NCBI GenBank assembly: GCA_907163375.1
Contig: CAJQUW010007745.1
Location: 84,990-148,989, forward strand
Length of the DNA stretch: 64,000 bases
From: Prostheceraeus crozeri
Lineage: Eukaryota > Platyhelminthes > Polycladida > Euryleptidae
Direction: 5' to 3'
In this document: in pieces, positions 1 through 64,000 of the stretch
How positions within the stretch are numbered: the stretch's first letter is position 1
Layout of the letters: each line of letters opens with the position of its first letter
Made by a program: the position numbers and the translations under genes
The notes under the pieces: generated by a model
The model's input: the letters and a program-made list of their open reading frames with translations, nothing else
Database searches by the model: none
What the model was told of the DNA's origin: nothing

Positions 1-162
1 ATACCTTATGTAATTTTGAAATTAAGGATGTCATTAATCCAAAATAAAAACACATTATAATTCATGAACGCAAAAATAGTTATGTTTGAGATATGTAAGT
101 CAACATGGTTGCACGAAAGATATCGTTTGACTGAATTGATGTCAATCAACTTGGTTCATTAA
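1..162 (+). mobile_element. Internal piece of a ~1 kb MITE (copy A), cut by the window edge and by a piggyBac insertion
   Basis: About 160 bases match the interior of the intact MITE at 5,911-6,921 in the same orientation (match begins near 6,256), and the reverse complement of 1,473-1,315 in copy B. Similarity stops at TTAA (159-162), exactly where the piggyBac-like end begins. In the other copies this point reads like TCAT(A)AAGTAGAG, so the TTAA belonged to the MITE and served as target. The continuation beyond the piggyBac was not found. Confidence 0.75.
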
Positions 163-178
163 CCCGTTAAACGCCGAA
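159..178 (+). repeat. TTAA target and CCC-starting terminus of a piggyBac-like transposon
   Basis: TTAA at 159-162 is followed by CCCGTTAAACGCCGAA from 163. A TTAA target and a terminus starting CCC are hallmarks of the piggyBac superfamily, and the decayed transposase next door belongs to it. The matching inverted terminus was looked for between 2,880 and 5,910 and not found, so the far end is lost or too diverged to recognise by eye. Confidence 0.65.
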
Positions 179-524
179 GGTACCTTTACCAACGAATTTT
201 TTGCTTGGGCTATCTAGGGGTCAAGAATCATCATGTACTATACACGTCTATTGATCGTGAGTATAACTTGAAAATCTAGTGTTCGTATTTACGAACATTG
301 GCGTAATAATATTTTTGAAAATATAAGGATAAGTTCACATTATGAAAGTAATCACTAATATTGCAAACACTATGAATGCAAACACTAACACCAAAACAAT
401 CAAGTGTTTTAACGAACACCTATTTTAGGCATTCATAATATGATGACAAAGTTTATAATATCAGTATGAAAACAGCTTTATAGCTATTGCAAAATTGAAA
501 GAAAAATGCTTGACATTAGTGGTT

Positions 525-2880
525 TTCGTGGAATATAAAAAAGTACTTTTGATGTAGCTGTAATGATGTAATGTGTTGATGTTCTGCATTCTCTGCAACG
601 GTCTTCCCGAGGTGCTTTGTTGCACACATCCTCAGCACCATCAAAACGAACATCAGCTATAACATCACCCTGTGGTCCACGTCTTGTTGGTGCGAGTTCC
701 TATTTCAAAAGAGAAGGACAAATGTGTCTCATAAAATCCAGCTGGGTAGGTTTTCCACCAAATTCTCTATGAATACGCCAGCTAGCAATCACAAAAGTGC
801 TCAGCAGACAATGTGCAAAGAATGGAAAGTACACTGTAAATCGCTGGATACCAAAATTACATACAATTTGAAACTAACATCTGATACGAGATTCTGGTAT
901 GTCTACAGAGATCTGGTATGTTTTTCATACCACATGTCACTTACTTTAGTATGTGATTGGTATGTAGCGATGCGAACTATTCCATCTGTGATTGGCTGTT
1001 TTTGGCTGTTTTACACTGAAATACGATTTGCTGGTATGTTTTATATACGATACCCGATGGAAATTCATCCTTATTCGTATGCATCTGGTATCCATTTGGT
1101 ATGTGCAGCTTTAAGTTACATAGCACGAAATGTATGTATTACATACTACTGTCAAAAAACTTTTTTCGATAATACAAGTGGTGAATATTTTTTGTTTGAT
1201 AGAGTGATATTTGAGTACATTAGATGTATTGTGAATTTTATGCTCCACGAGACTGTCGTCGATGCTACTTGGTTGGCTAGTAACATTGACAGGACGTTTA
1301 TTTAACTCTACTTTATGACCCAAGTTGATAAACATCATTTCATTCAAACGCTATCTTTAGTGAAATCATGTTGACTTATATATCTCAAACATGACTATTT
1401 TTGCGTTCATGAATTACAATGTGTTTTTATTTCGGATTGATAATATGCTTAATTTCAAAATTACATAAGGTATAGTTGTTGATGGTTGAATACTTATTTT
1501 CATTATTTATGAAATGCCTTAGACTTACGTGCATTAAAATCGATTTCAGTATTGTAAGCTTGACTATTGAATGTCATTATCTCACTACTCACAAAACAGT
1601 GACAACATTAGTGTAATCCTTATTGACAAAAGGCCTGAAATCAACATTCTTTGGACATGATTTATGCTTTCTTTTAACATTGTACTAGTATGGCTTTAGT
1701 ATGTAAAGCATGCCACATTTGAAATAACATACGAAAATATACCAAGAGAATACAGAAATATACCAAAAAAATATTTTGGTATGCATCCTTCGTATGTGAT
1801 TGGTATTGAGCGATTTACAGTATACCATTTCTTGCCACGAATGACTGGTCGATAGTTGCTCAAAGCTCTGTCAACGAGGTCAACACCTACCTCCTATGTA
1901 TTTGCTATAATTGAAGGCAACATTAGGTTGGCCCAAAACAACTTGTTTTTTCTTGGCCTGTGAAAACCGTCGGCAGTTATGAAGTGGATTCACGGAGTCA
2001 TAGTTAGTGGCTACGGTGACCGGCTTGTTGTGATTCCATTTTATAAGGAGGATATCTTCATTGGAAACTCTATAATCAAATATGTACCCCTCCCTTATTT
2101 CTTTATTTCAGAACTTTCCATCAAGGGACACTTGGCTGTGCGATTCTCACGAATAGTTCCCGTTGCTCGAATTCCGTGTTCTTCTAGGGACTTGAGAAAC
2201 AGTTATGATGTCAAGAAGTTATCAAATGCTACGTCATGTTTGGACACATCCTGAATATTGCCAAGTAATTTCAGCACAACGCACTCCCCGAGAGTTGCCT
2301 CTGATGGAAAAGTTTTCTTCCCAGTGTAAACATCAGTGCAATATGGATGACAACTGCTTGATGCAAGTGACGATAATTTATACCCAAATTTCACTGGTTT
2401 ATTGTGCATACATGTAGATTGTTTTGCTGAGTGCTTTCCTGTAAACCGCAATATCTACTCTTCGATCGACAGATTGTTTTGTGAATATACCAAACTGTTT
2501 AAGTCTCGAGATTGTAGCATGGTCTGATTTTAGCAATGCTCTGATTTTAGCCATTTTGTCATCCATGCAAAATGAATGAATTTTTTTGATCTCTCGAAAT
2601 CTTTTGCGGCTCATACTGTTTGCCACTAAATCTACCCGAAGATATCGTCTTGTGACCAGCACATTTCTTATTGGGATAAGGTGTGGTATCCAGAAAGCAA
2701 TATGATACCAGTTAGTTTCAGCACATCATTTGAAGTAAAAAGAAATTGTAATTTATTTCTTTGTTGCGCATACAACTTGCTCTGTGGAACAATCAAATCT
2801 AAGAGCTCATCATCCAAATAATACCGAAAATTTCAAATGGACTAAAGTCTCCTACTACAGTCTCCTAAGATAGCAGGGTC
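525..2880 (-). pseudogene. piggyBac-like (PGBD) transposase pseudogene, split by a MITE
   Basis: Read on the minus strand from about 2,870 down, this is a decayed piggyBac-family transposase, a nuclear DDE enzyme that cuts and pastes at TTAA. Visible landmarks in order: GIILLSGYHTLS and WSQDD (N-terminal conserved block, about 2,730-2,650), SRKRFREIKKIHSF (2,610), GKHSAKQ (2,430), KPVKFGYKL (2,390), the hallmark FDNFLTS holding one catalytic Asp (2,205), EHGIRATGTIRENR (2,170), KWNHNKPVTVATNYDSVNP (2,000), and SNYRPVIRGKKWY in shifted frames ending at 1,822. The next codons (YFPFFAHCL, then LDFMRHI, then a zinc-ribbon-like APREDRCREC) resume at 831 and run to about 525, because MITE copy B sits between. 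Frameshifts near 2,200 and 2,400 and several stops, plus Glu in place of Asp in the SIDE-like block, show it is dead. Confidence 0.85.
832..1821 (-). mobile_element. ~1 kb non-autonomous DNA transposon (MITE family, copy B) inserted in the piggyBac transposase
   Basis: The ends are inverted repeats beginning YACTGTAAATCGCT: CACTGTAAAT at 832 and its complement ATTTACAGT ending at 1,821. The interior matches the reverse complement of 5,911-6,921 throughout. It carries no transposase. Many short ATACC/GGTAT and ACATACGAA motifs cluster near both ends. Flanks read GG-TA on one side and TA-CTTTCC on the other (minus strand), fitting a 2-bp TA duplication. Removing the element joins two consecutive pieces of the piggyBac transposase (RGKKWY to FPFFAHCL), which fixes both borders. 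TA targets suit Tc1/mariner or some CMC transposons; the superfamily is unresolved. Confidence 0.85.
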
Positions 2881-5800
2881 AATAGCCATTAAAAAATATT
2901 GTACACAAAGCTAGTTAGAAAACAACATTTTATTTAAGTATGCCTCAAAATGATGCTACACATACTTTGTCCATACAAGAAAATCCAACTATCAATTTAA
3001 GTGAAGCATTGTGCATTACGCCAATGTTAGTAAAAACCAGCAACTATGAATATCAGTAAAAATACATCTCAAACGCAAAGTTATCTTTCTATAATTACAT
3101 GTATGACAAATATTTTGCCTATGAACAGTATATAAATAACGAAAAGCAACTCACTTTTGTAATTGAAATGCAGATAGCAACGGATTGAAAAAGTGTATTC
3201 AAGAACAAGTAAAATGGATTTATATTATTTTAAATGGATGCGAATAAAAAACAGACGAATAATTGTAATCTTGCAATTATAAGAAGCGTTTAGTAATCCA
3301 ACTAGTACATCTGCAGGCAAAATATCTGTTCATTATATTTCGCTATTAGCTATTCAGCTGACACTCTGCGGCTGTGCATCATTTAGGTCTTTATTAGGTT
3401 GAGCAGTTGATGTAATTTTTACACAAGACTTTTGGAGCGAGAACAAAAGAATTGTTGTCCAGCAGAAATTTTGAAACGAATTTGTGATGCAAAATATAAT
3501 GCAACTCTAGAGCATTGTGTCATTGAATAGTTGAGGTTTTGCTGTGCTATAATGATTTTATAAGACATTGATGCATGAATAACACGCGGGAGAGAATATT
3601 CGTGCCACTAAAGGCCTATCTGACAGACAGAGATCACGTCACTTCAAATTATTGAAATGTTTATCAGATCTGTAAGCATTTCTTAGCAAGAAAGCATTCA
3701 TTTACTAATACTTGAAGCTTTTGTGGCGATCGATGATCCCTGCTGTTTGATCGTAAATAAATTCAAATATCAGGAAAGAATGAGTCATCAGATGGTTATG
3801 AGAGCATTCTGTGGCGCATGTTTTGTCAATATGAAGCAATCACATTTCTCCATTTGCGCCTGTGAAACATTCCTTTTTCACAAAGCTATCTTTACTGAAT
3901 GAATTGCGTCACGTGGACACTTACAACTTGCCACACGGATACAGGTGTGTCACAGTCCACATAAATAACTGTAATCCATTGAGTTATTGTGGCAATATCA
4001 ACTGCCTATTGTCAGTCTTATTTTCCGGCAGCTGTAGCTAATCAATGCAGTAAGAGATGGTATACATTTTTGCAACTCTTTATGTTGTTTGTATTCATGC
4101 ACAGTAAAACAAGTGCTTTGTTTTGTTTGTAATAGATCTGCTAATGTAATAGTATAGCTATGTAATTAATCTAAGATGATGGAGCAAAGATCCCAAAACA
4201 GGGTGAGACAATGAGAGGCCAATACATTGTTGAGACACCAGTGTGCCTGGCTGCTAATGGTTTAACCCCCTTTATTTTACTAAATTGCTAGACTTTCTTC
4301 AAATGCACCCCATTTCGTGTCTGGACGTCGTGTCGAGTTTTCTACGATGGAGGATAAATATTTCACCCATTTGTGAACTCCTGCATGAAATCATTCTCAA
4401 GAAAAAGGTTTCTCATTTATAGGTTTGGTTGTTCTTCAACTCGTCGAATTCCTCCTTGTGGCAAAATGTTCGTATTTGTCTGCATCATGTTATTGCCATG
4501 TTTCCTCAGGCTTGCAGAGGTCCTCCTAATCGTTCAATCAATTGGTCGCCCTGCTGGCCCCGCTATGTGATTGGGGTTGGAGGTAAGGTGCCAAACTTTG
4601 CTGTATGCAGCCACATGGTTCCTCCCTGATGTTTCCTTGTATAGTTATAAAAAACTTAAGTTTCTTCAATTATGTGTACTTCTTCATACAATTTCTGCTC
4701 AACATTTCTTCATACTTTTGCCGCGTCCTCGTCATTTGTTTAAAATCTCAAAAGTAAAGTAAAGACAAAAAAACAATTTTTCAAAACACCTGTCTTCTAA
4801 AGATTTTAAATAGGCTAGCTTTTATACTATCATGTATCTAACATGATAGTATAAAGGACGGGCCTATAAATCTCTGTTATAAGCAGCATCAATATTCAAC
4901 GCATTTATTCGCACTGAAGTTTTGATGATCTAATTTCTTCGAGGATTTTCCATCAGGACATTAGTTTAAGCCTGCACACCCCTTTTCTAAAAGTTTCGCA
5001 ATTTCTGGGCGTGCCGTCTTTTAATGTTGTCCGGGTTTACCGTGTTTGGCCGGGATCACTGACAATAACTTTGTTTCACAATTTCATGCATTGTCCAGTG
5101 TCTGTAGATATATAAATAATTAAATCTACTTGCTGATCATCATTTAATGTTAGATCAAATGATCAGAGTCTTCCACAAATCTACATGAGAAAGTGGAATC
5201 AAATGCATATACTTTCCTGCAATATATTACAATTGCAGAGAATTCGGCTTTTTGATTCAGTCGTTGTTTTTTTCATCAACTTCAAGAACATTGACAGACC
5301 AACATTCAGAAACTGCTATCAATACGTTGCCAACTAGTCGTACTTTATAGAATAAGAATGATCAAATTGCGATTATTATGAGGATCAGTTCACATCACTG
5401 ATATCGACATAATCATAAACTAAGTCAAGGCTGTACACCTTCACATTCCATATCCATCTTAGAAATCGGATGTTTATTTTCTTGGAAGCTGCAAATATTT
5501 AGAATTTGGAAAGTTCAACAGATTCCGTGAACATTACACAGTTATTTCACGATTTTAGCCATTGGGTCACCGTAAATATAGCAAAGAAATAGTTCAGAAT
5601 TAAATAGAATTAGTACAGTCCGCCTCTCTGTGGTCATCCAACTTGAAAAGTGATGACCTGCGTGTCCTTCGCCATCCAGATATTGGCTTTGGGAACTGCC
5701 CTTAAGAGCTAGAACTTGGTCTCTGACATTGTGTGTTTGGCACACGAATGTACAACCATATTTTGAAGCATGAACCATTTATTGTCCTCTGACGTTAAGG

Positions 5801-5910
5801 TTGCATAAAATTAATGTACATGAGATAAAATGTCTTCTTTCAGGAATAGCCGCATGGTTCAACAATGCACATGAAGTTAAATTTATTTTATAGTTTTAAT
5901 TATCTCTCTC
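2881..5910. other. About 3 kb of AT-rich sequence with no recognisable gene
   Basis: I see no domain, splice-consistent exon or known repeat here. Short open frames at 4,373-4,762 and 5,542-5,778 have no recognisable protein features. The only structure noted is a perfect hairpin at 4,821-4,855. The lost right end of the piggyBac element should lie somewhere in the first part. Confidence 0.5.
4821..4855. repeat. Perfect 15-bp inverted repeat with 5-nt loop
   Basis: TTTATACTATCATGT (4,821-4,835) is followed by ATCTA and then its exact complement ACATGATAGTATAAA (4,841-4,855). No U-run or gene context suggests a function. It may be the tip of a small foldback repeat. Confidence 0.7.
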
Positions 5911-6921
5911 CACTGTAAATCGCTCAATACCAATCACACACGAAGGATGATTACCAAAGTATTTCTTTGGTATATTTCTGCATCTATTTGTATGCTTTTC
6001 GTGTATTATTTCAAGTGTGGCATGCTTTACATACGAAAGTCATACCAGCACAATGTTAAGGGAAAGCATCAACGATGTCTAGAAAATGTTGATTTAATGC
6101 CCTTTGTCAATAAAGATCACTGTAATGTTGCATAGCATTTACTTCTGTTTTGTAAGTAGTGTGATAACATTCAAGAGTCAAACTTACAACAATTAATTCG
6201 ATTTTAATGCATGTAAGTCTAATAATCAATAAGTATTCAACCATCAACAATTATGCATTATGCAATTTTGAAATGAAGCATATTATAAAACCGAAATAAA
6301 AACATGTTATGATCCATGAACGCAAAAATAGTTATGCTTGAGATATGTAAGTCAACATGGTTGCACGAAAGATATCGTTTGAATGAATTGACGTTAATCA
6401 ACTTGTAAACCTGTATTTTTGGTGTCAATCAACTTGCTTCGTAAAGTAGAGCTAACCAAGCGTCCTGTAAATGTTACTAGGGAAGTTGCAACGACGACAT
6501 ATTCGTACAACAAAAAATTCACAAGAAGTCTAATCTAGTTTAATACCACACCATCAAAAAGAACTATTCACGGTATCATTGAAGAAAGTAGTATGTATTT
6601 GACAGTAGTATGTAATTTATGTAATTTTTTGATATATGACTTAAAGCTACATGCGCGAGACGTCGAATGAAGACGAATTTGCATCGGATGTCGTATATAA
6701 AACATACCAACAACTCGGATTTCAGTGTAAAACAGCCAATGACAGATAGAATAGTCCGAATCGCTACATACCAATCACATACGAAAGTATGTGAGATTTC
6801 GTATGAAAAACATACCAAATCTCTGTAAACATACGAGAATCTCGCATCAGATGTTAGTTTCAAATTGTATGTGAATTTGGTATATGTTTGTATGCAATTT
6901 TGTATCCAGTCATTTACAGTG
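5911..6921 (+). mobile_element. Intact ~1 kb MITE (copy C), reference copy of the family
   Basis: It starts CACTGTAAATCGCT at 5,911 and ends AGTCATTTACAGTG at 6,921, an imperfect inverted pair of about 14 bases. No transposase is encoded. Both subterminal zones are packed with CATACC/GGTATG and ACATACGAA motifs in both orientations, including nested palindromes near 6,765-6,810 and 6,830-6,870, as expected of transposase-binding repeats. Copies A, B, D and E all align to it. The right flank is TA as in copy B; the left flank is CTC in a short CT run, so the duplication is not intact here. Confidence 0.8.
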
Positions 6922-7261
6922 TACTGTCTATATTGAGATGCATTTATAATACTCTTAGTTGACGTCATGACTGAATGTATGAAATCGCTAATCAGGAAGA
7001 GGTCAGGGATATATTCAACTTTCCTCTATTTCGCAAAATATTTCGCCTATCAATGCTTAGAGCAGAAGAATGTCTATTCCGATATTTTTTTTTTTTTTGA
7101 AAAATCAGCAGGGGATTCACCAATCTCGGTGCGCATTATTACCAACTGCTCCAAGCGGAATGGCAAATTGTTTGTTTGGAAGAGGCCCTGACTCGCCATT
7201 TTTAGAATTATAGTTGGAAGGAGTCAGGAGTATTTTATGATGTTACATTAATTAGTTTTAA
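6922..7261. other. Unassigned sequence between the MITE and the PLE 3' end
   Basis: AT-rich with a T run at 7,085-7,097. No gene or repeat was recognised. Confidence 0.4.
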
Positions 7262-7263
7262 AT

Positions 7264-7313
7264 GCTTGTACAAAATTTTTCGACTGCTATCCGGCAATCA
7301 TCTTCAGGTACAA
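7264..7313 (-). ncRNA. Hammerhead-ribozyme-like motif near the 3' end of the PLE
   Basis: On the minus strand: stem I UUGUAC (7,313-7,308), core CUGAAGA (7,307-7,301), an unpaired U, stem II GAUUGC (7,299-7,294) closing a 6-nt loop on GCAGUC (7,287-7,282), GAAA (7,281-7,278), six nucleotides AAUUUU, then the stem I partner GUACAA (7,271-7,266). This is type I hammerhead order with a minimal stem III, as known for PLE ribozymes; cleavage would fall after UUU. Stem I and stem II are fully paired. The unpaired U after the core departs from the textbook form. Activity is untested. Confidence 0.6.
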
Positions 7314-7324
7314 AAGAATCTATT

Positions 7325-7423
7325 CCCGGTGAAAAAAACTGTCGGGATCAGTCGGTCAATTGTCGGTAAATTGCCGGCCCGACAATTTACCGACAGATCC
7401 CGACAGCTTTTTTTTTCACCGGG
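7325..7423. repeat. 99-bp GC-rich foldback palindrome
   Basis: CCCGGTGAAAAAAACTGTCG at 7,325 is mirrored by CGACAGCTTTTTTTTTCACCGGG ending at 7,423, and the interior (GTCGGTAAATTG/CAATTTACCGAC) continues the inverted repeat almost to the centre. It looks like a tiny foldback MITE. No clear target duplication was seen. It sits between the hammerhead-like motif and the next MITE. Confidence 0.7.
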
Positions 7424-7482
7424 TTGATGTTAATAGGAGCTTCGATGATTCATTTGAAAATGATATTTTCAATGAGGACATA

Positions 7483-7701
7483 CACTGTAAACTGTCACCT
7501 CCTAAAATCGAAGAAATCTGCATCCTAAAGCGCGACACACTAGAATTTTAGGAGGTTGCGTGAAATAGAATGCTGACATACTAAAGAGAACAATAACACT
7601 AGTGCGCTAGCCTCCTAAAACGCTTTGCTTTAGGATTTTTTTATTAGTTACGAATAGTGTCTCGCTTCAGTGTGTGATTTAGGAGGTGCTGGTTTAGAGT
7701 G
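7483..7701. mobile_element. 219-bp MITE with CACTGTAAAC termini and CCTCCTAAA motifs
   Basis: Left end CACTGTAAACTGTCACCTCC (7,483) matches the complement of the right end GGAGGTGCTGGTTTAGAGTG (ending 7,701) over about 26 bases with few mismatches. TA flanks both sides (7,481-7,482 and 7,702-7,703), fitting a TA target duplication. CCTCCTAAA/TTTAGGAGG recurs four times inside and at the ends, a subterminal-repeat arrangement. The first nine bases of the terminus equal those of the ~1 kb MITE family, though the interiors differ, so one transposase family may mobilise both. Confidence 0.75.
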
Positions 7702-7772
7702 TATGGTATAATACAATGTAATGTAGATATGAACAGGTTGTATTGGATTACATATCATTACTAGTAGCAAAA

Positions 7773-7836
7773 GTGTACATCATTCTGTGACAGTCTCATT
7801 TTCGGCCTCGTTCCCTGCAGAAACTCGTTTTGACTG
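7773..7836 (+). repeat. Solitary 76-bp-satellite monomer
   Basis: About 64 bases match the 76-bp unit (from GTGTACATCATTCTGTG through GCAGAAACTCGTTTTGACTG). It shares the GTGACAG and GTTTTGACTG variants with the first right-arm unit of the foldback element at 8,906, so it probably derives from that local copy rather than from the large array. Confidence 0.75.
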
Positions 7837-7879
7837 AGAATTGACCTGACATGAAAGATGATGAATGATGAACTATGTT

Positions 7880-8247
7880 AGTAGAGCAGGCTAGAAAAGG
7901 TGGTTAGTAAAAGAGAAATTCACGATAACTGTCAAGTTCAGTTCTATTATTGATGGAAGGATTAAATCGATGTATGAAGAATGCCTCACGTAGTCGCAAA
8001 TTAATGTTGTCATCGTCGTGGGCTAGAACTAGCGATGCTGGTGTGTTCCACTTGACAATTTCGAACATGCTTGAAAATAGATGAAGTTGGAGTTGAGAAG
8101 TGCTCTTTAAAGCGGACATAGTGGTCTTATAGTACTGCCTATATAAAATTGGTTACATTTCTTGCAGCCTATTTTATATACAACATTTTTTCGATTACAT
8201 TGCTTCATTCTTTTTTAGTTGTTGACGAAGAGTTTTGTTGCGTCTAG
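7880..8247 (-). pseudogene. PLE GIY-YIG endonuclease segment, decayed
   Basis: Minus-strand sense starting at 8,247 reads TRRNKTLRQQLKKNEA, then in shifted frames a YKIGCKKCNQFYIGSTIRPL block (the GIY-YIG core, near 8,150) and VRFKEH, and ends with RLREAFFIHRFNPSINNRTEL (8,000-7,950), the characteristic end of the PLE endonuclease with its conserved Glu. It is the direct continuation of the RT pseudogene on the far side of the foldback element. Frameshifts separate the blocks. Confidence 0.75.
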
Positions 8248-8250
8248 TTA

Positions 8251-9735
8251 TAGTCCGGCAGCCAGCACGAGTTTCTGCAGGGAACGAGGCCGAAAATGAG
8301 ACTTTCACAGAATGATGTACACCCTATGCCTACTACGAATCGGCACGTCTGCCGAGTTCTAGTGAGTTCCTCTTCTTGTCAGACAGGATCAAAGAAAAAC
8401 ACGTGTAAATCCAATGGAACGCAGATTTTTTTTGACAAAAATGAAATTTTCTATGTTTTCTCTGATTAAACGAAAAGTACCAAGCCCAGAGTCATAATTT
8501 TTGGCATGGAATGTCTTCAGGTCATTTCCTATGATGTGCGTGTGCTATTATCAATCTTCTGATTGACAATGCATGTGAGAATGTGGTTGAATGCGGATAA
8601 AGTTGCTCAAAATGTTTGTGTTTGCCGACATTAAGAGGCTCGCCAAATCTAAATGTGGTTAGCTTTATAGACAGGGATGCATGAAAATGAAAGGAAATGA
8701 CCTGAAGATATTTTATGCCAAAAATTATGACTTTGCGCTTATTACTTTTCGTTTAATCAGAGAAAACATGCAAAATTTCATTTTAGCCAAAAAACTGCAA
8801 TCTGCGTCCCATTGGATTTACATGTGTTTTTCTTTGATCTTGTCTGACAAGAAGAGGAACTCACTAGAGCTCGGCAGACGTGCCGATTCGCAGTAGGCAT
8901 AGAGTGTACATCATTCTGTGACAGTCTCATTTTCGGCCTCGTTCCCTGCAGAAACTCGTTTTGACTGCCGGACTATGAGGTGTACATCATTCTGTGAAAG
9001 TCTCACTTTCGGCCTCGTTCCCTGCAGAAACTCGTTTTGACTGCCGGACTATGAGGTGTACATCATTATGTGAAAGTCTCATTGTCGGCCTCGCTCCCTG
9101 CAGAAACTCGTTTTGACTGCCGGACTATGAGGTGTACATCATTCTGTGAAAGTCTCATTGTCGGCCTCGCTCCCTGCAGAAACTCGTGCTGGCTGCCGGA
9201 CTATGAGGTGTACATCATTCTGTGAAAGTCTCATTGTCGGCCTCGTTCCCTGCAGAAACTCGTGCTGGCTGCCGGACTATGAGGTGTACATGATTCTGTG
9301 AAAGTCTCACTTTCGGCCTCGTTCCCTGCAGAAACTCGTTCTGGCTGCCGGACTATGAGGTGTACATCATTGTGTGAAAGTCTCATTGTCGGCCTCGTTT
9401 CCTGCAGAAACTCGTGCTGGCTGCCGGACTATGAGGTGTACATCATTGTGTGAAAGTCTCATTGTCGGCCTCGTTTCCTGCAGAAACTCGTGCTGGCTGC
9501 CGGACTATGAGGTGCACATCATTCTGTGAAAGTATCATTGTCGGCCTCGTTCCCTGCAGAAACTCGTTCTGGCTGCCGGACTATGAGGTGCACATCATTC
9601 TGTGAAAGTATCATTGTCGGCCTCGTTCCCTGCAGAAACTCGTTCTGGCTGCCGGACTATGAGGTGTACATCATTGTGTGAAAGTCTCATTGTCGGCCTC
9701 GTTCCCTGCAGAAACTCGTTCTGGCTGCCGGACTA
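8251..9735. mobile_element. Foldback transposon with 76-bp tandem units in its inverted arms (locus 1)
   Basis: The element begins TAGTCCGGCAGCC and ends GGCTGCCGGACTA, flanked by TTA on both sides (8,248-8,250; 9,736-9,738). The left arm is one 76-bp unit in minus orientation (8,251-8,325) and the right arm is 11 units in plus orientation (8,906-9,735). Between them a core of about 580 bp has ~210-bp inverted halves (8,326-8,540 against 8,690-8,905) around a ~145-bp asymmetric loop. No transposase is encoded. Removing it with one TTA joins the PLE frame on the minus strand (NVRL to TRRNKTLRQQ). The structure resembles Drosophila FB and Tetris elements; relationship by descent is not implied. 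Confidence 0.85.
8906..9735 (+). repeat. Tandem array of 11 x 76-bp units (right arm of locus 1)
   Basis: Eleven head-to-tail units of the same 76-bp repeat as the large array at 20,869. The first few carry a CGTTTTGACTGCC variant; later ones carry CGTGCTGGCTGCC or CGTTCTGGCTGCC. Confidence 0.9.
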
Positions 9736-9738
9736 TTA

Positions 9739-10760
9739 ATCGAACGTTGAGTTAATGTTTATGAAAAATCTGTTTTATTCGAGAATCAGTATTGTCCGTA
9801 ATGTATGGAAAAGGGAAATGCAAAACATCCTTATTGACCCATTGATTGCTTTGTTTTCTCGTTTTCTTTCGTCGTTGGAGTTTCATGTTCGAAGATCTTA
9901 TGACTTGCTCGTTATATCCGTTCATGCGTAATAAGTTGTCAAATTCTTCTTTGTGCTTTTTGAAAGTAAAACTTTCTGAGCATCGTTCAGAAATTCTTTT
10001 CGTCTCATTCAGTATGAAATTCATTTTCGTCTTTGTTGTATATGTGATTTTTAGAATGTACAAAAATGTTCTTATTTGCAGCTTTCTTATAGAATTCAAA
10101 CTGAAAGTCATTATATGAATTTATAGTGATTGTGAAGTCGAGAAGACTCAGAGTTTTATTATCATTATTAGGATGCTCAACTTCAAATTTTATGTCTAGA
10201 TGTTGAGCATATAGAGATTGTAAAAGATCCAGAGCCTGTTGTTCATTGTTTGCTAAGGCAAAACAATCATCTACGTATCACTTGAATAAGGACAGATGGT
10301 TGATATTTTGAAGAGCATTATTTTCGATTGTATCAATGAAAATTGAAGCCAGTAATCCAGAAAGGGAGTTACCAATCGGTAGGCCTTTGATTTGTTGGTA
10401 AATTGTACCTTGATAATGAAAAAATGTAAAAGGTCTTGTATGTTGTTCAACGATAAACCTTTGATATAGAGAATATTATTGTCTTCAAGCTTGGTAATTA
10501 CGGCCGATATAGCGTCATCAATTGGAATCGAAGTATACATTGATGCGATGTCATAACTGCAGGGATAAAGTTGCTCACTTGTGGTGGTTTTATCGAATTG
10601 ATTAGCTGAGGACTTGATTCAATGTGTGATGGAATATTTTTGAGCATATGCGATGGTAAGTTTGTCAATAACCATGATAATTTCTCGGTTGCTCCTTTTA
10701 TGTTTGAGACAATGGGTCGGATTTTCAATTGGTCAGTTATCGTGAATTTCTCTTTTACTA
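9739..10760 (-). pseudogene. PLE reverse transcriptase, decayed
   Basis: Minus-strand reading gives, in order, KIRPIVSNIKGATEKLSWLL (about 10,725; RT motif 1), SYDIASMYTSIPIDDAI (about 10,540; motif A with its catalytic Asp, reached after a frame change), GLPIGNSLSGLLASIFID (10,385; PLE-type fingers motif), YVDDCFAL (10,280; catalytic YxDD), LLDFTI and a FYKKA-like thumb block (10,130-10,070). The coding sense then runs to about 9,745 and, after removal of the foldback element, continues into the endonuclease. The enzyme would copy its own RNA onto exposed chromosomal 3' ends. At least one stop and several frame changes are present. Confidence 0.75.
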
Positions 10761-10774
10761 ACTTTTACTATCTT

Positions 10775-10897
10775 TTATGCCTTCTTTTAACATTGTGCTG
10801 GTATGGCTTTAGTATGTAAAGCATACCACACTTGAAATAACATACGAAAAGCATACAAATATATACAAAGAGAATACAGAAATATACCAAAAAAAAA
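10775..10897 (-). mobile_element. MITE fragment (copy D)
   Basis: About 120 bases match copy B over roughly 1,660-1,775 (TTTTAACATTGTGCTGGTATGG, then the ACATACGAAAAGCATAC zone), in B's orientation. Only this subterminal part survives. It abuts the 5'-truncated PLE. Confidence 0.75.
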
Positions 10898-12251
10898 CTA
10901 GATTTAGATTGTACAAATTCCGAAAAGGGGAGTCTTTGACTTTTTCAGGTCTTCGACAAAGTATTGGGCAAAGTAGTAATTGTTCAAAGAAATCGAAGAC
11001 GGAACGCGTGAATTTGTGAATGGAGGCTATACACAGGAAGTATTGACTAAAGGTAATTCATACAAAGTATACTTTGGCTAATAACGCGTGTTCGAATCCT
11101 ATTTGTATGCATCAACGGTATGCATGCAATATTGTAACATGCGCGAATGAAACGCAAATCCTGGTCGAGTTCCTGCTGATGAGCTCATTACTAACAAGTT
11201 TAATCATATTAAGTATCACATTTTTCATCATTCTTAGACACGTCTTGCTGAACTTTTGAATGATTCTTAACACCTGTAGAGAACGAACCATGCTTCCTTG
11301 TCAGCATCTCATAACTTTATCTTCATCTTAATCTCAAACACTTCTATCTTCTTACTCAATCACAGCAGGGATCCTTAGTCGGCAGTACAGGTCTGTGTTG
11401 TGTCAATTTTCAAATGACCAATCATCCGTCATCGTTAGAACAAAGTTGACCAACTTGATAAAGTATCACCCACACGTTGTAGTAAGTATACCAGTAGAAT
11501 TCGTAGTCGAGGAACGTTCAAGTGAACAATTTTTCATAATTCGTATAAGTGATTCCAATTAAGTTAAGTCCTTACTATATCGCATGTACTTGCATTAGTC
11601 CCTTGCCTACTGAAGCCTTATAAGACTGTGGATAGGAGTTTACATTAATAGAGTTACATGTAGATTTCTTTGTGCCTAATTAATTGACATGATAGAATTC
11701 TTGGATGATAAATTTTGATTTAATTACTGGCACCAGTCATTTTTAGTTTAGTATATTGCTTTTACCTTATTGATTGATTGTACTAAAATGCGGTGTGAAC
11801 ATGTGATAACATATCCTTCAGGATATCCAAAAGGCGTATTGATTTGTTTTATTGAGTGAAAGATAATTCTGCATGAATCATCGAAAACAGGGCTCGGTGC
11901 AAATTGTATTTTTATCTCAAGTAATGAATACTTGACTGCGGTAGCGTGCGGTTGTGTCGTCTCTCACGTCTGATAAGTTTCATTTGTGGTGCGGATACCA
12001 TCTGATGCAGAGTTCATTCATATTGGAAATTTATATATTCGTGATCCTTGTCTTGCAGTGAATCGATTGGTGTATTTAATTTCATCGTGGAATTGTTCTT
12101 CGCAGTGCTATCCTTGGATTTGTGTTGTGTTGATATTCGTGTCAGTGTGCGCATGCGCAGATCTTGGTGAACTCTTGTCCACGGTCCCTCATTCATTTGC
12201 TTTCTTTTGTGTCTATCGTGATATTGGTGTACAACCCAGTCGTTTGTCATC
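10898..12251. other. Unassigned sequence upstream of the LINE
   Basis: No exon, RNA gene or repeat was recognised. The last few hundred bases could be the LINE's 5' untranslated region, but its start cannot be placed without other copies. Confidence 0.4.
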
Positions 12252-12334
12252 TGTTCCAGTGGTCAAGTAGTCTAAAGGTTCCACGATTTTTGCATTGAGT
12301 TACAACTACCCTGGTTCAAATCTGCCTAGTGCTT
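12252..12334 (+). other. tRNA-like sequence with A- and B-box matches just upstream of LINE ORF1
   Basis: TGGTCAAGTAGTC at 12,260-12,272 resembles a tRNA-Leu/Ser A box, and GGTTCAAATC at 12,313-12,322 fits the B box, about 50 bases apart. The acceptor arms do not pair convincingly, so this is not a functional tRNA gene. It may be a tRNA-derived SINE head, a pol III-like promoter in the LINE 5' region, or chance. Confidence 0.3.
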
Positions 12335-12364
12335 GTAGTTAATTTTTGGTATTTTGCATCCAAT

Positions 12365-13099
12365 ATGCCGTCTACTCCTGTGAATACTAGGTCAAAAGGT
12401 GTGACATCTGCAGCTTTGACTTTGCAAGATGTTAAAGCCCTTCTCGACAATAGCAAGAATGAGATTGTTAGCCTGTTGAAACCTGAATTGGACCGTATTG
12501 CATCTTCACTTGAGGCTGTTCACAAACGTATCGACTGCATTGAGAATTCTGTCTCTGAAATGAAATCGATTGTCTCAAAACATGAAGAGCAAATCAAGGC
12601 TGTTGGTGTGCTTCTTAATTCGACTCTATCGCAAGAAAGTATCCATAATTATATGTCTGTGGAGATTGATGAACGCCTTTATTGGCTCAATAATGTCATT
12701 ATATCGGGAATCCAAGAGTCTGCTGGTTCTATCGATGAACGAATTGCTGAAGATGAAAAGAAAATTGTTCACATGTTGAATGAGCTTGGTAAGCCTATTG
12801 AAGTTGGTTCCATAGTCAAGATGCAGCGTATTGGTCCTGCTGGTTCTCATGCTAGACTACTGCGGTTAACCCTTGATGGTTTGCATTCAAGAAATTCTCT
12901 CTTGTCGAAAGCCAAAAATTTACGGAAATCAGATTCTTTTCGGAACGTTTTTGTGAACTCGGATAGAACAAAGGCTCAAAGGTTAGAATTGAAAAGGCTG
13001 AGAGATGAATTAAGGGATAGAAAATCAAAAGGTGAAAATGTGACTATATATAATTGTCAGGTTGTTGATCGTAATGACGTGTCTGGAAATTTTCATTGA
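12365..13099 (+). CDS. LINE ORF1 protein, coiled-coil RNA-binding type (244 aa)
   Basis: The frame is open further upstream to a GTG at 12,329, but the first ATG, giving MPSTPVNTRSKG, is at 12,365. Residues about 25-80 are heptad-like (ALLDNSKNEIVSLL, LEAVHKRIDCIENSVSEM), then WLNNVIISGIQES resembles the conserved NNVIIsGipE motif of L1/CR1-type ORF1 proteins, and the rest is a basic domain (KAQRLELKRLRDELRDRK). Such proteins trimerise and package LINE RNA. The frame is intact to its stop, better preserved than the downstream ORF2, and it ends right at the start of the endonuclease coding sense. Confidence 0.7.
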   Translation: MPSTPVNTRSKGVTSAALTLQDVKALLDNSKNEIVSLLKPELDRIASSLEAVHKRIDCIENSVSEMKSIVSKHEEQIKAVGVLLNSTLSQESIHNYMSVEIDERLYWLNNVIISGIQESAGSIDERIAEDEKKIVHMLNELGKPIEVGSIVKMQRIGPAGSHARLLRLTLDGLHSRNSLLSKAKNLRKSDSFRNVFVNSDRTKAQRLELKRLRDELRDRKSKGENVTIYNCQVVDRNDVSGNFH

Positions 13100-13137
13100 G
13101 GGATTTTACATACACAGAGAACAAAGTGTTTCCTACT

Positions 13138-13478
13138 ATGCTCCTAATGAACGCTAGATCCCTTTTGCCTAAGTTTGATGAACTTTGTGCTGTTTTGTCA
13201 TGTTTGCATCTTGGTATTGTAATGATAACGGAATCATGGTTACGTTCTAATATTTCGGATGATATTATTAGTATTCATGGTTATAATTTGTTTCGTTGTG
13301 ACCGTATAAATCGAATCGGAGGGGGTGTTTGTGCTTACATATCATCTAATTTCCCGTGTTTTCCTGCTGCATACTCTTCTTTTCCGTCTGAAATAGAAGT
13401 TTTATCACTGCGTATACCTTCTTTGCATATGTTTGTGGTCTGTACGTATATTCCTCCTGGTTTAAAAGTCAATGTGCT
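13138..13478 (+). pseudogene. LINE ORF2 endonuclease, N-terminal half
   Basis: Translation from ATG 13,138 gives MNARSLLPKFDEL (the N-terminal catalytic Asn region), VMITESWL (catalytic Glu), FRCDRINRIGGGVCAYI and VVCTYIPPGLKV. These are the first blocks of apurinic endonuclease-like LINE nucleases. The next block, with GDFN, is absent here and found at 15,060. Sense is lost at about 13,478 where the inserted LINE begins. Confidence 0.75.
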
Positions 13479-15004
13479 CAATAGAATGTGCTCGGTGGTT
13501 CATCGACATCTCGTCGCATTAAAGCTGAAACAGGCTACCGGTTACGACGGTATTTGTGCATTTCTGTTGCGAGAAAGTGCTGATTTTATATGTGATCCCC
13601 TAGCAGACATTTACACAGCTTCAGTGAATTCACGAACCTTTCCGACTTACTGGAAAAATGCCTATGTAAAACCTATCCCTAAAGTAAGAAATCCATCCAT
13701 TTCAGACTTTCGCCCGATTTCATTGCTGCCGATAATTTCAAAGCTATTTGAACGAATTGTGTTGCTATCCATGAAGCCTACATTTGTTCAATCATTTGGT
13801 AGTGAACAGCATGCCTTTCGGCCTCTCGGCTCAACGAGTAGTGCCCTTATAGATATACTTGACTGCATTACGGCCTATATGGAAGATCAGGAAAATCTTT
13901 ATGTCAGGCTTGCATCTCTCGACTTTTCCAAGGCCTTCGATAAAATCCACTATAATAGAATGATCAAAACTATAACAAGGGCTTCATTTTGTGGCTTTCT
14001 TCATTTTTGTCAAATCGATGCCAACCATTATGCACAAATGGCAGTATCGGTCCTTTGTCTTATGTAAAGTCCGGTGTGCCTCAGGGTTCTACTTTCGGGC
14101 CATATCTTTTTTCCATCTTTATCGGGACTCTGACAATAAAATCTCAGAGTGGAAAGCTTGTCAAGTATGCTGATGACCTCACTCTTATTGAATCCTGTAC
14201 GAAACATCAGCCGAATCCAGATCATATGTCAATTGTATCATCGTGGTCGCATGTGAACAAACTATTTTTGAACTCAAGGAAGTGCAAACAGATGTTTTTT
14301 CGTCGCAAAAAGGATGCTCCCACATTTGCTTACACAGATGTTGAGCTTGCTAGCACAATTTCTATTCTTGGTGTAACATTCACAGATGACTTAAAGTGGA
14401 ACAAGCATTTTGATAACATTTTACTGTCTGCAACTCGTCGTTTGTATGTGATACGCACTCTAAAACCATATGTTTCCAAAGAAAAGTTGCTAGAAGTATT
14501 CCACAGTTGTATCGTTTCACTTTTGATGTATGCAACTCCTTTATTTTGTGATATGTCAACTGAAATATGTCACAGAATCAAGAAATTTCGAAAACGCGCC
14601 CATCGTTTAATTTGTAGCCAAGAGTGTAAATGCTCAATCATCCCTGATTTCGATAACATGCATAAAAGTTTGTCGTGTAAATTTCTTACAAAGTGTAAAT
14701 CTCCAGATCATCCTTTACATGAACATGTGCCTCCAAAAATGCCTTGTACTGGACATTTTTGTTTACCTCATTTTTCAACGTTTAGACGTCAGAATTCATT
14801 TTTTATCTGGTGTTGCATGATTGATAACGCTGCTGAAATCTGACCTCTCCATTACTGTTGTATAATGTATATTTGTCAAAGCCTGCATGTTACAGAAAGT
14901 GATCATTTTATATGTAAGTTCGTGCTGATTTGCTATTTCTGTGTTTGTATATTTGATTTCTATTTACTTTCAATAAACGCATTACTTACTTACTTACTTA
15001 CTTA
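13479..15004 (+). mobile_element. Inner 5'-truncated CR1-like LINE with TTAC tail
   Basis: It begins inside the RT N-terminal region (LKQATGYDGICAFLLRES) and ends with AATAAA (14,972-14,977) followed by TTAC repeats (14,982-15,004). A 5'-truncated start and a short tandem 3' tail are typical of target-primed insertion. It lies inside the endonuclease of the outer LINE of the same broad family. The exact 5' border and target duplication could not be fixed by eye. Confidence 0.65.
13488..14843 (+). pseudogene. Inner LINE reverse transcriptase, one frameshift
   Basis: Conserved blocks: TGYDGICAFLL, DFRPISLLPIISKLFERIV (RT 1), EQHAFRPLGSTSSALIDIL, ASLDFSKAFDKI (motif A, catalytic Asp), then a frame change near 13,985, SGVPQGSTFGPYLFSIFI (motif B), KYADDLTLIE (catalytic YADD), and LGVTFTDDLKWNKHFDNIL (thumb). 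The C-terminal part (RKRAHRLICSQECKC to HPLHEHVPPKMP) matches the corresponding end of the outer LINE. No endonuclease is present. Confidence 0.8.
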
Positions 15005-15006
15005 GA

Positions 15007-15555
15007 ACTACTGCATTTTTTGTTGATATGCTGGATACTGAGTTGTTACGGTATCCCAGTTCACATTTTGTTATTTGTGGGGATTTCAACCAGTTTGACA
15101 CATCTATATTTTCTCAGCAATTTTCTATGCGTAACTATGTGACAGTACCTACTCGTGTAAATTCTTTGTTGGATCAGATTTGGTTATCCCATGCCCTTAC
15201 TGACTGCTATTTGGAAGATGCTAGGGTGGGCCCTCCGATCAGTTCATCAGATCATAATATTGTTATTTTGGATGGAAGGCATAAAGCAAGTACAGTTAAG
15301 CAGATAACGAAAGTATGGGATTTTAGAAGATCAAATGTCGATATGTTTTTGTATCTTTTGTCAATTGGATTACAAGACTTTGCCACTAGAATGGAAGGTT
15401 CATCTGTCGATGATATGTGCCATGACTTTTATTGTATTTTTCATGCTGCATTATCATTTATCCCATTTACCTACGTGGCCTTTTCTAAGAACGACAAGCC
15501 ATGGATCACTCCGATTTTGAAAGATTTAATCAACAAGCGTTTGGAGTGCATATAG
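15007..15555 (+). pseudogene. LINE ORF2 endonuclease, C-terminal half (outer element)
   Basis: The sense resumes directly after the TTAC tail with RTTAFFVDML, then HFVICGDFNQFD (catalytic Asp/Asn), YVTVPTRVNSLLDQIWLS, and PPISSSDHNIVILD (the SDH motif). KPWITPILKDLINKR marks the link to RT. A stop follows ECI at 15,555; sense continues in another frame (KNIWKVVNETRGKSNA, about 15,655-15,705). Confidence 0.8.
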
Positions 15556-15879
15556 ACTCAGAAATTGGCCACTATATTTTCATTATAAAGATCGTGTTAA
15601 AAATGAATTGATAAAAGCAAAACGTATATGGACTAAAAAGCACATCAATTCTTCTAAAAATATTTGGAAAGTTGTTAATGAGACCAGAGGTAAAAGTAAT
15701 GCATGTGTTTTCGGTTCGCTTATCAATACTTATGGTGGTATTGATTGCTTTCTTCATTGTGTTTCTTCATTGTGCAAGTACTTGTGGGCAACTTTAATTA
15801 TGAAGATGATGATGATTCTTGTGATATTCAGGATGTGACTTGAGATATTGAATTCTGTCCTTTTGTTATTGCCAATGCA

Positions 15880-17235
15880 TTGAAATCCATCAAGTTATCA
15901 ACTGCTGTTGGTAGTGATGGTATACCAAATCGCCTCATACGTGATGCTGCAGTGCTGTTGTCAGATCCAATCTATCATATTTTCAAAAGGTCTTTAGCAG
16001 ACAGAATTTTTCCTGCATGTTGGAAATCAGCAGATGTTATTTTGGCTCCGAAATGTAGAAACCCGAAAATTACAGACTTTCGCCCAATTTCGCTCACCCC
16101 CGTGCTCAGTAAAATTTTTGAAAGACTTGTGCTCAACCATATGATGTCAAGCATTAATGAATTGTATGGTTCTCATCAATTTGCCTTCAGGAAGCATGGG
16201 TCCACTGATGCTGCACTTGTTCGTATGCATGACTATATAACAGAGTGCCTGGATAAATCTGATGTCAAAACTGTTCGAATGACATGCTTAGATCTATTGA
16301 AAGCTTTTGACAAAGTTTTGCCAAGTCTGATGATCCATCGCCTTAAAAGTGCTGGATTGAATGGTGGTTTTATCCTTTGGATAAAGAGTTACTTAACTTC
16401 TCGTTCTCAAAGAATAAAGTTGAATGGCGTTTACACTTCTCCTGTTGTTGTGCCATCTGGTCTGCCCCAGGGTTCGGTGCTTGGACCAGTATTATTTGCT
16501 TCGTTCATGGGCTCCTTGAATGTTAACTCAGAGGCAGTTGTAGTGATATATGCTGATGATATGACTTTAATAGAGCCGATATTCAAGGATAGTGATTTGC
16601 CTAATAATCTGCACTACATTGAAAGTTGGATGGATATGAACAAGATGTCTTTGAATCTGAAGAAGTCTCAGCAGCTGATTTTCAAGAAAGGTAACTGTTC
16701 TTCGGCTGAGCTTGCCTACGATAATATTAGTCTAACCAAAGCAATAAAGATCCTTGGTGTTAAGTGGAACGACGGCTTGGATTGGTCTTCGCATATAGAG
16801 AGAATTCTGAAGCTTGCGTCACAAAAGCTCTATGTTATTCGTGTCTTGAAACCATACCTCTCTTGTGATAATTTACGTATGGTTTATAATTCCATCATTT
16901 TATCAATTTTGTTGTATGCTGCTCCTGTTTTTGTAGGGCTTCCCAAGACTTTAGAGCAGAAACTTGAATTATTTCACAAAAGAGCACATAGAATAATTTG
17001 TAGCAAGTATTGTGGATGTTGTTTCTTTCCATCTGTTTTGTCCTTGCGTGAAAAACGTGCATATAATCTCCTTAGTAGATGTGAGACATATGTATTCCAT
17101 CCTTTACACGAATTTTTGCCTGTGCGTATGCCAAGAACTAATAAGCTATGTTTACCACCGATCAGCACTTCAAGAAGACTTCACTCATTTTTCCCTTGGT
17201 CCTGTGTTTTAATGAATTCTTCGACATCATTATGA
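15880..17235 (+). pseudogene. LINE ORF2 reverse transcriptase (outer element)
   Basis: A long uninterrupted stretch of about 450 aa: STAVGSDGIPNRLI, FRPISLTPVLSKIFERLVL, HQFAFRKHGSTDAAL, TCLDLLKAFDKVLPSLM (motif A, with Leu instead of the usual Phe/Tyr after LD), SGLPQGSVLGPVLFASFM (motif B), IYADDMTLIE (catalytic YADD), ILGVKWNDGLDWSSHI, and a Cys/His-containing C-terminus (RAHRIICSKYCGCC to HPLHEFLPVRMP). Frameshifts upstream separate it from the endonuclease, so the element is not autonomous as sequenced, though the RT itself looks intact. Confidence 0.85.
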
Positions 17236-17447
17236 TATTCGTGTTTAGTGTTGACAACAAATCGTACATGTAAAGTTGATAAATTTGTAATTTTGCATGG
17301 TTTTGAATGAATTATTTTGTACACTATTATTTGTCTTATTGTTCTCATGATTGTAACTCTCGATTTTCATTATTTCAAATATAAACACTTTACTTCTACT
17401 TCTACTTCTAATATGGAAGAATACTTCCATTCTTGCAAAACCCTTAA

Positions 17448-18105
17448 CCCTTGACCACCGAAAAGGGGTCTTCTGCTCCCCCAGCCATGTTTGAATGCTT
17501 CTGTATCGAAGACAATATACGTTACGCAGTTGTAACTTCAGATGTTTAAGTTTTTGAATATTGATTTTAGTTTCATTTAGTAAACGTTGAAACGGTACGA
17601 TTCTCTATGAAATAAAATTAAACATTCTCAAATTAACCTGCAAGTTTCCTTTCATCGACGGAAAGGGGTCTTTTTGGCACCCAGCAATGTACACACAGAG
17701 ACACACACAGTCAGCAGAGAATGAATACATTGTTGGCATGAGATGATATTCAATCGCTCATCGCAGTCGTATGTGCATTTCCGAGTTGAATAGAATGATT
17801 GATGTTAGCGTTTGCAAGTGAACACGCGCGCAGGAGGTTTCACACAACAAATGGAATCGCTGCAGTGATTGTTGCAAATGAACATTGACTTTTCTATGTG
17901 ATATTAAGTAAAAAGGCCATGTGCCTGCTGATTTTCCTAAGATATAATGACACAGTTGCTTATTAATGCAATTTCCGTGTTTTTGATATAAAAAATAGCT
18001 GCGTAATTAAGTTAATTGCTAAAAGGGTGTATTAAAAAATACATGGGGGTCCATTTGTCCTCTTTTCGTTGATAGTGATTGAAACATGTTTTCGGTGGTT
18101 AAGGG
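17448..18105. mobile_element. 658-bp TTAA MITE, piggyBac-type termini
   Basis: TTAA at 17,444-17,447 and 18,106-18,109 flank an element with 17-bp inverted ends, CCCTTGACCACCGAAAA and TTTTCGGTGGTTAAGGG (one mismatch). AAAGGGGTC-type motifs repeat near both ends (17,462; 17,662). No coding capacity is visible. TTAA duplications and CCC ends are piggyBac traits; the ends resemble those of the element at 163 (CCCGTTAAACGCCGAA). It lies between the LINE tail and the 3' end of the host gene. Confidence 0.8.
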
Positions 18106-18186
18106 TTAAAATTGGTTATTTGTCCTATCTGTTAATCTGAAGGTGAACTTTGCATCATAATAATTCGGCTATTGCGTGACAAACTC

Positions 18187-18192
18187 TTTATT
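18187..18192 (-). promoter_or_regulatory. AATAAA polyadenylation signal of the coiled-coil gene
   Basis: AATAAA on the minus strand lies 16 bases past the stop codon at 18,209-18,211. Its position directly downstream of a long terminal exon supports that exon being genuine, with a very short 3' untranslated region. Confidence 0.6.
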
Positions 18193-18208
18193 TTGTGAAC
18201 TCTCACAG

Positions 18209-19168
18209 TTACATGAAATTGACTGCTCTCATAGACAACAATTTAGCATTTGGTGGTTTCGGGTCAGGCCTTGGCTTTGCTTCACGTGGAACACGTCTTG
18301 AATGATATGAGAACGGAATATTGACCGGTTGACTTGATCGACGAGGTTCCTTCTTCCCGGTACTCGGCACTAACGGAGGAACTGGTCGAGCGTGTGAATA
18401 CGAAGCAGTTTCTTGTGGAGGAAGAGGATTTTCTACAGTTGGTGCTGCTTGAATAACAATTCTCTGTTGTTTTTCCGCTTTGACTTTCTGTAACTCGACT
18501 TCTAGTGCACGAATTTTAGCGTTGAGAGTGTCACGTTCTTCACCGGGAAGTGGAATGCCTTTCAAATCTTCAGGCACTTCATCAGGTGTCAGTAATCCCT
18601 TTATAAATCGCCGTAGAAGTTCTGTTTCTGCTTTCTGAAGCTCCATTTGCTCATCGTGTCGCAATACAAGACTGGAAAAGGCGTGGCGGAGAGTCTGACT
18701 ATATTCCGCTCCATCGGGGTGCTCAGAGGAAACTGATGATTTCATCTGAGACAGCAAGAAGTTCACAGTTTCGAGAAGAAGTTCGTACTGGCGTTTCACG
18801 TCCCTGAGATGCTCCAGCTCATGCAGCATGTGTCCTACCATCTGTTGAAGATGTTGTATCCGACGTCCAGTGTCAAATTCCTTCTGAAGGTTGTCGAGAG
18901 AGGTTTCCTCCCGGATTAGAGGCTGTTTCTTTCGTCGAGCGACTGCTGCGGGATCGAATTCACCGAGTCGATTCTCTAGGTGTCCTGCAAACGCTGTGTA
19001 GAGATTAACGGACTCTTGCAGTCTTCGAAGAGCACTGTCGTTCGCCATGTTGAACTTCGCGGCCACTTGAACGTTGCTGGAAAGTTTCTCGATGTCTCGT
19101 TGCAGATTCATGCGAGTATTTGAGGCGTCATGCTCTTTCTCCACGAGAAGTTTCTCCAGTTCTATTAC
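18209..19168 (-). CDS. Terminal exon of the CARD-coiled-coil gene (319 aa plus stop)
   Basis: The exon follows an acceptor TTCTTCTTCAG at 19,169 and opens in phase 0 with VIELEKLLVEKEHD. Coiled-coil-prone stretches lie at about residues 1-40, 125-165 and 225-250; between them are hydrophobic helical segments (VGHMLHELEHL, LLETVNFLLSQM, LLRRFIKGLL). The last 70 residues are Pro/Arg/Lys-rich and probably disordered, ending SMRAVNFM. Base composition is richer in GC and codon use more even than in the surrounding repeats, as for a constrained host gene. I do not recognise the family by name. It could be a scaffold or cytoskeletal protein. It is separated from the previous exon by a 16.7 kb intron filled with satellite. 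Confidence 0.8.
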   Translation of the reverse strand, partial: VIELEKLLVEKEHDASNTRMNLQRDIEKLSSNVQVAAKFNMANDSALRRLQESVNLYTAFAGHLENRLGEFDPAAVARRKKQPLIREETSLDNLQKEFDTGRRIQHLQQMVGHMLHELEHLRDVKRQYELLLETVNFLLSQMKSSVSSEHPDGAEYSQTLRHAFSSLVLRHDEQMELQKAETELLRRFIKGLLTPDEVPEDLKGIPLPGEERDTLNAKIRALEVELQKVKAEKQQRIVIQAAPTVENPLPPQETASYSHARPVPPLVPSTGKKEPRRSSQPVNIPFSYHSRRVPREAKPRPDPKPPNAKLLSMRAVNFM

Positions 19169-19591
19169 CTGAAGAAGAACAACGTTATTAGAGAGCAATT
19201 TGATGAAAATTTAAATTCAAATCTGAAGGCATGAGACTTATAGGTGCGTAGCATTGTCAAAAATTTATAAATGAGAAGAAATGAGACGAACTTCCAGCAA
19301 GAACTTGACACGATCGATTTGCAAGATCACCTGCAGACAATTACCTCATTAAAGAGCTCATGTGAAAGCCATAACCAATGTAATGCACAGAGACGAAATA
19401 CTGAAATATGCTAACAATGAATTCAATAATTATTATGACTGAAGATGATAGAGAAGACGCTTCTCTAAAGGAAAACTATGGATATGTGCATACTATTGTA
19501 TTCATATTTTATTGCAGCTAATTACATGTACATGTATAGTCAGTTAATTTTCCAGTTGATGGCTATGTAAACGGACTACTATAGTCCTGCA

Positions 19592-20343
19592 TAGTCCTGC
19601 AACCAGCATGAGTTTCTGCAGGGAACGAGGCCGACAGTGAGACTTTCACAGAATAATGTACACCTCACAGTCCGGCAGCCAGCACGAGTTTCTGCAGGGA
19701 ACGAGGCCGACAATGAGACTTTCACAGAATGATGTACACCTCACAGTCCGGCAGCCTGCACGAGTTTGTGCAGGGAACGAGGCCGACAATGAGACTTTCA
19801 CAGAATGATGTACACCTCATAGTCCGGCAGCCAGAGCGAGTTTCTGCAGGGAACGAGGCCGACAATGAGACTTTCACAGAATGATGTGCACCTCATAGTC
19901 CGGCAGCCAGCACGAGTTTCTGCAGGGAACGAGGCCGACAATGAGACTTTCACAGAATGATGTACACCTCATAGTTCGACAGCCAGCACGAGTTTCTGCA
20001 GGGAACGAGGCCGACAATGAGACTTTCACAGAATGATGTACACCTCATAGTGCGGCAACCAGCATGAGTTTCTGCAGGGAACGAGGCCGACAATGAGACT
20101 TTCACAGAATGATGTACACCTCATAGTCCGGCAGCCAGCACGAGTTTCTGCAGGGAACGAGGCCGACAATGAGACTTTCACAGAATGATGTACACCTCAC
20201 AGTCCGGCAGCCAGCACGAGTTTCTGCAGGGAACGAGGCCGACAATGAGACTTTCACAGAATGATGTACACCTCACAGTCCGGCAGCCAGCACGAGTTTT
20301 TGCAGGGAACGAGGCCAAAAATGAGACTTCCACAGAATGATGC
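19592..20343 (-). repeat. Left arm of locus 2: 10 x 76-bp units, minus orientation
   Basis: Ten head-to-tail units beginning with CAGTCCGGCAGCCAGCACG or variants, each containing GAACGAGGCCGACAATGAG. Orientation is opposite to the right arm. Confidence 0.9.
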
Positions 20344-20868
20344 GCACCTATGCTTACTGCGAATTGGCGAGTCTGCCGACTTCAATCAAGTTTCTCTTCT
20401 TGTCAGACTCGATCAAAGAAAACACATGTTAGTCAGGAAACACATGGAGATTGACATTCGATTAAGACGCAAATTGTCGATGTTTCCTTTGATTAAGCGA
20501 AAGGTGCTAAACCTAGAGGCATATTTTTGACATGGAATGTCTTCAAGGCACTTTCTATTATGTACAATTGGCAAGCTGCCTTGTCGGCAAACAAGCACTT
20601 TGAGCAATTGTATCTACATTTAACCACATTCTCGTAGACATTGCCGATCAGAAGCATGACAATCACACTTGCACATCAAAGAAGACATTCAACATCAAAC
20701 AATACGGCTCAAAATTGATTAACTTTACCGCAATGAGCGAAACTTTAGAAAATTTCTTTTTAGCAAAAATCTGCATCCCATTGAATTAATTGGTTCCTTC
20801 TTAGACCCCACCTGACAAGAAGATAGAGCTCGGCAGACGCGTAGATTCGTCGTAGGCATGTAGAGTGC
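20344..20868. repeat. Core of locus 2 with inverted halves
   Basis: Inverted blocks (TGCGAATTGGCGAGTCTGCC near 20,360 against GGCAGACGCGTAGATTCGTCG near 20,830; TTCTTGTCAG against CTGACAAGAAG) surround a non-palindromic loop. The loop matches that of locus 1 in reverse complement (shared TGTCGGCAAACA, TTTGAGCAA and AACCACATTCTC blocks), so the core lies in opposite orientation in the two loci. No protein is encoded. Confidence 0.75.
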
Positions 20869-23800
20869 ACATCATTCTGTGGAAGTCTCATTGTCGGCCT
20901 CGTTCCCTGCAGAAACTCGTGCTGGCTGCCGGACTATGAGGTGTACATCATTCTGTGAAAGTCTCACTGTCGGCCTCGTTCCCTGCACAAACTCGTGCTG
21001 GCTGCCGGACTATGAGGTGTACATCATTCTGTGAAAGTCTCATTTTCGGCCTTGTTCCCTGCAGAAACTCGTGCTGGCTGCCGGACTATGAGGTGTACAT
21101 CATTCTGTGAAAGTCTCACCGTCGGCCTCGTTCCCTGCACAAACTCGTGCTGGCTGCCGGACTATGAGGTGTACATCATTCTGTGAAAGTCTCATTGTCG
21201 GCCTCGTTCCCTGCAGAAACTCGTGCTGGCTGCCGGACTATGAGGTGTACATCATTCTGTGAAAGTCTCACTGTCGGCCTCGTTCCCTGCACAAACTCGT
21301 GCTGGCTGCCGGACTATGAGGTGTACATCATTCTGTGAAAGTCTCATTTTCGGCCTTGTTCCCTGCAGAAACTCGTGCTGGCTGCCGGACTATGAGGTGT
21401 ACATCATTCTGTGGAGTCTCACTGTCGGCCTCGTTCCCTGCACAAACTCGTGCTGGCTGCCGGACTATGAGGTGTACATCATTCTGTGAAAGTCTCATTG
21501 TCGGCCTCGTTCCCTGCAGAAACTCGTGCTGGCTGCCGGACTATGAGGTGTGCATCATTCTGTGAAAGTCTCATTTTCGGCCTCGTTTCCTGCAGAAACT
21601 CGTGCTGGCTGCCGGACTATGAGGTGTACATCATTCTGTGAAAGTCTCATTGTCGGCCTCGTTCCCTGCAGAAACTCGTGCTGGCTGCCGGACTATGAGG
21701 TGTACATCATTCTGTGAAAGTCTCACTGTCGGCCTTGTTCCCTGCACAAACTCATGCTGGCTGCCGGACTATGAGGTGTACATCATTCTGTGAAAGTCTC
21801 ATTTTCGGCCTTGTTCCCTGCAGAAACTCGTGCTGGCTGCCGGACTATGAGGTGTACATCATCCTGTGAAAGTCTCACTGTCGGCCTCGTTCCCTGCACA
21901 AACTCGTGCTGGCTGCCGCACTATGATGTGTGCATCATTCTGTGAAAGTCTCATTTTCGGCCTTGTTCCCTGCAGAAACTCGTGCTGGCTGCCGGACTAT
22001 GAGGTGTACATCATTCTGTGAAAGTCTCATTGTCGGCCTCGTTCCCTGCAGAAACTCGTGCTGGCTGCCGGACTATGAGGTGTGCATCATTCTGTGAAAG
22101 TCTCATTGTCGGCCTCGTTCCCTGCAGAAACTCGTGCTGGCTGCCGGACTATGAGGTGTACATCATTCTGTGAAAGTCTCATTGTCGGCCTCGTTCCCTG
22201 CAGAAACTCGTGCTGGCTGCCGGACTATGAGGTGTGCATCATTCTGTGAAAGTCTCATTGTCGGCCTCGTTCCCTGCAGAAACTCGTGCTGGCTGCCGGA
22301 CTATGAGGTGTACATCATTCTGTGAAAGTCTCATTGTCGGCCTCGTTCCCTGCAGAAACTCGTGCTGGCTGCCGGACTATGAGGTGTACATCATTCTGTG
22401 AAAGTCTCACTGTCGGCCTCGTTCCCTGCACAAACTCATACTGGCTGCCGGACTATGAGGTGTACATCATTCTGTGAAAGTCTCATTCTCGGCCTTGTTC
22501 CCTGCAGAAACTCGTGCTGGCTGCCGCACTATGATGTGTGCATCATTCTGTGAAAGTCTCATTGTCGGCCTCCTTCCCTGCAGAAACTCGCTCTGGCTGC
22601 CGGACTGTGAGGTGTGCATCATTCTGTGAAAGTCTCATTGTCGGCCTTGTTCCCTGCACAAACTCGTGCTGGCTGCCGGACTATGAGGTGTACATCATTC
22701 TGTGAAAGTCTCATTTTCGGCCTTGTTCCCTGCAGAAACTCGTGCTGGCTGCCGGACTATGAGGTGTACATCATTCTGTGAAAGTCTCATTGTCGGCCTC
22801 GTTCCCTGCAGAAACTCGTGCTGGCTGCCGGACTATGATGTGTACATCATTCTGTGAAAGTCTCATTGTCGGCCTCGTTACCTGCAGAAACTCGTGCTGG
22901 CTGCCGGACTATGAGGTGTACATCTTTCTGTGAAAGTCTCATTGTCGGCCTCCTTCCCTGCAGAAACCCGTGCTGGCTGCCGGACTATGAGGTGTACATC
23001 ATTCTGTGAAAGTCTCATTGTCGGCCTCGTTCCCTGCAGAAACTCGTGCTGGTTGCCGGACTGTGAGGTGTGCATCATTCTGTGAGAGTCTCATTGTCGG
23101 CCTCGTTCCCTGCAGAAACTCGTGCTGGCTGCCGGACTATGAGGTGTACATCATTCTGTGAAAGTCTCACTGTCGGCCTCGTTCCCTGCACAAACTCATG
23201 CTGGCTGCCGGACTATGAGGTGTACATCATTCTGTGAAAGTCTCATTGTCGGCCTCGTTCCCTGCAGAAACTCGTGCTGGCTGCCGGACTATGAGGTGTA
23301 CATCATTCTGTGAAAGTCTCATTTTCGGCCTTGTTCCCTGCAGAAACTCGTGCTGGCTGCCGCACTATGATGTGTGCATCATTCTGTGAAAGTCTCATTG
23401 TCGGCCTCGTTCCCTGCAGAAACTCGCTCTGGCTGCCGGACTGTGAGGTGTGCATCATTCTGTAAAAGTCTCATTGTCGGCCTTGTTCCCTGCAGAAACT
23501 CGTGCTGGCTGCCGGACTATGAGGTGTACATCATTCTGTGAAAGTCTCACTGTCGGCCTCGTTCCCTGCAGAAACTCGTGATGGCTGCCGGACTATGAGG
23601 TGTACATCATTCTGTGAAAGTCTCATTGTCGGCCTCGTTCCCTGCAGAAACTCGTGCTGGCTGCCGGACTATGAGGTGTACATCATTCTGTGAAAGTCTC
23701 ATTGTCGGCCTCGTTCCCTGCAGAAACTCGCTCTGGCTGCCGGACTATGAGGTGTACATCATTCTGTGAAAGTCTCACTGTCGGCCTCGTTCCCTGCACA

Positions 23801-26800
23801 AACTCGTGCTGGCTGCCGGACTATGAGGTGTATATCATTCTGTGAAAGTCTCATTGTCGGCCTCGTTCCCTGCAGAAACTCGTGCTGGCTGCCGCACTAT
23901 GATGTGTGCATCATTCTGTGAAAGTCTCATTGTCGGCCTCCTTCCCTGCAGAAACTCGCTCTGGCTGCCGGACTGTGAGGTGTGCATCATTCTGTGAAAG
24001 TCTCATTGTCGGCCTCCTTCCCTGCAGAAACTCGCTCTGGCTGCCGGACTATGAGGTGTACATCATTCTGTGAAAGTCTCACTGTCGGCCTCGTTCCCTG
24101 CAGAAACTCGTGCTGGCTGCCGGACTATGAGGTGTACATCATTCTGTGAAAGTCTCATTTTCGGCCTTGTTCCCTGCACAAACTCATGCTGGCTGCCGGA
24201 CTATGAGGTGTACATCATTCTGTGAAAGTCTCATTGTCGGCCTCGTTCCCTGCAGAAACTCGTGCTGGCTGCCGGACTATGATGTGTACATCATTCTGTG
24301 AAAGTCTCATTGTCGGCCACGTTCCCTGCAGAAACTCGTGCTGGCTGCCGGACTATGAGGTGTACATCATTCTGTGAAAGTCTCATTGTCGGCCTCCTTC
24401 CCTGCAGAAACCCGTGCTGGCTGCCGGACTATGAGGTGTACATCATTCTGTGAAAGTCTCATTGTCGGCCTCGTTCCCTGCAGAAACTCGTGCTGGTTGC
24501 CGGACTGTGAGGTGTGCATCATTCTGTGAAAGTCTCATTGTCGGCCTCGTTCCCTGCAGAAACTCGTGCTGGCTGCCGGACTATGAGGTGTACATCATTC
24601 TGTGAAAGTCTCACTGTCGGCCTCGTTCCCTGCACAAACTCGTGCTGGCTGCCGGACTATGAGGTGTACATCATTCTGTGAAAGTCTCACTGTCGGCCTC
24701 GTTCCCTGCACAAACTCATGCTGGCTGCCGGACTATGAGGTGTACATCATTCTTTGAAAGTCTCATTTTCGGCCTTGTTCCCTGCAGAAACTCGTGCTGG
24801 CTGCCGGACTATGAGGTGTACATCATTCTGTGAAAGTCTCATTGTCGGCCTCGTTCCCTGCAGAAACTCGTGCTGGCTGCCGGACTATGAGGTGTACATC
24901 ATTCTGTGAAAGTCTCATTGTCGGCCTCGTTCCCTGCAGAAACTCGTGCTGGCTGCCGGACTATGAGGTGTACATCATTCTGTGAAAGTCTCACTGTCGG
25001 CCTCGTTCCCTGCACAAACTCATGCTGGCTGCCGGACTATGAGGTGTACATCATTCTGTGAAAGTCTCACTGTCGGCCTTGTTCCCTGCAGAAACTCGTG
25101 CTGGCTGCCGGACTATGAGGTGTACATCATTCTGTGAAAGTCTCATTGTCGGCCTCGTTCCCTGCAGAAACTCGTGCTGGCTGCCGGACTATGAGGTGTA
25201 CATCATTCTGTGAATGTCTCATTGTCGGCCTCGTTCCCTGCAGAAACTCGTGCTGGCTGCCGGACTATGAGGTGTACATCATTCTGTGAAAGTCTCACTG
25301 TCGGCCTCGTTCCCTGCACAAACTCGTGCTGGCTGCCGGACTATGAGGTGTACATCATTCTGTGAAAGTCTCATTTTCGGCCTTGTTCCCTGCAGAAACT
25401 CGTGCTGGCTGCCGCACTATGATGTGTGCATCATTCTGTGAAAGTCTCATTGTCGGCCTCGTTCCCTGCAGAAACTCGCCCTGGCTGCCGGACTGTGAGG
25501 TGTGCATCATTCTGTAAAAGTCTCATTGTCGGCCTTGTTCCCTGCAGAAACTCGTGCTGGCTGCCGGACTATGAGGTGTACATCATTCTGTGAAAGTCTC
25601 ACTGTCGGCCTCGTTCCCTGCAGAAACTCGTGCTGGCTGCCGGACTATGAGGTGTACATCATTCTGTGAAAGTCTCATTGTCGGCCTCGTTCCCTGCAGA
25701 AACTCGTGCTGGCTGCCGGACTATGAGGTGTACATCATTCTGTGAAAGTCTCATTGTCGGCCTCGTTCCCTGCAGAAACTCGCTCTGGCTGCCGGACTAT
25801 GAGGTGTACATCATTCTGTGAAAGTCTCATTGTCGGCCTCGTTCCCTGCAGAAACTCGTGCTGGCTGCCGCACTATGATGTGTGCATCATTCTGTGAAAG
25901 TCTCATTGTCGGCCTCGTTCCCTGCAGAAACTCGCTCTGGCTGCCGGACTGTGAGGTGTGCATCATTCTGTGAAAGTCTCATTGTCGGCCTTGTTCCCTG
26001 AAGAAACTCGTGCTGGCTGCCGGACTATGAGATGTACATCATTCTGTGAAAGTCCCACTGTCGGCCTCGTTCCCTGCACAAACTCGTGCTGGCTGCCGGA
26101 CTATGAGGTGTACATCATTCTCTGAAAGTCTCATTGTCGGCCTCGTTCCCTGCAGAAACTCGTGCTGGCTGCCGGACTATGTGGTGTACATCATTCTGTG
26201 AAAGTCTCATTGTCGGCCTCGTTCCCTGCAGAAACTCGTGCTGGCTGCCGGACTATGAGGTGTGCATCATTCTGTGAAAGTCTCATTGTCGGCCTCGTTC
26301 CCTGCAGAAACTCGTGCTGGCTGCCGGACTATGAGGTGTACATCATTCTGTGAAAGTCTCATTGTCGGCCTCGTTCCCTGCAGAAACTCGTGCTGGCTGC
26401 CGGACTATGAGGTGTACATCATTCTGTGAAAGTCTCACTGTCGGCCTCGTTCCCTGCACAAACTCATGCTGGCTGCCGGACTATGAGGTGTACATCATTC
26501 TGTGAAAGTCTCATTTTCGGCCTTGTTCCCTGCAGAAACTCGTGCTGGCTGCAGCACTATGATGTGTGCATCATTCTGTGAAAGTCTCATTGTCGGCCTC
26601 GTTCCCTGCAGAAACTCGCTCTGGCTGCCGGACTGTGAGGTGTGCATCATTCTGTGAAAGTCTCATTGTCGGCCTTGTTCTCTGCAGAAACTCGTGCTGG
26701 CTGCCGGACTATGAGGTGTACATCATTCTGTGAAAGTCTCACTGTCGGCCTCGTTCCCTGCACAAACTCGTGCTGGCTGCCGGACTATGAGGTGTACATC

Positions 26801-29800
26801 ATTCTGTGAAAGTCTCATTTTCGGCCTTGTTCACTGCAGAAACTCGTGCTGGCTGCCGGACTATGAGGTGTACATCATTCTGTGAAAGTCTCACTGTCGG
26901 CCTCGTTCCCTGCAGAAACTCGTGCTGGCTGCCGGACTATGATGTGTACATCATTCTCTGAAAGTCTCATTGTCGGCCTCGTTCCCTGCAGAAACTCGTG
27001 CTGGCTGCCGGACTGTGAGGTGTACATCATTCTGTGAAAGTCTCATTGTCGGCTTCCTTCCATGCAGAAACTCGTGCTGGCTGCCGGACTATGAGGTGTA
27101 CATCATTCTGTGAAAGTCTCATTGTCGGCCTCGTTCCCTGCAGAAACTCGTGCTGGTTGCCGGACTGTGAGGTGTGCATCATTCTGTGAGAGTCTCATTG
27201 TCGGCCTCGTTCCCTGCAGAAACTCGTGCTGGCTGCCGGGCTATGAGGTGTACATCATTCTGTGAAAGTCTCACTGTCGGCCTCGTTCCCTGCACAAACT
27301 CATGCTGGCTGCCGGACTATGAGGTGTACATCATTCTGTGAAAGTCTCATTTTCGGCCTTGTTCCCTGCAGAAACTCGTGCTGGCTGCCGGACTATGAGG
27401 TGTACATCATTCTGTGAAAGTCTCACTGTCGGCCTCGTTCCCTGCACAAACTCATGCTGGCTGCCGGACTATGATTTGTACATCATTCTGTGAAAGTCTC
27501 ATTTTCGGCCTTGTTCCCTGCAGAAACTCGTGCTGGCTGCCGCACTATGATGTGTGCATCATTCTGTGAAAGTCTCATTGTCGGCCTCCTTCCCTGCAGA
27601 AACTCGCTCTGGCTGCCGGACTGTGAGGTGTGCATCATTCTGTGAAAGTCTCATTGTCGGCCTTGTTCCCTGCAGAAACTCGTGCTGGCTGCCAGACTAT
27701 GAGGTGTACATCATTCTGTGAAAGTCTCACTGTCGGCCTCGTTCCCTGCACAAACTCGTGCTGGCTGCCGGACTATGAGGTGTACATCATTCTGTGAAAG
27801 TCTCATTTTCGGCCTTGTTCCCTGCAGAAACTCGTGCTGGCTGCCGGACTATGAGGTGTACATCATTATGTGAAAGTCTCATTGTCGGCCTCGTTCCCTG
27901 CAGAAACTCGTGCTGGCTGCCGGACTATGATGTGTACATCATTCTGTGAAAGTCTCATTGTCGGCCTCGTTCCCTGCAGAAACTCGTGCTGGCTGCCGGA
28001 CTATGAGGTGCACATCATTCTGTGAAAGTCTCATTTTCGGCCTCCTTCCCTGCAGAAACTCGTGCTGGCTGCCAGACTATGAGGTGCACGTCATTCTGTG
28101 AAAGTCTCATTGTGGGCCTCGTTCTCTGCAGAAACTCGTGCTGGCTGCTGCCAGACCATGAGGTATGCATCATTCTGTGAAAGTCTCATTGTCGGCCTCG
28201 TTCCCTGCACAAACTCGTGCTGGCTGCCGGACTATGAGGTGTACATCATTCTGTGAAAGTCTCATTGTCGGCCTCGTTCCCTGCAGAAACTCATGCTGGC
28301 TGCCGGACTATGAGGTGTACATCATTCTGTGAAAGTCTCATTTTCGGCCTTGTTCCCTGCAGAAACTCGTGCTGGCTGCCGGACTATGAGGTGTACATCA
28401 TTCTGTGAAAGTCTCATTGTCGGCCTCGTTCCCTGCAGAAACTCGTGCTGGCTGCCGGACTATGAGGTGTACGTCATTCTGTGAAAGTCTCATTGTCGGC
28501 CTCGTTCCCTGCAGAAACTCGTGCTGGCTGCCGGACTATGAGGTGTACATCATTCTGTGAAAGTCTCACTGTCGGCCTCGTTCCCTGCAGAAACTCGTGC
28601 TGGCTGCCGGACTATGAGGTGTACATCATTCTGTGAAAGTCTCATTTTTGGCCTTGTTCCCTGCAGAAACTCGTGCTGGCTGCCGGACTATGAGGTGTAC
28701 ATCATTCTGTGAAAGTCTCATTGTCGGCCTCGTTCCATGCAGAAACTCGTGCTGGCTGCCGGACTATGAGGTGTACATCATTCTGTGAAAGTCTCATTGT
28801 CGGCCTCGTTCCCTGCAGAAACTCGTGCTGGCTGCCGGACTATGAGGTGTACATCATTCTGTGAAAGTCTCATTGTCGGCCTCGTTCCCTGCACAAACTC
28901 GTGCTGGCTGCCGGACTATGAGGTGTACATCATTCTGTGAAAGTCTCAGTGTCGGCCTCGTTCCCTGCAGAAACTCGTGCTGGCTGCCGGACTATGAGGT
29001 GTACATCATTCTGTGAAAGTCTCATTGTCGGCCTCGTTCCCTGCAGAAACTCGTGCTGGCTGCCGGACTATGAGGTGTACATCATTCTGTGAAAGTCTCA
29101 CTGTCGGCCTCGTTCCCTGCAGAAACTCGTGCTGGCTGCCGGACTATGAGGTGTACATCATTCTGTGAAAGTCTCACTTTCGGCCTCGTTCCCTGCAGAA
29201 ACTCGTGCTGGCTGCCGGACTATGAGGTGTACATCATTCTGTGAAAGTCTCATTGTCGGCCTCGTTCCATGCAGAAACTCGTGCTGGCTGCCGGACTATG
29301 AGGTGTACATCATTCTGTGAATGTCTCATTGTCGGCCTCGTTCCCTGCAGAAACTCGTGCTGGCTGCCGGACTATGAGGTGTACATCATTCTGTGAAAGT
29401 CTCACTGTCGGCCTCGTTCCCTGCACAAACTCGTGCTGGCTGCCGGACTATGAGGTGTACATCATTCTGTGAAAGTCTCATTTTCGGCCTCTCTCCCTGC
29501 AGAAACTCGTGCTGGCTGCCGCACTATGAGGTGTACATCATTCTGTGAAAGTCTCATTGTCGGCCTCGTTCCCTGCAGAAACTCGCACTGGCTCCCGGAC
29601 TGTGAGGTGTGGCATCATTCTGTAAAGTCTCATAGTCGGCCTCGTTCCCTGCAGAAACTCGTGCTGGCTGCCGGACTATGAGGTGTACATCATTCTGTGA
29701 AAGTCTCACTGTCGGCCTCGTTCCCTGCAGAAACTCGTGCTGGCTGCCGGACTATGAGGTGTACATCATTCTGTGAAAGTCTCATTTTCGGCCTCGTTCC

Positions 29801-32800
29801 CTGCAGAAACTCGTGCTGGCTGCCGGACTATGAGGTGTACATCATTCTGTGAAAGTCTCATTGTCGGCCTCGTTCCCTGCAGAAACTCGCTCTGGCTGCC
29901 GGACTATGAGGTGTACATCATTCTGTAAAAGTCTCATTTGCGGCCTCCTTCCCTGCAGAAACTCGTGCTGGCTGCCGCACTATGATGTGTACATCATTCT
30001 GTGAAAGTTTCATTGTCGGTCTCGTTCCCTGCAGAAACTCGTGCTGGCTGCCGGACTATGAGGTGTACATCATTCTGTGAAAGTCTCACTCTCGGCAATG
30101 TTCCCTGCAGAAACTCGTGCTGGCTGCCGGACTATGAGGTGTACATCATTCTGTGAAAGTCTCATTGTCGGCCTCGTTCCCTGCACAAACTCGTGCTGGC
30201 TGCCGGACTATGAGGTGTACATCATTCTCTGAAAGTCTCATTTTCGGCCTTGTTCCCTGCAGAAACTCGTGCTGGCTGCTGGACTATGAGGTGTACATCA
30301 TTCTGTGAAAGTCTCACTGTCGGCCTCGTTCCCTGCACAAACTCATGCTGGCTGCCGGACTATGAGGTGTACATCATTCTGTGAAAGTCTCATTTTCGGC
30401 CTTGTTCCCTGCTGAAACTCGTGCTGGCTGCCGCACTATGATGTGTGCATCATTCTGTGAAAGTCTCATTGTCGGCCTCGTTCCCTGCAGAAACTCGTGC
30501 TGGCTGCCGGACTATGAGGTGTACATCATTCTGTGAAAGTCTCACTGTCGGCCTCGTTCCCTGCACAAACTCATGCTGGCTGCCGGACTATGAGGTGTAC
30601 ATCATTCTGTGAAAGTCTCATTTTTGGCCTTGTTCCCTGCAGAAACTCGTGCTGGCTGCCGGACTATGAGGTGTACATCATTCTGTGAAAGTCTCATTGT
30701 CGGCCTCGTTCCATGCAGAAACTCGTGCTGGCTGCCGGACTATGAGGTGTACATCATTCTGTGAATGTCTCATTGTCGGCCTCGTTCCCTGCAGAAACTC
30801 GTGCTGGCTGCCGGACTATGAGGTGTACATCATTCTGTGAATGACTCACTGTCGGCCTCGCTCCCTGCTCACACTCGTGCTGGCTGCCGGACTATGAGGT
30901 GTACATCATTCTGTGAAAGTCTCATTTTCGGCCTCGTTCCCTGCAGAAACTCGTGCTGGCTGCCGGACTATGAGGTGTGCATCATTCTGTGAAAGTCTCA
31001 TTGTCGGCCTCGTTCCCTGCAGAAACTCGTGCTGGCTGCCGGACTGTGAGGTGTACATCATTCTGTGAAAGTCTCATTGTCGGCCTTGTTCCCTGCAGAA
31101 ACTCGTGTTGGCTGCCGGACTGTGAAGTGTACATCATTCTGTGAAAGTCTCATTGTCGGCCTCGTTCTCTGCAGAAACTCGTGCTGGCTGCCGGACTGTG
31201 AGGTGTACATCATTCTGTGAAAGTCTCATTGTCGGCCTCGTTCCCTGCAGAAACTCGTGCTGGCTGCCGGACTATGAGGTGTATATCATTCTGTGAAAGT
31301 CTCATTGTCGGCCTCGTTCCCTGCAGAAACTCGTGCTGGCTGCCGGACTATGAGGTGTACATCATTCTGTGAAAGTCTCATTGTCGGCCTCGTTCCCTGC
31401 AGAAACTCGTGCTGGCTGCCGCACTATGATGTGTGCATCATTCTGTGAAAGTCTCATTGTCGGCCTCGTTCCCTGCAGAAACTCGCTCTGGCTGCCGGAC
31501 TATGAGGTGTGCATCATTCTGTGAAAGTCTCATTGTCGGCCTTGTTCCCTGCAGAAACTCGTGCTGGCTGCCGGACTATGAGATGTACATCATTCTGTGA
31601 AAGTCTCACTGTCGGCCTCGTTCCCTGCACAAACTCGTGCTGGCTGCCGGACTATGAGGTGTACATCATTCTCTGAAAGTCTCATTTTCGGCCTTGTTCC
31701 CTGCAGAAACTCGTGCTGGCTGCCGGACTATGAGGTGTACATCATTCTGTGAAAGTCTCATTGTCGGCCTCGTTCCCTGCACAAACTCGTGCTGGCTGCC
31801 GACTATGAGGTGTGCATCATTCTGTGAAAGTCTCATTGTCGGCCTCGTTCCCTGCAGAAACTCGTGCTGGCTGCCGGACTATGAGGTGTACATCATTCTG
31901 TGAAAGTCTCATTGTCGGCCTCGTTCCCTGCAGAAACTCGTGCTGGCTGCCGGACTATGAGGTGTACATCATTCTGTGAAAGTCTCACTGTCGGCCTCGT
32001 TCCCTGCACAAACTCATGCTGGCTGCCGGACTATGAGGTGTACATCATTCTGTGAAAGTCTCATTGTCGGCCTCCTTCCCTGCAGAAACCCGTGCTGGCT
32101 GCCGCACTATGATGTGTGCATCATTCTGTGAAAGTCTCATTGTCGGCCTCGTTCCCTGCAGAAACTCGCTCTGGCTGCCGGACTGTGAGGTGTGCATCAT
32201 TCTGTGAAAGTCTCATTGTCGGCCTTGTTCTCTGCAGAAACTCGTGCTGGCTGCCGGACTATGAGGTGTACATCATTCTGTGAAAGTCTCACTGTCGGCC
32301 TCGTTCCCTGCACAAACTCGTGCTGGCTGCCGGACTATGAGGTGTACATCATTCTGTGAAAGTCTCATTGTCGGCCTCGTTACCTGCAGAAACTCGTGCT
32401 GGCTGCCGGACTATGAGGTGTACATCATTCTGTGAAAGTCTCATTGTCGGCCTCGTTCCCTGCAGAAACTCGTGCTGGCTGCCGGACTATGATGTGTACA
32501 TCATTCTCTGAAAGTCTCATTGTCGGCCTCGTTCCCTGCAGAAACTCGTGCTGGCTGCCGGACTATGAGGTGTACATCATTCTGTGAAAGTCTCATTGTC
32601 GGCCTCCTTCCATGCAGAAACTCGTGCTGGCTGCCGGACTATGAGGTGTACATCATTCTGTGAAAGTCTCATTGTCGGCCTCGTTCCCTGCAGAAACTCG
32701 TGCTGGCTGCCGGACTGTGAGGTGTGCATCATTCTGTGAGAGTCTCATTGTCGGCCTCGTTCCCTGCAGAAACTCGTGCTGGCTGCCGGATTATGAGGTG

Positions 32801-35597
32801 TACATCATTCTGTAAAAGTCTCACTGTCGGCCTCGTTCCCTGCACAAACTCATGCTGGCTGCCGGACTATGAGGTGTACATCATTCTGTGAAAGTCTCAT
32901 TTTCGGCCTTGTTCCCTGCAGAAACTCGTGCTGGTTGCCGGAATATGCCATGCACATCATTCTGTGAAAGTCTCATTTTCGGCCTCGTTCCCTGCAGAAA
33001 CTCGTGCTGGCTGCCGCACTATGATGTGTGCATCATTCTGTGAAAGTCTCATTGTCGGCCTCGTTCCCTGCAGAAACTCGTGCTGGCTGCCGGACTATGA
33101 GGTGTACATCATTCTGTGAAAGTCTCATTTTCGGCCTCGTTCCCTGCAGAAACTCGTGCTGGCTGCCGGACTGTGAGGTGTACATCATTCTGTGAAAGTC
33201 TCATTGTCGGCCTCGTTCCATGCAGAAACTCGTGCTGGCTGCCGCACTATGATGTGTGCATCATTCTGTGAAAGTCTCATTGTCGGCCTCGTTCCCTGCA
33301 GAAGCTCGTGCTGGCTGCCGGACTATGTGGTGTACATCATTCTGTGAAAGTCTCATTGTCGGCCTCGTTCCCTGCAGAAACTCGTGCTGGCTGCCGGACT
33401 ATGAGGTGTACATCATTCTGTGAAAGTCTCATTGTCGGCCTCGTTCCCTGCAGAAATTCGTGCTGGTTGCCGGACTGTGAGGTGTGCATCATTCTGTGAA
33501 AGTCTCATTGTCGGCCTTGTTCCCTGCAGAAACTCGTGCTGGCTGCCGGACTATGAGGTGTACATCATTCTGTGAAAGTCTCACTGTCGGCCTCGTTCCC
33601 TGCACAAACTCATGCTGGCTGCCGGACTATGAGGTGTACATCATTCTGTGAAAGTCTCATTTTCGGCCTTGTTCCTGCAGAAACTCGTGCTGGCTGCCGG
33701 ACTATGAGGTGTACATCATTCTGTGAAAGTCTCATTGTCGGCCTCCTTTCCTGCAGAAACTCGTGCTGGCTGCCGGACTATGAGGTGTACATCATTCTGT
33801 GAAAGTCTCATTGTCGGCCTCGTTCCCTGCAGAAACTCGTGCTGGTTGCCGGACTGTGAGGTGTGCATCATTCTGTGAGAGTCTCATTGTCGGCCTCGTT
33901 CCCTGCAGAAACTCGTGCTGGCTGCCGGACTATGAGGTGTACATCATTCTGTGAAAGTCTCACTGTCGGCCTCGTTCCCTGCACAAACTCATGCTGGCTA
34001 CCGGACTATGAGGTGTACATCATTCTGTGAAAGTCTCACTGTCGGCCTCGTTCCCTGCAGAAACTCGTGCTGGCTGCCGGACTATGAGGTGTACATCATT
34101 CTGTGAAAGTCTCATTGTCGGCCTCGTTCCCTGCATAAACTCGTGCTGGCTGCCGGACTATGAGGTGTACATCATTCTGTGAAGGTCTCATTGTCGGCCT
34201 CGTTCCCTGCAGAAACTCGTGCTGGCTGCCGGACTATGAGGTGTACATCTTTCTGTGAAAGTCTCATTGTCGGCCTCGTTCCCTGCACAAACTCGTGCTG
34301 GCTGCCGGACTGTGAGGTGTACATCATTCTGTGAAAGTCTCATTGTCGGCCTCGTTCCATGCAGAAACTCGTGCTGGCTGCCGCACTATGATGTGTGCAT
34401 CATTCTGTGAAAGTCTCATTGTCGGCCTCGTTCCCTGCAGAAGCTCGTGCTGGCTGCCGGACTATGAGGTGTACATCATTCTGTGAAAGTCTCATTGTCG
34501 GCCTCGTTCCCTGCAGAAACTCGTGCTGGCTGCCGGACTATGAGGTGTACATCATTCTGTGAAAGTCTCATTGTCGGCCTCGTTCCCTGCAGAAACTCGT
34601 GCTGGTTGCCGGACTGTGAGGTGTGCATCATTCTGTGAAAGTCTCATTGTCGGCCTCGTTCCCTGCAGAAACTCGTGCTGGCTGCCGGACTATGAGGTGT
34701 ACATCATTCTGTGAAAGTCTCACTGTCGGCCTCGTTCCCTGCACAAACTCATGCTGGCTGCCGGACTATGAGGTGTACATCATTCTGTGAAAGTCTCATT
34801 TTCGGCCTTGTTCCTGCAGAAACTCGTGCTGGCTGCCGGACTATAAGGTGAACATCATTCTGTGAAAGTCTCATTGTCGGCCTCGTTCCCTGCAGAAACT
34901 CGTGCTGGCTGCCGGACTGTGAGGTGTACATCATTCTGTGAAAGTCTCATTGTCGGCCTCGTTCCCTGCAGAAACTGGTGCTGGCTGCCGGACTATGAGG
35001 TGTACATCATTCTGTGAAAGTCTCATTTTCGGACTTATTCCTGCAGAAACTCGTGCTGGTTGCCGGAATATGCCATGCACATCATTCTGTGAAAGTCTCA
35101 TTTTCGGCCTCGTTCCCTGCAGAAACTCGTGCTGGCTGCCGGACTATGAGGTGTACATCATTCTGTGAAAGTCTCATTGTCGGCCTCGTTCCCTGCAGAA
35201 ACTCGTGCTGGCTGCCGGACTATGAGGTGTACATCATTCTGTGAGAGTCTCATTGTCGGCCTCGTTCCCTGCAGAAACTCGTGCTGGCTGCCGGACTGTG
35301 AGGTGTACATCATTCTGTGAAGGTCTCATTGTCGGTCTCGTTCCCTGCAGAAACTCGTGCTGGCTGCCGGACTATGAGGTGTACATCATTCTGTGAAAGT
35401 CTCATTGTCGGCCTCGTTCCCTGCAGAAACTCGTGCTGGTTGCCGGGATATGCCATGCACATCATTCTGTGAAAGTCTCATTTTCGGCCTCGTTCCCTGC
35501 AGAAACTCGTGCTGGCTGCCGGACTATGAGGTGTACATCATTCTGTGAAAGTCTCATTGTCGGCCTCGTTCCCTGCACAAACTCGTGCTGACTGCCG
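20869..35597 (+). repeat. Satellite array: about 194 x 76-bp units (right arm of locus 2)
   Basis: Unit consensus contains GTGTACATCATTCTGTG, AAAGTCTCATTGTCGGCC, TCGTTCCCTGCAGAAACTCG and TGCTGGCTGCCGGACTATGA. Unit length is very constant: the marker CTGCCGCAC (GCAGCAC at one site) recurs from 21,913 to 27,537 at exact multiples of 76. Single-base length changes occur in a few units (for example near 31,800 and 33,675). Short open frames of 60-76 codons in it arise because 76 is not divisible by three and are not genes. Confidence 0.95.
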
Positions 35598-35906
35598 AGA
35601 TCTCCTCATTCATTGTATTTGAATATCTTCATTATTTCATTGCAGACAGATAAATGGCTCAATAAAACGTCTTCAACCGCTTCAAAAGTTTCGAAGATAC
35701 TGAGGGATGAGTACATACTTCAATTAGATATAAGGTTCCATGCTGGTTTGGATCTGCATTTGAGAATTTGGTATGAGTATTGTACGAGTATTCATGCCGT
35801 GTTCTTCGCGACAATGACCCGTAGTCTTGAAATAAAAACTTTTGACTTTTGTCCATCATAGAGCAGACATATAATTGATAATCACACTCTAGCTTCTTCA
35901 ACTCAC
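35598..35906. other. Remaining intron sequence next to the satellite array
   Basis: Unique-looking AT-rich sequence between the right end of the array and the splice donor at 35,906. No other feature was seen. Confidence 0.5.
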
Positions 35907-36059
35907 TCGTTTTTGTAGAGTTGTAAGAACGCCTTCTTTCTCCCTAATTTCTTTTTGAAATTTCCATGATTGCTGCACTTGTTTCAACCGCATGTCCACT
36001 TCTTTCTCACGATCTTCCTGTATTTCGCCCATGTTGAACCGCATCACCTCCTCTTTAAT
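35907..36059 (-). CDS. Internal exon of the coiled-coil gene (51 codons)
   Basis: Acceptor GATTTTAG precedes 36,059 and donor GTGAGT follows 35,907. The 153-nt exon is phase 0-0 and reads IKEEVMRFNMGEIQEDREKE, then KQVQQSWKFQKEIREKEGVL and TTLQKR, strongly charged and heptad-like. It joins in frame to VIELEKLLVEKE of the terminal exon, extending the same coiled coil. The intron that follows holds the giant foldback element. Confidence 0.75.
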
Positions 36060-37849
36060 CTAAAATCAAAATGATTCATTATCTGGTGATTGCGAGGATA
36101 TTAATTATCTCATCTTCAGAGCAAGCACAAAGTGATGCAAAAAAGATGTCGATTAGTGTCCAGTATTCGGGAATTTGAAAGAACGGTGCTCCGGCAATTT
36201 GGGAATAGAGACAAGTTTTCACGAATTTGATATTTCTCATACGATGATGACATCCCAGCAGCCATTTATAATTGAATATAATGCTTACTAATTTAAATTA
36301 TTAATTGAAGCAGTCCTGATGAGGACTGATGGCGTTCTCCAATCCGCAAGTGTACAAAGGTAATGCTACTGATTAATCAGTTCTGGATTAATCATTCTTA
36401 AAAGGACTCAATGGAGCTTTCTCGTGGCAACGAATTGTAATTGATCAGCTTTGGCCCAATATCTGAAAATCTTAAGACTTGTAACACTACTCATTCTTAC
36501 TGTTAATATGCTAATACCACAGATTCCAAACACTGCCGTATACATGTTCAGAACAGACGTCTAATATACCTTACCGATTGCAAATGCCGATAGTGGAAAT
36601 ACAATAGGACAATGGTCACCATAGGTTAAGGAAATTAAAAATGGAGATTATAAAACTACAGGATACCGATGGATAAAAATTGGAAACGTGGAGGTTTAGT
36701 ATACAATCTATTGATATAGTATTTGATATGCAATCTGCGCTTTGTACTGAAATCGTGCATTATACATGTATATCAAATTTTTCCCACTTTAAACCAGAAA
36801 AATAACGTAATTTAACAATAGATTAAGTGTTCGACAATGAATGGATCTCCGAAGCTACTTAGCTGGAAAATTTCAGTACAATGTGCATAAAATATGCCAT
36901 ATCGGTCATTCTGATTTCTCCAAGCCAGTTTCTTTCCTGTTATAGCCAATTCAGAGCAATTATTACTCATCTTACAACTTTGCATCAAAGATTATATTGT
37001 GATTTACTCGAAATTAATTCTGAGAATGAAATAAATGTTCTGAGAACCTTCAGTTTGGAGTTCCATTGGAAAACGTAAGAATACAAAAGGAAAGACAAAA
37101 GGAAAGCCCATTGATTTCCAACATCTAAATTATTTACCTCGAATTGTTGACAGTTGACAAACATCATAGAACACAACTGCATGTTTCCACAACTTCATTT
37201 CTATTCGAATTCACGCAGAATTACATTCGATTATTGTATGTTAGTATGTTGCCGTTGTGCATATTGAACTTGTCAATCACATTGAACGTGTTGGAATTTC
37301 ATTTCGAACATCACATCAGATAACAAAAGTTGAAGATTTATAGCAGTGATGAGCAACGACGCCAGATTTGCATTTTGTGTAATTGAAAAATAACAAAACA
37401 AAATGCCATTGTTTTACGATCATTGAATCATCAAATAAGATTTTCAAGTCATTTTATTTCTTTTTCAACAATTGAGACAGCTATTTTTTATGATTTCTGG
37501 ATGACTGGACCCGCTATCGCTTCATGCTGTAATTTTGACAGTTGCAAAGATAACTACAAACCAATTGAAAACATCAGATGTGCATTTTACAGTGCAGACA
37601 AAAGTGTCTGGAGTTCATTCTGTACATTTATATTAATATTCTTAACTCAAGTACGTCTGTGAAGAATTAATATGTACAAATGTCCAAACCAACTTAGCAA
37701 AATGAGCAGAGGCTCATACATATAATAAAACTCATGTCAATTTACATCGAGAAGGAATAGAGCCCAAACTTCTACAAAAGACTAAGGTGTTTGTTAATAA
37801 GATAGAAAAAAATAAAATAAATAGATTTTAGATCACGTTTGCAACAGCC
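36060..37849. other. Intron sequence with no recognised feature
   Basis: AT-rich; short open frames at 36,881-37,182 and 37,423-37,662 show no recognisable domain or convincing splice borders. Confidence 0.4.
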
Positions 37850-38320
37850 ATCATTTTTGAAGGACTTACGGGAAAAGAAAAAAGAATTGCGGCGAATGAA
37901 GAGTCTCTTCATGGCTCGCAGACAAGTGAACGCCATCCTGAAGATTATCTAATAGTGCGCTCTCAAAGCTTGTCGGAACGGGAGGTTCATGTTCAAGCTG
38001 GTTACAACGATAAAATTTACCTGCAAGTGAAGGGTTGTCCTATGGGGACACACTTCTCTCCCCTATTTGCTGTGATGAAATCGATAGAAGAACAAGCCCT
38101 AAGTAAGTTAACTTATAAGCACAACTTACTGCCTAAAATATATAAACGATGACTGTATAGATGATGTAATTATGGGTCCGTTCCCCAAAGATGATAGAAT
38201 TTTTTCAAATAGATTAGAAACTTTTAATTCGATAAATAAAGACATTCAATTCACATTGGACCTTCCGAAAGATAACTTTTTGGACTTAAGCATCAAAATA
38301 GCCATAAGCATTGTCTCTCA
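37850..38320 (+). pseudogene. PLE reverse transcriptase fragment
   Basis: Plus-strand sense DKIYLQVKGCPMGTHFSPLF (about 38,010-38,070) is the PLE GxPMGxxxSPLLA block, followed by IEEQAL. After frame changes come YIDDVIMGPFPKDD-like residues (38,150-38,190) with the catalytic YIDD, and FTLDLPKDNFLDLSIKI (about 38,250-38,300), matching the downstream palm block. It is a decayed fragment with no endonuclease, lying in an intron antisense to the host gene. Confidence 0.65.
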
Positions 38321-38937
38321 AACTCAAAGTGCTTAAATAGGATCAAACTATTCAACATCAGCTAATGGCAACTAGTCACTCCTAATCACACAGGTTCTAG
38401 CTCTGCTCCACTCATACACATTCGCATTCTTATATGCACATTATGAACAACTCTGATACTTTAAAAGTCCGTTGTGTCAATGTTAACTTTAAGGAAGTAT
38501 ATAGACCCTAAAAAGCTGTAATAAAACATTGTAAAAACAGAATTAAAAGATGGCATCAATACGTCAAATATCCAGACCTGTTATTGTCATACCTCTAAGT
38601 GTATACAAAGAACCCTACTTATTTACAACATTGTAATTCGGCCAAAACACACACGAGAAAAGTACCAAAAATCAACTCAGACAGTACATCAAACTCAGAC
38701 AAGTGGGAAATAAATCATTCTTGCCGATATTAATGTACAGAGTCGAAAAGTCAACCATTTCAGGCGACAAAATTCTATTATTTGCCACCTCAAAAAACTC
38801 AGAGAAAGACTTTATAGGCTACTCCAAGAATGCTGACGACCAAAATTCTTCTGGATAGAATACAATAAATGTCAATACTCATAACATTTGTCTCGAAGAA
38901 CTGATAAGCCATTACTTAATATGACAGATAGACTCTG
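38321..38937. other. Unassigned intron sequence, possibly PLE-derived
   Basis: Decayed AT-rich sequence directly after the PLE fragment. It may include more of that element, but no motif is secure. Confidence 0.35.
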
Positions 38938-39480
38938 CGCTGTTAAACGCTCAATACCAATCACATAGGAAGGATGCATACCAAAATATTTTTGGTATAT
39001 TTTTGTATCCATTTTGTATGCATTTCAAATGTGATATGCTTTACATACTAAAGCCATACCAGCACAGTACTAGAGGAAAGTATCAATGATGTCTAAAAAA
39101 TGTTGACTGAAGGTCTTTAGTCAATAAAGATCACATTAATGTTACTACTGTTCTGTAAGTAGTAAGATAATAACATTCAAGAGGCAAACGTGCAATAATT
39201 AATTCGATTTTAATGCATGTAAGTCTAATTCACAATAAGTCACGAAATTCACAATTAATCTAATCTAGTTAAATATCACACTATCAAAAAGAAATATTTA
39301 CGACTGGTTGTACTGAAAAAAGATATTTGACTGTAGTACGTACATTTTTTTGCTATATAACTTAAAGCTCTAGATGCGAGAGACGTCTAATAAGGATGAA
39401 TTTGTATCAGGTGTCGTGTATAAAACATCATGCCAACAACTCGTATTTCATTGTAAAACAGCAATTCAGATAGAATAGCA
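38938..39480 (+). mobile_element. Truncated MITE of the ~1 kb family (copy E)
   Basis: It starts CTGTTAAACGCTCAATACCAA, a variant of the family terminus, and follows copy C through the ATACC-rich left zone and TTCGATTTTAATGCATGTAAG. It lacks the central segment that copies A-C share (corresponding to 6,256-6,500) and stops near GATAGAATAG, before the right terminus. It is more diverged than copies B and C. Confidence 0.75.
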
Positions 39481-39577
39481 TAGGCATGTCACCTAGTGCC
39501 TTCCTACAAATAATCGCAAAGTTTTCAGACGCTGCATGTGAATGTATATCAATGCCATCAGTGACACGGTGACTCAC

Positions 39578-39690
39578 TTTAGCAGTAATATACGTCTCCA
39601 GTTTTTCCTTTTCCCACTTATGTAGATGTTTTGTCAAGGATGGATGCTGCTCCCATAAATCTTCGAAATTAAAAGTCCGTGAGGCAAGTC
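39578..39690 (-). CDS. Internal exon of the CARD-coiled-coil gene (113 nt)
   Basis: Acceptor TTTCTCTTTCAG ends at 39,691 and donor GTGAGT starts at 39,577. The exon enters in phase 1 and leaves in phase 0. Joined to the G left by the upstream exon it reads GLASRTFNFEDLWEQHPSLT and then KHLHKWEKEKLETYITAK. The next exon (36,059) starts in phase 0, so all three junctions agree. The segment is charged and helical and could be the start of the coiled coil after the CARD-like fold. Additional exons between it and 36,059 cannot be excluded. Confidence 0.65.
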
Positions 39691-39913
39691 CTGAAAGAGA
39701 AACCGACAACTTCGCAACAAAAGCAGATTTGATGACATCTGTCCACCACGATGAATCTCTGTACAGGTGATGGTTTCCAAAAAAATTTGTTGAGCTAAAT
39801 CATTTCTATTTACAAACATATAGCAGAATGTCAACTTTCAGAAAATAAAGGACCAGCCATTAATTTACAAGATGAGAGAAGTCCTTGCTTTGATGGTTTT
39901 TCTGTATTGTAGC
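39691..39913. other. Intron sequence between the exon and the PLE 3' end
   Basis: Only the polypyrimidine tract of the 39,690 acceptor is recognisable. Confidence 0.4.
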
Positions 39914-40650
39914 AACATGTGCGAGGCCTTTCAGCCGCTACAGGCGACCATCGTCAGGCACGTGAGTGAAGAAAAGATTGCTGTAGATGAGGTCAAGTCC
40001 ACTTTTTATTGAACTCGGAACATAGCATTGACTGTCCAAAATAAAATACAATACGATAAGCAAAAATACATAAAACCAAATACTGCTACTACTAAAATTG
40101 ACAGTAGAAGTAGAAAGAAAAAAGCTAGAAAGATACAAGAGAAAAGTAAACGTCAAAAATTCCAGCAACTGTTTAGAGAAAACTTCACTCGATTGGCCGA
40201 TGTATATCTCTCAGTCCAAAATGCTTCTTTTATCAATCTTCTCCTCCATACCGGTTCTCTGTCCACCACCTCCATCCTCTCAAAGGCTCTCTCTGATCGC
40301 TTTCAAATACATGTCGGGCGTCCGACCGTTCAACGTCGACATCTTTGACTGCTTTGCTCTTTTCTTCTCTCATGTAATGAGCGGACTGACTCTCCAACAT
40401 ACGACCAACCACATTGAGGATCTGCACAAGGGAGACGATACACCACGCGAAAATGCTTCGCCGGAGTAGGACGCTTTCTCATGAGAACACTCCTCAGAGT
40501 GTTAATGGGTTTCATACCGACGTTTACATCAACTTGCTTGAGGACATCACGGATCCGCTCTATAACACCCTGGACGAAGGTATTGAGCCTCTGAAATCCA
40601 ACTTCTCCTCACCGGTGAGAATTTCAGGATGTCAAATGTTCCACTCACAG
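39914..40650 (-). mobile_element. 3' fragment of a canonical PLE (GIY-YIG plus hammerhead-like motif)
   Basis: Minus-strand sense contains HFRVVYRLPCADPQCGWSYV then GESVRSLHERRKE (40,470-40,350), a clear GIY-YIG core of the Penelope C-terminal type, continuing in another frame with SAVKDVD and ending EAFWTERYTSANRVKFSLN (about 40,230-40,165), the usual domain end. The hammerhead-like motif follows about 200 bases downstream. The RT is missing, so this is a 5'-truncated copy. It lies in an intron in the same direction as the host gene. Confidence 0.7.
39919..39961 (-). ncRNA. Second hammerhead-ribozyme-like motif, 3' of a PLE endonuclease
   Basis: Minus strand: stem I GUGC (39,961-39,958), core CUGACGA (39,957-39,951), an unpaired U, stem II G-GUCGC (39,949-39,944), 5-nt loop, GCGGC-U (39,938-39,933), GAAA (39,932-39,929), six nucleotides GGCCUC, then the stem I partner GCAC (39,922-39,919). 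The layout, including the extra U and the 6-nt stem III region, matches the motif at 7,264-7,313, though the sequences differ. The predicted cleavage triplet is CUC. Activity is untested. Confidence 0.6.
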
Positions 40651-41534
40651 CTTTAATTTTATCACAAGAAAGGCAATAGGCCTCCCCCTTTCTTCCCCTT
40701 CTTCCCTAAATTCGTGTAAGAGCTTCTTATTATAATAATTTGCATAATAATAATAATATTTGTATAATATATAATCGTCACTCAGCATCAGTAAAACGAC
40801 AATGTGCAAGCTATGCTTCCAGTCGTCTAGCAAGTCAGCAAGTTACTGAGTTTCAAGCATCACAAAATTCCCTCTTATGTTTATGCAGATCTATGTACTT
40901 CTGAGTTTGGCAAGTGATTTCAAAATGCACTATGTAGATCGCGGTTTGCCAGGAGAGGCGGTTTTACTTTGAAAATTTTCCACTCTCAACGGTCTCTGAT
41001 GTATTTTTGTATGACAATATCGAAAATCATGGTCTAAAAATCATGCAATTAGCCCTTTTCAAGAAAAGTACGAAAATTCAAAGTGGCGGACGGAAAAACC
41101 GAAACTGCATCCTGGGAGTGGAATAAAAATATTCCCATCTATTTCGCAAGCAGTTTCCTATGTAGCTTGACCCGCACTTTTCAAACATAATTGCTAGAAA
41201 AACATACGATTAGCCCTTTTCAAGAAATTAGCGGACATAAAACCGAAACCGCAACAAGTCTTGGAGGTCCTATCAGGTTCTTGAAATTTCTTGGAAGCGT
41301 CATCTTCGCTTGTGTGCAAACGATTCAAAAATATGTGAATCAGTGGTCTGCATCAGATCGATCAGACCTTCAAGACTTGTGCAAGCATAATACTTACTTA
41401 TACATTATACATATTAACATTTGTTCGTTGATAGGGCTCGGTGATGGAAGTTACAGTTGAGATGATACTTCGGCAAGACGAGACAACGAGGCACGTCAGC
41501 ACGCGAACTCGCTAGCAGATACGATCAATGATAA
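40651..41534. other. Unassigned intron sequence
   Basis: Two imperfect copies of a short block (ATTAGCCCTTTTCAAGAAA, near 41,047 and 41,210) followed by GCGGAC and AAAACCGAAAC are the only structure seen. The AT-rich run at 40,728-40,770 is low-complexity. Confidence 0.4.
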
Positions 41535-42430
41535 ATGCAGCGATGAGTGTATTCTTCTTCAGAGGGCCTATCTGACGAACTGCGCGCAAGACTTTTCATT
41601 GCAACCATCGAGACTGTCTTACTGTACAACGCCATCACTTGGACAATGACTCGCACACTCGAGACAGAATTGGATGGTGCACACTCACATCTATTGAGGG
41701 CTTCTTATAACGTGCACTGGCCACGAGTGTCAAACGCAGATTTATACCGACGAGCCAGATTACTACCACAAATTGAGAGGCGACGCAAGGAGCGCCTAGC
41801 ACTCTCAGGAAATCTGTCGTATCCTCAACCGGCCCAGGAGCTTCTTCTGTGGCAGCCGACACAACCTTAAAGGCGGGGACAAGGTCATAGAAAGACTTTT
41901 CCTCAGCTTCTATATGATGATTGTGCTGCGCCAGACCAACTGTCCGCTCACAAGCATGTGCGCCAGTTAGCGATATGGCGCAAGATCTGACGCTTTTTGT
42001 ATCGTTTGTATTTTTCATCTTTACTAATAAAGCGTATTATATATATATATATAGATATACGAGTATGTATAGTATATATATATATATATTAACATTGCTG
42101 TTTCCGTTTTTCTGTCCGCTATTTTGAATTTTAGTAATTTTCATACAAAAATACTTCAAAAACTGTCGAGAAATATAATGGGAAATTTTCAAAATGAATC
42201 CGCCTCTCTTGGCTGAGATATAATTCCTCAATTCTTCCTTCAAGTTGCGTTATTGACACGTTTGATGTTAAAATCCATATACTCAAACCTGATGGACAAG
42301 GTACCAGGCAAGGGTCGCCCAACACCAAGAAGCCGCTTTCAAAGAGACTTGAAGAGAAACGTGACCATGAGCTGGCGTGGATGAAGCCGATGCTTTCTAA
42401 TACAATAACGGATAGAGGAAAACTAAAGTT
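41535..42430 (+). pseudogene. 3' remnant of another LINE (RT C-terminal region)
   Basis: Plus-strand sense LSDELRARLFIATIETVLLY then NAITWTMTRTLE (41,565-41,660), LLRASYNVHWPRVSNADLYR and LLPQIERRRKERLAL is the region after the RT palm in LINEs that end with an LLYG..TWT block and an RR motif. KGRPTPRSRFQRDLKRNV at about 42,310 resembles the extreme C-terminus of the same proteins. It differs from the CR1-like copies at 12-17 kb; an RTE-like or related origin is possible. AT repeats (42,028-42,091) interrupt it. Confidence 0.5.
42028..42091. repeat. AT-rich microsatellite
   Basis: TATATA runs interrupted by GATATACGAGTATGTATAG. Confidence 0.8.
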
Positions 42431-42830
42431 AGTAAAAATAACAGAGTCATGTTTTATTACTAAAATTCCGAAATTTTACTAGAACCAACTTGTAGTCACC
42501 AAAATATTGTAGATGATCCTTATTTGTTTACAATTTAGCAGTAATCAAAAGCATTCTTTTAACTTCTTTTCCTGAATAATTTTGAATTTGAATAAAGCAG
42601 GAGATGACTTGAAGATAGGACCTATGAAGTAGGAGCCTTGAACCGATGTCAAACACGAGGGGCATTGCTGGTAGACTGCACAGCAGCCTTGCGGCATGAA
42701 GAAAAGAAGAGATGATAATCAGATCAGGAATGCTGCACTAATTGCTTTCCGCACCATAAAAAGAAGCATCGAAATGGAAAATTATTTCAATGGACGATAA
42801 AACAGAATGACAATTGTATGTTGGACTTAC
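42431..42830. other. Unassigned intron sequence
   Basis: Nothing recognised except the GTAAGT donor at its right border. Confidence 0.4.
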
Positions 42831-42972
42831 CGGAATCACGAAGATAATCCGCGATCAATGGATGTCCAGACATTGTCAGAACTTCACAGAACCGCCTGAA
42901 GACGGTTGTCTCTTGAAGATGCATCGAATTGAGAAGGAGGAGCATCCGCTTCTCACCATCATCTTCCGCCGT
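42831..42972 (-). CDS. CARD-like exon of the coiled-coil gene (142 nt)
   Basis: Acceptor TTTCCTCAACAG precedes 42,972 and donor GTAAGT follows 42,831. The exon enters in phase 0 and leaves in phase 1, fitting the exon at 39,690. It reads TAEDDGEKRMLLLLNSMHLQ, then ETTVFRRFCEVLTMSGHPLI and ADYLRDS. The pattern (LLLLL, F..FCEVL, SGHPLIADYL) matches helices 3-6 of CARD death folds, where the last helix commonly reads like LxxTGQxxLAxxL. CARDs make homotypic contacts in apoptosis and innate immune scaffolds. The first half of the fold must lie in an upstream exon, which I did not find. The CARD assignment is by motif only. Confidence 0.55.
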
Positions 42973-43136
42973 CTGTTGAGGAAATTTCATAAATGATGAG
43001 ACTTTCCCATCTTCGTGACCCCCCTCAATGCCGGTATTGCATTTTAGAATTTCCTACGCATTTAGTTTCCGATGGAAACATTCTATGATGTATTTTCCTG
43101 CCGGAAATTGTAATAATAGGAATTATATATAACAAA

Positions 43137-43138
<2 letters not shown>
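42973..43138. other. Intron sequence upstream of the CARD-like exon
   Basis: Short unassigned stretch between the exon and the GA macrosatellite. Confidence 0.4.
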
Positions 43139-44534
<1,396 letters not shown>

Positions 44535-44679
44535 TTCGTTTATTCTTTTGTAAATGAAAATGTCACTTTATAAATCAATCATGTAAATCAGACGTTTGAT
44601 AGTCCAAATATGACTAAAGTTTAAAACACAGGAAGGAAAAAGCAAAACAAATGAAAAAAGTAATACTACATTTGTAATA

Positions 44680-45303
44680 CTACACAAAAAGTCTACTGAG
44701 TATATTCCTCAGACATCGTATAATGTAAAGTCTCTGTGAAGCACGTTTCAAAATTTCACTTATCTGATTATGCCATGACAGAGAGTCTGAAATAATAAAG
44801 CCAAGAATGCACATCTGGGAAACCCTCGTAAAAATAGGCAGAACTATTTTGTCAACTTGCAATGTGGAGTTGACATTTGCGAGTGAATATTTCGTGGCAT
44901 TTCTTAAAATTGAGCGTTAGTCCGGCATTCAGAAACTTGTCTTCAATCAATGAATATTGCGAAACTTGCTGTAACAGCGACTCAATCTTTTCAATAACAG
45001 TCATATCATCTGCAATTCTGCATATTTGACACAATGCACTGTGTCCAACTTGAAGTCAATAGTTGACACAAATGCAGCAAATAAAAAAGGGCCCAAAACT
45101 GACCCCTGCGGTATACCTGCGTTAGTACTCACTAACGAACCATAACAACCAGGGATACGAACCTTGAAACAAAAAACTATCGCAATATGAAAAATACTTA
45201 GAATCTTTAGAATAATAATCAAAAAACTACGGGCGCTTCGTACTATAAAAGGAGGCAATTGCACGAGACGACGCCGTCCAAAGGAGCATTCTTTCAATGC
45301 CAA
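44680..45303 (-). pseudogene. CR1-like LINE RT fragment
   Basis: Minus-strand sense in changing frames: NAGIPQGSVLGPFLFAAFVS (RT motif B, about 45,130-45,070), KYAxxMTVIE (a decayed YADD at about 45,010), LNFKKCHEIFTRK (44,910), LGFIISDSLSWHNQISEIL (44,800) and RASQRLYIIRCLRN (44,735). The order and motifs match the LINEs at 12-17 kb. Both the endonuclease side and the 3' end are missing. Confidence 0.7.
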
Positions 45304-47329
45304 GCGCCCTGGCTATGTCATTATACATCAATGATATCCTAAACCTTCAAATTCGCTGTGTGCTTGAAGGTCTTGAAGGTCCTCTACCACAAAACACAAA
45401 TGCATTAAAAGTTGAACGTTCTAAAAATATTCGAATTTTTCAAAGTATAGAAATTTTGAAATTCAAATTTTCAAATTTTGGCACCTGCTACACCTGTCAT
45501 ATCTCCAATACTTCATCAAGAAGGGCATCGTCTGGTACACAAACCATAAATGATGCTTGGTTGAATTTTTAAAGTGAAAAGAGATCTTACTGAGATGATT
45601 CAAAGTCAGCGACACTTTTTACCGTCGCACTGTGATTCGCTGTTTGAATGAACCAATGCAGAAAGAATATGTCATTTATTCTTAAATGTGAATCTTACGC
45701 TGCCAGAATTGAAGGCCCTCGTGCTAAAACCGGCTAAGTACATTTTTGTCAAAAATGAGATATTGGCAGAAGTCTGATGGTTAGAATCTCTGTTGTTATC
45801 AGACAGAATATGGAATTTCATATTCGAAATCCTTTAGGAGAAAACGTGCTTTAAAAATCGGCTAAATATTGCATCGAATGAAATCCCCGTGCAAGATTCT
45901 TCAAACATCAAATACTGAACCAAGTGACTCACTTCAACTTTCACATCGAAGTTGATGTTCGGAACTCAATCATGTTTCAAATTTCATGGCATTCTGATAA
46001 ATAGTTTCTTTTCTGCAGAAGAAAATGTGCGAAAATTGCCAAGTGTTTCACAATTCATAGATATTTTTTGAATTTTACCATTGGATTCCAATGGGAATGC
46101 TTTAACCTTACCTATAGCCGAGAGCGACTAGCTGTGACACTTAAGAATTTGATTTTTTTATTCAGCGTTTCAAGATCTACAAATCCATGCTATTAAGACC
46201 TTTGTGCGCGAATTTAGGAAGAAAGTCTCAGTAGCTCCCGGACTAAATGTCGTAGCTGGCATTACTGTCCGCTGAGTTACATTGAGATTGCATTCAGTTA
46301 AAAACTACTTTAGTCCGGAAGAAGCACTCTATGTCACGCTTCCATAAAAATTATGCAATAGTTTAGGGCAATTTCATACAGTAACGGACGCTCGCTTACA
46401 GGACTTTTTAAGCTCCGAATACATTTTGAAGCATCCTAGATCTTCTGGATTTCTCGCACATATTTGTTTATATTAGTTATTTATCTCATAGAATAATTAG
46501 ACCGAAATTCACACTGCAGCCAATATAAGAGCCCAAAAAGTGGGTGCAACGGACGCTCGTGGAGAAAACATTCTTCTTACTTCTTAATTTTCATCTGAAA
46601 ACTCAGCGAATTGACCAGGAGTTCACTTTCAAATGATATTTTCCTAAAACTAGAGACATGAAATTTTAAGAAAATAATATTGATAAGCATATAATTGCTT
46701 TGGCTTTATTTCATCACTCGCATTTACGGATGTTGGTTCTGTCCGCTTGCTAATTTATGCTTCTAAATTAATCGTGTACTCATTTCTTCCGGTGATTGTT
46801 AATACTGTACATTAATGATAGGTGCCCGTACATTTATTTATATTTTAATCAATTCATTTGCAGTTTTGCGTCATAAAGTCCGCGTAGCGGACATTGCTAA
46901 TTATTTTCTGCATTTTTACTAAATTGTTCAACATTATCTATTATGGATTGACACTATTTATTATTCCAATTAGAAATTCAAGCATCCCTTTACATACTGT
47001 ATATTATTGGTATTCAGAAGCATTTAGGAGAGTTCAGAACAATAGAGTATCCCTCCATGTAGGCTATACGTACACAGATTATAGTGATTCAATTTATCAT
47101 GTTACATTGTTTAGAGTGCATAGTCTCTGGCTGATACAGAATGAGGATTTAGATCAGGGGCTTATTTCAATTCAAGGTCCCTAACCTTACTACCTTACGG
47201 TTAGGTACCTAGTGTCATGCTCCCTTATGGTGAATAAGCGCATAGAAATTCGATATTCTGTAATAATAAAAAATGACTTGAATACGGATATGGACCAATG
47301 AAAACAATAGAAGGTCGTAGGGACGGACA
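45304..47329. other. About 2 kb with no recognised feature
   Basis: AT-rich sequence without convincing exons or repeats. A short perfect hairpin GTCCGC-GTA-GCGGAC lies at 46,878-46,892 and GGACGCTCG occurs twice (about 46,386 and 46,551). The missing 5' exons of the host gene were not found here. Confidence 0.4.
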
Positions 47330-49820
47330 TGCGGCTATCATGACCAACTGAAGCTGGGACATTCCCATAACGACATCTAAATTTTCATAATTTTTAATAA
47401 ACTTATAGTTAATAAGACTAAGGTTTGTCCTTAACAGGACGGGTGGTGCGGTTCCCACACCGGAAAAACAACACCCATACATAAAAACGTTCAAGCGCTC
47501 AATCTTTGACAATCCTAGGACTACAATTTAAGAGTCCCTCAAACTTGAACGAGATCGGTGTGGAGGACCTTGCCACTCAGTGCCCATTTTTCACTCAGCG
47601 CTTCAAAAGCGGGCTGGACCTGTACCCCTAATGGTCCTGCCTGACTTGTGACCTCGACAATCATGATGCATGAAGGTCTTTAAGCAACAAACACTGACGG
47701 ATCTGATTGCGTGACGGGCGGACCTACCCGGGGTCCATAACATAGCGATATACGGGCTGGACTTTAACCCTTAAGTGTACGAGATCGTCACAAGCCGCTT
47801 AACAAGTGATCTCCTTGGACAAAGTTTCAGGCTCGACTTGATTAGGAACTTATATGTAAAAAGACCACTTAGTATCACCATGCAACCCCCCTGAGACCAG
47901 TAACCGAACACAGTCCATTCCACACACTAGGGTATTCGCGATAAAAAAAAAACGTTAAAACAAATAAAACAATAGTTGCGTTTTACGGCCCCATCTACCT
48001 GTGAACCTCAAGCCCAGGCGGGCGGGGCCCCGCATAAACTAAAAGCGGCTGCATTCCTAAATATAAAAACAGTAATGATATGTGTAGAATAATAAGTAAT
48101 CTGGATAGTAATAGTAAAACAAAAACAAAACATCCGCAAAAGACGGATACATCCAGAACAAACTAATATATGGTGAAATACGAATGGTAATAACAATAAA
48201 AAAAATGCGATGTACAGCTGCCTGGCTAGAAATATCCAAACCTTGACTAGTAAATTGGTAAGACCGGTTAGGATTTTCTCAGTACATGCCTACAATTTTA
48301 GACTTACAATATCCTCTGCTGCTCATCACAAAAAGTGTCAAATTAATTCGTTTAATTAAACTTCAAGAAAGTGAGCAGATGTGACAATAACGTAAAACCT
48401 GGCCGCAATACATTAATTTCCCATGTTATAAAGGTATTGCAGCACTGTCTGGAAATGTCTACAATACAACAGGGAAATTCAAAATCTTCCACTTATTATA
48501 TTGAAGGTTCGAAGACCGTCACTACTAACTTGAGTCTCACATCGAGGTAACCAAACGGCTTTCTGTCATTGACTCCGTTTCTATCTGCAAGAAGCTCCAT
48601 TGGGTAAATTTTCGAATTAAGGAATTGAAATGCTTGTAAGTTATTACGCATATATCGTCTATATATCACGAAGTGTTGACAATAATTTAGCTATCCAAAC
48701 TTTTATTTTTACCAATTGTTTCCATAAAAGCAAAAATTCGCAATTTAACAGAAACAAGTCGCAAGTAAAAGGACTGCAATTCCCTCCCATAGGTACTCCT
48801 CGAATTTGTCTGAAACACGTAACCGGTAAAAAGAAATGTAGACTCAGCACTATAAAATCAATAGCTTTCTTAAAAGAGTCCACTCATAAACAAAATACCC
48901 CTAAAATTTGATTTAGTGAGAAGAACCGCCTTCTCATATCCTACACACAAGTATCTACGATTAGTGGCATTGAAAAAAATGGAGATCAAGGATTGAAATA
49001 ATAATATTCTTGATAGCACCTTGTTCTAAGTTTGTATATAGAGTAGAGAAGTCAAAAACTTGCATAGAGTGGACGTACACGTTAGAATATACACTGTCAA
49101 AAAAATCTTGAGTCGAGGCTACAACACTCCAAAAAATAAGAAAACCAGTATACTCCTGATTACTCACAGTATCTATGAAATTTGCTCTTATCACTTTCGA
49201 CTCTTTTGTTGATATTCCACCGATAACTTCTTAGTTGTAGCAATTTCTGGCTCCCGGCAATGGAATCCTAAACTTATAAGGATTTTATGCAATTTTTGAA
49301 TCCAAAAAGTTTTGGTAGTTTAAGTCTTGTCACTATAACATTAATATTTAAAGTTATATCCATATCTTTAACGTGTTTAGTAGGGACTTCCTTATCAGAA
49401 ATAACTAGGTTATAAGTTTGCATTGCCTACTGCAGTGAAGAATCTATGTCCAAACCAGCTCGTCCCATCAGGATTTTGAGATAGAACTTTACATGATGAA
49501 ACTAAAGTTGTTTGGATGCTTTTATAGACAGGAAACGACTATCAAGGTTTTTTATGGAGAACTTGCAACTCCTTATCAACACAAACGCGCTGCCATTATC
49601 TTTCCACCCAACTCTTACACACGAAAGATGCGGTGCTTTACTAACATCATGGCCCAGTTTTTTCAAATAGAGAAGTCATCAACTTTAAGGTGAAGCACTG
49701 GACACATCCGGAACCAATAATTATCATGGAATCGCTGATCTCTTTTTGAATGGATTTCCATGATATTGACCTAGACAATCTGTGTTTAGTGCCATACGCG
49801 AATATAGAATAACGGCACCT
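47330..49820 (-). mobile_element. Permuted PLE, partial copy Z (terminal region plus RT)
   Basis: It aligns with 52,810-55,310 of copy Y: terminal noncoding region (47,340-48,060), RT (48,240-49,500) and part of the linker (to about 49,815). Recognisable sense includes VFDFSTLYTNLEQGAIKNII (49,050) and FRQIRGVPMGGNCSPFTCDL (48,820-48,760). The GIY-YIG part is absent. Dozens of single-base gains and losses against copy Y break every frame. Confidence 0.7.
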
Positions 49821-50405
49821 ATACGATGGCGGCTTCTAATGGATCACAATTGGAAGACACCGGCAGCTTATCTGTGAACTTCGCAAATATTCACGGCCAT
49901 TATCATTTCTCTTTACATATGAAAGCATTCTGACAAAATAACTAACAACAAATCGCCATGCGGCAAGAATTGCAACAGATTGCATGCTGTCAGTAATTGA
50001 ATCTTTCAGGGATCCCTACAATTGGCACCAAACCGGAGCGCTGAAATTTTTCCATCACCAAACAGCTGTGTCCCATTCTTGTCTCAGTAAACAAAGCGGA
50101 AAGTCGGATTTCTATGATAAACTAAGTATTACAATTTCAAAGCAGCACCATTGACGTACCTAATCGAATAGCAAACAATCCATTGTCTCTGGCAGTCTCA
50201 TCGGAATAGATATAGTAGTATATGGGTATATTTGAAAATAAATGAAAATCTTCAGATACAATAATCAGCATCAAATAAAGTAAAGTTTCTGTCATTAGAA
50301 GTTACAAATTTATACAACATTTCACAGCCAAAAACGCAGTAATAGAGTGAAGATGGTCATGACGACCGATTCGTAAGGACAGATGCGAAAGGAATGAACG
50401 AATTC
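49821..50405. other. Spacer between permuted PLE copies Z and X
   Basis: Sequence not shared with the other PLE copies; nothing recognised. Confidence 0.4.
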
Positions 50406-52810
50406 CTTGCGCTTCAATGGTTCCAAAAATCTTGATCGAGGCTACACTCCAAAAATAAGAATAACCAGTATTACTCCAGATTGACTCAACAGTATCTATG
50501 GAAATTTTCTCTTATCACTTTCAGACCTTTGTTGATATTCCACCGATAACTTTTTTAGTTGTACAATTTCTTTCTGGCTCCCGGCAATGAAATCTAAACT
50601 TATAAAGGATTTATTATGCAATTTGGAATCCAGAAAAGTTTTGGTAGTTTAAGGTCCTTGTCACTAACATTAATATTAAAAGTTTGGATTTCATATCTTT
50701 TAACGTGTTTAGTAAGGACTTCCTTATCAGAAATAAGCTCAGGTTTATAAGTTGCATTGCCTACTGCAGTGGAAGAATCTAAGGTCTAAGAGCAGTGATG
50801 TCAGAGAAACACGCACCCCAAGCTCGTTGGGATCCATCAGGACAGTTTCTTGAGAATTAAGGACCTTGTTTACCAGGTCTGAGACCACAAGGTCTGATCC
50901 TGTAACTGCTTGTACTTACTCTTACATCGACAAGCATCGACCAAAACCTTGGGGAAACAGAACGACTAATCAATGTCAAAACCAAGCTCGTCCATCAGAT
51001 TTTGAGATAGACTTTTTTACATATGAAACTAAAGTTGTTGGATGCTTTATCGAAGGCACGACTATCAAGTTTTTATGGAATCTTGCCAAGCTCCATATCA
51101 ACACACAACGAGAGCCTAGCCATTAACTTTCACCACCAACTTCTTACAACGAAAGCATGCGGTGGCTTTACTAACCATCATGACCTGTTTTTTCCAAATA
51201 GAGAAGTCATTCACCGTATTAAGTGAAAGCGAGACATGGGACACAAAACAAAAAACGAGACTATAAGAGTTATCTATGAGAATCGCTTGATACTCTTTTT
51301 GATCTGGAGTTCATGATATAAGGACCTAACAATAACTCGCTGTGATTTAGTGCCAGAAACGCGAATATACTCCTGAGAACCATGGATCATTAATTATATC
51401 TACATTACCGGTAAAAACATGCCCAAAAGGCTCATAAACGAGAACAGGTCATCGAGTCCCAGCTGCAATCGCTTCATTTAAAAATGCCAACATCTTCCCT
51501 GAATTGACCACTATATACAGAACGCTTATGAGCATAATTGAAGCGCAAATTCAAAACACAATAGGGATATAAAGCCTTATGCGGTTACAGCTTTGGGATG
51601 ATATAATATTCACTTAATTTCTGTAACTAAGCCAACACTTTTATCATTACAATACCGAAGGTAAGCATGAAGTATTTGTCACTAACTGAGCCTTCGAAAG
51701 AATCACCCAATGCTTTTTTGTCTTCGGTAGAGCGTATCCACTTGTGAGTGTTCGGAAAATAATCTACTATGACCATATGTTTTGTCAAACACGAAAAGAT
51801 ATGTCAGTTCGACAGATCAAGAAGCCTAGAATAACCGAGCAGCTTATAAGCATGCTATCACTCATCGATTTCCTAGCAACAAAAAAAGAAATTCTTAATT
51901 TGATGCTCCGTTCATCAACTCTTGTAACGTGACTCCAGAGAGACTCTCCACAACAACTCTTAGATGTGAGATATTGACTTTTGCTACCACCCGACTTTCC
52001 ACAGGCCATGGCTCTCTTACGTCCCTGCTCCACTGAGAACTCCAACCATGAAAATGAAATTTGCATTGTTCTGAGAGAGCGCAAGCCTCCGCCTAAACAC
52101 ACTGTCCATTTGCACACCCAAAGGATGCAAGGTGTTCAGCGTTCTTATATGAAAATCTTCCTTACTGTTAAGCTCGAAGGCAATTTCTGTATCAGATTTA
52201 TTACGAACATCGACAAAGTCAATAATTTGTATACTTACATCATCCCAACTGTGATTAGAACTATTAAAATGATTACTTAAATACGTATTGAGATGATTCT
52301 TTTGAACAGACTGCCGATGCCCATTAAGTCTACAATGTAATGGCTGTTTTGTCTGTCCAACATACTGGACCCCACATGATTGACATGTGATCAAATATAT
52401 TACATGCCTACTCTTACACGAGAAACTACTAGGATAATTTAAAACGAACCGTCTGCCGGTACTAAAACTCTTAAAAGTAGTATTAGTGTCAAGAGATTTA
52501 CAACATAGGCATCTTTTGCTGCCACAGACATCAACACTACTGACGCATGTGGAGGGCGCTATCCACTCCTTCGCATTAACGTCATACACTTTAGCTTGCA
52601 TTATATCCATATTTCAAATGCCAGGACCCCATACTAAGCAAGGAATCCTTTCAGAGGTTGGACTTTAGATCCTTGCTATCTAATTGGTACTTAGACCTAA
52701 CACAACTACCGATGTCATTAATAAACCGCTATAAGAATGTGAGGCTTTCGCCTGCCAGCAGAGGTCCAGTAAGCGGGGTCATAAAACCACCAGCATCTGC
52801 AGACTTACTG
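50406..52810 (-). mobile_element. Permuted PLE, partial copy X (GIY-YIG plus 5' half of RT)
   Basis: It aligns with 54,630-56,720 of copy Y. It keeps the GIY-YIG frame (52,017-52,610), the linker and the RT N-terminal part, then ends abruptly near 50,406. A ~180-bp scrambled insertion at about 50,785-50,965 is absent from Y. Indels are dense except in the block 52,117-52,770. Confidence 0.7.
52017..52610 (-). CDS. GIY-YIG endonuclease domain of permuted PLE (copy X, 197 aa open)
   Basis: Starting at a Met (MDIMQAKVYDVNAKEW), the frame has a Cys cluster KRCLCC preceded by DVCGS (a CxxC-type zinc-binding knuckle), then SRHVIYLITCQSCGVQYVGQ (the GIY-YIG core), HCRLNGHRQSV with the catalytic Arg region, and IRTLNTLHPLG with the C-terminal Asn block. 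This nuclease nicks DNA to prime reverse transcription. It opens the reading sense of the element; the RT sense comes downstream on the same strand. The frame decays after the domain (stop after VLSGAGT). Confidence 0.75.
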   Translation of the reverse strand: MDIMQAKVYDVNAKEWIAPSTCVSSVDVCGSKRCLCCKSLDTNTTFKSFSTGRRFVLNYPSSFSCKSRHVIYLITCQSCGVQYVGQTKQPLHCRLNGHRQSVQKNHLNTYLSNHFNSSNHSWDDVSIQIIDFVDVRNKSDTEIAFELNSKEDFHIRTLNTLHPLGVQMDSVFRRRLALSQNNANFIFMVGVLSGAGT

Positions 52811-53788
52811 TGTTAGCAATTGAAGCTGGACATTCCCATAACGATGTCTACATGTTTCATAATTTTAATAAACTTATAGTTAATAAGACTTAAGGTTTGT
52901 CCTTAAGAGGACAGGTGGTGCGTTCCCACCGGCAGACATTAAACGTTCAAGGCGCGTCAAACTTTTGACTATCCTAGGACTACATTTTAGAGCCAAACTT
53001 GACGAGATCGGTGTGGAGGACCTTCCCACTAGTCCATTTTTCACTCAGCGCTTCTAAAGCGGGGCTGGACCTTACCCCTAATGGTCCTCTGACTTGTGAT
53101 CCTCGACAAATGCATGAATGCATGAAGGTCTTTAAGCACAAAGACTTGACGGATCTGATTGCGTGCCGGGCGGACCTACCCGGGGGTCCATAACATAGCG
53201 CTATACGGGCTGGACTTCACCCTTAAGTGTACGAGATCGTACAAGGCCGCTTAACAAGTGATCTCCTTGGTCAAAGTTTCAGGCTCGATTGATTAGGAAC
53301 TTATATATAAATAGACACTTAGTAATCACCATGTCAACCCCATGGAGACCAGTAACCGACACAGTCCATTCATCACACTAGGGTAGTTAGCGATAAAAAA
53401 AAAAGAACAAACGTTAAAACAAATAAAACAATAGCCAGTCGTCAGCAGGTACCCGCCTGGTTGCGTTTCGGCCGGCCCCTCTACCTGAACGCTCAAGCCC
53501 AGGCGGGCGGGGCCCCGCATAAACTTATATGCGGCTGGCATTCTAAAATCAATACAGTAATGATATGTGTAATAATAAGTAATACTGATAGTAATAGTAA
53601 AAACAAAAACAAAACAACCGCAAAAGACGGATACATCCAAAACAAACTAAAATATATGTGTGAAATACTGAAATGGTATAACCAATAAAAAAAAATGTTT
53701 AGAAAACAGTGTTAATTATATTGTTTAAAATGCGCACTGCGATGTCAGCTGCCTGGCTGAGAAATATCCAAACTTGACTAGAAAATTG

Positions 53789-55400
53789 TTATGACCGGTT
53801 AGGATTTTTCTCATTACATGCCTTCATTTTAGACTTACAATATCCTCTGCTGCTCATCACAAAAAGTGTCATATTAATTCGTTTAATTAGATCTTCAAGA
53901 TGTGAGCAGATGCGACAATAACGTAAAACCTGGCCGGCAAATACATTAATTCCCATGTTATAAGGTATTGCACTGTCTGGAAATGTCAACAGAACAACAG
54001 GGAAATCAAAATCTTCCACTTTATGATATATTGAGGTTCGAAGACCGTCTCTACTAGATTGGAGTCTCACATCGAGGTAAACAACGGCTTTGTCATTGAC
54101 TCCGTTTCTATCTGCAAGAAGCTCCATTGGGTAAATTTTCGGAATTAAGGTATTGAAATGCTTGTAATTTATTACGCATATATCGTCTATATATCTCGAA
54201 GTGTTTGACAATAATTTAGCTAGTCCAAACTTTTTATTTTTAACCAATTGTTTCATAAAAGCAAATTCGCAATTTAACAGAAACAAGTCGGCAAGTAAAG
54301 GACTGCAATTCCCTCCCATTGGTACTACCTCGAATTTGTCTGAACACGTAACCGGAAAAAGAAATGTAGACTTCAGACACTATAAAATCAATAGCCTTCT
54401 TAAAAGAGTCCACGTCATAACAAGAATACCCCTTATATTTGATTTTGGAGAAAAACGACTTCTCATATCCTACACACAAGTATCTACGATTAGTGGAATT
54501 GAATGTGAGATCAAGGATGGAAAAAATATTATTCTTGATAGCACCTTGATCTAAGTTTGTATAAAGAGTAGAGAAGTCAAAAACTTGCATAGAGTGGACG
54601 TTCACGTTAGAAATATTCCTCAAAAAATCTTGAGTCGAGGCTACACTCCAAAAATAAGAATAACCAGTATTACTCCTGATTGACTCACAGTATCTATGGA
54701 AATTTTCTCTTATCACTTTCAGACCTTTGTTGATATTCACCGATAACTTTTTAGTTGTACAATTTCTGGCTCCGGCAATGAATCTAAACTTATAAGGATT
54801 TTTATGCAATTTGGAATCCAGAAAAGTTTGGTAGTTTAAGGTCCTTGTCACTAACATTAATATTAAAGTTTGATTTCATATCTTTAACGTGTTTAGTAAG
54901 GACTTCCTTATCAGAAATAAGCTCAGGTTTATAAGTTGCATTGCCTACTGCAGTGGAAGAATCTATGTCAAAACCAAGCTCGTCCATCAGGAGTTTGAGA
55001 TAGAACTTTTTACATATGAAACTAAAGTTGTTGGATGCTTTATCGACAGAACGACTATCAAGTTTTTATGGAGATCTTGCAACTCCATATCAACACAAAC
55101 GTTGCTAGCCATTATCTTTCCCACCCAACTTCTTACAACGAAAGATGCGGTGCTTTAACTAACATCATGACCCTGTTTTTTCCAAATAGAGAAGTCATCA
55201 ACTTTTAAGTGAAGGCGACTGGACACACGAGATATAATGATTATCTATGGAATCGCTGATCTCTTTTTGAATGGATTTCCATGATATTGACCTAGACAAT
55301 CTGTGTTTAGTGCCATACCGAATATAGCTCTGAGACCTGGATCATTTATTATATCTAAATTACCGGTAAAAAACATGCCCATAAGGCTCATAAACAAAAC
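53789..55400 (-). pseudogene. Reverse transcriptase of permuted PLE (copy Y), frameshifted
   Basis: Sense blocks in order: YGHVFTGNLDIINDPGLRAI (about 55,390-55,330, RT N-terminal signature of this PLE group), MDELGFDIDSSTAVGNATY (54,987), KNPYKFRFIAGARNCTTKKL (54,800), VFDFSTLYTNL (motif A with catalytic Asp, 54,590), YVFRQIR, then after a frame change MGGNCSPLLADLFLLNCEF (54,319), NTSRYIDDICVINY (catalytic YIDD, 54,200) and VVYLDVRLQSSRDGL (54,090), ending at a stop at 53,789-53,791. The total matches a full RT core plus thumb. At least three one-base frame changes occur; comparison with Z and X suggests some are sequencing noise. Confidence 0.8.
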
Positions 55401-55866
55401 TGGTCATCGAGTCACAGCTGCAATCGCTCTGTAAAATGCCAACAACTTCCTGAATTGTCAGGCTATTAAGAAACTTATTATAATTAAGAATTTCAAACAA
55501 ATAGGGTTATTAAGCTTATGGTACACTTTGGGAGGATATAGATGTTTCGCTTTTTTCTGGAACTAAAGCACAGACACTTTTATCAATAAATACAGAAGTT
55601 AAATGAAGTTTGTCAACTAAATGAGACTTGAAAGGAATCACTATATGCGTTTTGTCTTCGGTAGAGCTATCCCTCTTGTTTCTATATAATTTTACTATGA
55701 ACATATGTTGTCAAAACGAAAGATAGGTCATTCGACTGATCAAGAAGCCTAGAATACATAATTTTAAGCATGCTATCACTAATCGATTTCAAGCAATTAT
55801 AGAAATGTCTTATTTTGTTGCTCTTACATCAACTCTTGAAGCTCCTTGAGAATATCCTCACAACTA

Positions 55867-56478
55867 TTAGATGGAGGATATTTCTTTCCTACCCGACTTC
55901 CTAAGGCCATGGCTTCTCTTACGTCTGCTAATAGGAGAACTAAAAAATGAAAATGAATTTGCAGTGTTCTGAGAGGCGCAACCTCCGCCTAACACTCTGT
56001 CATTCAAACCCAAAGGATGCAAGGTGTTCAGCGTTCTTATATGAAAATCTTCCTTACTGTTAAGCTCGAAGGCAATTTCTGTATCAGATTTATTACGAAC
56101 ATCGACAAAGTCAATAATTTGTATACTTACATCATCCCAACTGTGATTAGAACTATTAAAATGATTACTTAAATACGTATTGAGATGATTCTTTTGAACA
56201 GACTGCCGATGCCCATTAAGTCTACAATGTAATGGCTGTTTTGTCTGTCCAACATACTGGACCCCACATGATTGACATGTGATCAAATATATTACATGCC
56301 TACTCTTACACGAGAAACTACTAGGATAATTTAGAACGAACCGTCTGCCGGTACTAAAACTCTTAAAAGTAGTATTAGTGTCAAGAGATTTACAACATAG
56401 GCATCTTTTGCTGCCACAGACATCAACACTACTGACGCATGTGGAGGGCGCTATCCACTCCTTCGCATTAACGTCCAT
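55867..56478 (-). CDS. GIY-YIG endonuclease domain of permuted PLE (copy Y, 203 aa open)
   Basis: Residues 1-130 are identical in sense to copy X from VNAKEWIAPSTCVSS onwards: zinc knuckle VCGSKRCLCC, GIY-YIG core VIYLITCQSCGVQYVGQT, RLNGHR, and IRTLNTLHPLGLN. One extra C at about 56,474 relative to X changes the start region (MDVNAKEW in place of VYDVNAKEW). The C-terminal extension (SPISRRKRSHGLRKSGRK) is basic and leads towards the linker, where KTHIVIPFKSHLVDKLHLTS (about 55,640-55,580) continues in another frame before the RT. Confidence 0.75.
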   Translation of the reverse strand: MDVNAKEWIAPSTCVSSVDVCGSKRCLCCKSLDTNTTFKSFSTGRRFVLNYPSSFSCKSRHVIYLITCQSCGVQYVGQTKQPLHCRLNGHRQSVQKNHLNTYLSNHFNSSNHSWDDVSIQIIDFVDVRNKSDTEIAFELNSKEDFHIRTLNTLHPLGLNDRVLGGGCASQNTANSFSFFSSPISRRKRSHGLRKSGRKEISSI

Positions 56479-57380
56479 ACACTTTAGCTTGCATTATATC
56501 CATATTTCAAATGCCAGGACCCCATACTAAGCAAGGAATCCTTTCAGAGGTTGGACTTTAGATCCTTGCTATCTAATTGGTACTTAGACCTAACACAACT
56601 ACCGATGTCATTAATAAACCGCTATAAGAATGTGAGGCTTTCGCCTGCCAGCAGAGGTCCAGTAGCGGGTCATAAACCACCAGCATCTGCAGACTTACTG
56701 TGTTAGCAATTGAAGCTGGCCATTCCCATAACGACTCTAAATGCTTCATAGTTTAATAAACTTAGAGGTTAATAAGAACTTTAAGGTTGCCCTTAAGAGA
56801 CAGGGTGCGTTCCACCGCAACATTAAACGTTCAAGGCGCGTTCAAACTTTTGACTATCCTATGATACATTTTAGAGCCAAACTTGACGAGATCGGTTGGG
56901 GTGGGTGGTGGGGGTGTAGGTGGGCGATGGCAGGACCTTCCCACTATTCATTTTGGTCGCAATCAGAAGCTACTAAAGCGGGCTGGACCTTTACCCCCTA
57001 ATAGTCCTATGACTTGTGATCCTCAGAACAAATCCAATGAATGCATAAGGTCTTAAGCACAAAGAACTTGACGGATCGGATTGCGTGCTTGGCGAAACCT
57101 TCCCGGGGTCCATAACAGAGCGCTATACGGCTGGACCACCTAAAGTTACGAGATGACAAGGCCGCTTAACAAGTGATCTCCTTGGTCCCAAAGTTTCAGC
57201 TCGATTGAATTAGGAACTTATATATAAATAGACACTTAGTAATCACCCATGTAAACCCCAAGGAGACCAGTAACGACACAGTCCATTTCATCACACTAGG
57301 GACAGTTAGCGATAAAAAAAAACATAGACGTTAAAACAAATAAAACAATAGCCAATTCGTCAGCAGGTACCCCCGCCTGG

Positions 57381-58569
57381 TCGCGTTTCGTCGTCGTCGT
57401 CGTTCGCGTCGTCGGTCGACGCGTCGTCCGTCGGCGGTCGGTCGCGTTCGGTCGTCGACGGGTCGTCGGTTCGGTCGTTCGGTCGGTCGTTTCGTCGCGT
57501 CGGTTCGGTCGGTCGGGTTTCGCGGTCCGTTCGTTCGGTTCGGTCGTTCGGTCGTCGCGTCGTCGGAGGTCGTCGTCGTCGTCGCGTTCGGTCGCGTTCG
57601 TTCGTCGGTTCGTCGGACGCGTCGTCGTCGGTCGTCGGTTTCGCGTCGGTTCGTCGTCGGTCGTTCGTCGTCGTCGTCGTCGTCGCGTCGTCGTCGTCGG
57701 TCGTCGTTCGTCGTCGTCGGTCGTCGTCGTCGTCGTCGTTCGTCGTTCGTCGTCGTCGCGTCGTCGTCGTCGTTCGTCGTCGCGTCGTCGTTCGTCGCGT
57801 CGTCGGTCGTCGTTTCGCGTCGTTCGTCGTCGTCGTCGTTCGTCGTCGCGTCGTCGTCGTCGTTCGTCGTCGTTCGTCGGTCGTCGTCGTCGTCGTCGTC
57901 GTTCGTCGTCGTCGTCGTTCGTCGCGTCGTCGTCGTCGTCGCGTCGTCGTCGGTCGTCGCGTCGTTCGTCGCGTCGCGTCGTCGCGTTCGTCGTCGTCGT
58001 CGTCGTCGCGTCGTCGGTCGTCGCGTCGTCGTCGTCGTCGCGTTCGTCGCGTCGTCGTCGCGTCGCGTCGTCGTCGTCGTCGCGTCGTTCGTCGTTCGTC
58101 GTCGTCGCGTCGGTCGTCGTCGTCGTCGGCGTCGTTCGTCGCGTCGTTCGTCGTCGTCGTCGTTCGTCGCGTCGTCGTCGCGTTCGTCGTCGTCGTCGTC
58201 GTCGTTCGCGTCGTCGTCGCGTCGTTCGTCGTCGTTCGTCGTCGCGTCGTCGTCGTCGTCGTCGTTCGTCGCGTCGTCGTCGTCGTCGTTCGTCGCGTCG
58301 TCGTCGTCGGTCGCGTCGTTCGTCGTCGGGTCGTCGTCGTCGTCGTCGTTCGTCGTTCGTCGCGTCGTCGTCGTCGGTCGTCGTTCGTCGGATCGTCGTC
58401 GCGTTCGTCGTCGTCGTCGTTCGTCGTCGTCGGTCGTCGTCGTCGTCGTCGTTCGTCGTCGTCGCGTCGTCGTCGTCGTCGTCGTCGGTCGTTCGTCGTC
58501 GTCGGTCGTCGTCGCGTCGCGTCGTTCGTCGTCGCGTCGTCGTCGTTCGTCGGTCGTCGCGTTCGTCGT

Positions 58570-58635
<66 letters not shown>

Positions 58636-61600
58636 GTTCGTCGTCGTCGTCGTCGTTCGTCGTCGTTCGTCGTTCGTCGTCGTCGTCGTTCGTCGTTCGT
58701 CGTCGTCGTCGTTCGTCGTCGTCGGTCGTCGTCGTCGTCGTTCGCGTCGTCGTTCGTCGTCGTCGTCGTCGTCGTTCGTCGTTCGCGTCGTCGTCGTCGT
58801 TCGTCGGTCGTCGCGTCGTCGTTCGTCGTCGTTCGTCGTCGTCGTCGTTCGCGTCGTCGTTCGTCGTCGTCGCGTCGTTCGTCGTTCGTCGTCGTCGTTC
58901 GTCGTCGTCGCGTCGTTCGTCGTCGTCGTCGTCGTCGTTCGTCGGTTCGCGTCGTCGTCGTCGTCGTTCGCGTCGTCGTCGTCGTCGGTCGTCGTCTTCG
59001 TCGTCTTCGTCGTCGTCTTCGTCGTCGTCGTCGTCGTCGTCGTCTTCGTCGTCGTCGTCTTCGTCGTCGTCGTCGTCGTCGTCGTCTTCGTCGTCGTCGT
59101 CTTCGTCGTCGTCGTCTTCGTCGTCGTCGTCTTCGTCGTCGTCGTCTTCGTCGTCGTCGTCTACGTCGTCGTCGTCGTCGTTCGTCGTCGTCGTTCGTCG
59201 TCGGTCGTCGTTCGTCGTTCGTCGTCGTCGTCGGTTCGTTCGTCGTCGTTCGTCGTCGTCGTCGTCGTTCGTCGCGTCGTCGTCGTTCGCGTCGTCGTCG
59301 CGTCGTCGTTCGTCGTCGTCGTCGTTTCGTCGTCGCGTTCGTCGGTCGTCGTCGTCGTCGTCGCGTCGTCGTCGTTCGTCGTCGGTCGTCGTCGTCGCGT
59401 CGTCGTCGTCGTCGCGTCGTCGTCGTCGTTCGTCGTCGTCGTCGTTCGTCGCGTCGTCGTCGGTTCGTCGTCGTCGTTCGTCGTCGTCGTCGCGTCGTCG
59501 TCGCGTTCGTCGTCGTCGTCGGTCGTCGTCGCGTCGTCGTCGTCGCGTCGTCGTCGTCGCGTTCGTCGTCGTCGTTCGCGTCGTCGCGTCGTCGCGTCGT
59601 CGTCGTCGTTCGTCGTCGTCGTCGTCGTTCGTCGTCGTCGTTCGTCGTCGTCGTTCGTCGTCGTCGGTCGTCGCGTCGTTCGGTCGTCGTCGCGTCGTCG
59701 TCGTTCGTCGTCGGTCGTCGTCGCGTCGTCGTCGTCGCGTCGTCGTCGTCGTTCGTCGTCGCGTCGGTCGTCGTCGTCGCGTCGTCGTTCGTCGTTCGTC
59801 GGTCGTCGTCGTCGCGTCGTCGTCGTCGTCGTTCGTCGTCGTCGCGTCGTCGTCGTCGTCGGTCGCGTTCGTCGTCGTCGTCGCGTCGTCGTCGTCGCGT
59901 TCGTCGTCGTTCGTCGTCGCGTCGTCGTCGTCGTTCGGTCGTCGTCGTCGTCGTCGTCGGTCGTCGCGTCGTTCGTCGTCGTCGTCGCGTCGTCGTTCGT
60001 CGTCGTTCGTCGGTCGTCGTCGTCGTTCGCGTCGTCGTCGCGTCGTCGTTCGTCGTCGTCGCGTCGTTCGTCGCGTCGTTCGTCGTTCGGTCGCGTCGTC
60101 GTCGTCGTCGCGTCGTTCGTCGTCGTCGTTCGTCGTCGCGTCGTCGTTCGTCGCGTCGGTCGTCGCGTCGTTCGTCGTCGTCGCGTCGTCGTCGTTCGTC
60201 GTTCGTCGTCGTCGTCGGTCGCGTCGTCGTTCGTCGTCGTTCGTCGTCGGTCGTCGTCGTCGTCGTTCGTCGCGTCGTTCGTCGTCGTCGTCGCGTCGTC
60301 GTCGCGTCGTCGTTCGTCGCGTCGTCGTCGTCGCGTTCGTCGTCGTCGTCGCGTCGTCGTCGTCGTCGTCGGTCGTCGTCGCGTTCGTCGTCGTCGGTCG
60401 TCGTCGCGTCGTCGTCGTTCGTCGTTCGTCGTCGTCGTCGTCGCGTCGTCGTCGTTCGTCGTCGTCGTTCGTTCGTCGGTCGTCGTCGCGTCGTCGTCGG
60501 TTCGTCGTCGTCGCGTTCGTCGCGTCGTCGGTCGTCGTCGTCGTCGTCGTCGCGTTCGTCGCGTCGTCGTCGTCGCGTCGTCGTCGCGTTTCGTCGCGTC
60601 GTCGTCGTCGCGTCGTCGCGTTCGTCGTCGTCGCGTCGTCGTCGCGTCGTCGTCGGTTCGTCGTCGTCGCGTCGTTCGTCGTCGTCGTCGGTCGTCGTCG
60701 TTCGTCGTTCGTCGTCGTCGTCGTCGTCGTCGCGTCGTCGCGTCGTCGTCGTCGGTCGTTCGTCGCGTCGTCGTCGCGTCGTCGTTCGTCGTCGTCGTCG
60801 TCGTTCGTCGCGTCGTCGCGTCGTCGTTCGTCGTCGTCGTCGTCGTTTCGTCGTCGTCGGTCGTCGTCGCGTTCGTCGTCGTCGCGTCGTCGTCGCGTCG
60901 TTCGTCGTCGTCGGTCGTTCGTCGTTCGTCGTCGTCGCGTTCGTCGGTCGTCGTCGTTCGGTCGTCGTTCGTCGCGTCGTCGTTCGTCGTCGTCGCGTCG
61001 TCGTCGTTCGTCGTCGTCGTCGTCGCGTCGTCGTTCGTCGTCGTCGTCGTCGTCGGTCGTCGCGTCGTCGTTCGTCGGTCGTCGCGTCGTCGTCGTCGTC
61101 GCGTCGTCGTCGTCGCGTCGTCGTCGTCGGTCGTCGTCGTTCGCGTCGTCGTCGTCGTTCGTCGCGTCGTTCGTCGTCGTCGGTCGTCGTCGCGTCGTCG
61201 TCGTCGTCGCGTCGTTCGTCGTCGTCGTCGTTCGTCGTCGTCGTCGCGTCGTTCGTCGCGTCGTCGTCGTTCGTCGTCGCGTTCGCGTCGTTCGTCGTCG
61301 TCGCGTCGTCGTCGTCGTCGCGTCGTCGTTCGTCGTCGTCGTCGTCGTTCGCGTCGTCGTCGTCGTTCGTCGTCGCGTCGTCGTCGTCGTCGTTCGTCGT
61401 CGTCGCGTCGTTCGTCGTCGCGTCGTCGTCGTTCGTCGCGTCGTCGTCGCGTCGTTCGTCGTCGCGTCGTCGCGTCGTCGTCGTCGCGTCGTTCGTCGTT
61501 CGTCGTCGTCGTTCGTCGGTCGTCGTCGTCGCGTCGCGTCGTTCGTCGTCGTTCGTCGGTCGTCGTCGCGTCGTTCGTCGTTCGTCGCGGTCGTCGTCGC

Positions 61601-64000
61601 GTCGTCGTCGTTCGTCGTTCGTCGTCGTCGCGTCGTCGGTCGCGTCGTCGTTCGTCGTCGCGTCGTCGTTCGTCGTTCGTCGTCGTCGTCGGTCGCGTCG
61701 TCGCGTTCGTCGTCGTCGCGTCGTCGTTCGCGTCGGTCGTCGTCGTCGTCGTCGTCGTTCGCGTCGTCGTCGTCGTCGTCGTTCGTCGCGTTCGTCGTTC
61801 GTCGTCGGTCGTCGTCGTTCGTCGTTCGTCGGTCGTCGTCGCGTCGTCGTCGTCGCGTCGTCGCGTCGTTCGTCGTTCGTCGTCGTCGTCGTCGCGTCGT
61901 CGTCGTCGTCGTCGTCGTTCGTCGCGTCGTTCGTCGCGCGTCGTCGTCGGTCGTCGTCGTTCGTCGGTCGCGTCGTTCGTCGTCGTCGTTCGTCGCGTTC
62001 GTCGTCGCGTCGTTCGTCGTCGTCGTCGTCGTCGTTCGTCGTCGTCGCGTCGTCGCGTTCGTCGTCGTCGTCGTCGTCGCGTCGTCGTTCGTCGTCGTCG
62101 TTCGTCGTCGTCGTCGTCGTTCGCGTCGTTCGTCGTCGTCGTCGTTCGCGTCGTCGTCGCGTCGTCGTTCGTCGGTCGTCGTCGTCGGTCGTCGTTCGTC
62201 GTCGTTCGTTCGTCGTCGCGTCGTTCGTCGTCGTCGCGTCGTCGTCGTTCGTCGTCGTCGTCGTCGTCGGTCGTCGTCGCGTCGTCGTTCGTCGTCGTCG
62301 TCGCGTCGTCGTCGTCGTTCGTCGTCGTCGCGTTCGTCGTCGTTCGTCGTCGTCGTTCGTCGTCGCGTCGTCGCGTTCGTCGTCGCGTCGTCGTTCGTCG
62401 TCGCGTCGTTCGTCGTCTTCGTCGTCGTCTTCGTCGTCGTCTTCGTCGTCGTCTTCGTCGTCGTCTTCGTCGTCGTCTTCGTCGTCGTCTTCGTCGTCGT
62501 CTTCGTCGTCGTCTTCGTCGTCGTCTTCGTCGTCGTCTTCGTCGTCGTCGCGGTCGTCGTCGTCGTCGCGGTCGTCATCGTCGTCGCGTTCGTCGTCGTC
62601 GTCGCTGTCGTCGTCGCGGTCGTCGTCGTCGTCGTCGCGGTCGTCGTCGTCGCCGTCGTCGTCGTTCGTCGTCGTCGCGTCGTTCGTCGTCGTTCGTCGT
62701 CGTCGTCGTCGGTCGTCGTTCGCGTCGTCGTCGTCGTCGTCGTTCGCGTCGTCGTCGTCGTCGTCGCGTCGTCGTTCGTCGTCGTCGTCGCGTCGTCGTC
62801 GTCGTCGGTCGTCGTCGTTCGTCGTCGTCGTCGCGTCGTCGTCGTTCGTCGTCGTCGCGTCGTCGTCGCGTTCGTCGTTCGTCGTCGTCGGTCGTCGTCG
62901 CGTTCGTCGTCGTCGTCGTCGTCGCGTCGTCGTCGTCGCGTCGTCGTCGTTCGTCGTCGTTCGTTCGCGTCGTCGTCGTCGTCGTCGCGTCGTCGGTCGT
63001 CGTCGTTCGTCGTCGTTCGTCGTCGTCGTCGTTCGTCGTCGGTCGTCGCGTCGTCGTCGTTCGTCGTCGTCGTCGTTCGTCGCGTCGTCGTCGTCGTCGT
63101 CGTTCGTCGTTCGTCGTCGTCGTCGCGTTCGTCGGTCGTCGTCGTCGTCGTCGTCGTTCGTCGTCGCGTTCGTCGTCGTTCGTCGTCGTCGTTCGTCGTC
63201 GCGTCGTCGGTCGTCGTCGCGTCGTTCGTCGTCGTTCGTCGCGTCGTTCGTCGTCGTCGTCGTCGTCGCGTCGTCGGTTCGTCGTCGGTCGTCGTTCGTC
63301 GTCGTCGTCGCGTCGTCGTCGTCGTCGTTCGTCGTCGGTCGTTCGTCGTCGTCGTCGTCGCGTCGTCGTTCGTCGTCGCGTCGTCGGTCGTCGTCGTCGT
63401 TCGTCGTCGCGTCGTCGTTCGTCGTCGTCGTTCGTCGTCGTCGTCGTCGCGTTCGTCGTCGTCGTCGCGTCGCGTCGTTCGTCGTCGTCGTTCGTCGTCG
63501 TCGTTCGTCGTCGCGTCGTCGTCGTTCGTCGTCGTCGTCGCGTTCGTCGTCGTCGTCGTTCGTTTCGCGTCGTCGTCGTCGTCGTCGTTCGTCGTTCGTC
63601 GTCGTCGTCGGTCGCGTCGTCGCGTTCGTCGTCGATCGTCGTCGTCGTTCGTCGCGTCGTTCGTTCGTCGTTCGTCGTCGCGTCGTCGATCGGTTCGTCG
63701 TCGGCGTCGTCGTCGTTTCGTCGTCGTCGTCGTCGCGTCGCTCGTCGCGTTCGTCGCGTCGTCGTCGTCGGTTCGTCGTCGCGTTCGTCGTCGTTCGTCG
63801 TCGTCGTCGTCGCGTTCGTCGTCGATCGGTCGGTCGTCGTTCGTCGTCGCGTCGTCGTCGTCGTTCGTCGTCGTCGTCGTCGTCGTCGTCGGTCGTCGTT
63901 CGTCGTCGTTTCGTCGTTCGTCGTCGCGTCGCGCGTCGTTCGGCGTCGTTCGGTTTCGTCTCGCGGTCGGTTCGTCGATCGCGTCGCGCGTCGTTCTGGC
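57381..64000. repeat. 6.6 kb imperfect TCG/CGA trinucleotide tract
   Basis: Nearly every base belongs to TCG units broken by an extra T (TTCG), a missing T (CGCG) or an extra G (CGGTCG), about one break per 10 bases. Cleaner islands exist: a pure TCG run at about 58,570-58,635, a 15-bp period with one TCT per unit at 58,990-59,165, and a 12-bp period at 62,412-62,550. Both outer few hundred bases are more degenerate. A long minus-strand open frame (57,296-62,578) encoding Thr/Arg/Asp runs is a by-product of the repeat and not a gene. The tract runs to the window edge, where it may be ending (GTTCTGGC). Confidence 0.9.

Follow-up and report, generated by a model that had tools for sequence, protein, structure and literature searches.

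The transposon at positions 8251-9735 of the window, by which we denote the whole 64,000-nucleotide stretch of Prostheceraeus crozeri DNA that was analysed, belongs to a family whose usual form is a 727-bp near-palindromic foldback MITE in which each side has a single 73-bp end, and the arrays of 76-bp satellite units seen in this copy are an extra that is carried by a minority of the family. The 76-bp unit consists of the outermost 73 bp of the MITE together with a 3-bp spacer in the position of a target duplication, and the array-bearing copies are scattered over the tree of the element cores. The birth of satellite DNA and its spread to unlinked sites pose a long-standing question, and in most instances the traces are too old to be legible. 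Here the parent MITE, arrays both short and long, the 3-bp boundaries and a revealing spacer are all preserved in a single genome, and the window thereby offers an uncommonly legible example of satellite DNA arising from a mobile element, in which one origin versus many, and travel by transposition versus travel by recombination, become answerable by counting, and in which the duplication-length spacer provides a concrete clue to the founding event.

The element at 8251-9735 is a transposon copy flanked by TTA, its left end at 8251 reading TAGTCCGGCAGCC and its right end at 9735 reading GGCTGCCGGACTA (Table 1). Its arms are of opposite polarity, the left arm having a single unit and the right arm 11 (period 76, 96% matches), and its core is palindromic, as the segments 8250-8427 and 8799-8976 are 94% complementary and the segments 8428-8542 and 8680-8794 are 86% complementary. 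When folded as single-stranded DNA, 8251-8976 gave -299 kcal/mol as compared to a mean of -80 for 20 shuffles (z -29.9), while no Rfam family was detected at the gathering threshold in 7500-10200. The repeat and complementarity analyses corroborate the first-pass annotation, which had described a foldback transposon with a palindromic core and opposite-polarity arms made of a 76-bp repeat (one unit left, 11 right).

Table 1. Coordinates of the two array-bearing copies and of the associated 64-bp insertion in the window
Feature	Position	Strand	Basis
64-bp copy of 8904-8967 (innermost right unit of 8251-9735), in host sequence	7773..7836	-	unit and paralog comparison
Left target-site duplication TTA	8248..8250	.	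sequence; empty paralogous sites
Left arm, single 73-bp terminus	8251..8323	+	repeat and inverted-arm comparison
727-bp-type foldback MITE proper, 725 bp here	8251..8975	+	94% to 21-copy consensus; fold
Near-palindromic core between both termini	8324..8902	+	inverted-arm and consensus comparison
Innermost right terminus, end of MITE proper	8903..8975	-	unit comparison
Remainder of right arm: ten 76-bp units (73-bp terminus with 3-bp spacer, TCA on minus strand); 760 bp	8976..9735	-	
Right target-site duplication TTA	9736..9738	.	sequence; empty paralogous sites
Second array-bearing copy (more diverged): left array, 10 units	19592..20350	+	repeat and unit comparison
Core of second copy, decayed, 68% to consensus core	20348..20859	-	consensus comparison
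Right array of second copy, ~194 units, 14.7 kb	20865..35597	-	repeat and unit comparison

The borders of the element were established through empty paralogous sites, for which the two host flanks were used as separate queries against the whole genome (2.05 Gb in 14,165 contigs), the best 40 candidates being scored per query. Both flanks matched side by side at 15 paralogous sites, and at 13 of these window positions 8250 and 9740, read by coordinates only, map two bases apart (C3113, C2487, C5048, C9220, C11737, C4126, C12290 twice, C6925, C2141, C5491, C764 and C8050); at the other two, C8576 and C3666, the right match starts 28 bases late and the junction does not align. A spacing of two bases is that of the empty site predicted by a duplicated TTA, which establishes that the insertion is real, and the borders and the TTA duplication that had been proposed previously are thereby confirmed by independent means. 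The left flank contains a frameshifted GIY-YIG-like stretch that shares 36% identity, across 39 residues, with two GIY-YIG stretches in other parts of the window, where 52017-52613 has a Pfam GIY-YIG match. This would fit a Penelope-like host element and is in keeping with the host reading sense that the first-pass annotation had assigned across the junction, while the right-flank open reading frame at 9752-10120 gave no Pfam match.

The arm of this element has also acted as a source of copied sequence. Located 415 bp upstream, in the element's own neighbourhood, is a 64-bp tract identical to part of the innermost right unit (Table 1), which the first-pass annotation had not recorded, the next best ungapped full-length match among the sampled units having two mismatches. 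The insert lacks a target duplication, adds a net 62 bp and is absent from all 18 of 18 paralogous sites compared, at which the flanking positions are 16 bases apart (17 sites) or 17 bases apart (one site) as against 78 in the window; this comparison was conducted with query 7704-7772 and with site C2605 left out on account of overlapping matches. The tract at 7773-7836 is a templated insertion, its unchanged sequence indicating that the arm has been a template for copying, presumably by repair synthesis, though this event does not by itself show how arrays form. A query covering 7560-7960, which that of 7704-7772 replaced, was swamped by a separate and abundant repeat that extends up to ~7704; the best 40 of 3,121 candidates for this repeat are all 97-100% identical over ~145 bp or more, and judged from these matches it appears to be a very abundant and young family.

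The MITE consensus, derived from 21 copies, is 727 bp long and self-complementary at 88% along its whole length. The exact 13-bp terminus is present 24,875 times in the genome, array units included, as compared to six times for a reversed control, and it is preceded by TTA 1,183 times, by TAA 1,147 times and by TCA 12,912 times (reversed control for TCA plus terminus, 0). Exact termini not preceded by TCA number 11,963, and 2,330 of them (19.5%) follow TTA or TAA as against 3.1% if triplets were uniform; TTA is a preferred target, not an obligatory one. Pairing of the 83 TTA and 99 TAA ends listed on contigs up to C1260 gave, among the matches listed, 37 correctly oriented TTA...TAA pairs, 34 of which measure 637-741 bp, with one mispaired. 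Thirty loci were selected by TTA plus terminus only, and 19 of these contain a complete copy bounded by a single terminus at either side (at L032 the complete copy is the neighbour of the selected end), one (L054) holds a four-unit array, and the remaining 10 have only truncated, interrupted or decayed matches. A further 20 loci were chosen by the 13-mer alone, as the first-listed places of its matches (C2 to C84), and this set under-represents TTA owing to the omission of TTA copies sampled earlier. Its complete single-unit copies number eight; the 3-bp duplication is exact in six of them (TGT, ATG, TTC, AAT, TAA and ACA) and off by one base in the other two.

Exact 3-bp duplications located outside the outermost unit were also observed for 12 of the 17 array-bearing copies with both ends readable, these being GTC, TTA (three times, in the window, L012 and L081), TAT, ATG, GAA, GTT, ACG, TGA, TTC and AAT. 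L012 and L016 each have an altered outermost base at one end, and the duplications of L011, L014, L017, L025 and L054 do not match; L009, L021, L023, L024, L027, L028, L064 and the second copy in the window were left out of the count, having an end that is missing, cut or degenerate, or being a duplicate of L012. The family therefore has the characteristics of a MITE, in being short, non-coding and of high copy number with inverted ends and target duplications of fixed length, as well as those of a foldback element, in having very long inverted arms that are able to fold back. In FB foldbacks arms of tandem repeats are the normal state; this is not so for the present family, with its 19 complete single-unit loci as against one array, and satellite arms are a secondary state. 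The first-pass annotation had taken them to be the design of the family, and had named core copies without 76-bp arms as an observation that would speak against this; such copies were looked for among the 30 loci and the 19 just described were found, so that this part of its description is not supported.

The composition of the unit bears on its origin. The spacer is TCA at 581 of 601 junctions classed as internal in the loci and the window, and at least four of the other 20 are misclassed outer ends, while positions 74-76 within the element proper are CTA in 80 of 116 cases and TCA in none of the 116. Positions 16, 44 and 46 distinguish array units from single ends; at position 44, C is present in 65% of 619 array units and A in 40 of 40 single termini, and this absence of C from the single ends argues that single copies are not simply shrunken arrays. 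The occurrence of one uniform TCA in copies whose own duplications differ suggests that the 76-bp unit most likely arose once. Owing to its length and its place the spacer may be regarded as a captured target duplication, and we infer that TCA was derived from such a duplication and became fixed in a single founding duplication.

A single clade of array-bearing cores was rejected (p-AU 4.35e-07; 17 array and 30 single cores), with at least four changes of state being forced by well-supported branches. The number of label changes on the core tree is 14 as against 14.1 with shuffled labels; on the initial 46-row tree it is 16 as against 15.6. Resolution of the core tree is poor, with 8 of 44 inner branches starred and a bootstrap that has not settled, and a true clade of array copies could be disrupted simply by recombination among the palindromic copies. 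The core tree and the clade test exclude ten cores that were partial, very divergent or duplicates, together with new cores of less than 500 bp or 86%. Well-supported sister pairs of a single and an array-bearing copy, such as L036/L018, were present in the first core tree. Core and unit distances are uncorrelated for 15 elements (Mantel r -0.33, p 0.93), and the net unit difference between elements is ~1% as compared to 10.6% for the cores. The unit divergence of 6.3% between elements is close to the 6.9% observed among single termini, and a recent common pool of units is therefore not shown.

The arrays have no clear order of units in common. Over 577 arm pairs, the best-matching runs are only slightly closer between elements than with their order shuffled, at 0.0376 as compared to 0.0386 for three units and 0.0485 as compared to 0.0507 for five, with 2% and 5% of arm pairs, respectively, lying below all 20 shuffles where 5% is expected. 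The power of this test is low, as is evident from L012 and L021, which are copies of the same insertion (equal unit number; flanks 96% and 92% identical) and which stand out only weakly, 497 of 2,000 shuffles being as low for runs of three units, 21 of 2,000 for runs of five and 3 of 2,000 for the whole array in the same register, a signal no stronger than that of a few unrelated pairs. The inner six units of these two copies differ by 0-1 base and the outer four by 2-5, with six extra bases at one outer edge, and this contrast indicates that arrays turn over in place.

Growth of an array inside a resident end would leave parental alleles in its outermost and innermost units. In a hand-checked list of 24 arms, the single-copy allele A at position 16 was present in 9 of 24 outermost units as compared to 40 of 265 middle units (p 0.01), and the innermost units gave no significant excess (12 of 22 as compared to 94 of 265, p 0.11); in an earlier automatic list the outer units gave 3 of 13 as compared to 65 of 477 (p 0.40), and A at position 44 was present in 19 of 32 inner units as compared to 161 of 477 (p 0.007). 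As the two lists give opposite edge patterns, neither was relied on. The array allele at position 16 is present in 15 of 24 outermost units, so that some arrays probably moved as part of the element or underwent conversion afterwards. Arrays on both sides of a core exist, for example in L010 with 16 and 9 units, and one-sided arrays are mostly on the same side of the core, a bias that is uninformative as the sample was drawn with a right-sided query.

By a slight degree we favour a reading in which units from one founder spread among copies of a non-autonomous MITE by homologous exchange and then grew locally, the MITE itself being moved in trans. Mobility of the 727-bp foldback MITE would depend on a transposase that acts in trans by a cut-and-paste mechanism, duplicating 3 bp at many kinds of target with a preference for TTA or TAA. 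A one-time tandem duplication at the end of one copy would have created the 76-bp unit, comprising the outermost 73 bp and TCA in the duplication position. This TCA most likely stems from a target duplication, by one of two routes: the founder's own flank may have been copied during repair, or a MITE may have inserted in the arm of another, just inside position 73, or after base 76 with subsequent loss of the outer remainder. The duplicated ends would subsequently have grown and shrunk by unequal exchange, and arrays would have passed from one dispersed copy to another through homologous exchange at the common 73-bp end, by either ectopic conversion or integration of excised circles. Because an array invariably terminates in a complete end, it may in some copies also have been carried along when the element transposed.

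Three other explanations were weighed against this one. The uniform TCA spacer, the exact 3-bp duplications outside the outermost unit in 12 of 17 array copies and the array allele at position 16 in 15 of 24 outermost units would all agree with one founder array element that spread by transposition only, so that array and core would share their descent, the single-unit copies being either unrelated or contracted; the rejection of one array clade (p-AU 4.35e-07), the lack of correlation between core and unit distances, well-supported single/array sisters such as L036/L018 and, in a low-power test, a unit order that is hardly common to elements make this unlikely. We judge it improbable that satellite arms exist by design, as in FB, with single-unit copies being contracted, which was the view of the first-pass annotation: it would account for tandem units in arms of opposite polarity and for both-sided arrays such as L010 (16 and 9 units), yet 19 of 30 loci with TTA plus terminus are complete single-unit copies as against one array, and the absence of the array allele at position 44 from 40 of 40 single termini is not expected of contracted arrays. 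That each array formed independently at an already inserted copy, its resident end being multiplied by slippage or unequal exchange, seems more improbable still; array-bearing cores from all over the tree would suit it, as would the changes in place documented by L012 and L021 (2-5 bases in outer units, 0-1 in inner ones), but a common TCA spacer and common array alleles despite distant cores and different duplications, combined with the absence of TCA inside the element (0 of 116), make it hard to keep, as it would need a mechanism that always yields TCA. Building on the exchange of units from a single founder, we tentatively put forward, as a possibility we would not yet call probable, a more general picture in which transposition scatters landing pads and recombination fills them, whereby a satellite composed of an end and a captured duplication spreads independently of the cores. 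In this picture every array unit remains a complete transposon end, and so an arm of n units would offer the transposase n possible cut sites.

Among published systems, those found to come closest are Tetris, Galileo and the Xenopus MITE satellites. Passages of PMC4079207 describe Tetris/TIR-220 of Drosophila virilis as non-autonomous and foldback-like, with tandem repeats in the arm that grew to a kb-scale satellite of up to 66 copies, 8-10 bp duplications and no autonomous copy found; TIR-220 lies inside a separate outermost domain with which it has only a 37-bp stretch (~80%) in common. The present family resembles Tetris, as there described, in being a non-autonomous foldback with arm repeats that have grown to satellite arrays and with no autonomous copy found, and differs in that its repeat is the whole outermost end plus a duplication-length spacer and in its 3-bp duplications. 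Galileo of Drosophila, a member of the P superfamily, is presented in passages of PMC3573991 as having long, dynamic inverted arms with tandem repeats, unequal numbers of arm units and a proposed exchange among copies, the repeats of ~210 bp being inside the arm, the duplications 7 bp long and coding copies known. Long repeat-bearing inverted arms with unequal unit numbers on the two sides are thus common to both, as is a proposed exchange among copies, whereas every unit described here includes the terminal bases. For Xstir and miDNA4 of Xenopus, the review PMC12628747 mentions MITE-linked tandem arrays beside copies with few repeats, a situation similar to ours except that those repeats are described as internal to the MITE while here they are the MITE end itself. 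Terminal inverted repeats are named as a source of satellite monomers in two reviews (PMC12628747, PMC9659126), and an end-derived satellite as such is accordingly not new; other TIR-derived satellites are represented by the descriptions in these reviews, and a closer match may exist among them. The former review also relates that double insertion of hobo via target duplications generates tandem elements, a use of the target duplication to build tandems similar to that proposed here for the TCA spacer, although whole elements are in tandem there and only 73 bp of the end here. A satellite unit consisting of a whole outermost transposon end plus a duplication-length spacer, scattered over distant cores, was not found described in the searches of the open-licence literature, which was available mostly as listings and passages.

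The 3-bp duplications, exact in 6 of 8 single-unit and 12 of 17 array copies, are of the length generated by PIF/Harbinger elements, in which the duplication is 3 bp and restricted to TTA/TAA (TWA). They are shorter than the 8-11 bp of Mutator-type foldbacks (FB and Tetris) and than the 7-8 bp of P and Galileo elements. A strict TWA target was rejected, as exact duplications include GTC, ATG, GAA and ACG and as TTA or TAA is present at just 2,330 of 11,963 termini. The suggestion in the first-pass annotation that TTA may point to a PIF/Harbinger-type transposase is therefore weakened: the 3-bp length of the duplication is confirmed, but its sequence is often neither TTA nor TAA. A relaxed PIF/Harbinger-type enzyme, as a candidate only, would suit the 3-bp duplications and the leaning towards TTA and TAA. 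Scored matches to the Harbinger-type transposase domain PF13359 (DDE_Tnp_4) number 150 among 5,513 candidates, eight of these 150 having an internal stop, and Harbinger-type transposases are thus present in the genome. Five such matches occur in a row at G000:C10797:679881-693282, spaced 3,229 to 3,241 bp apart, and perhaps represent a tandem array of whole Harbinger elements.

No autonomous or coding copy with the ends of the family was present among the three long TTA/TAA pairs. In that on C705 (L079, 4.5 kb) the MITE is interrupted by a LINE with Pfam matches to RVT_1 and Exo_endo_phos, that on C1087 (L080) is a MITE with ~1.1 kb of nested sequence whose longest frame is 143 aa with no Pfam match up to E 1, and that on C1141 (L081) is a both-sided array copy. 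The insert in L080 (~705-1805) is, by eye, flanked by repeated GGCATGAC and has CAG...CTG ends, in which it resembles a hAT-type insertion. Loci L044, L051 and L057 share a 16-mer and diverge into other sequence within 16 to ~70 bp; the longest frame of L044 is 84 aa, and two of its frames were searched without a Pfam match. An exact search of the viral contigs with a 21-base pattern of the MITE end gave no match.

A second array-bearing copy, which is absent from the first-pass annotation, was identified at ~19592-35597 (Table 1), and its right array of ~194 units demonstrates, within the same window, that the 76-bp repeat attains satellite size. Within this right array a short pattern of unit types, coded CCAA-CGCG-CCCA, recurs at four sites, which suggests a higher-order repeat. 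Two further repetitive stretches lie elsewhere in the window. That at 57551-63949 comprises 6.4 kb of imperfect GTC/CGTCGTTCGG-like repeats with long Arg/Thr/Asp-rich open frames on the minus strand, and in that at 43140-43978 a 386-bp unit, which is itself composed of long runs of GA and a direct repeat of 36 bp, is present in 2.2 copies at 98%.
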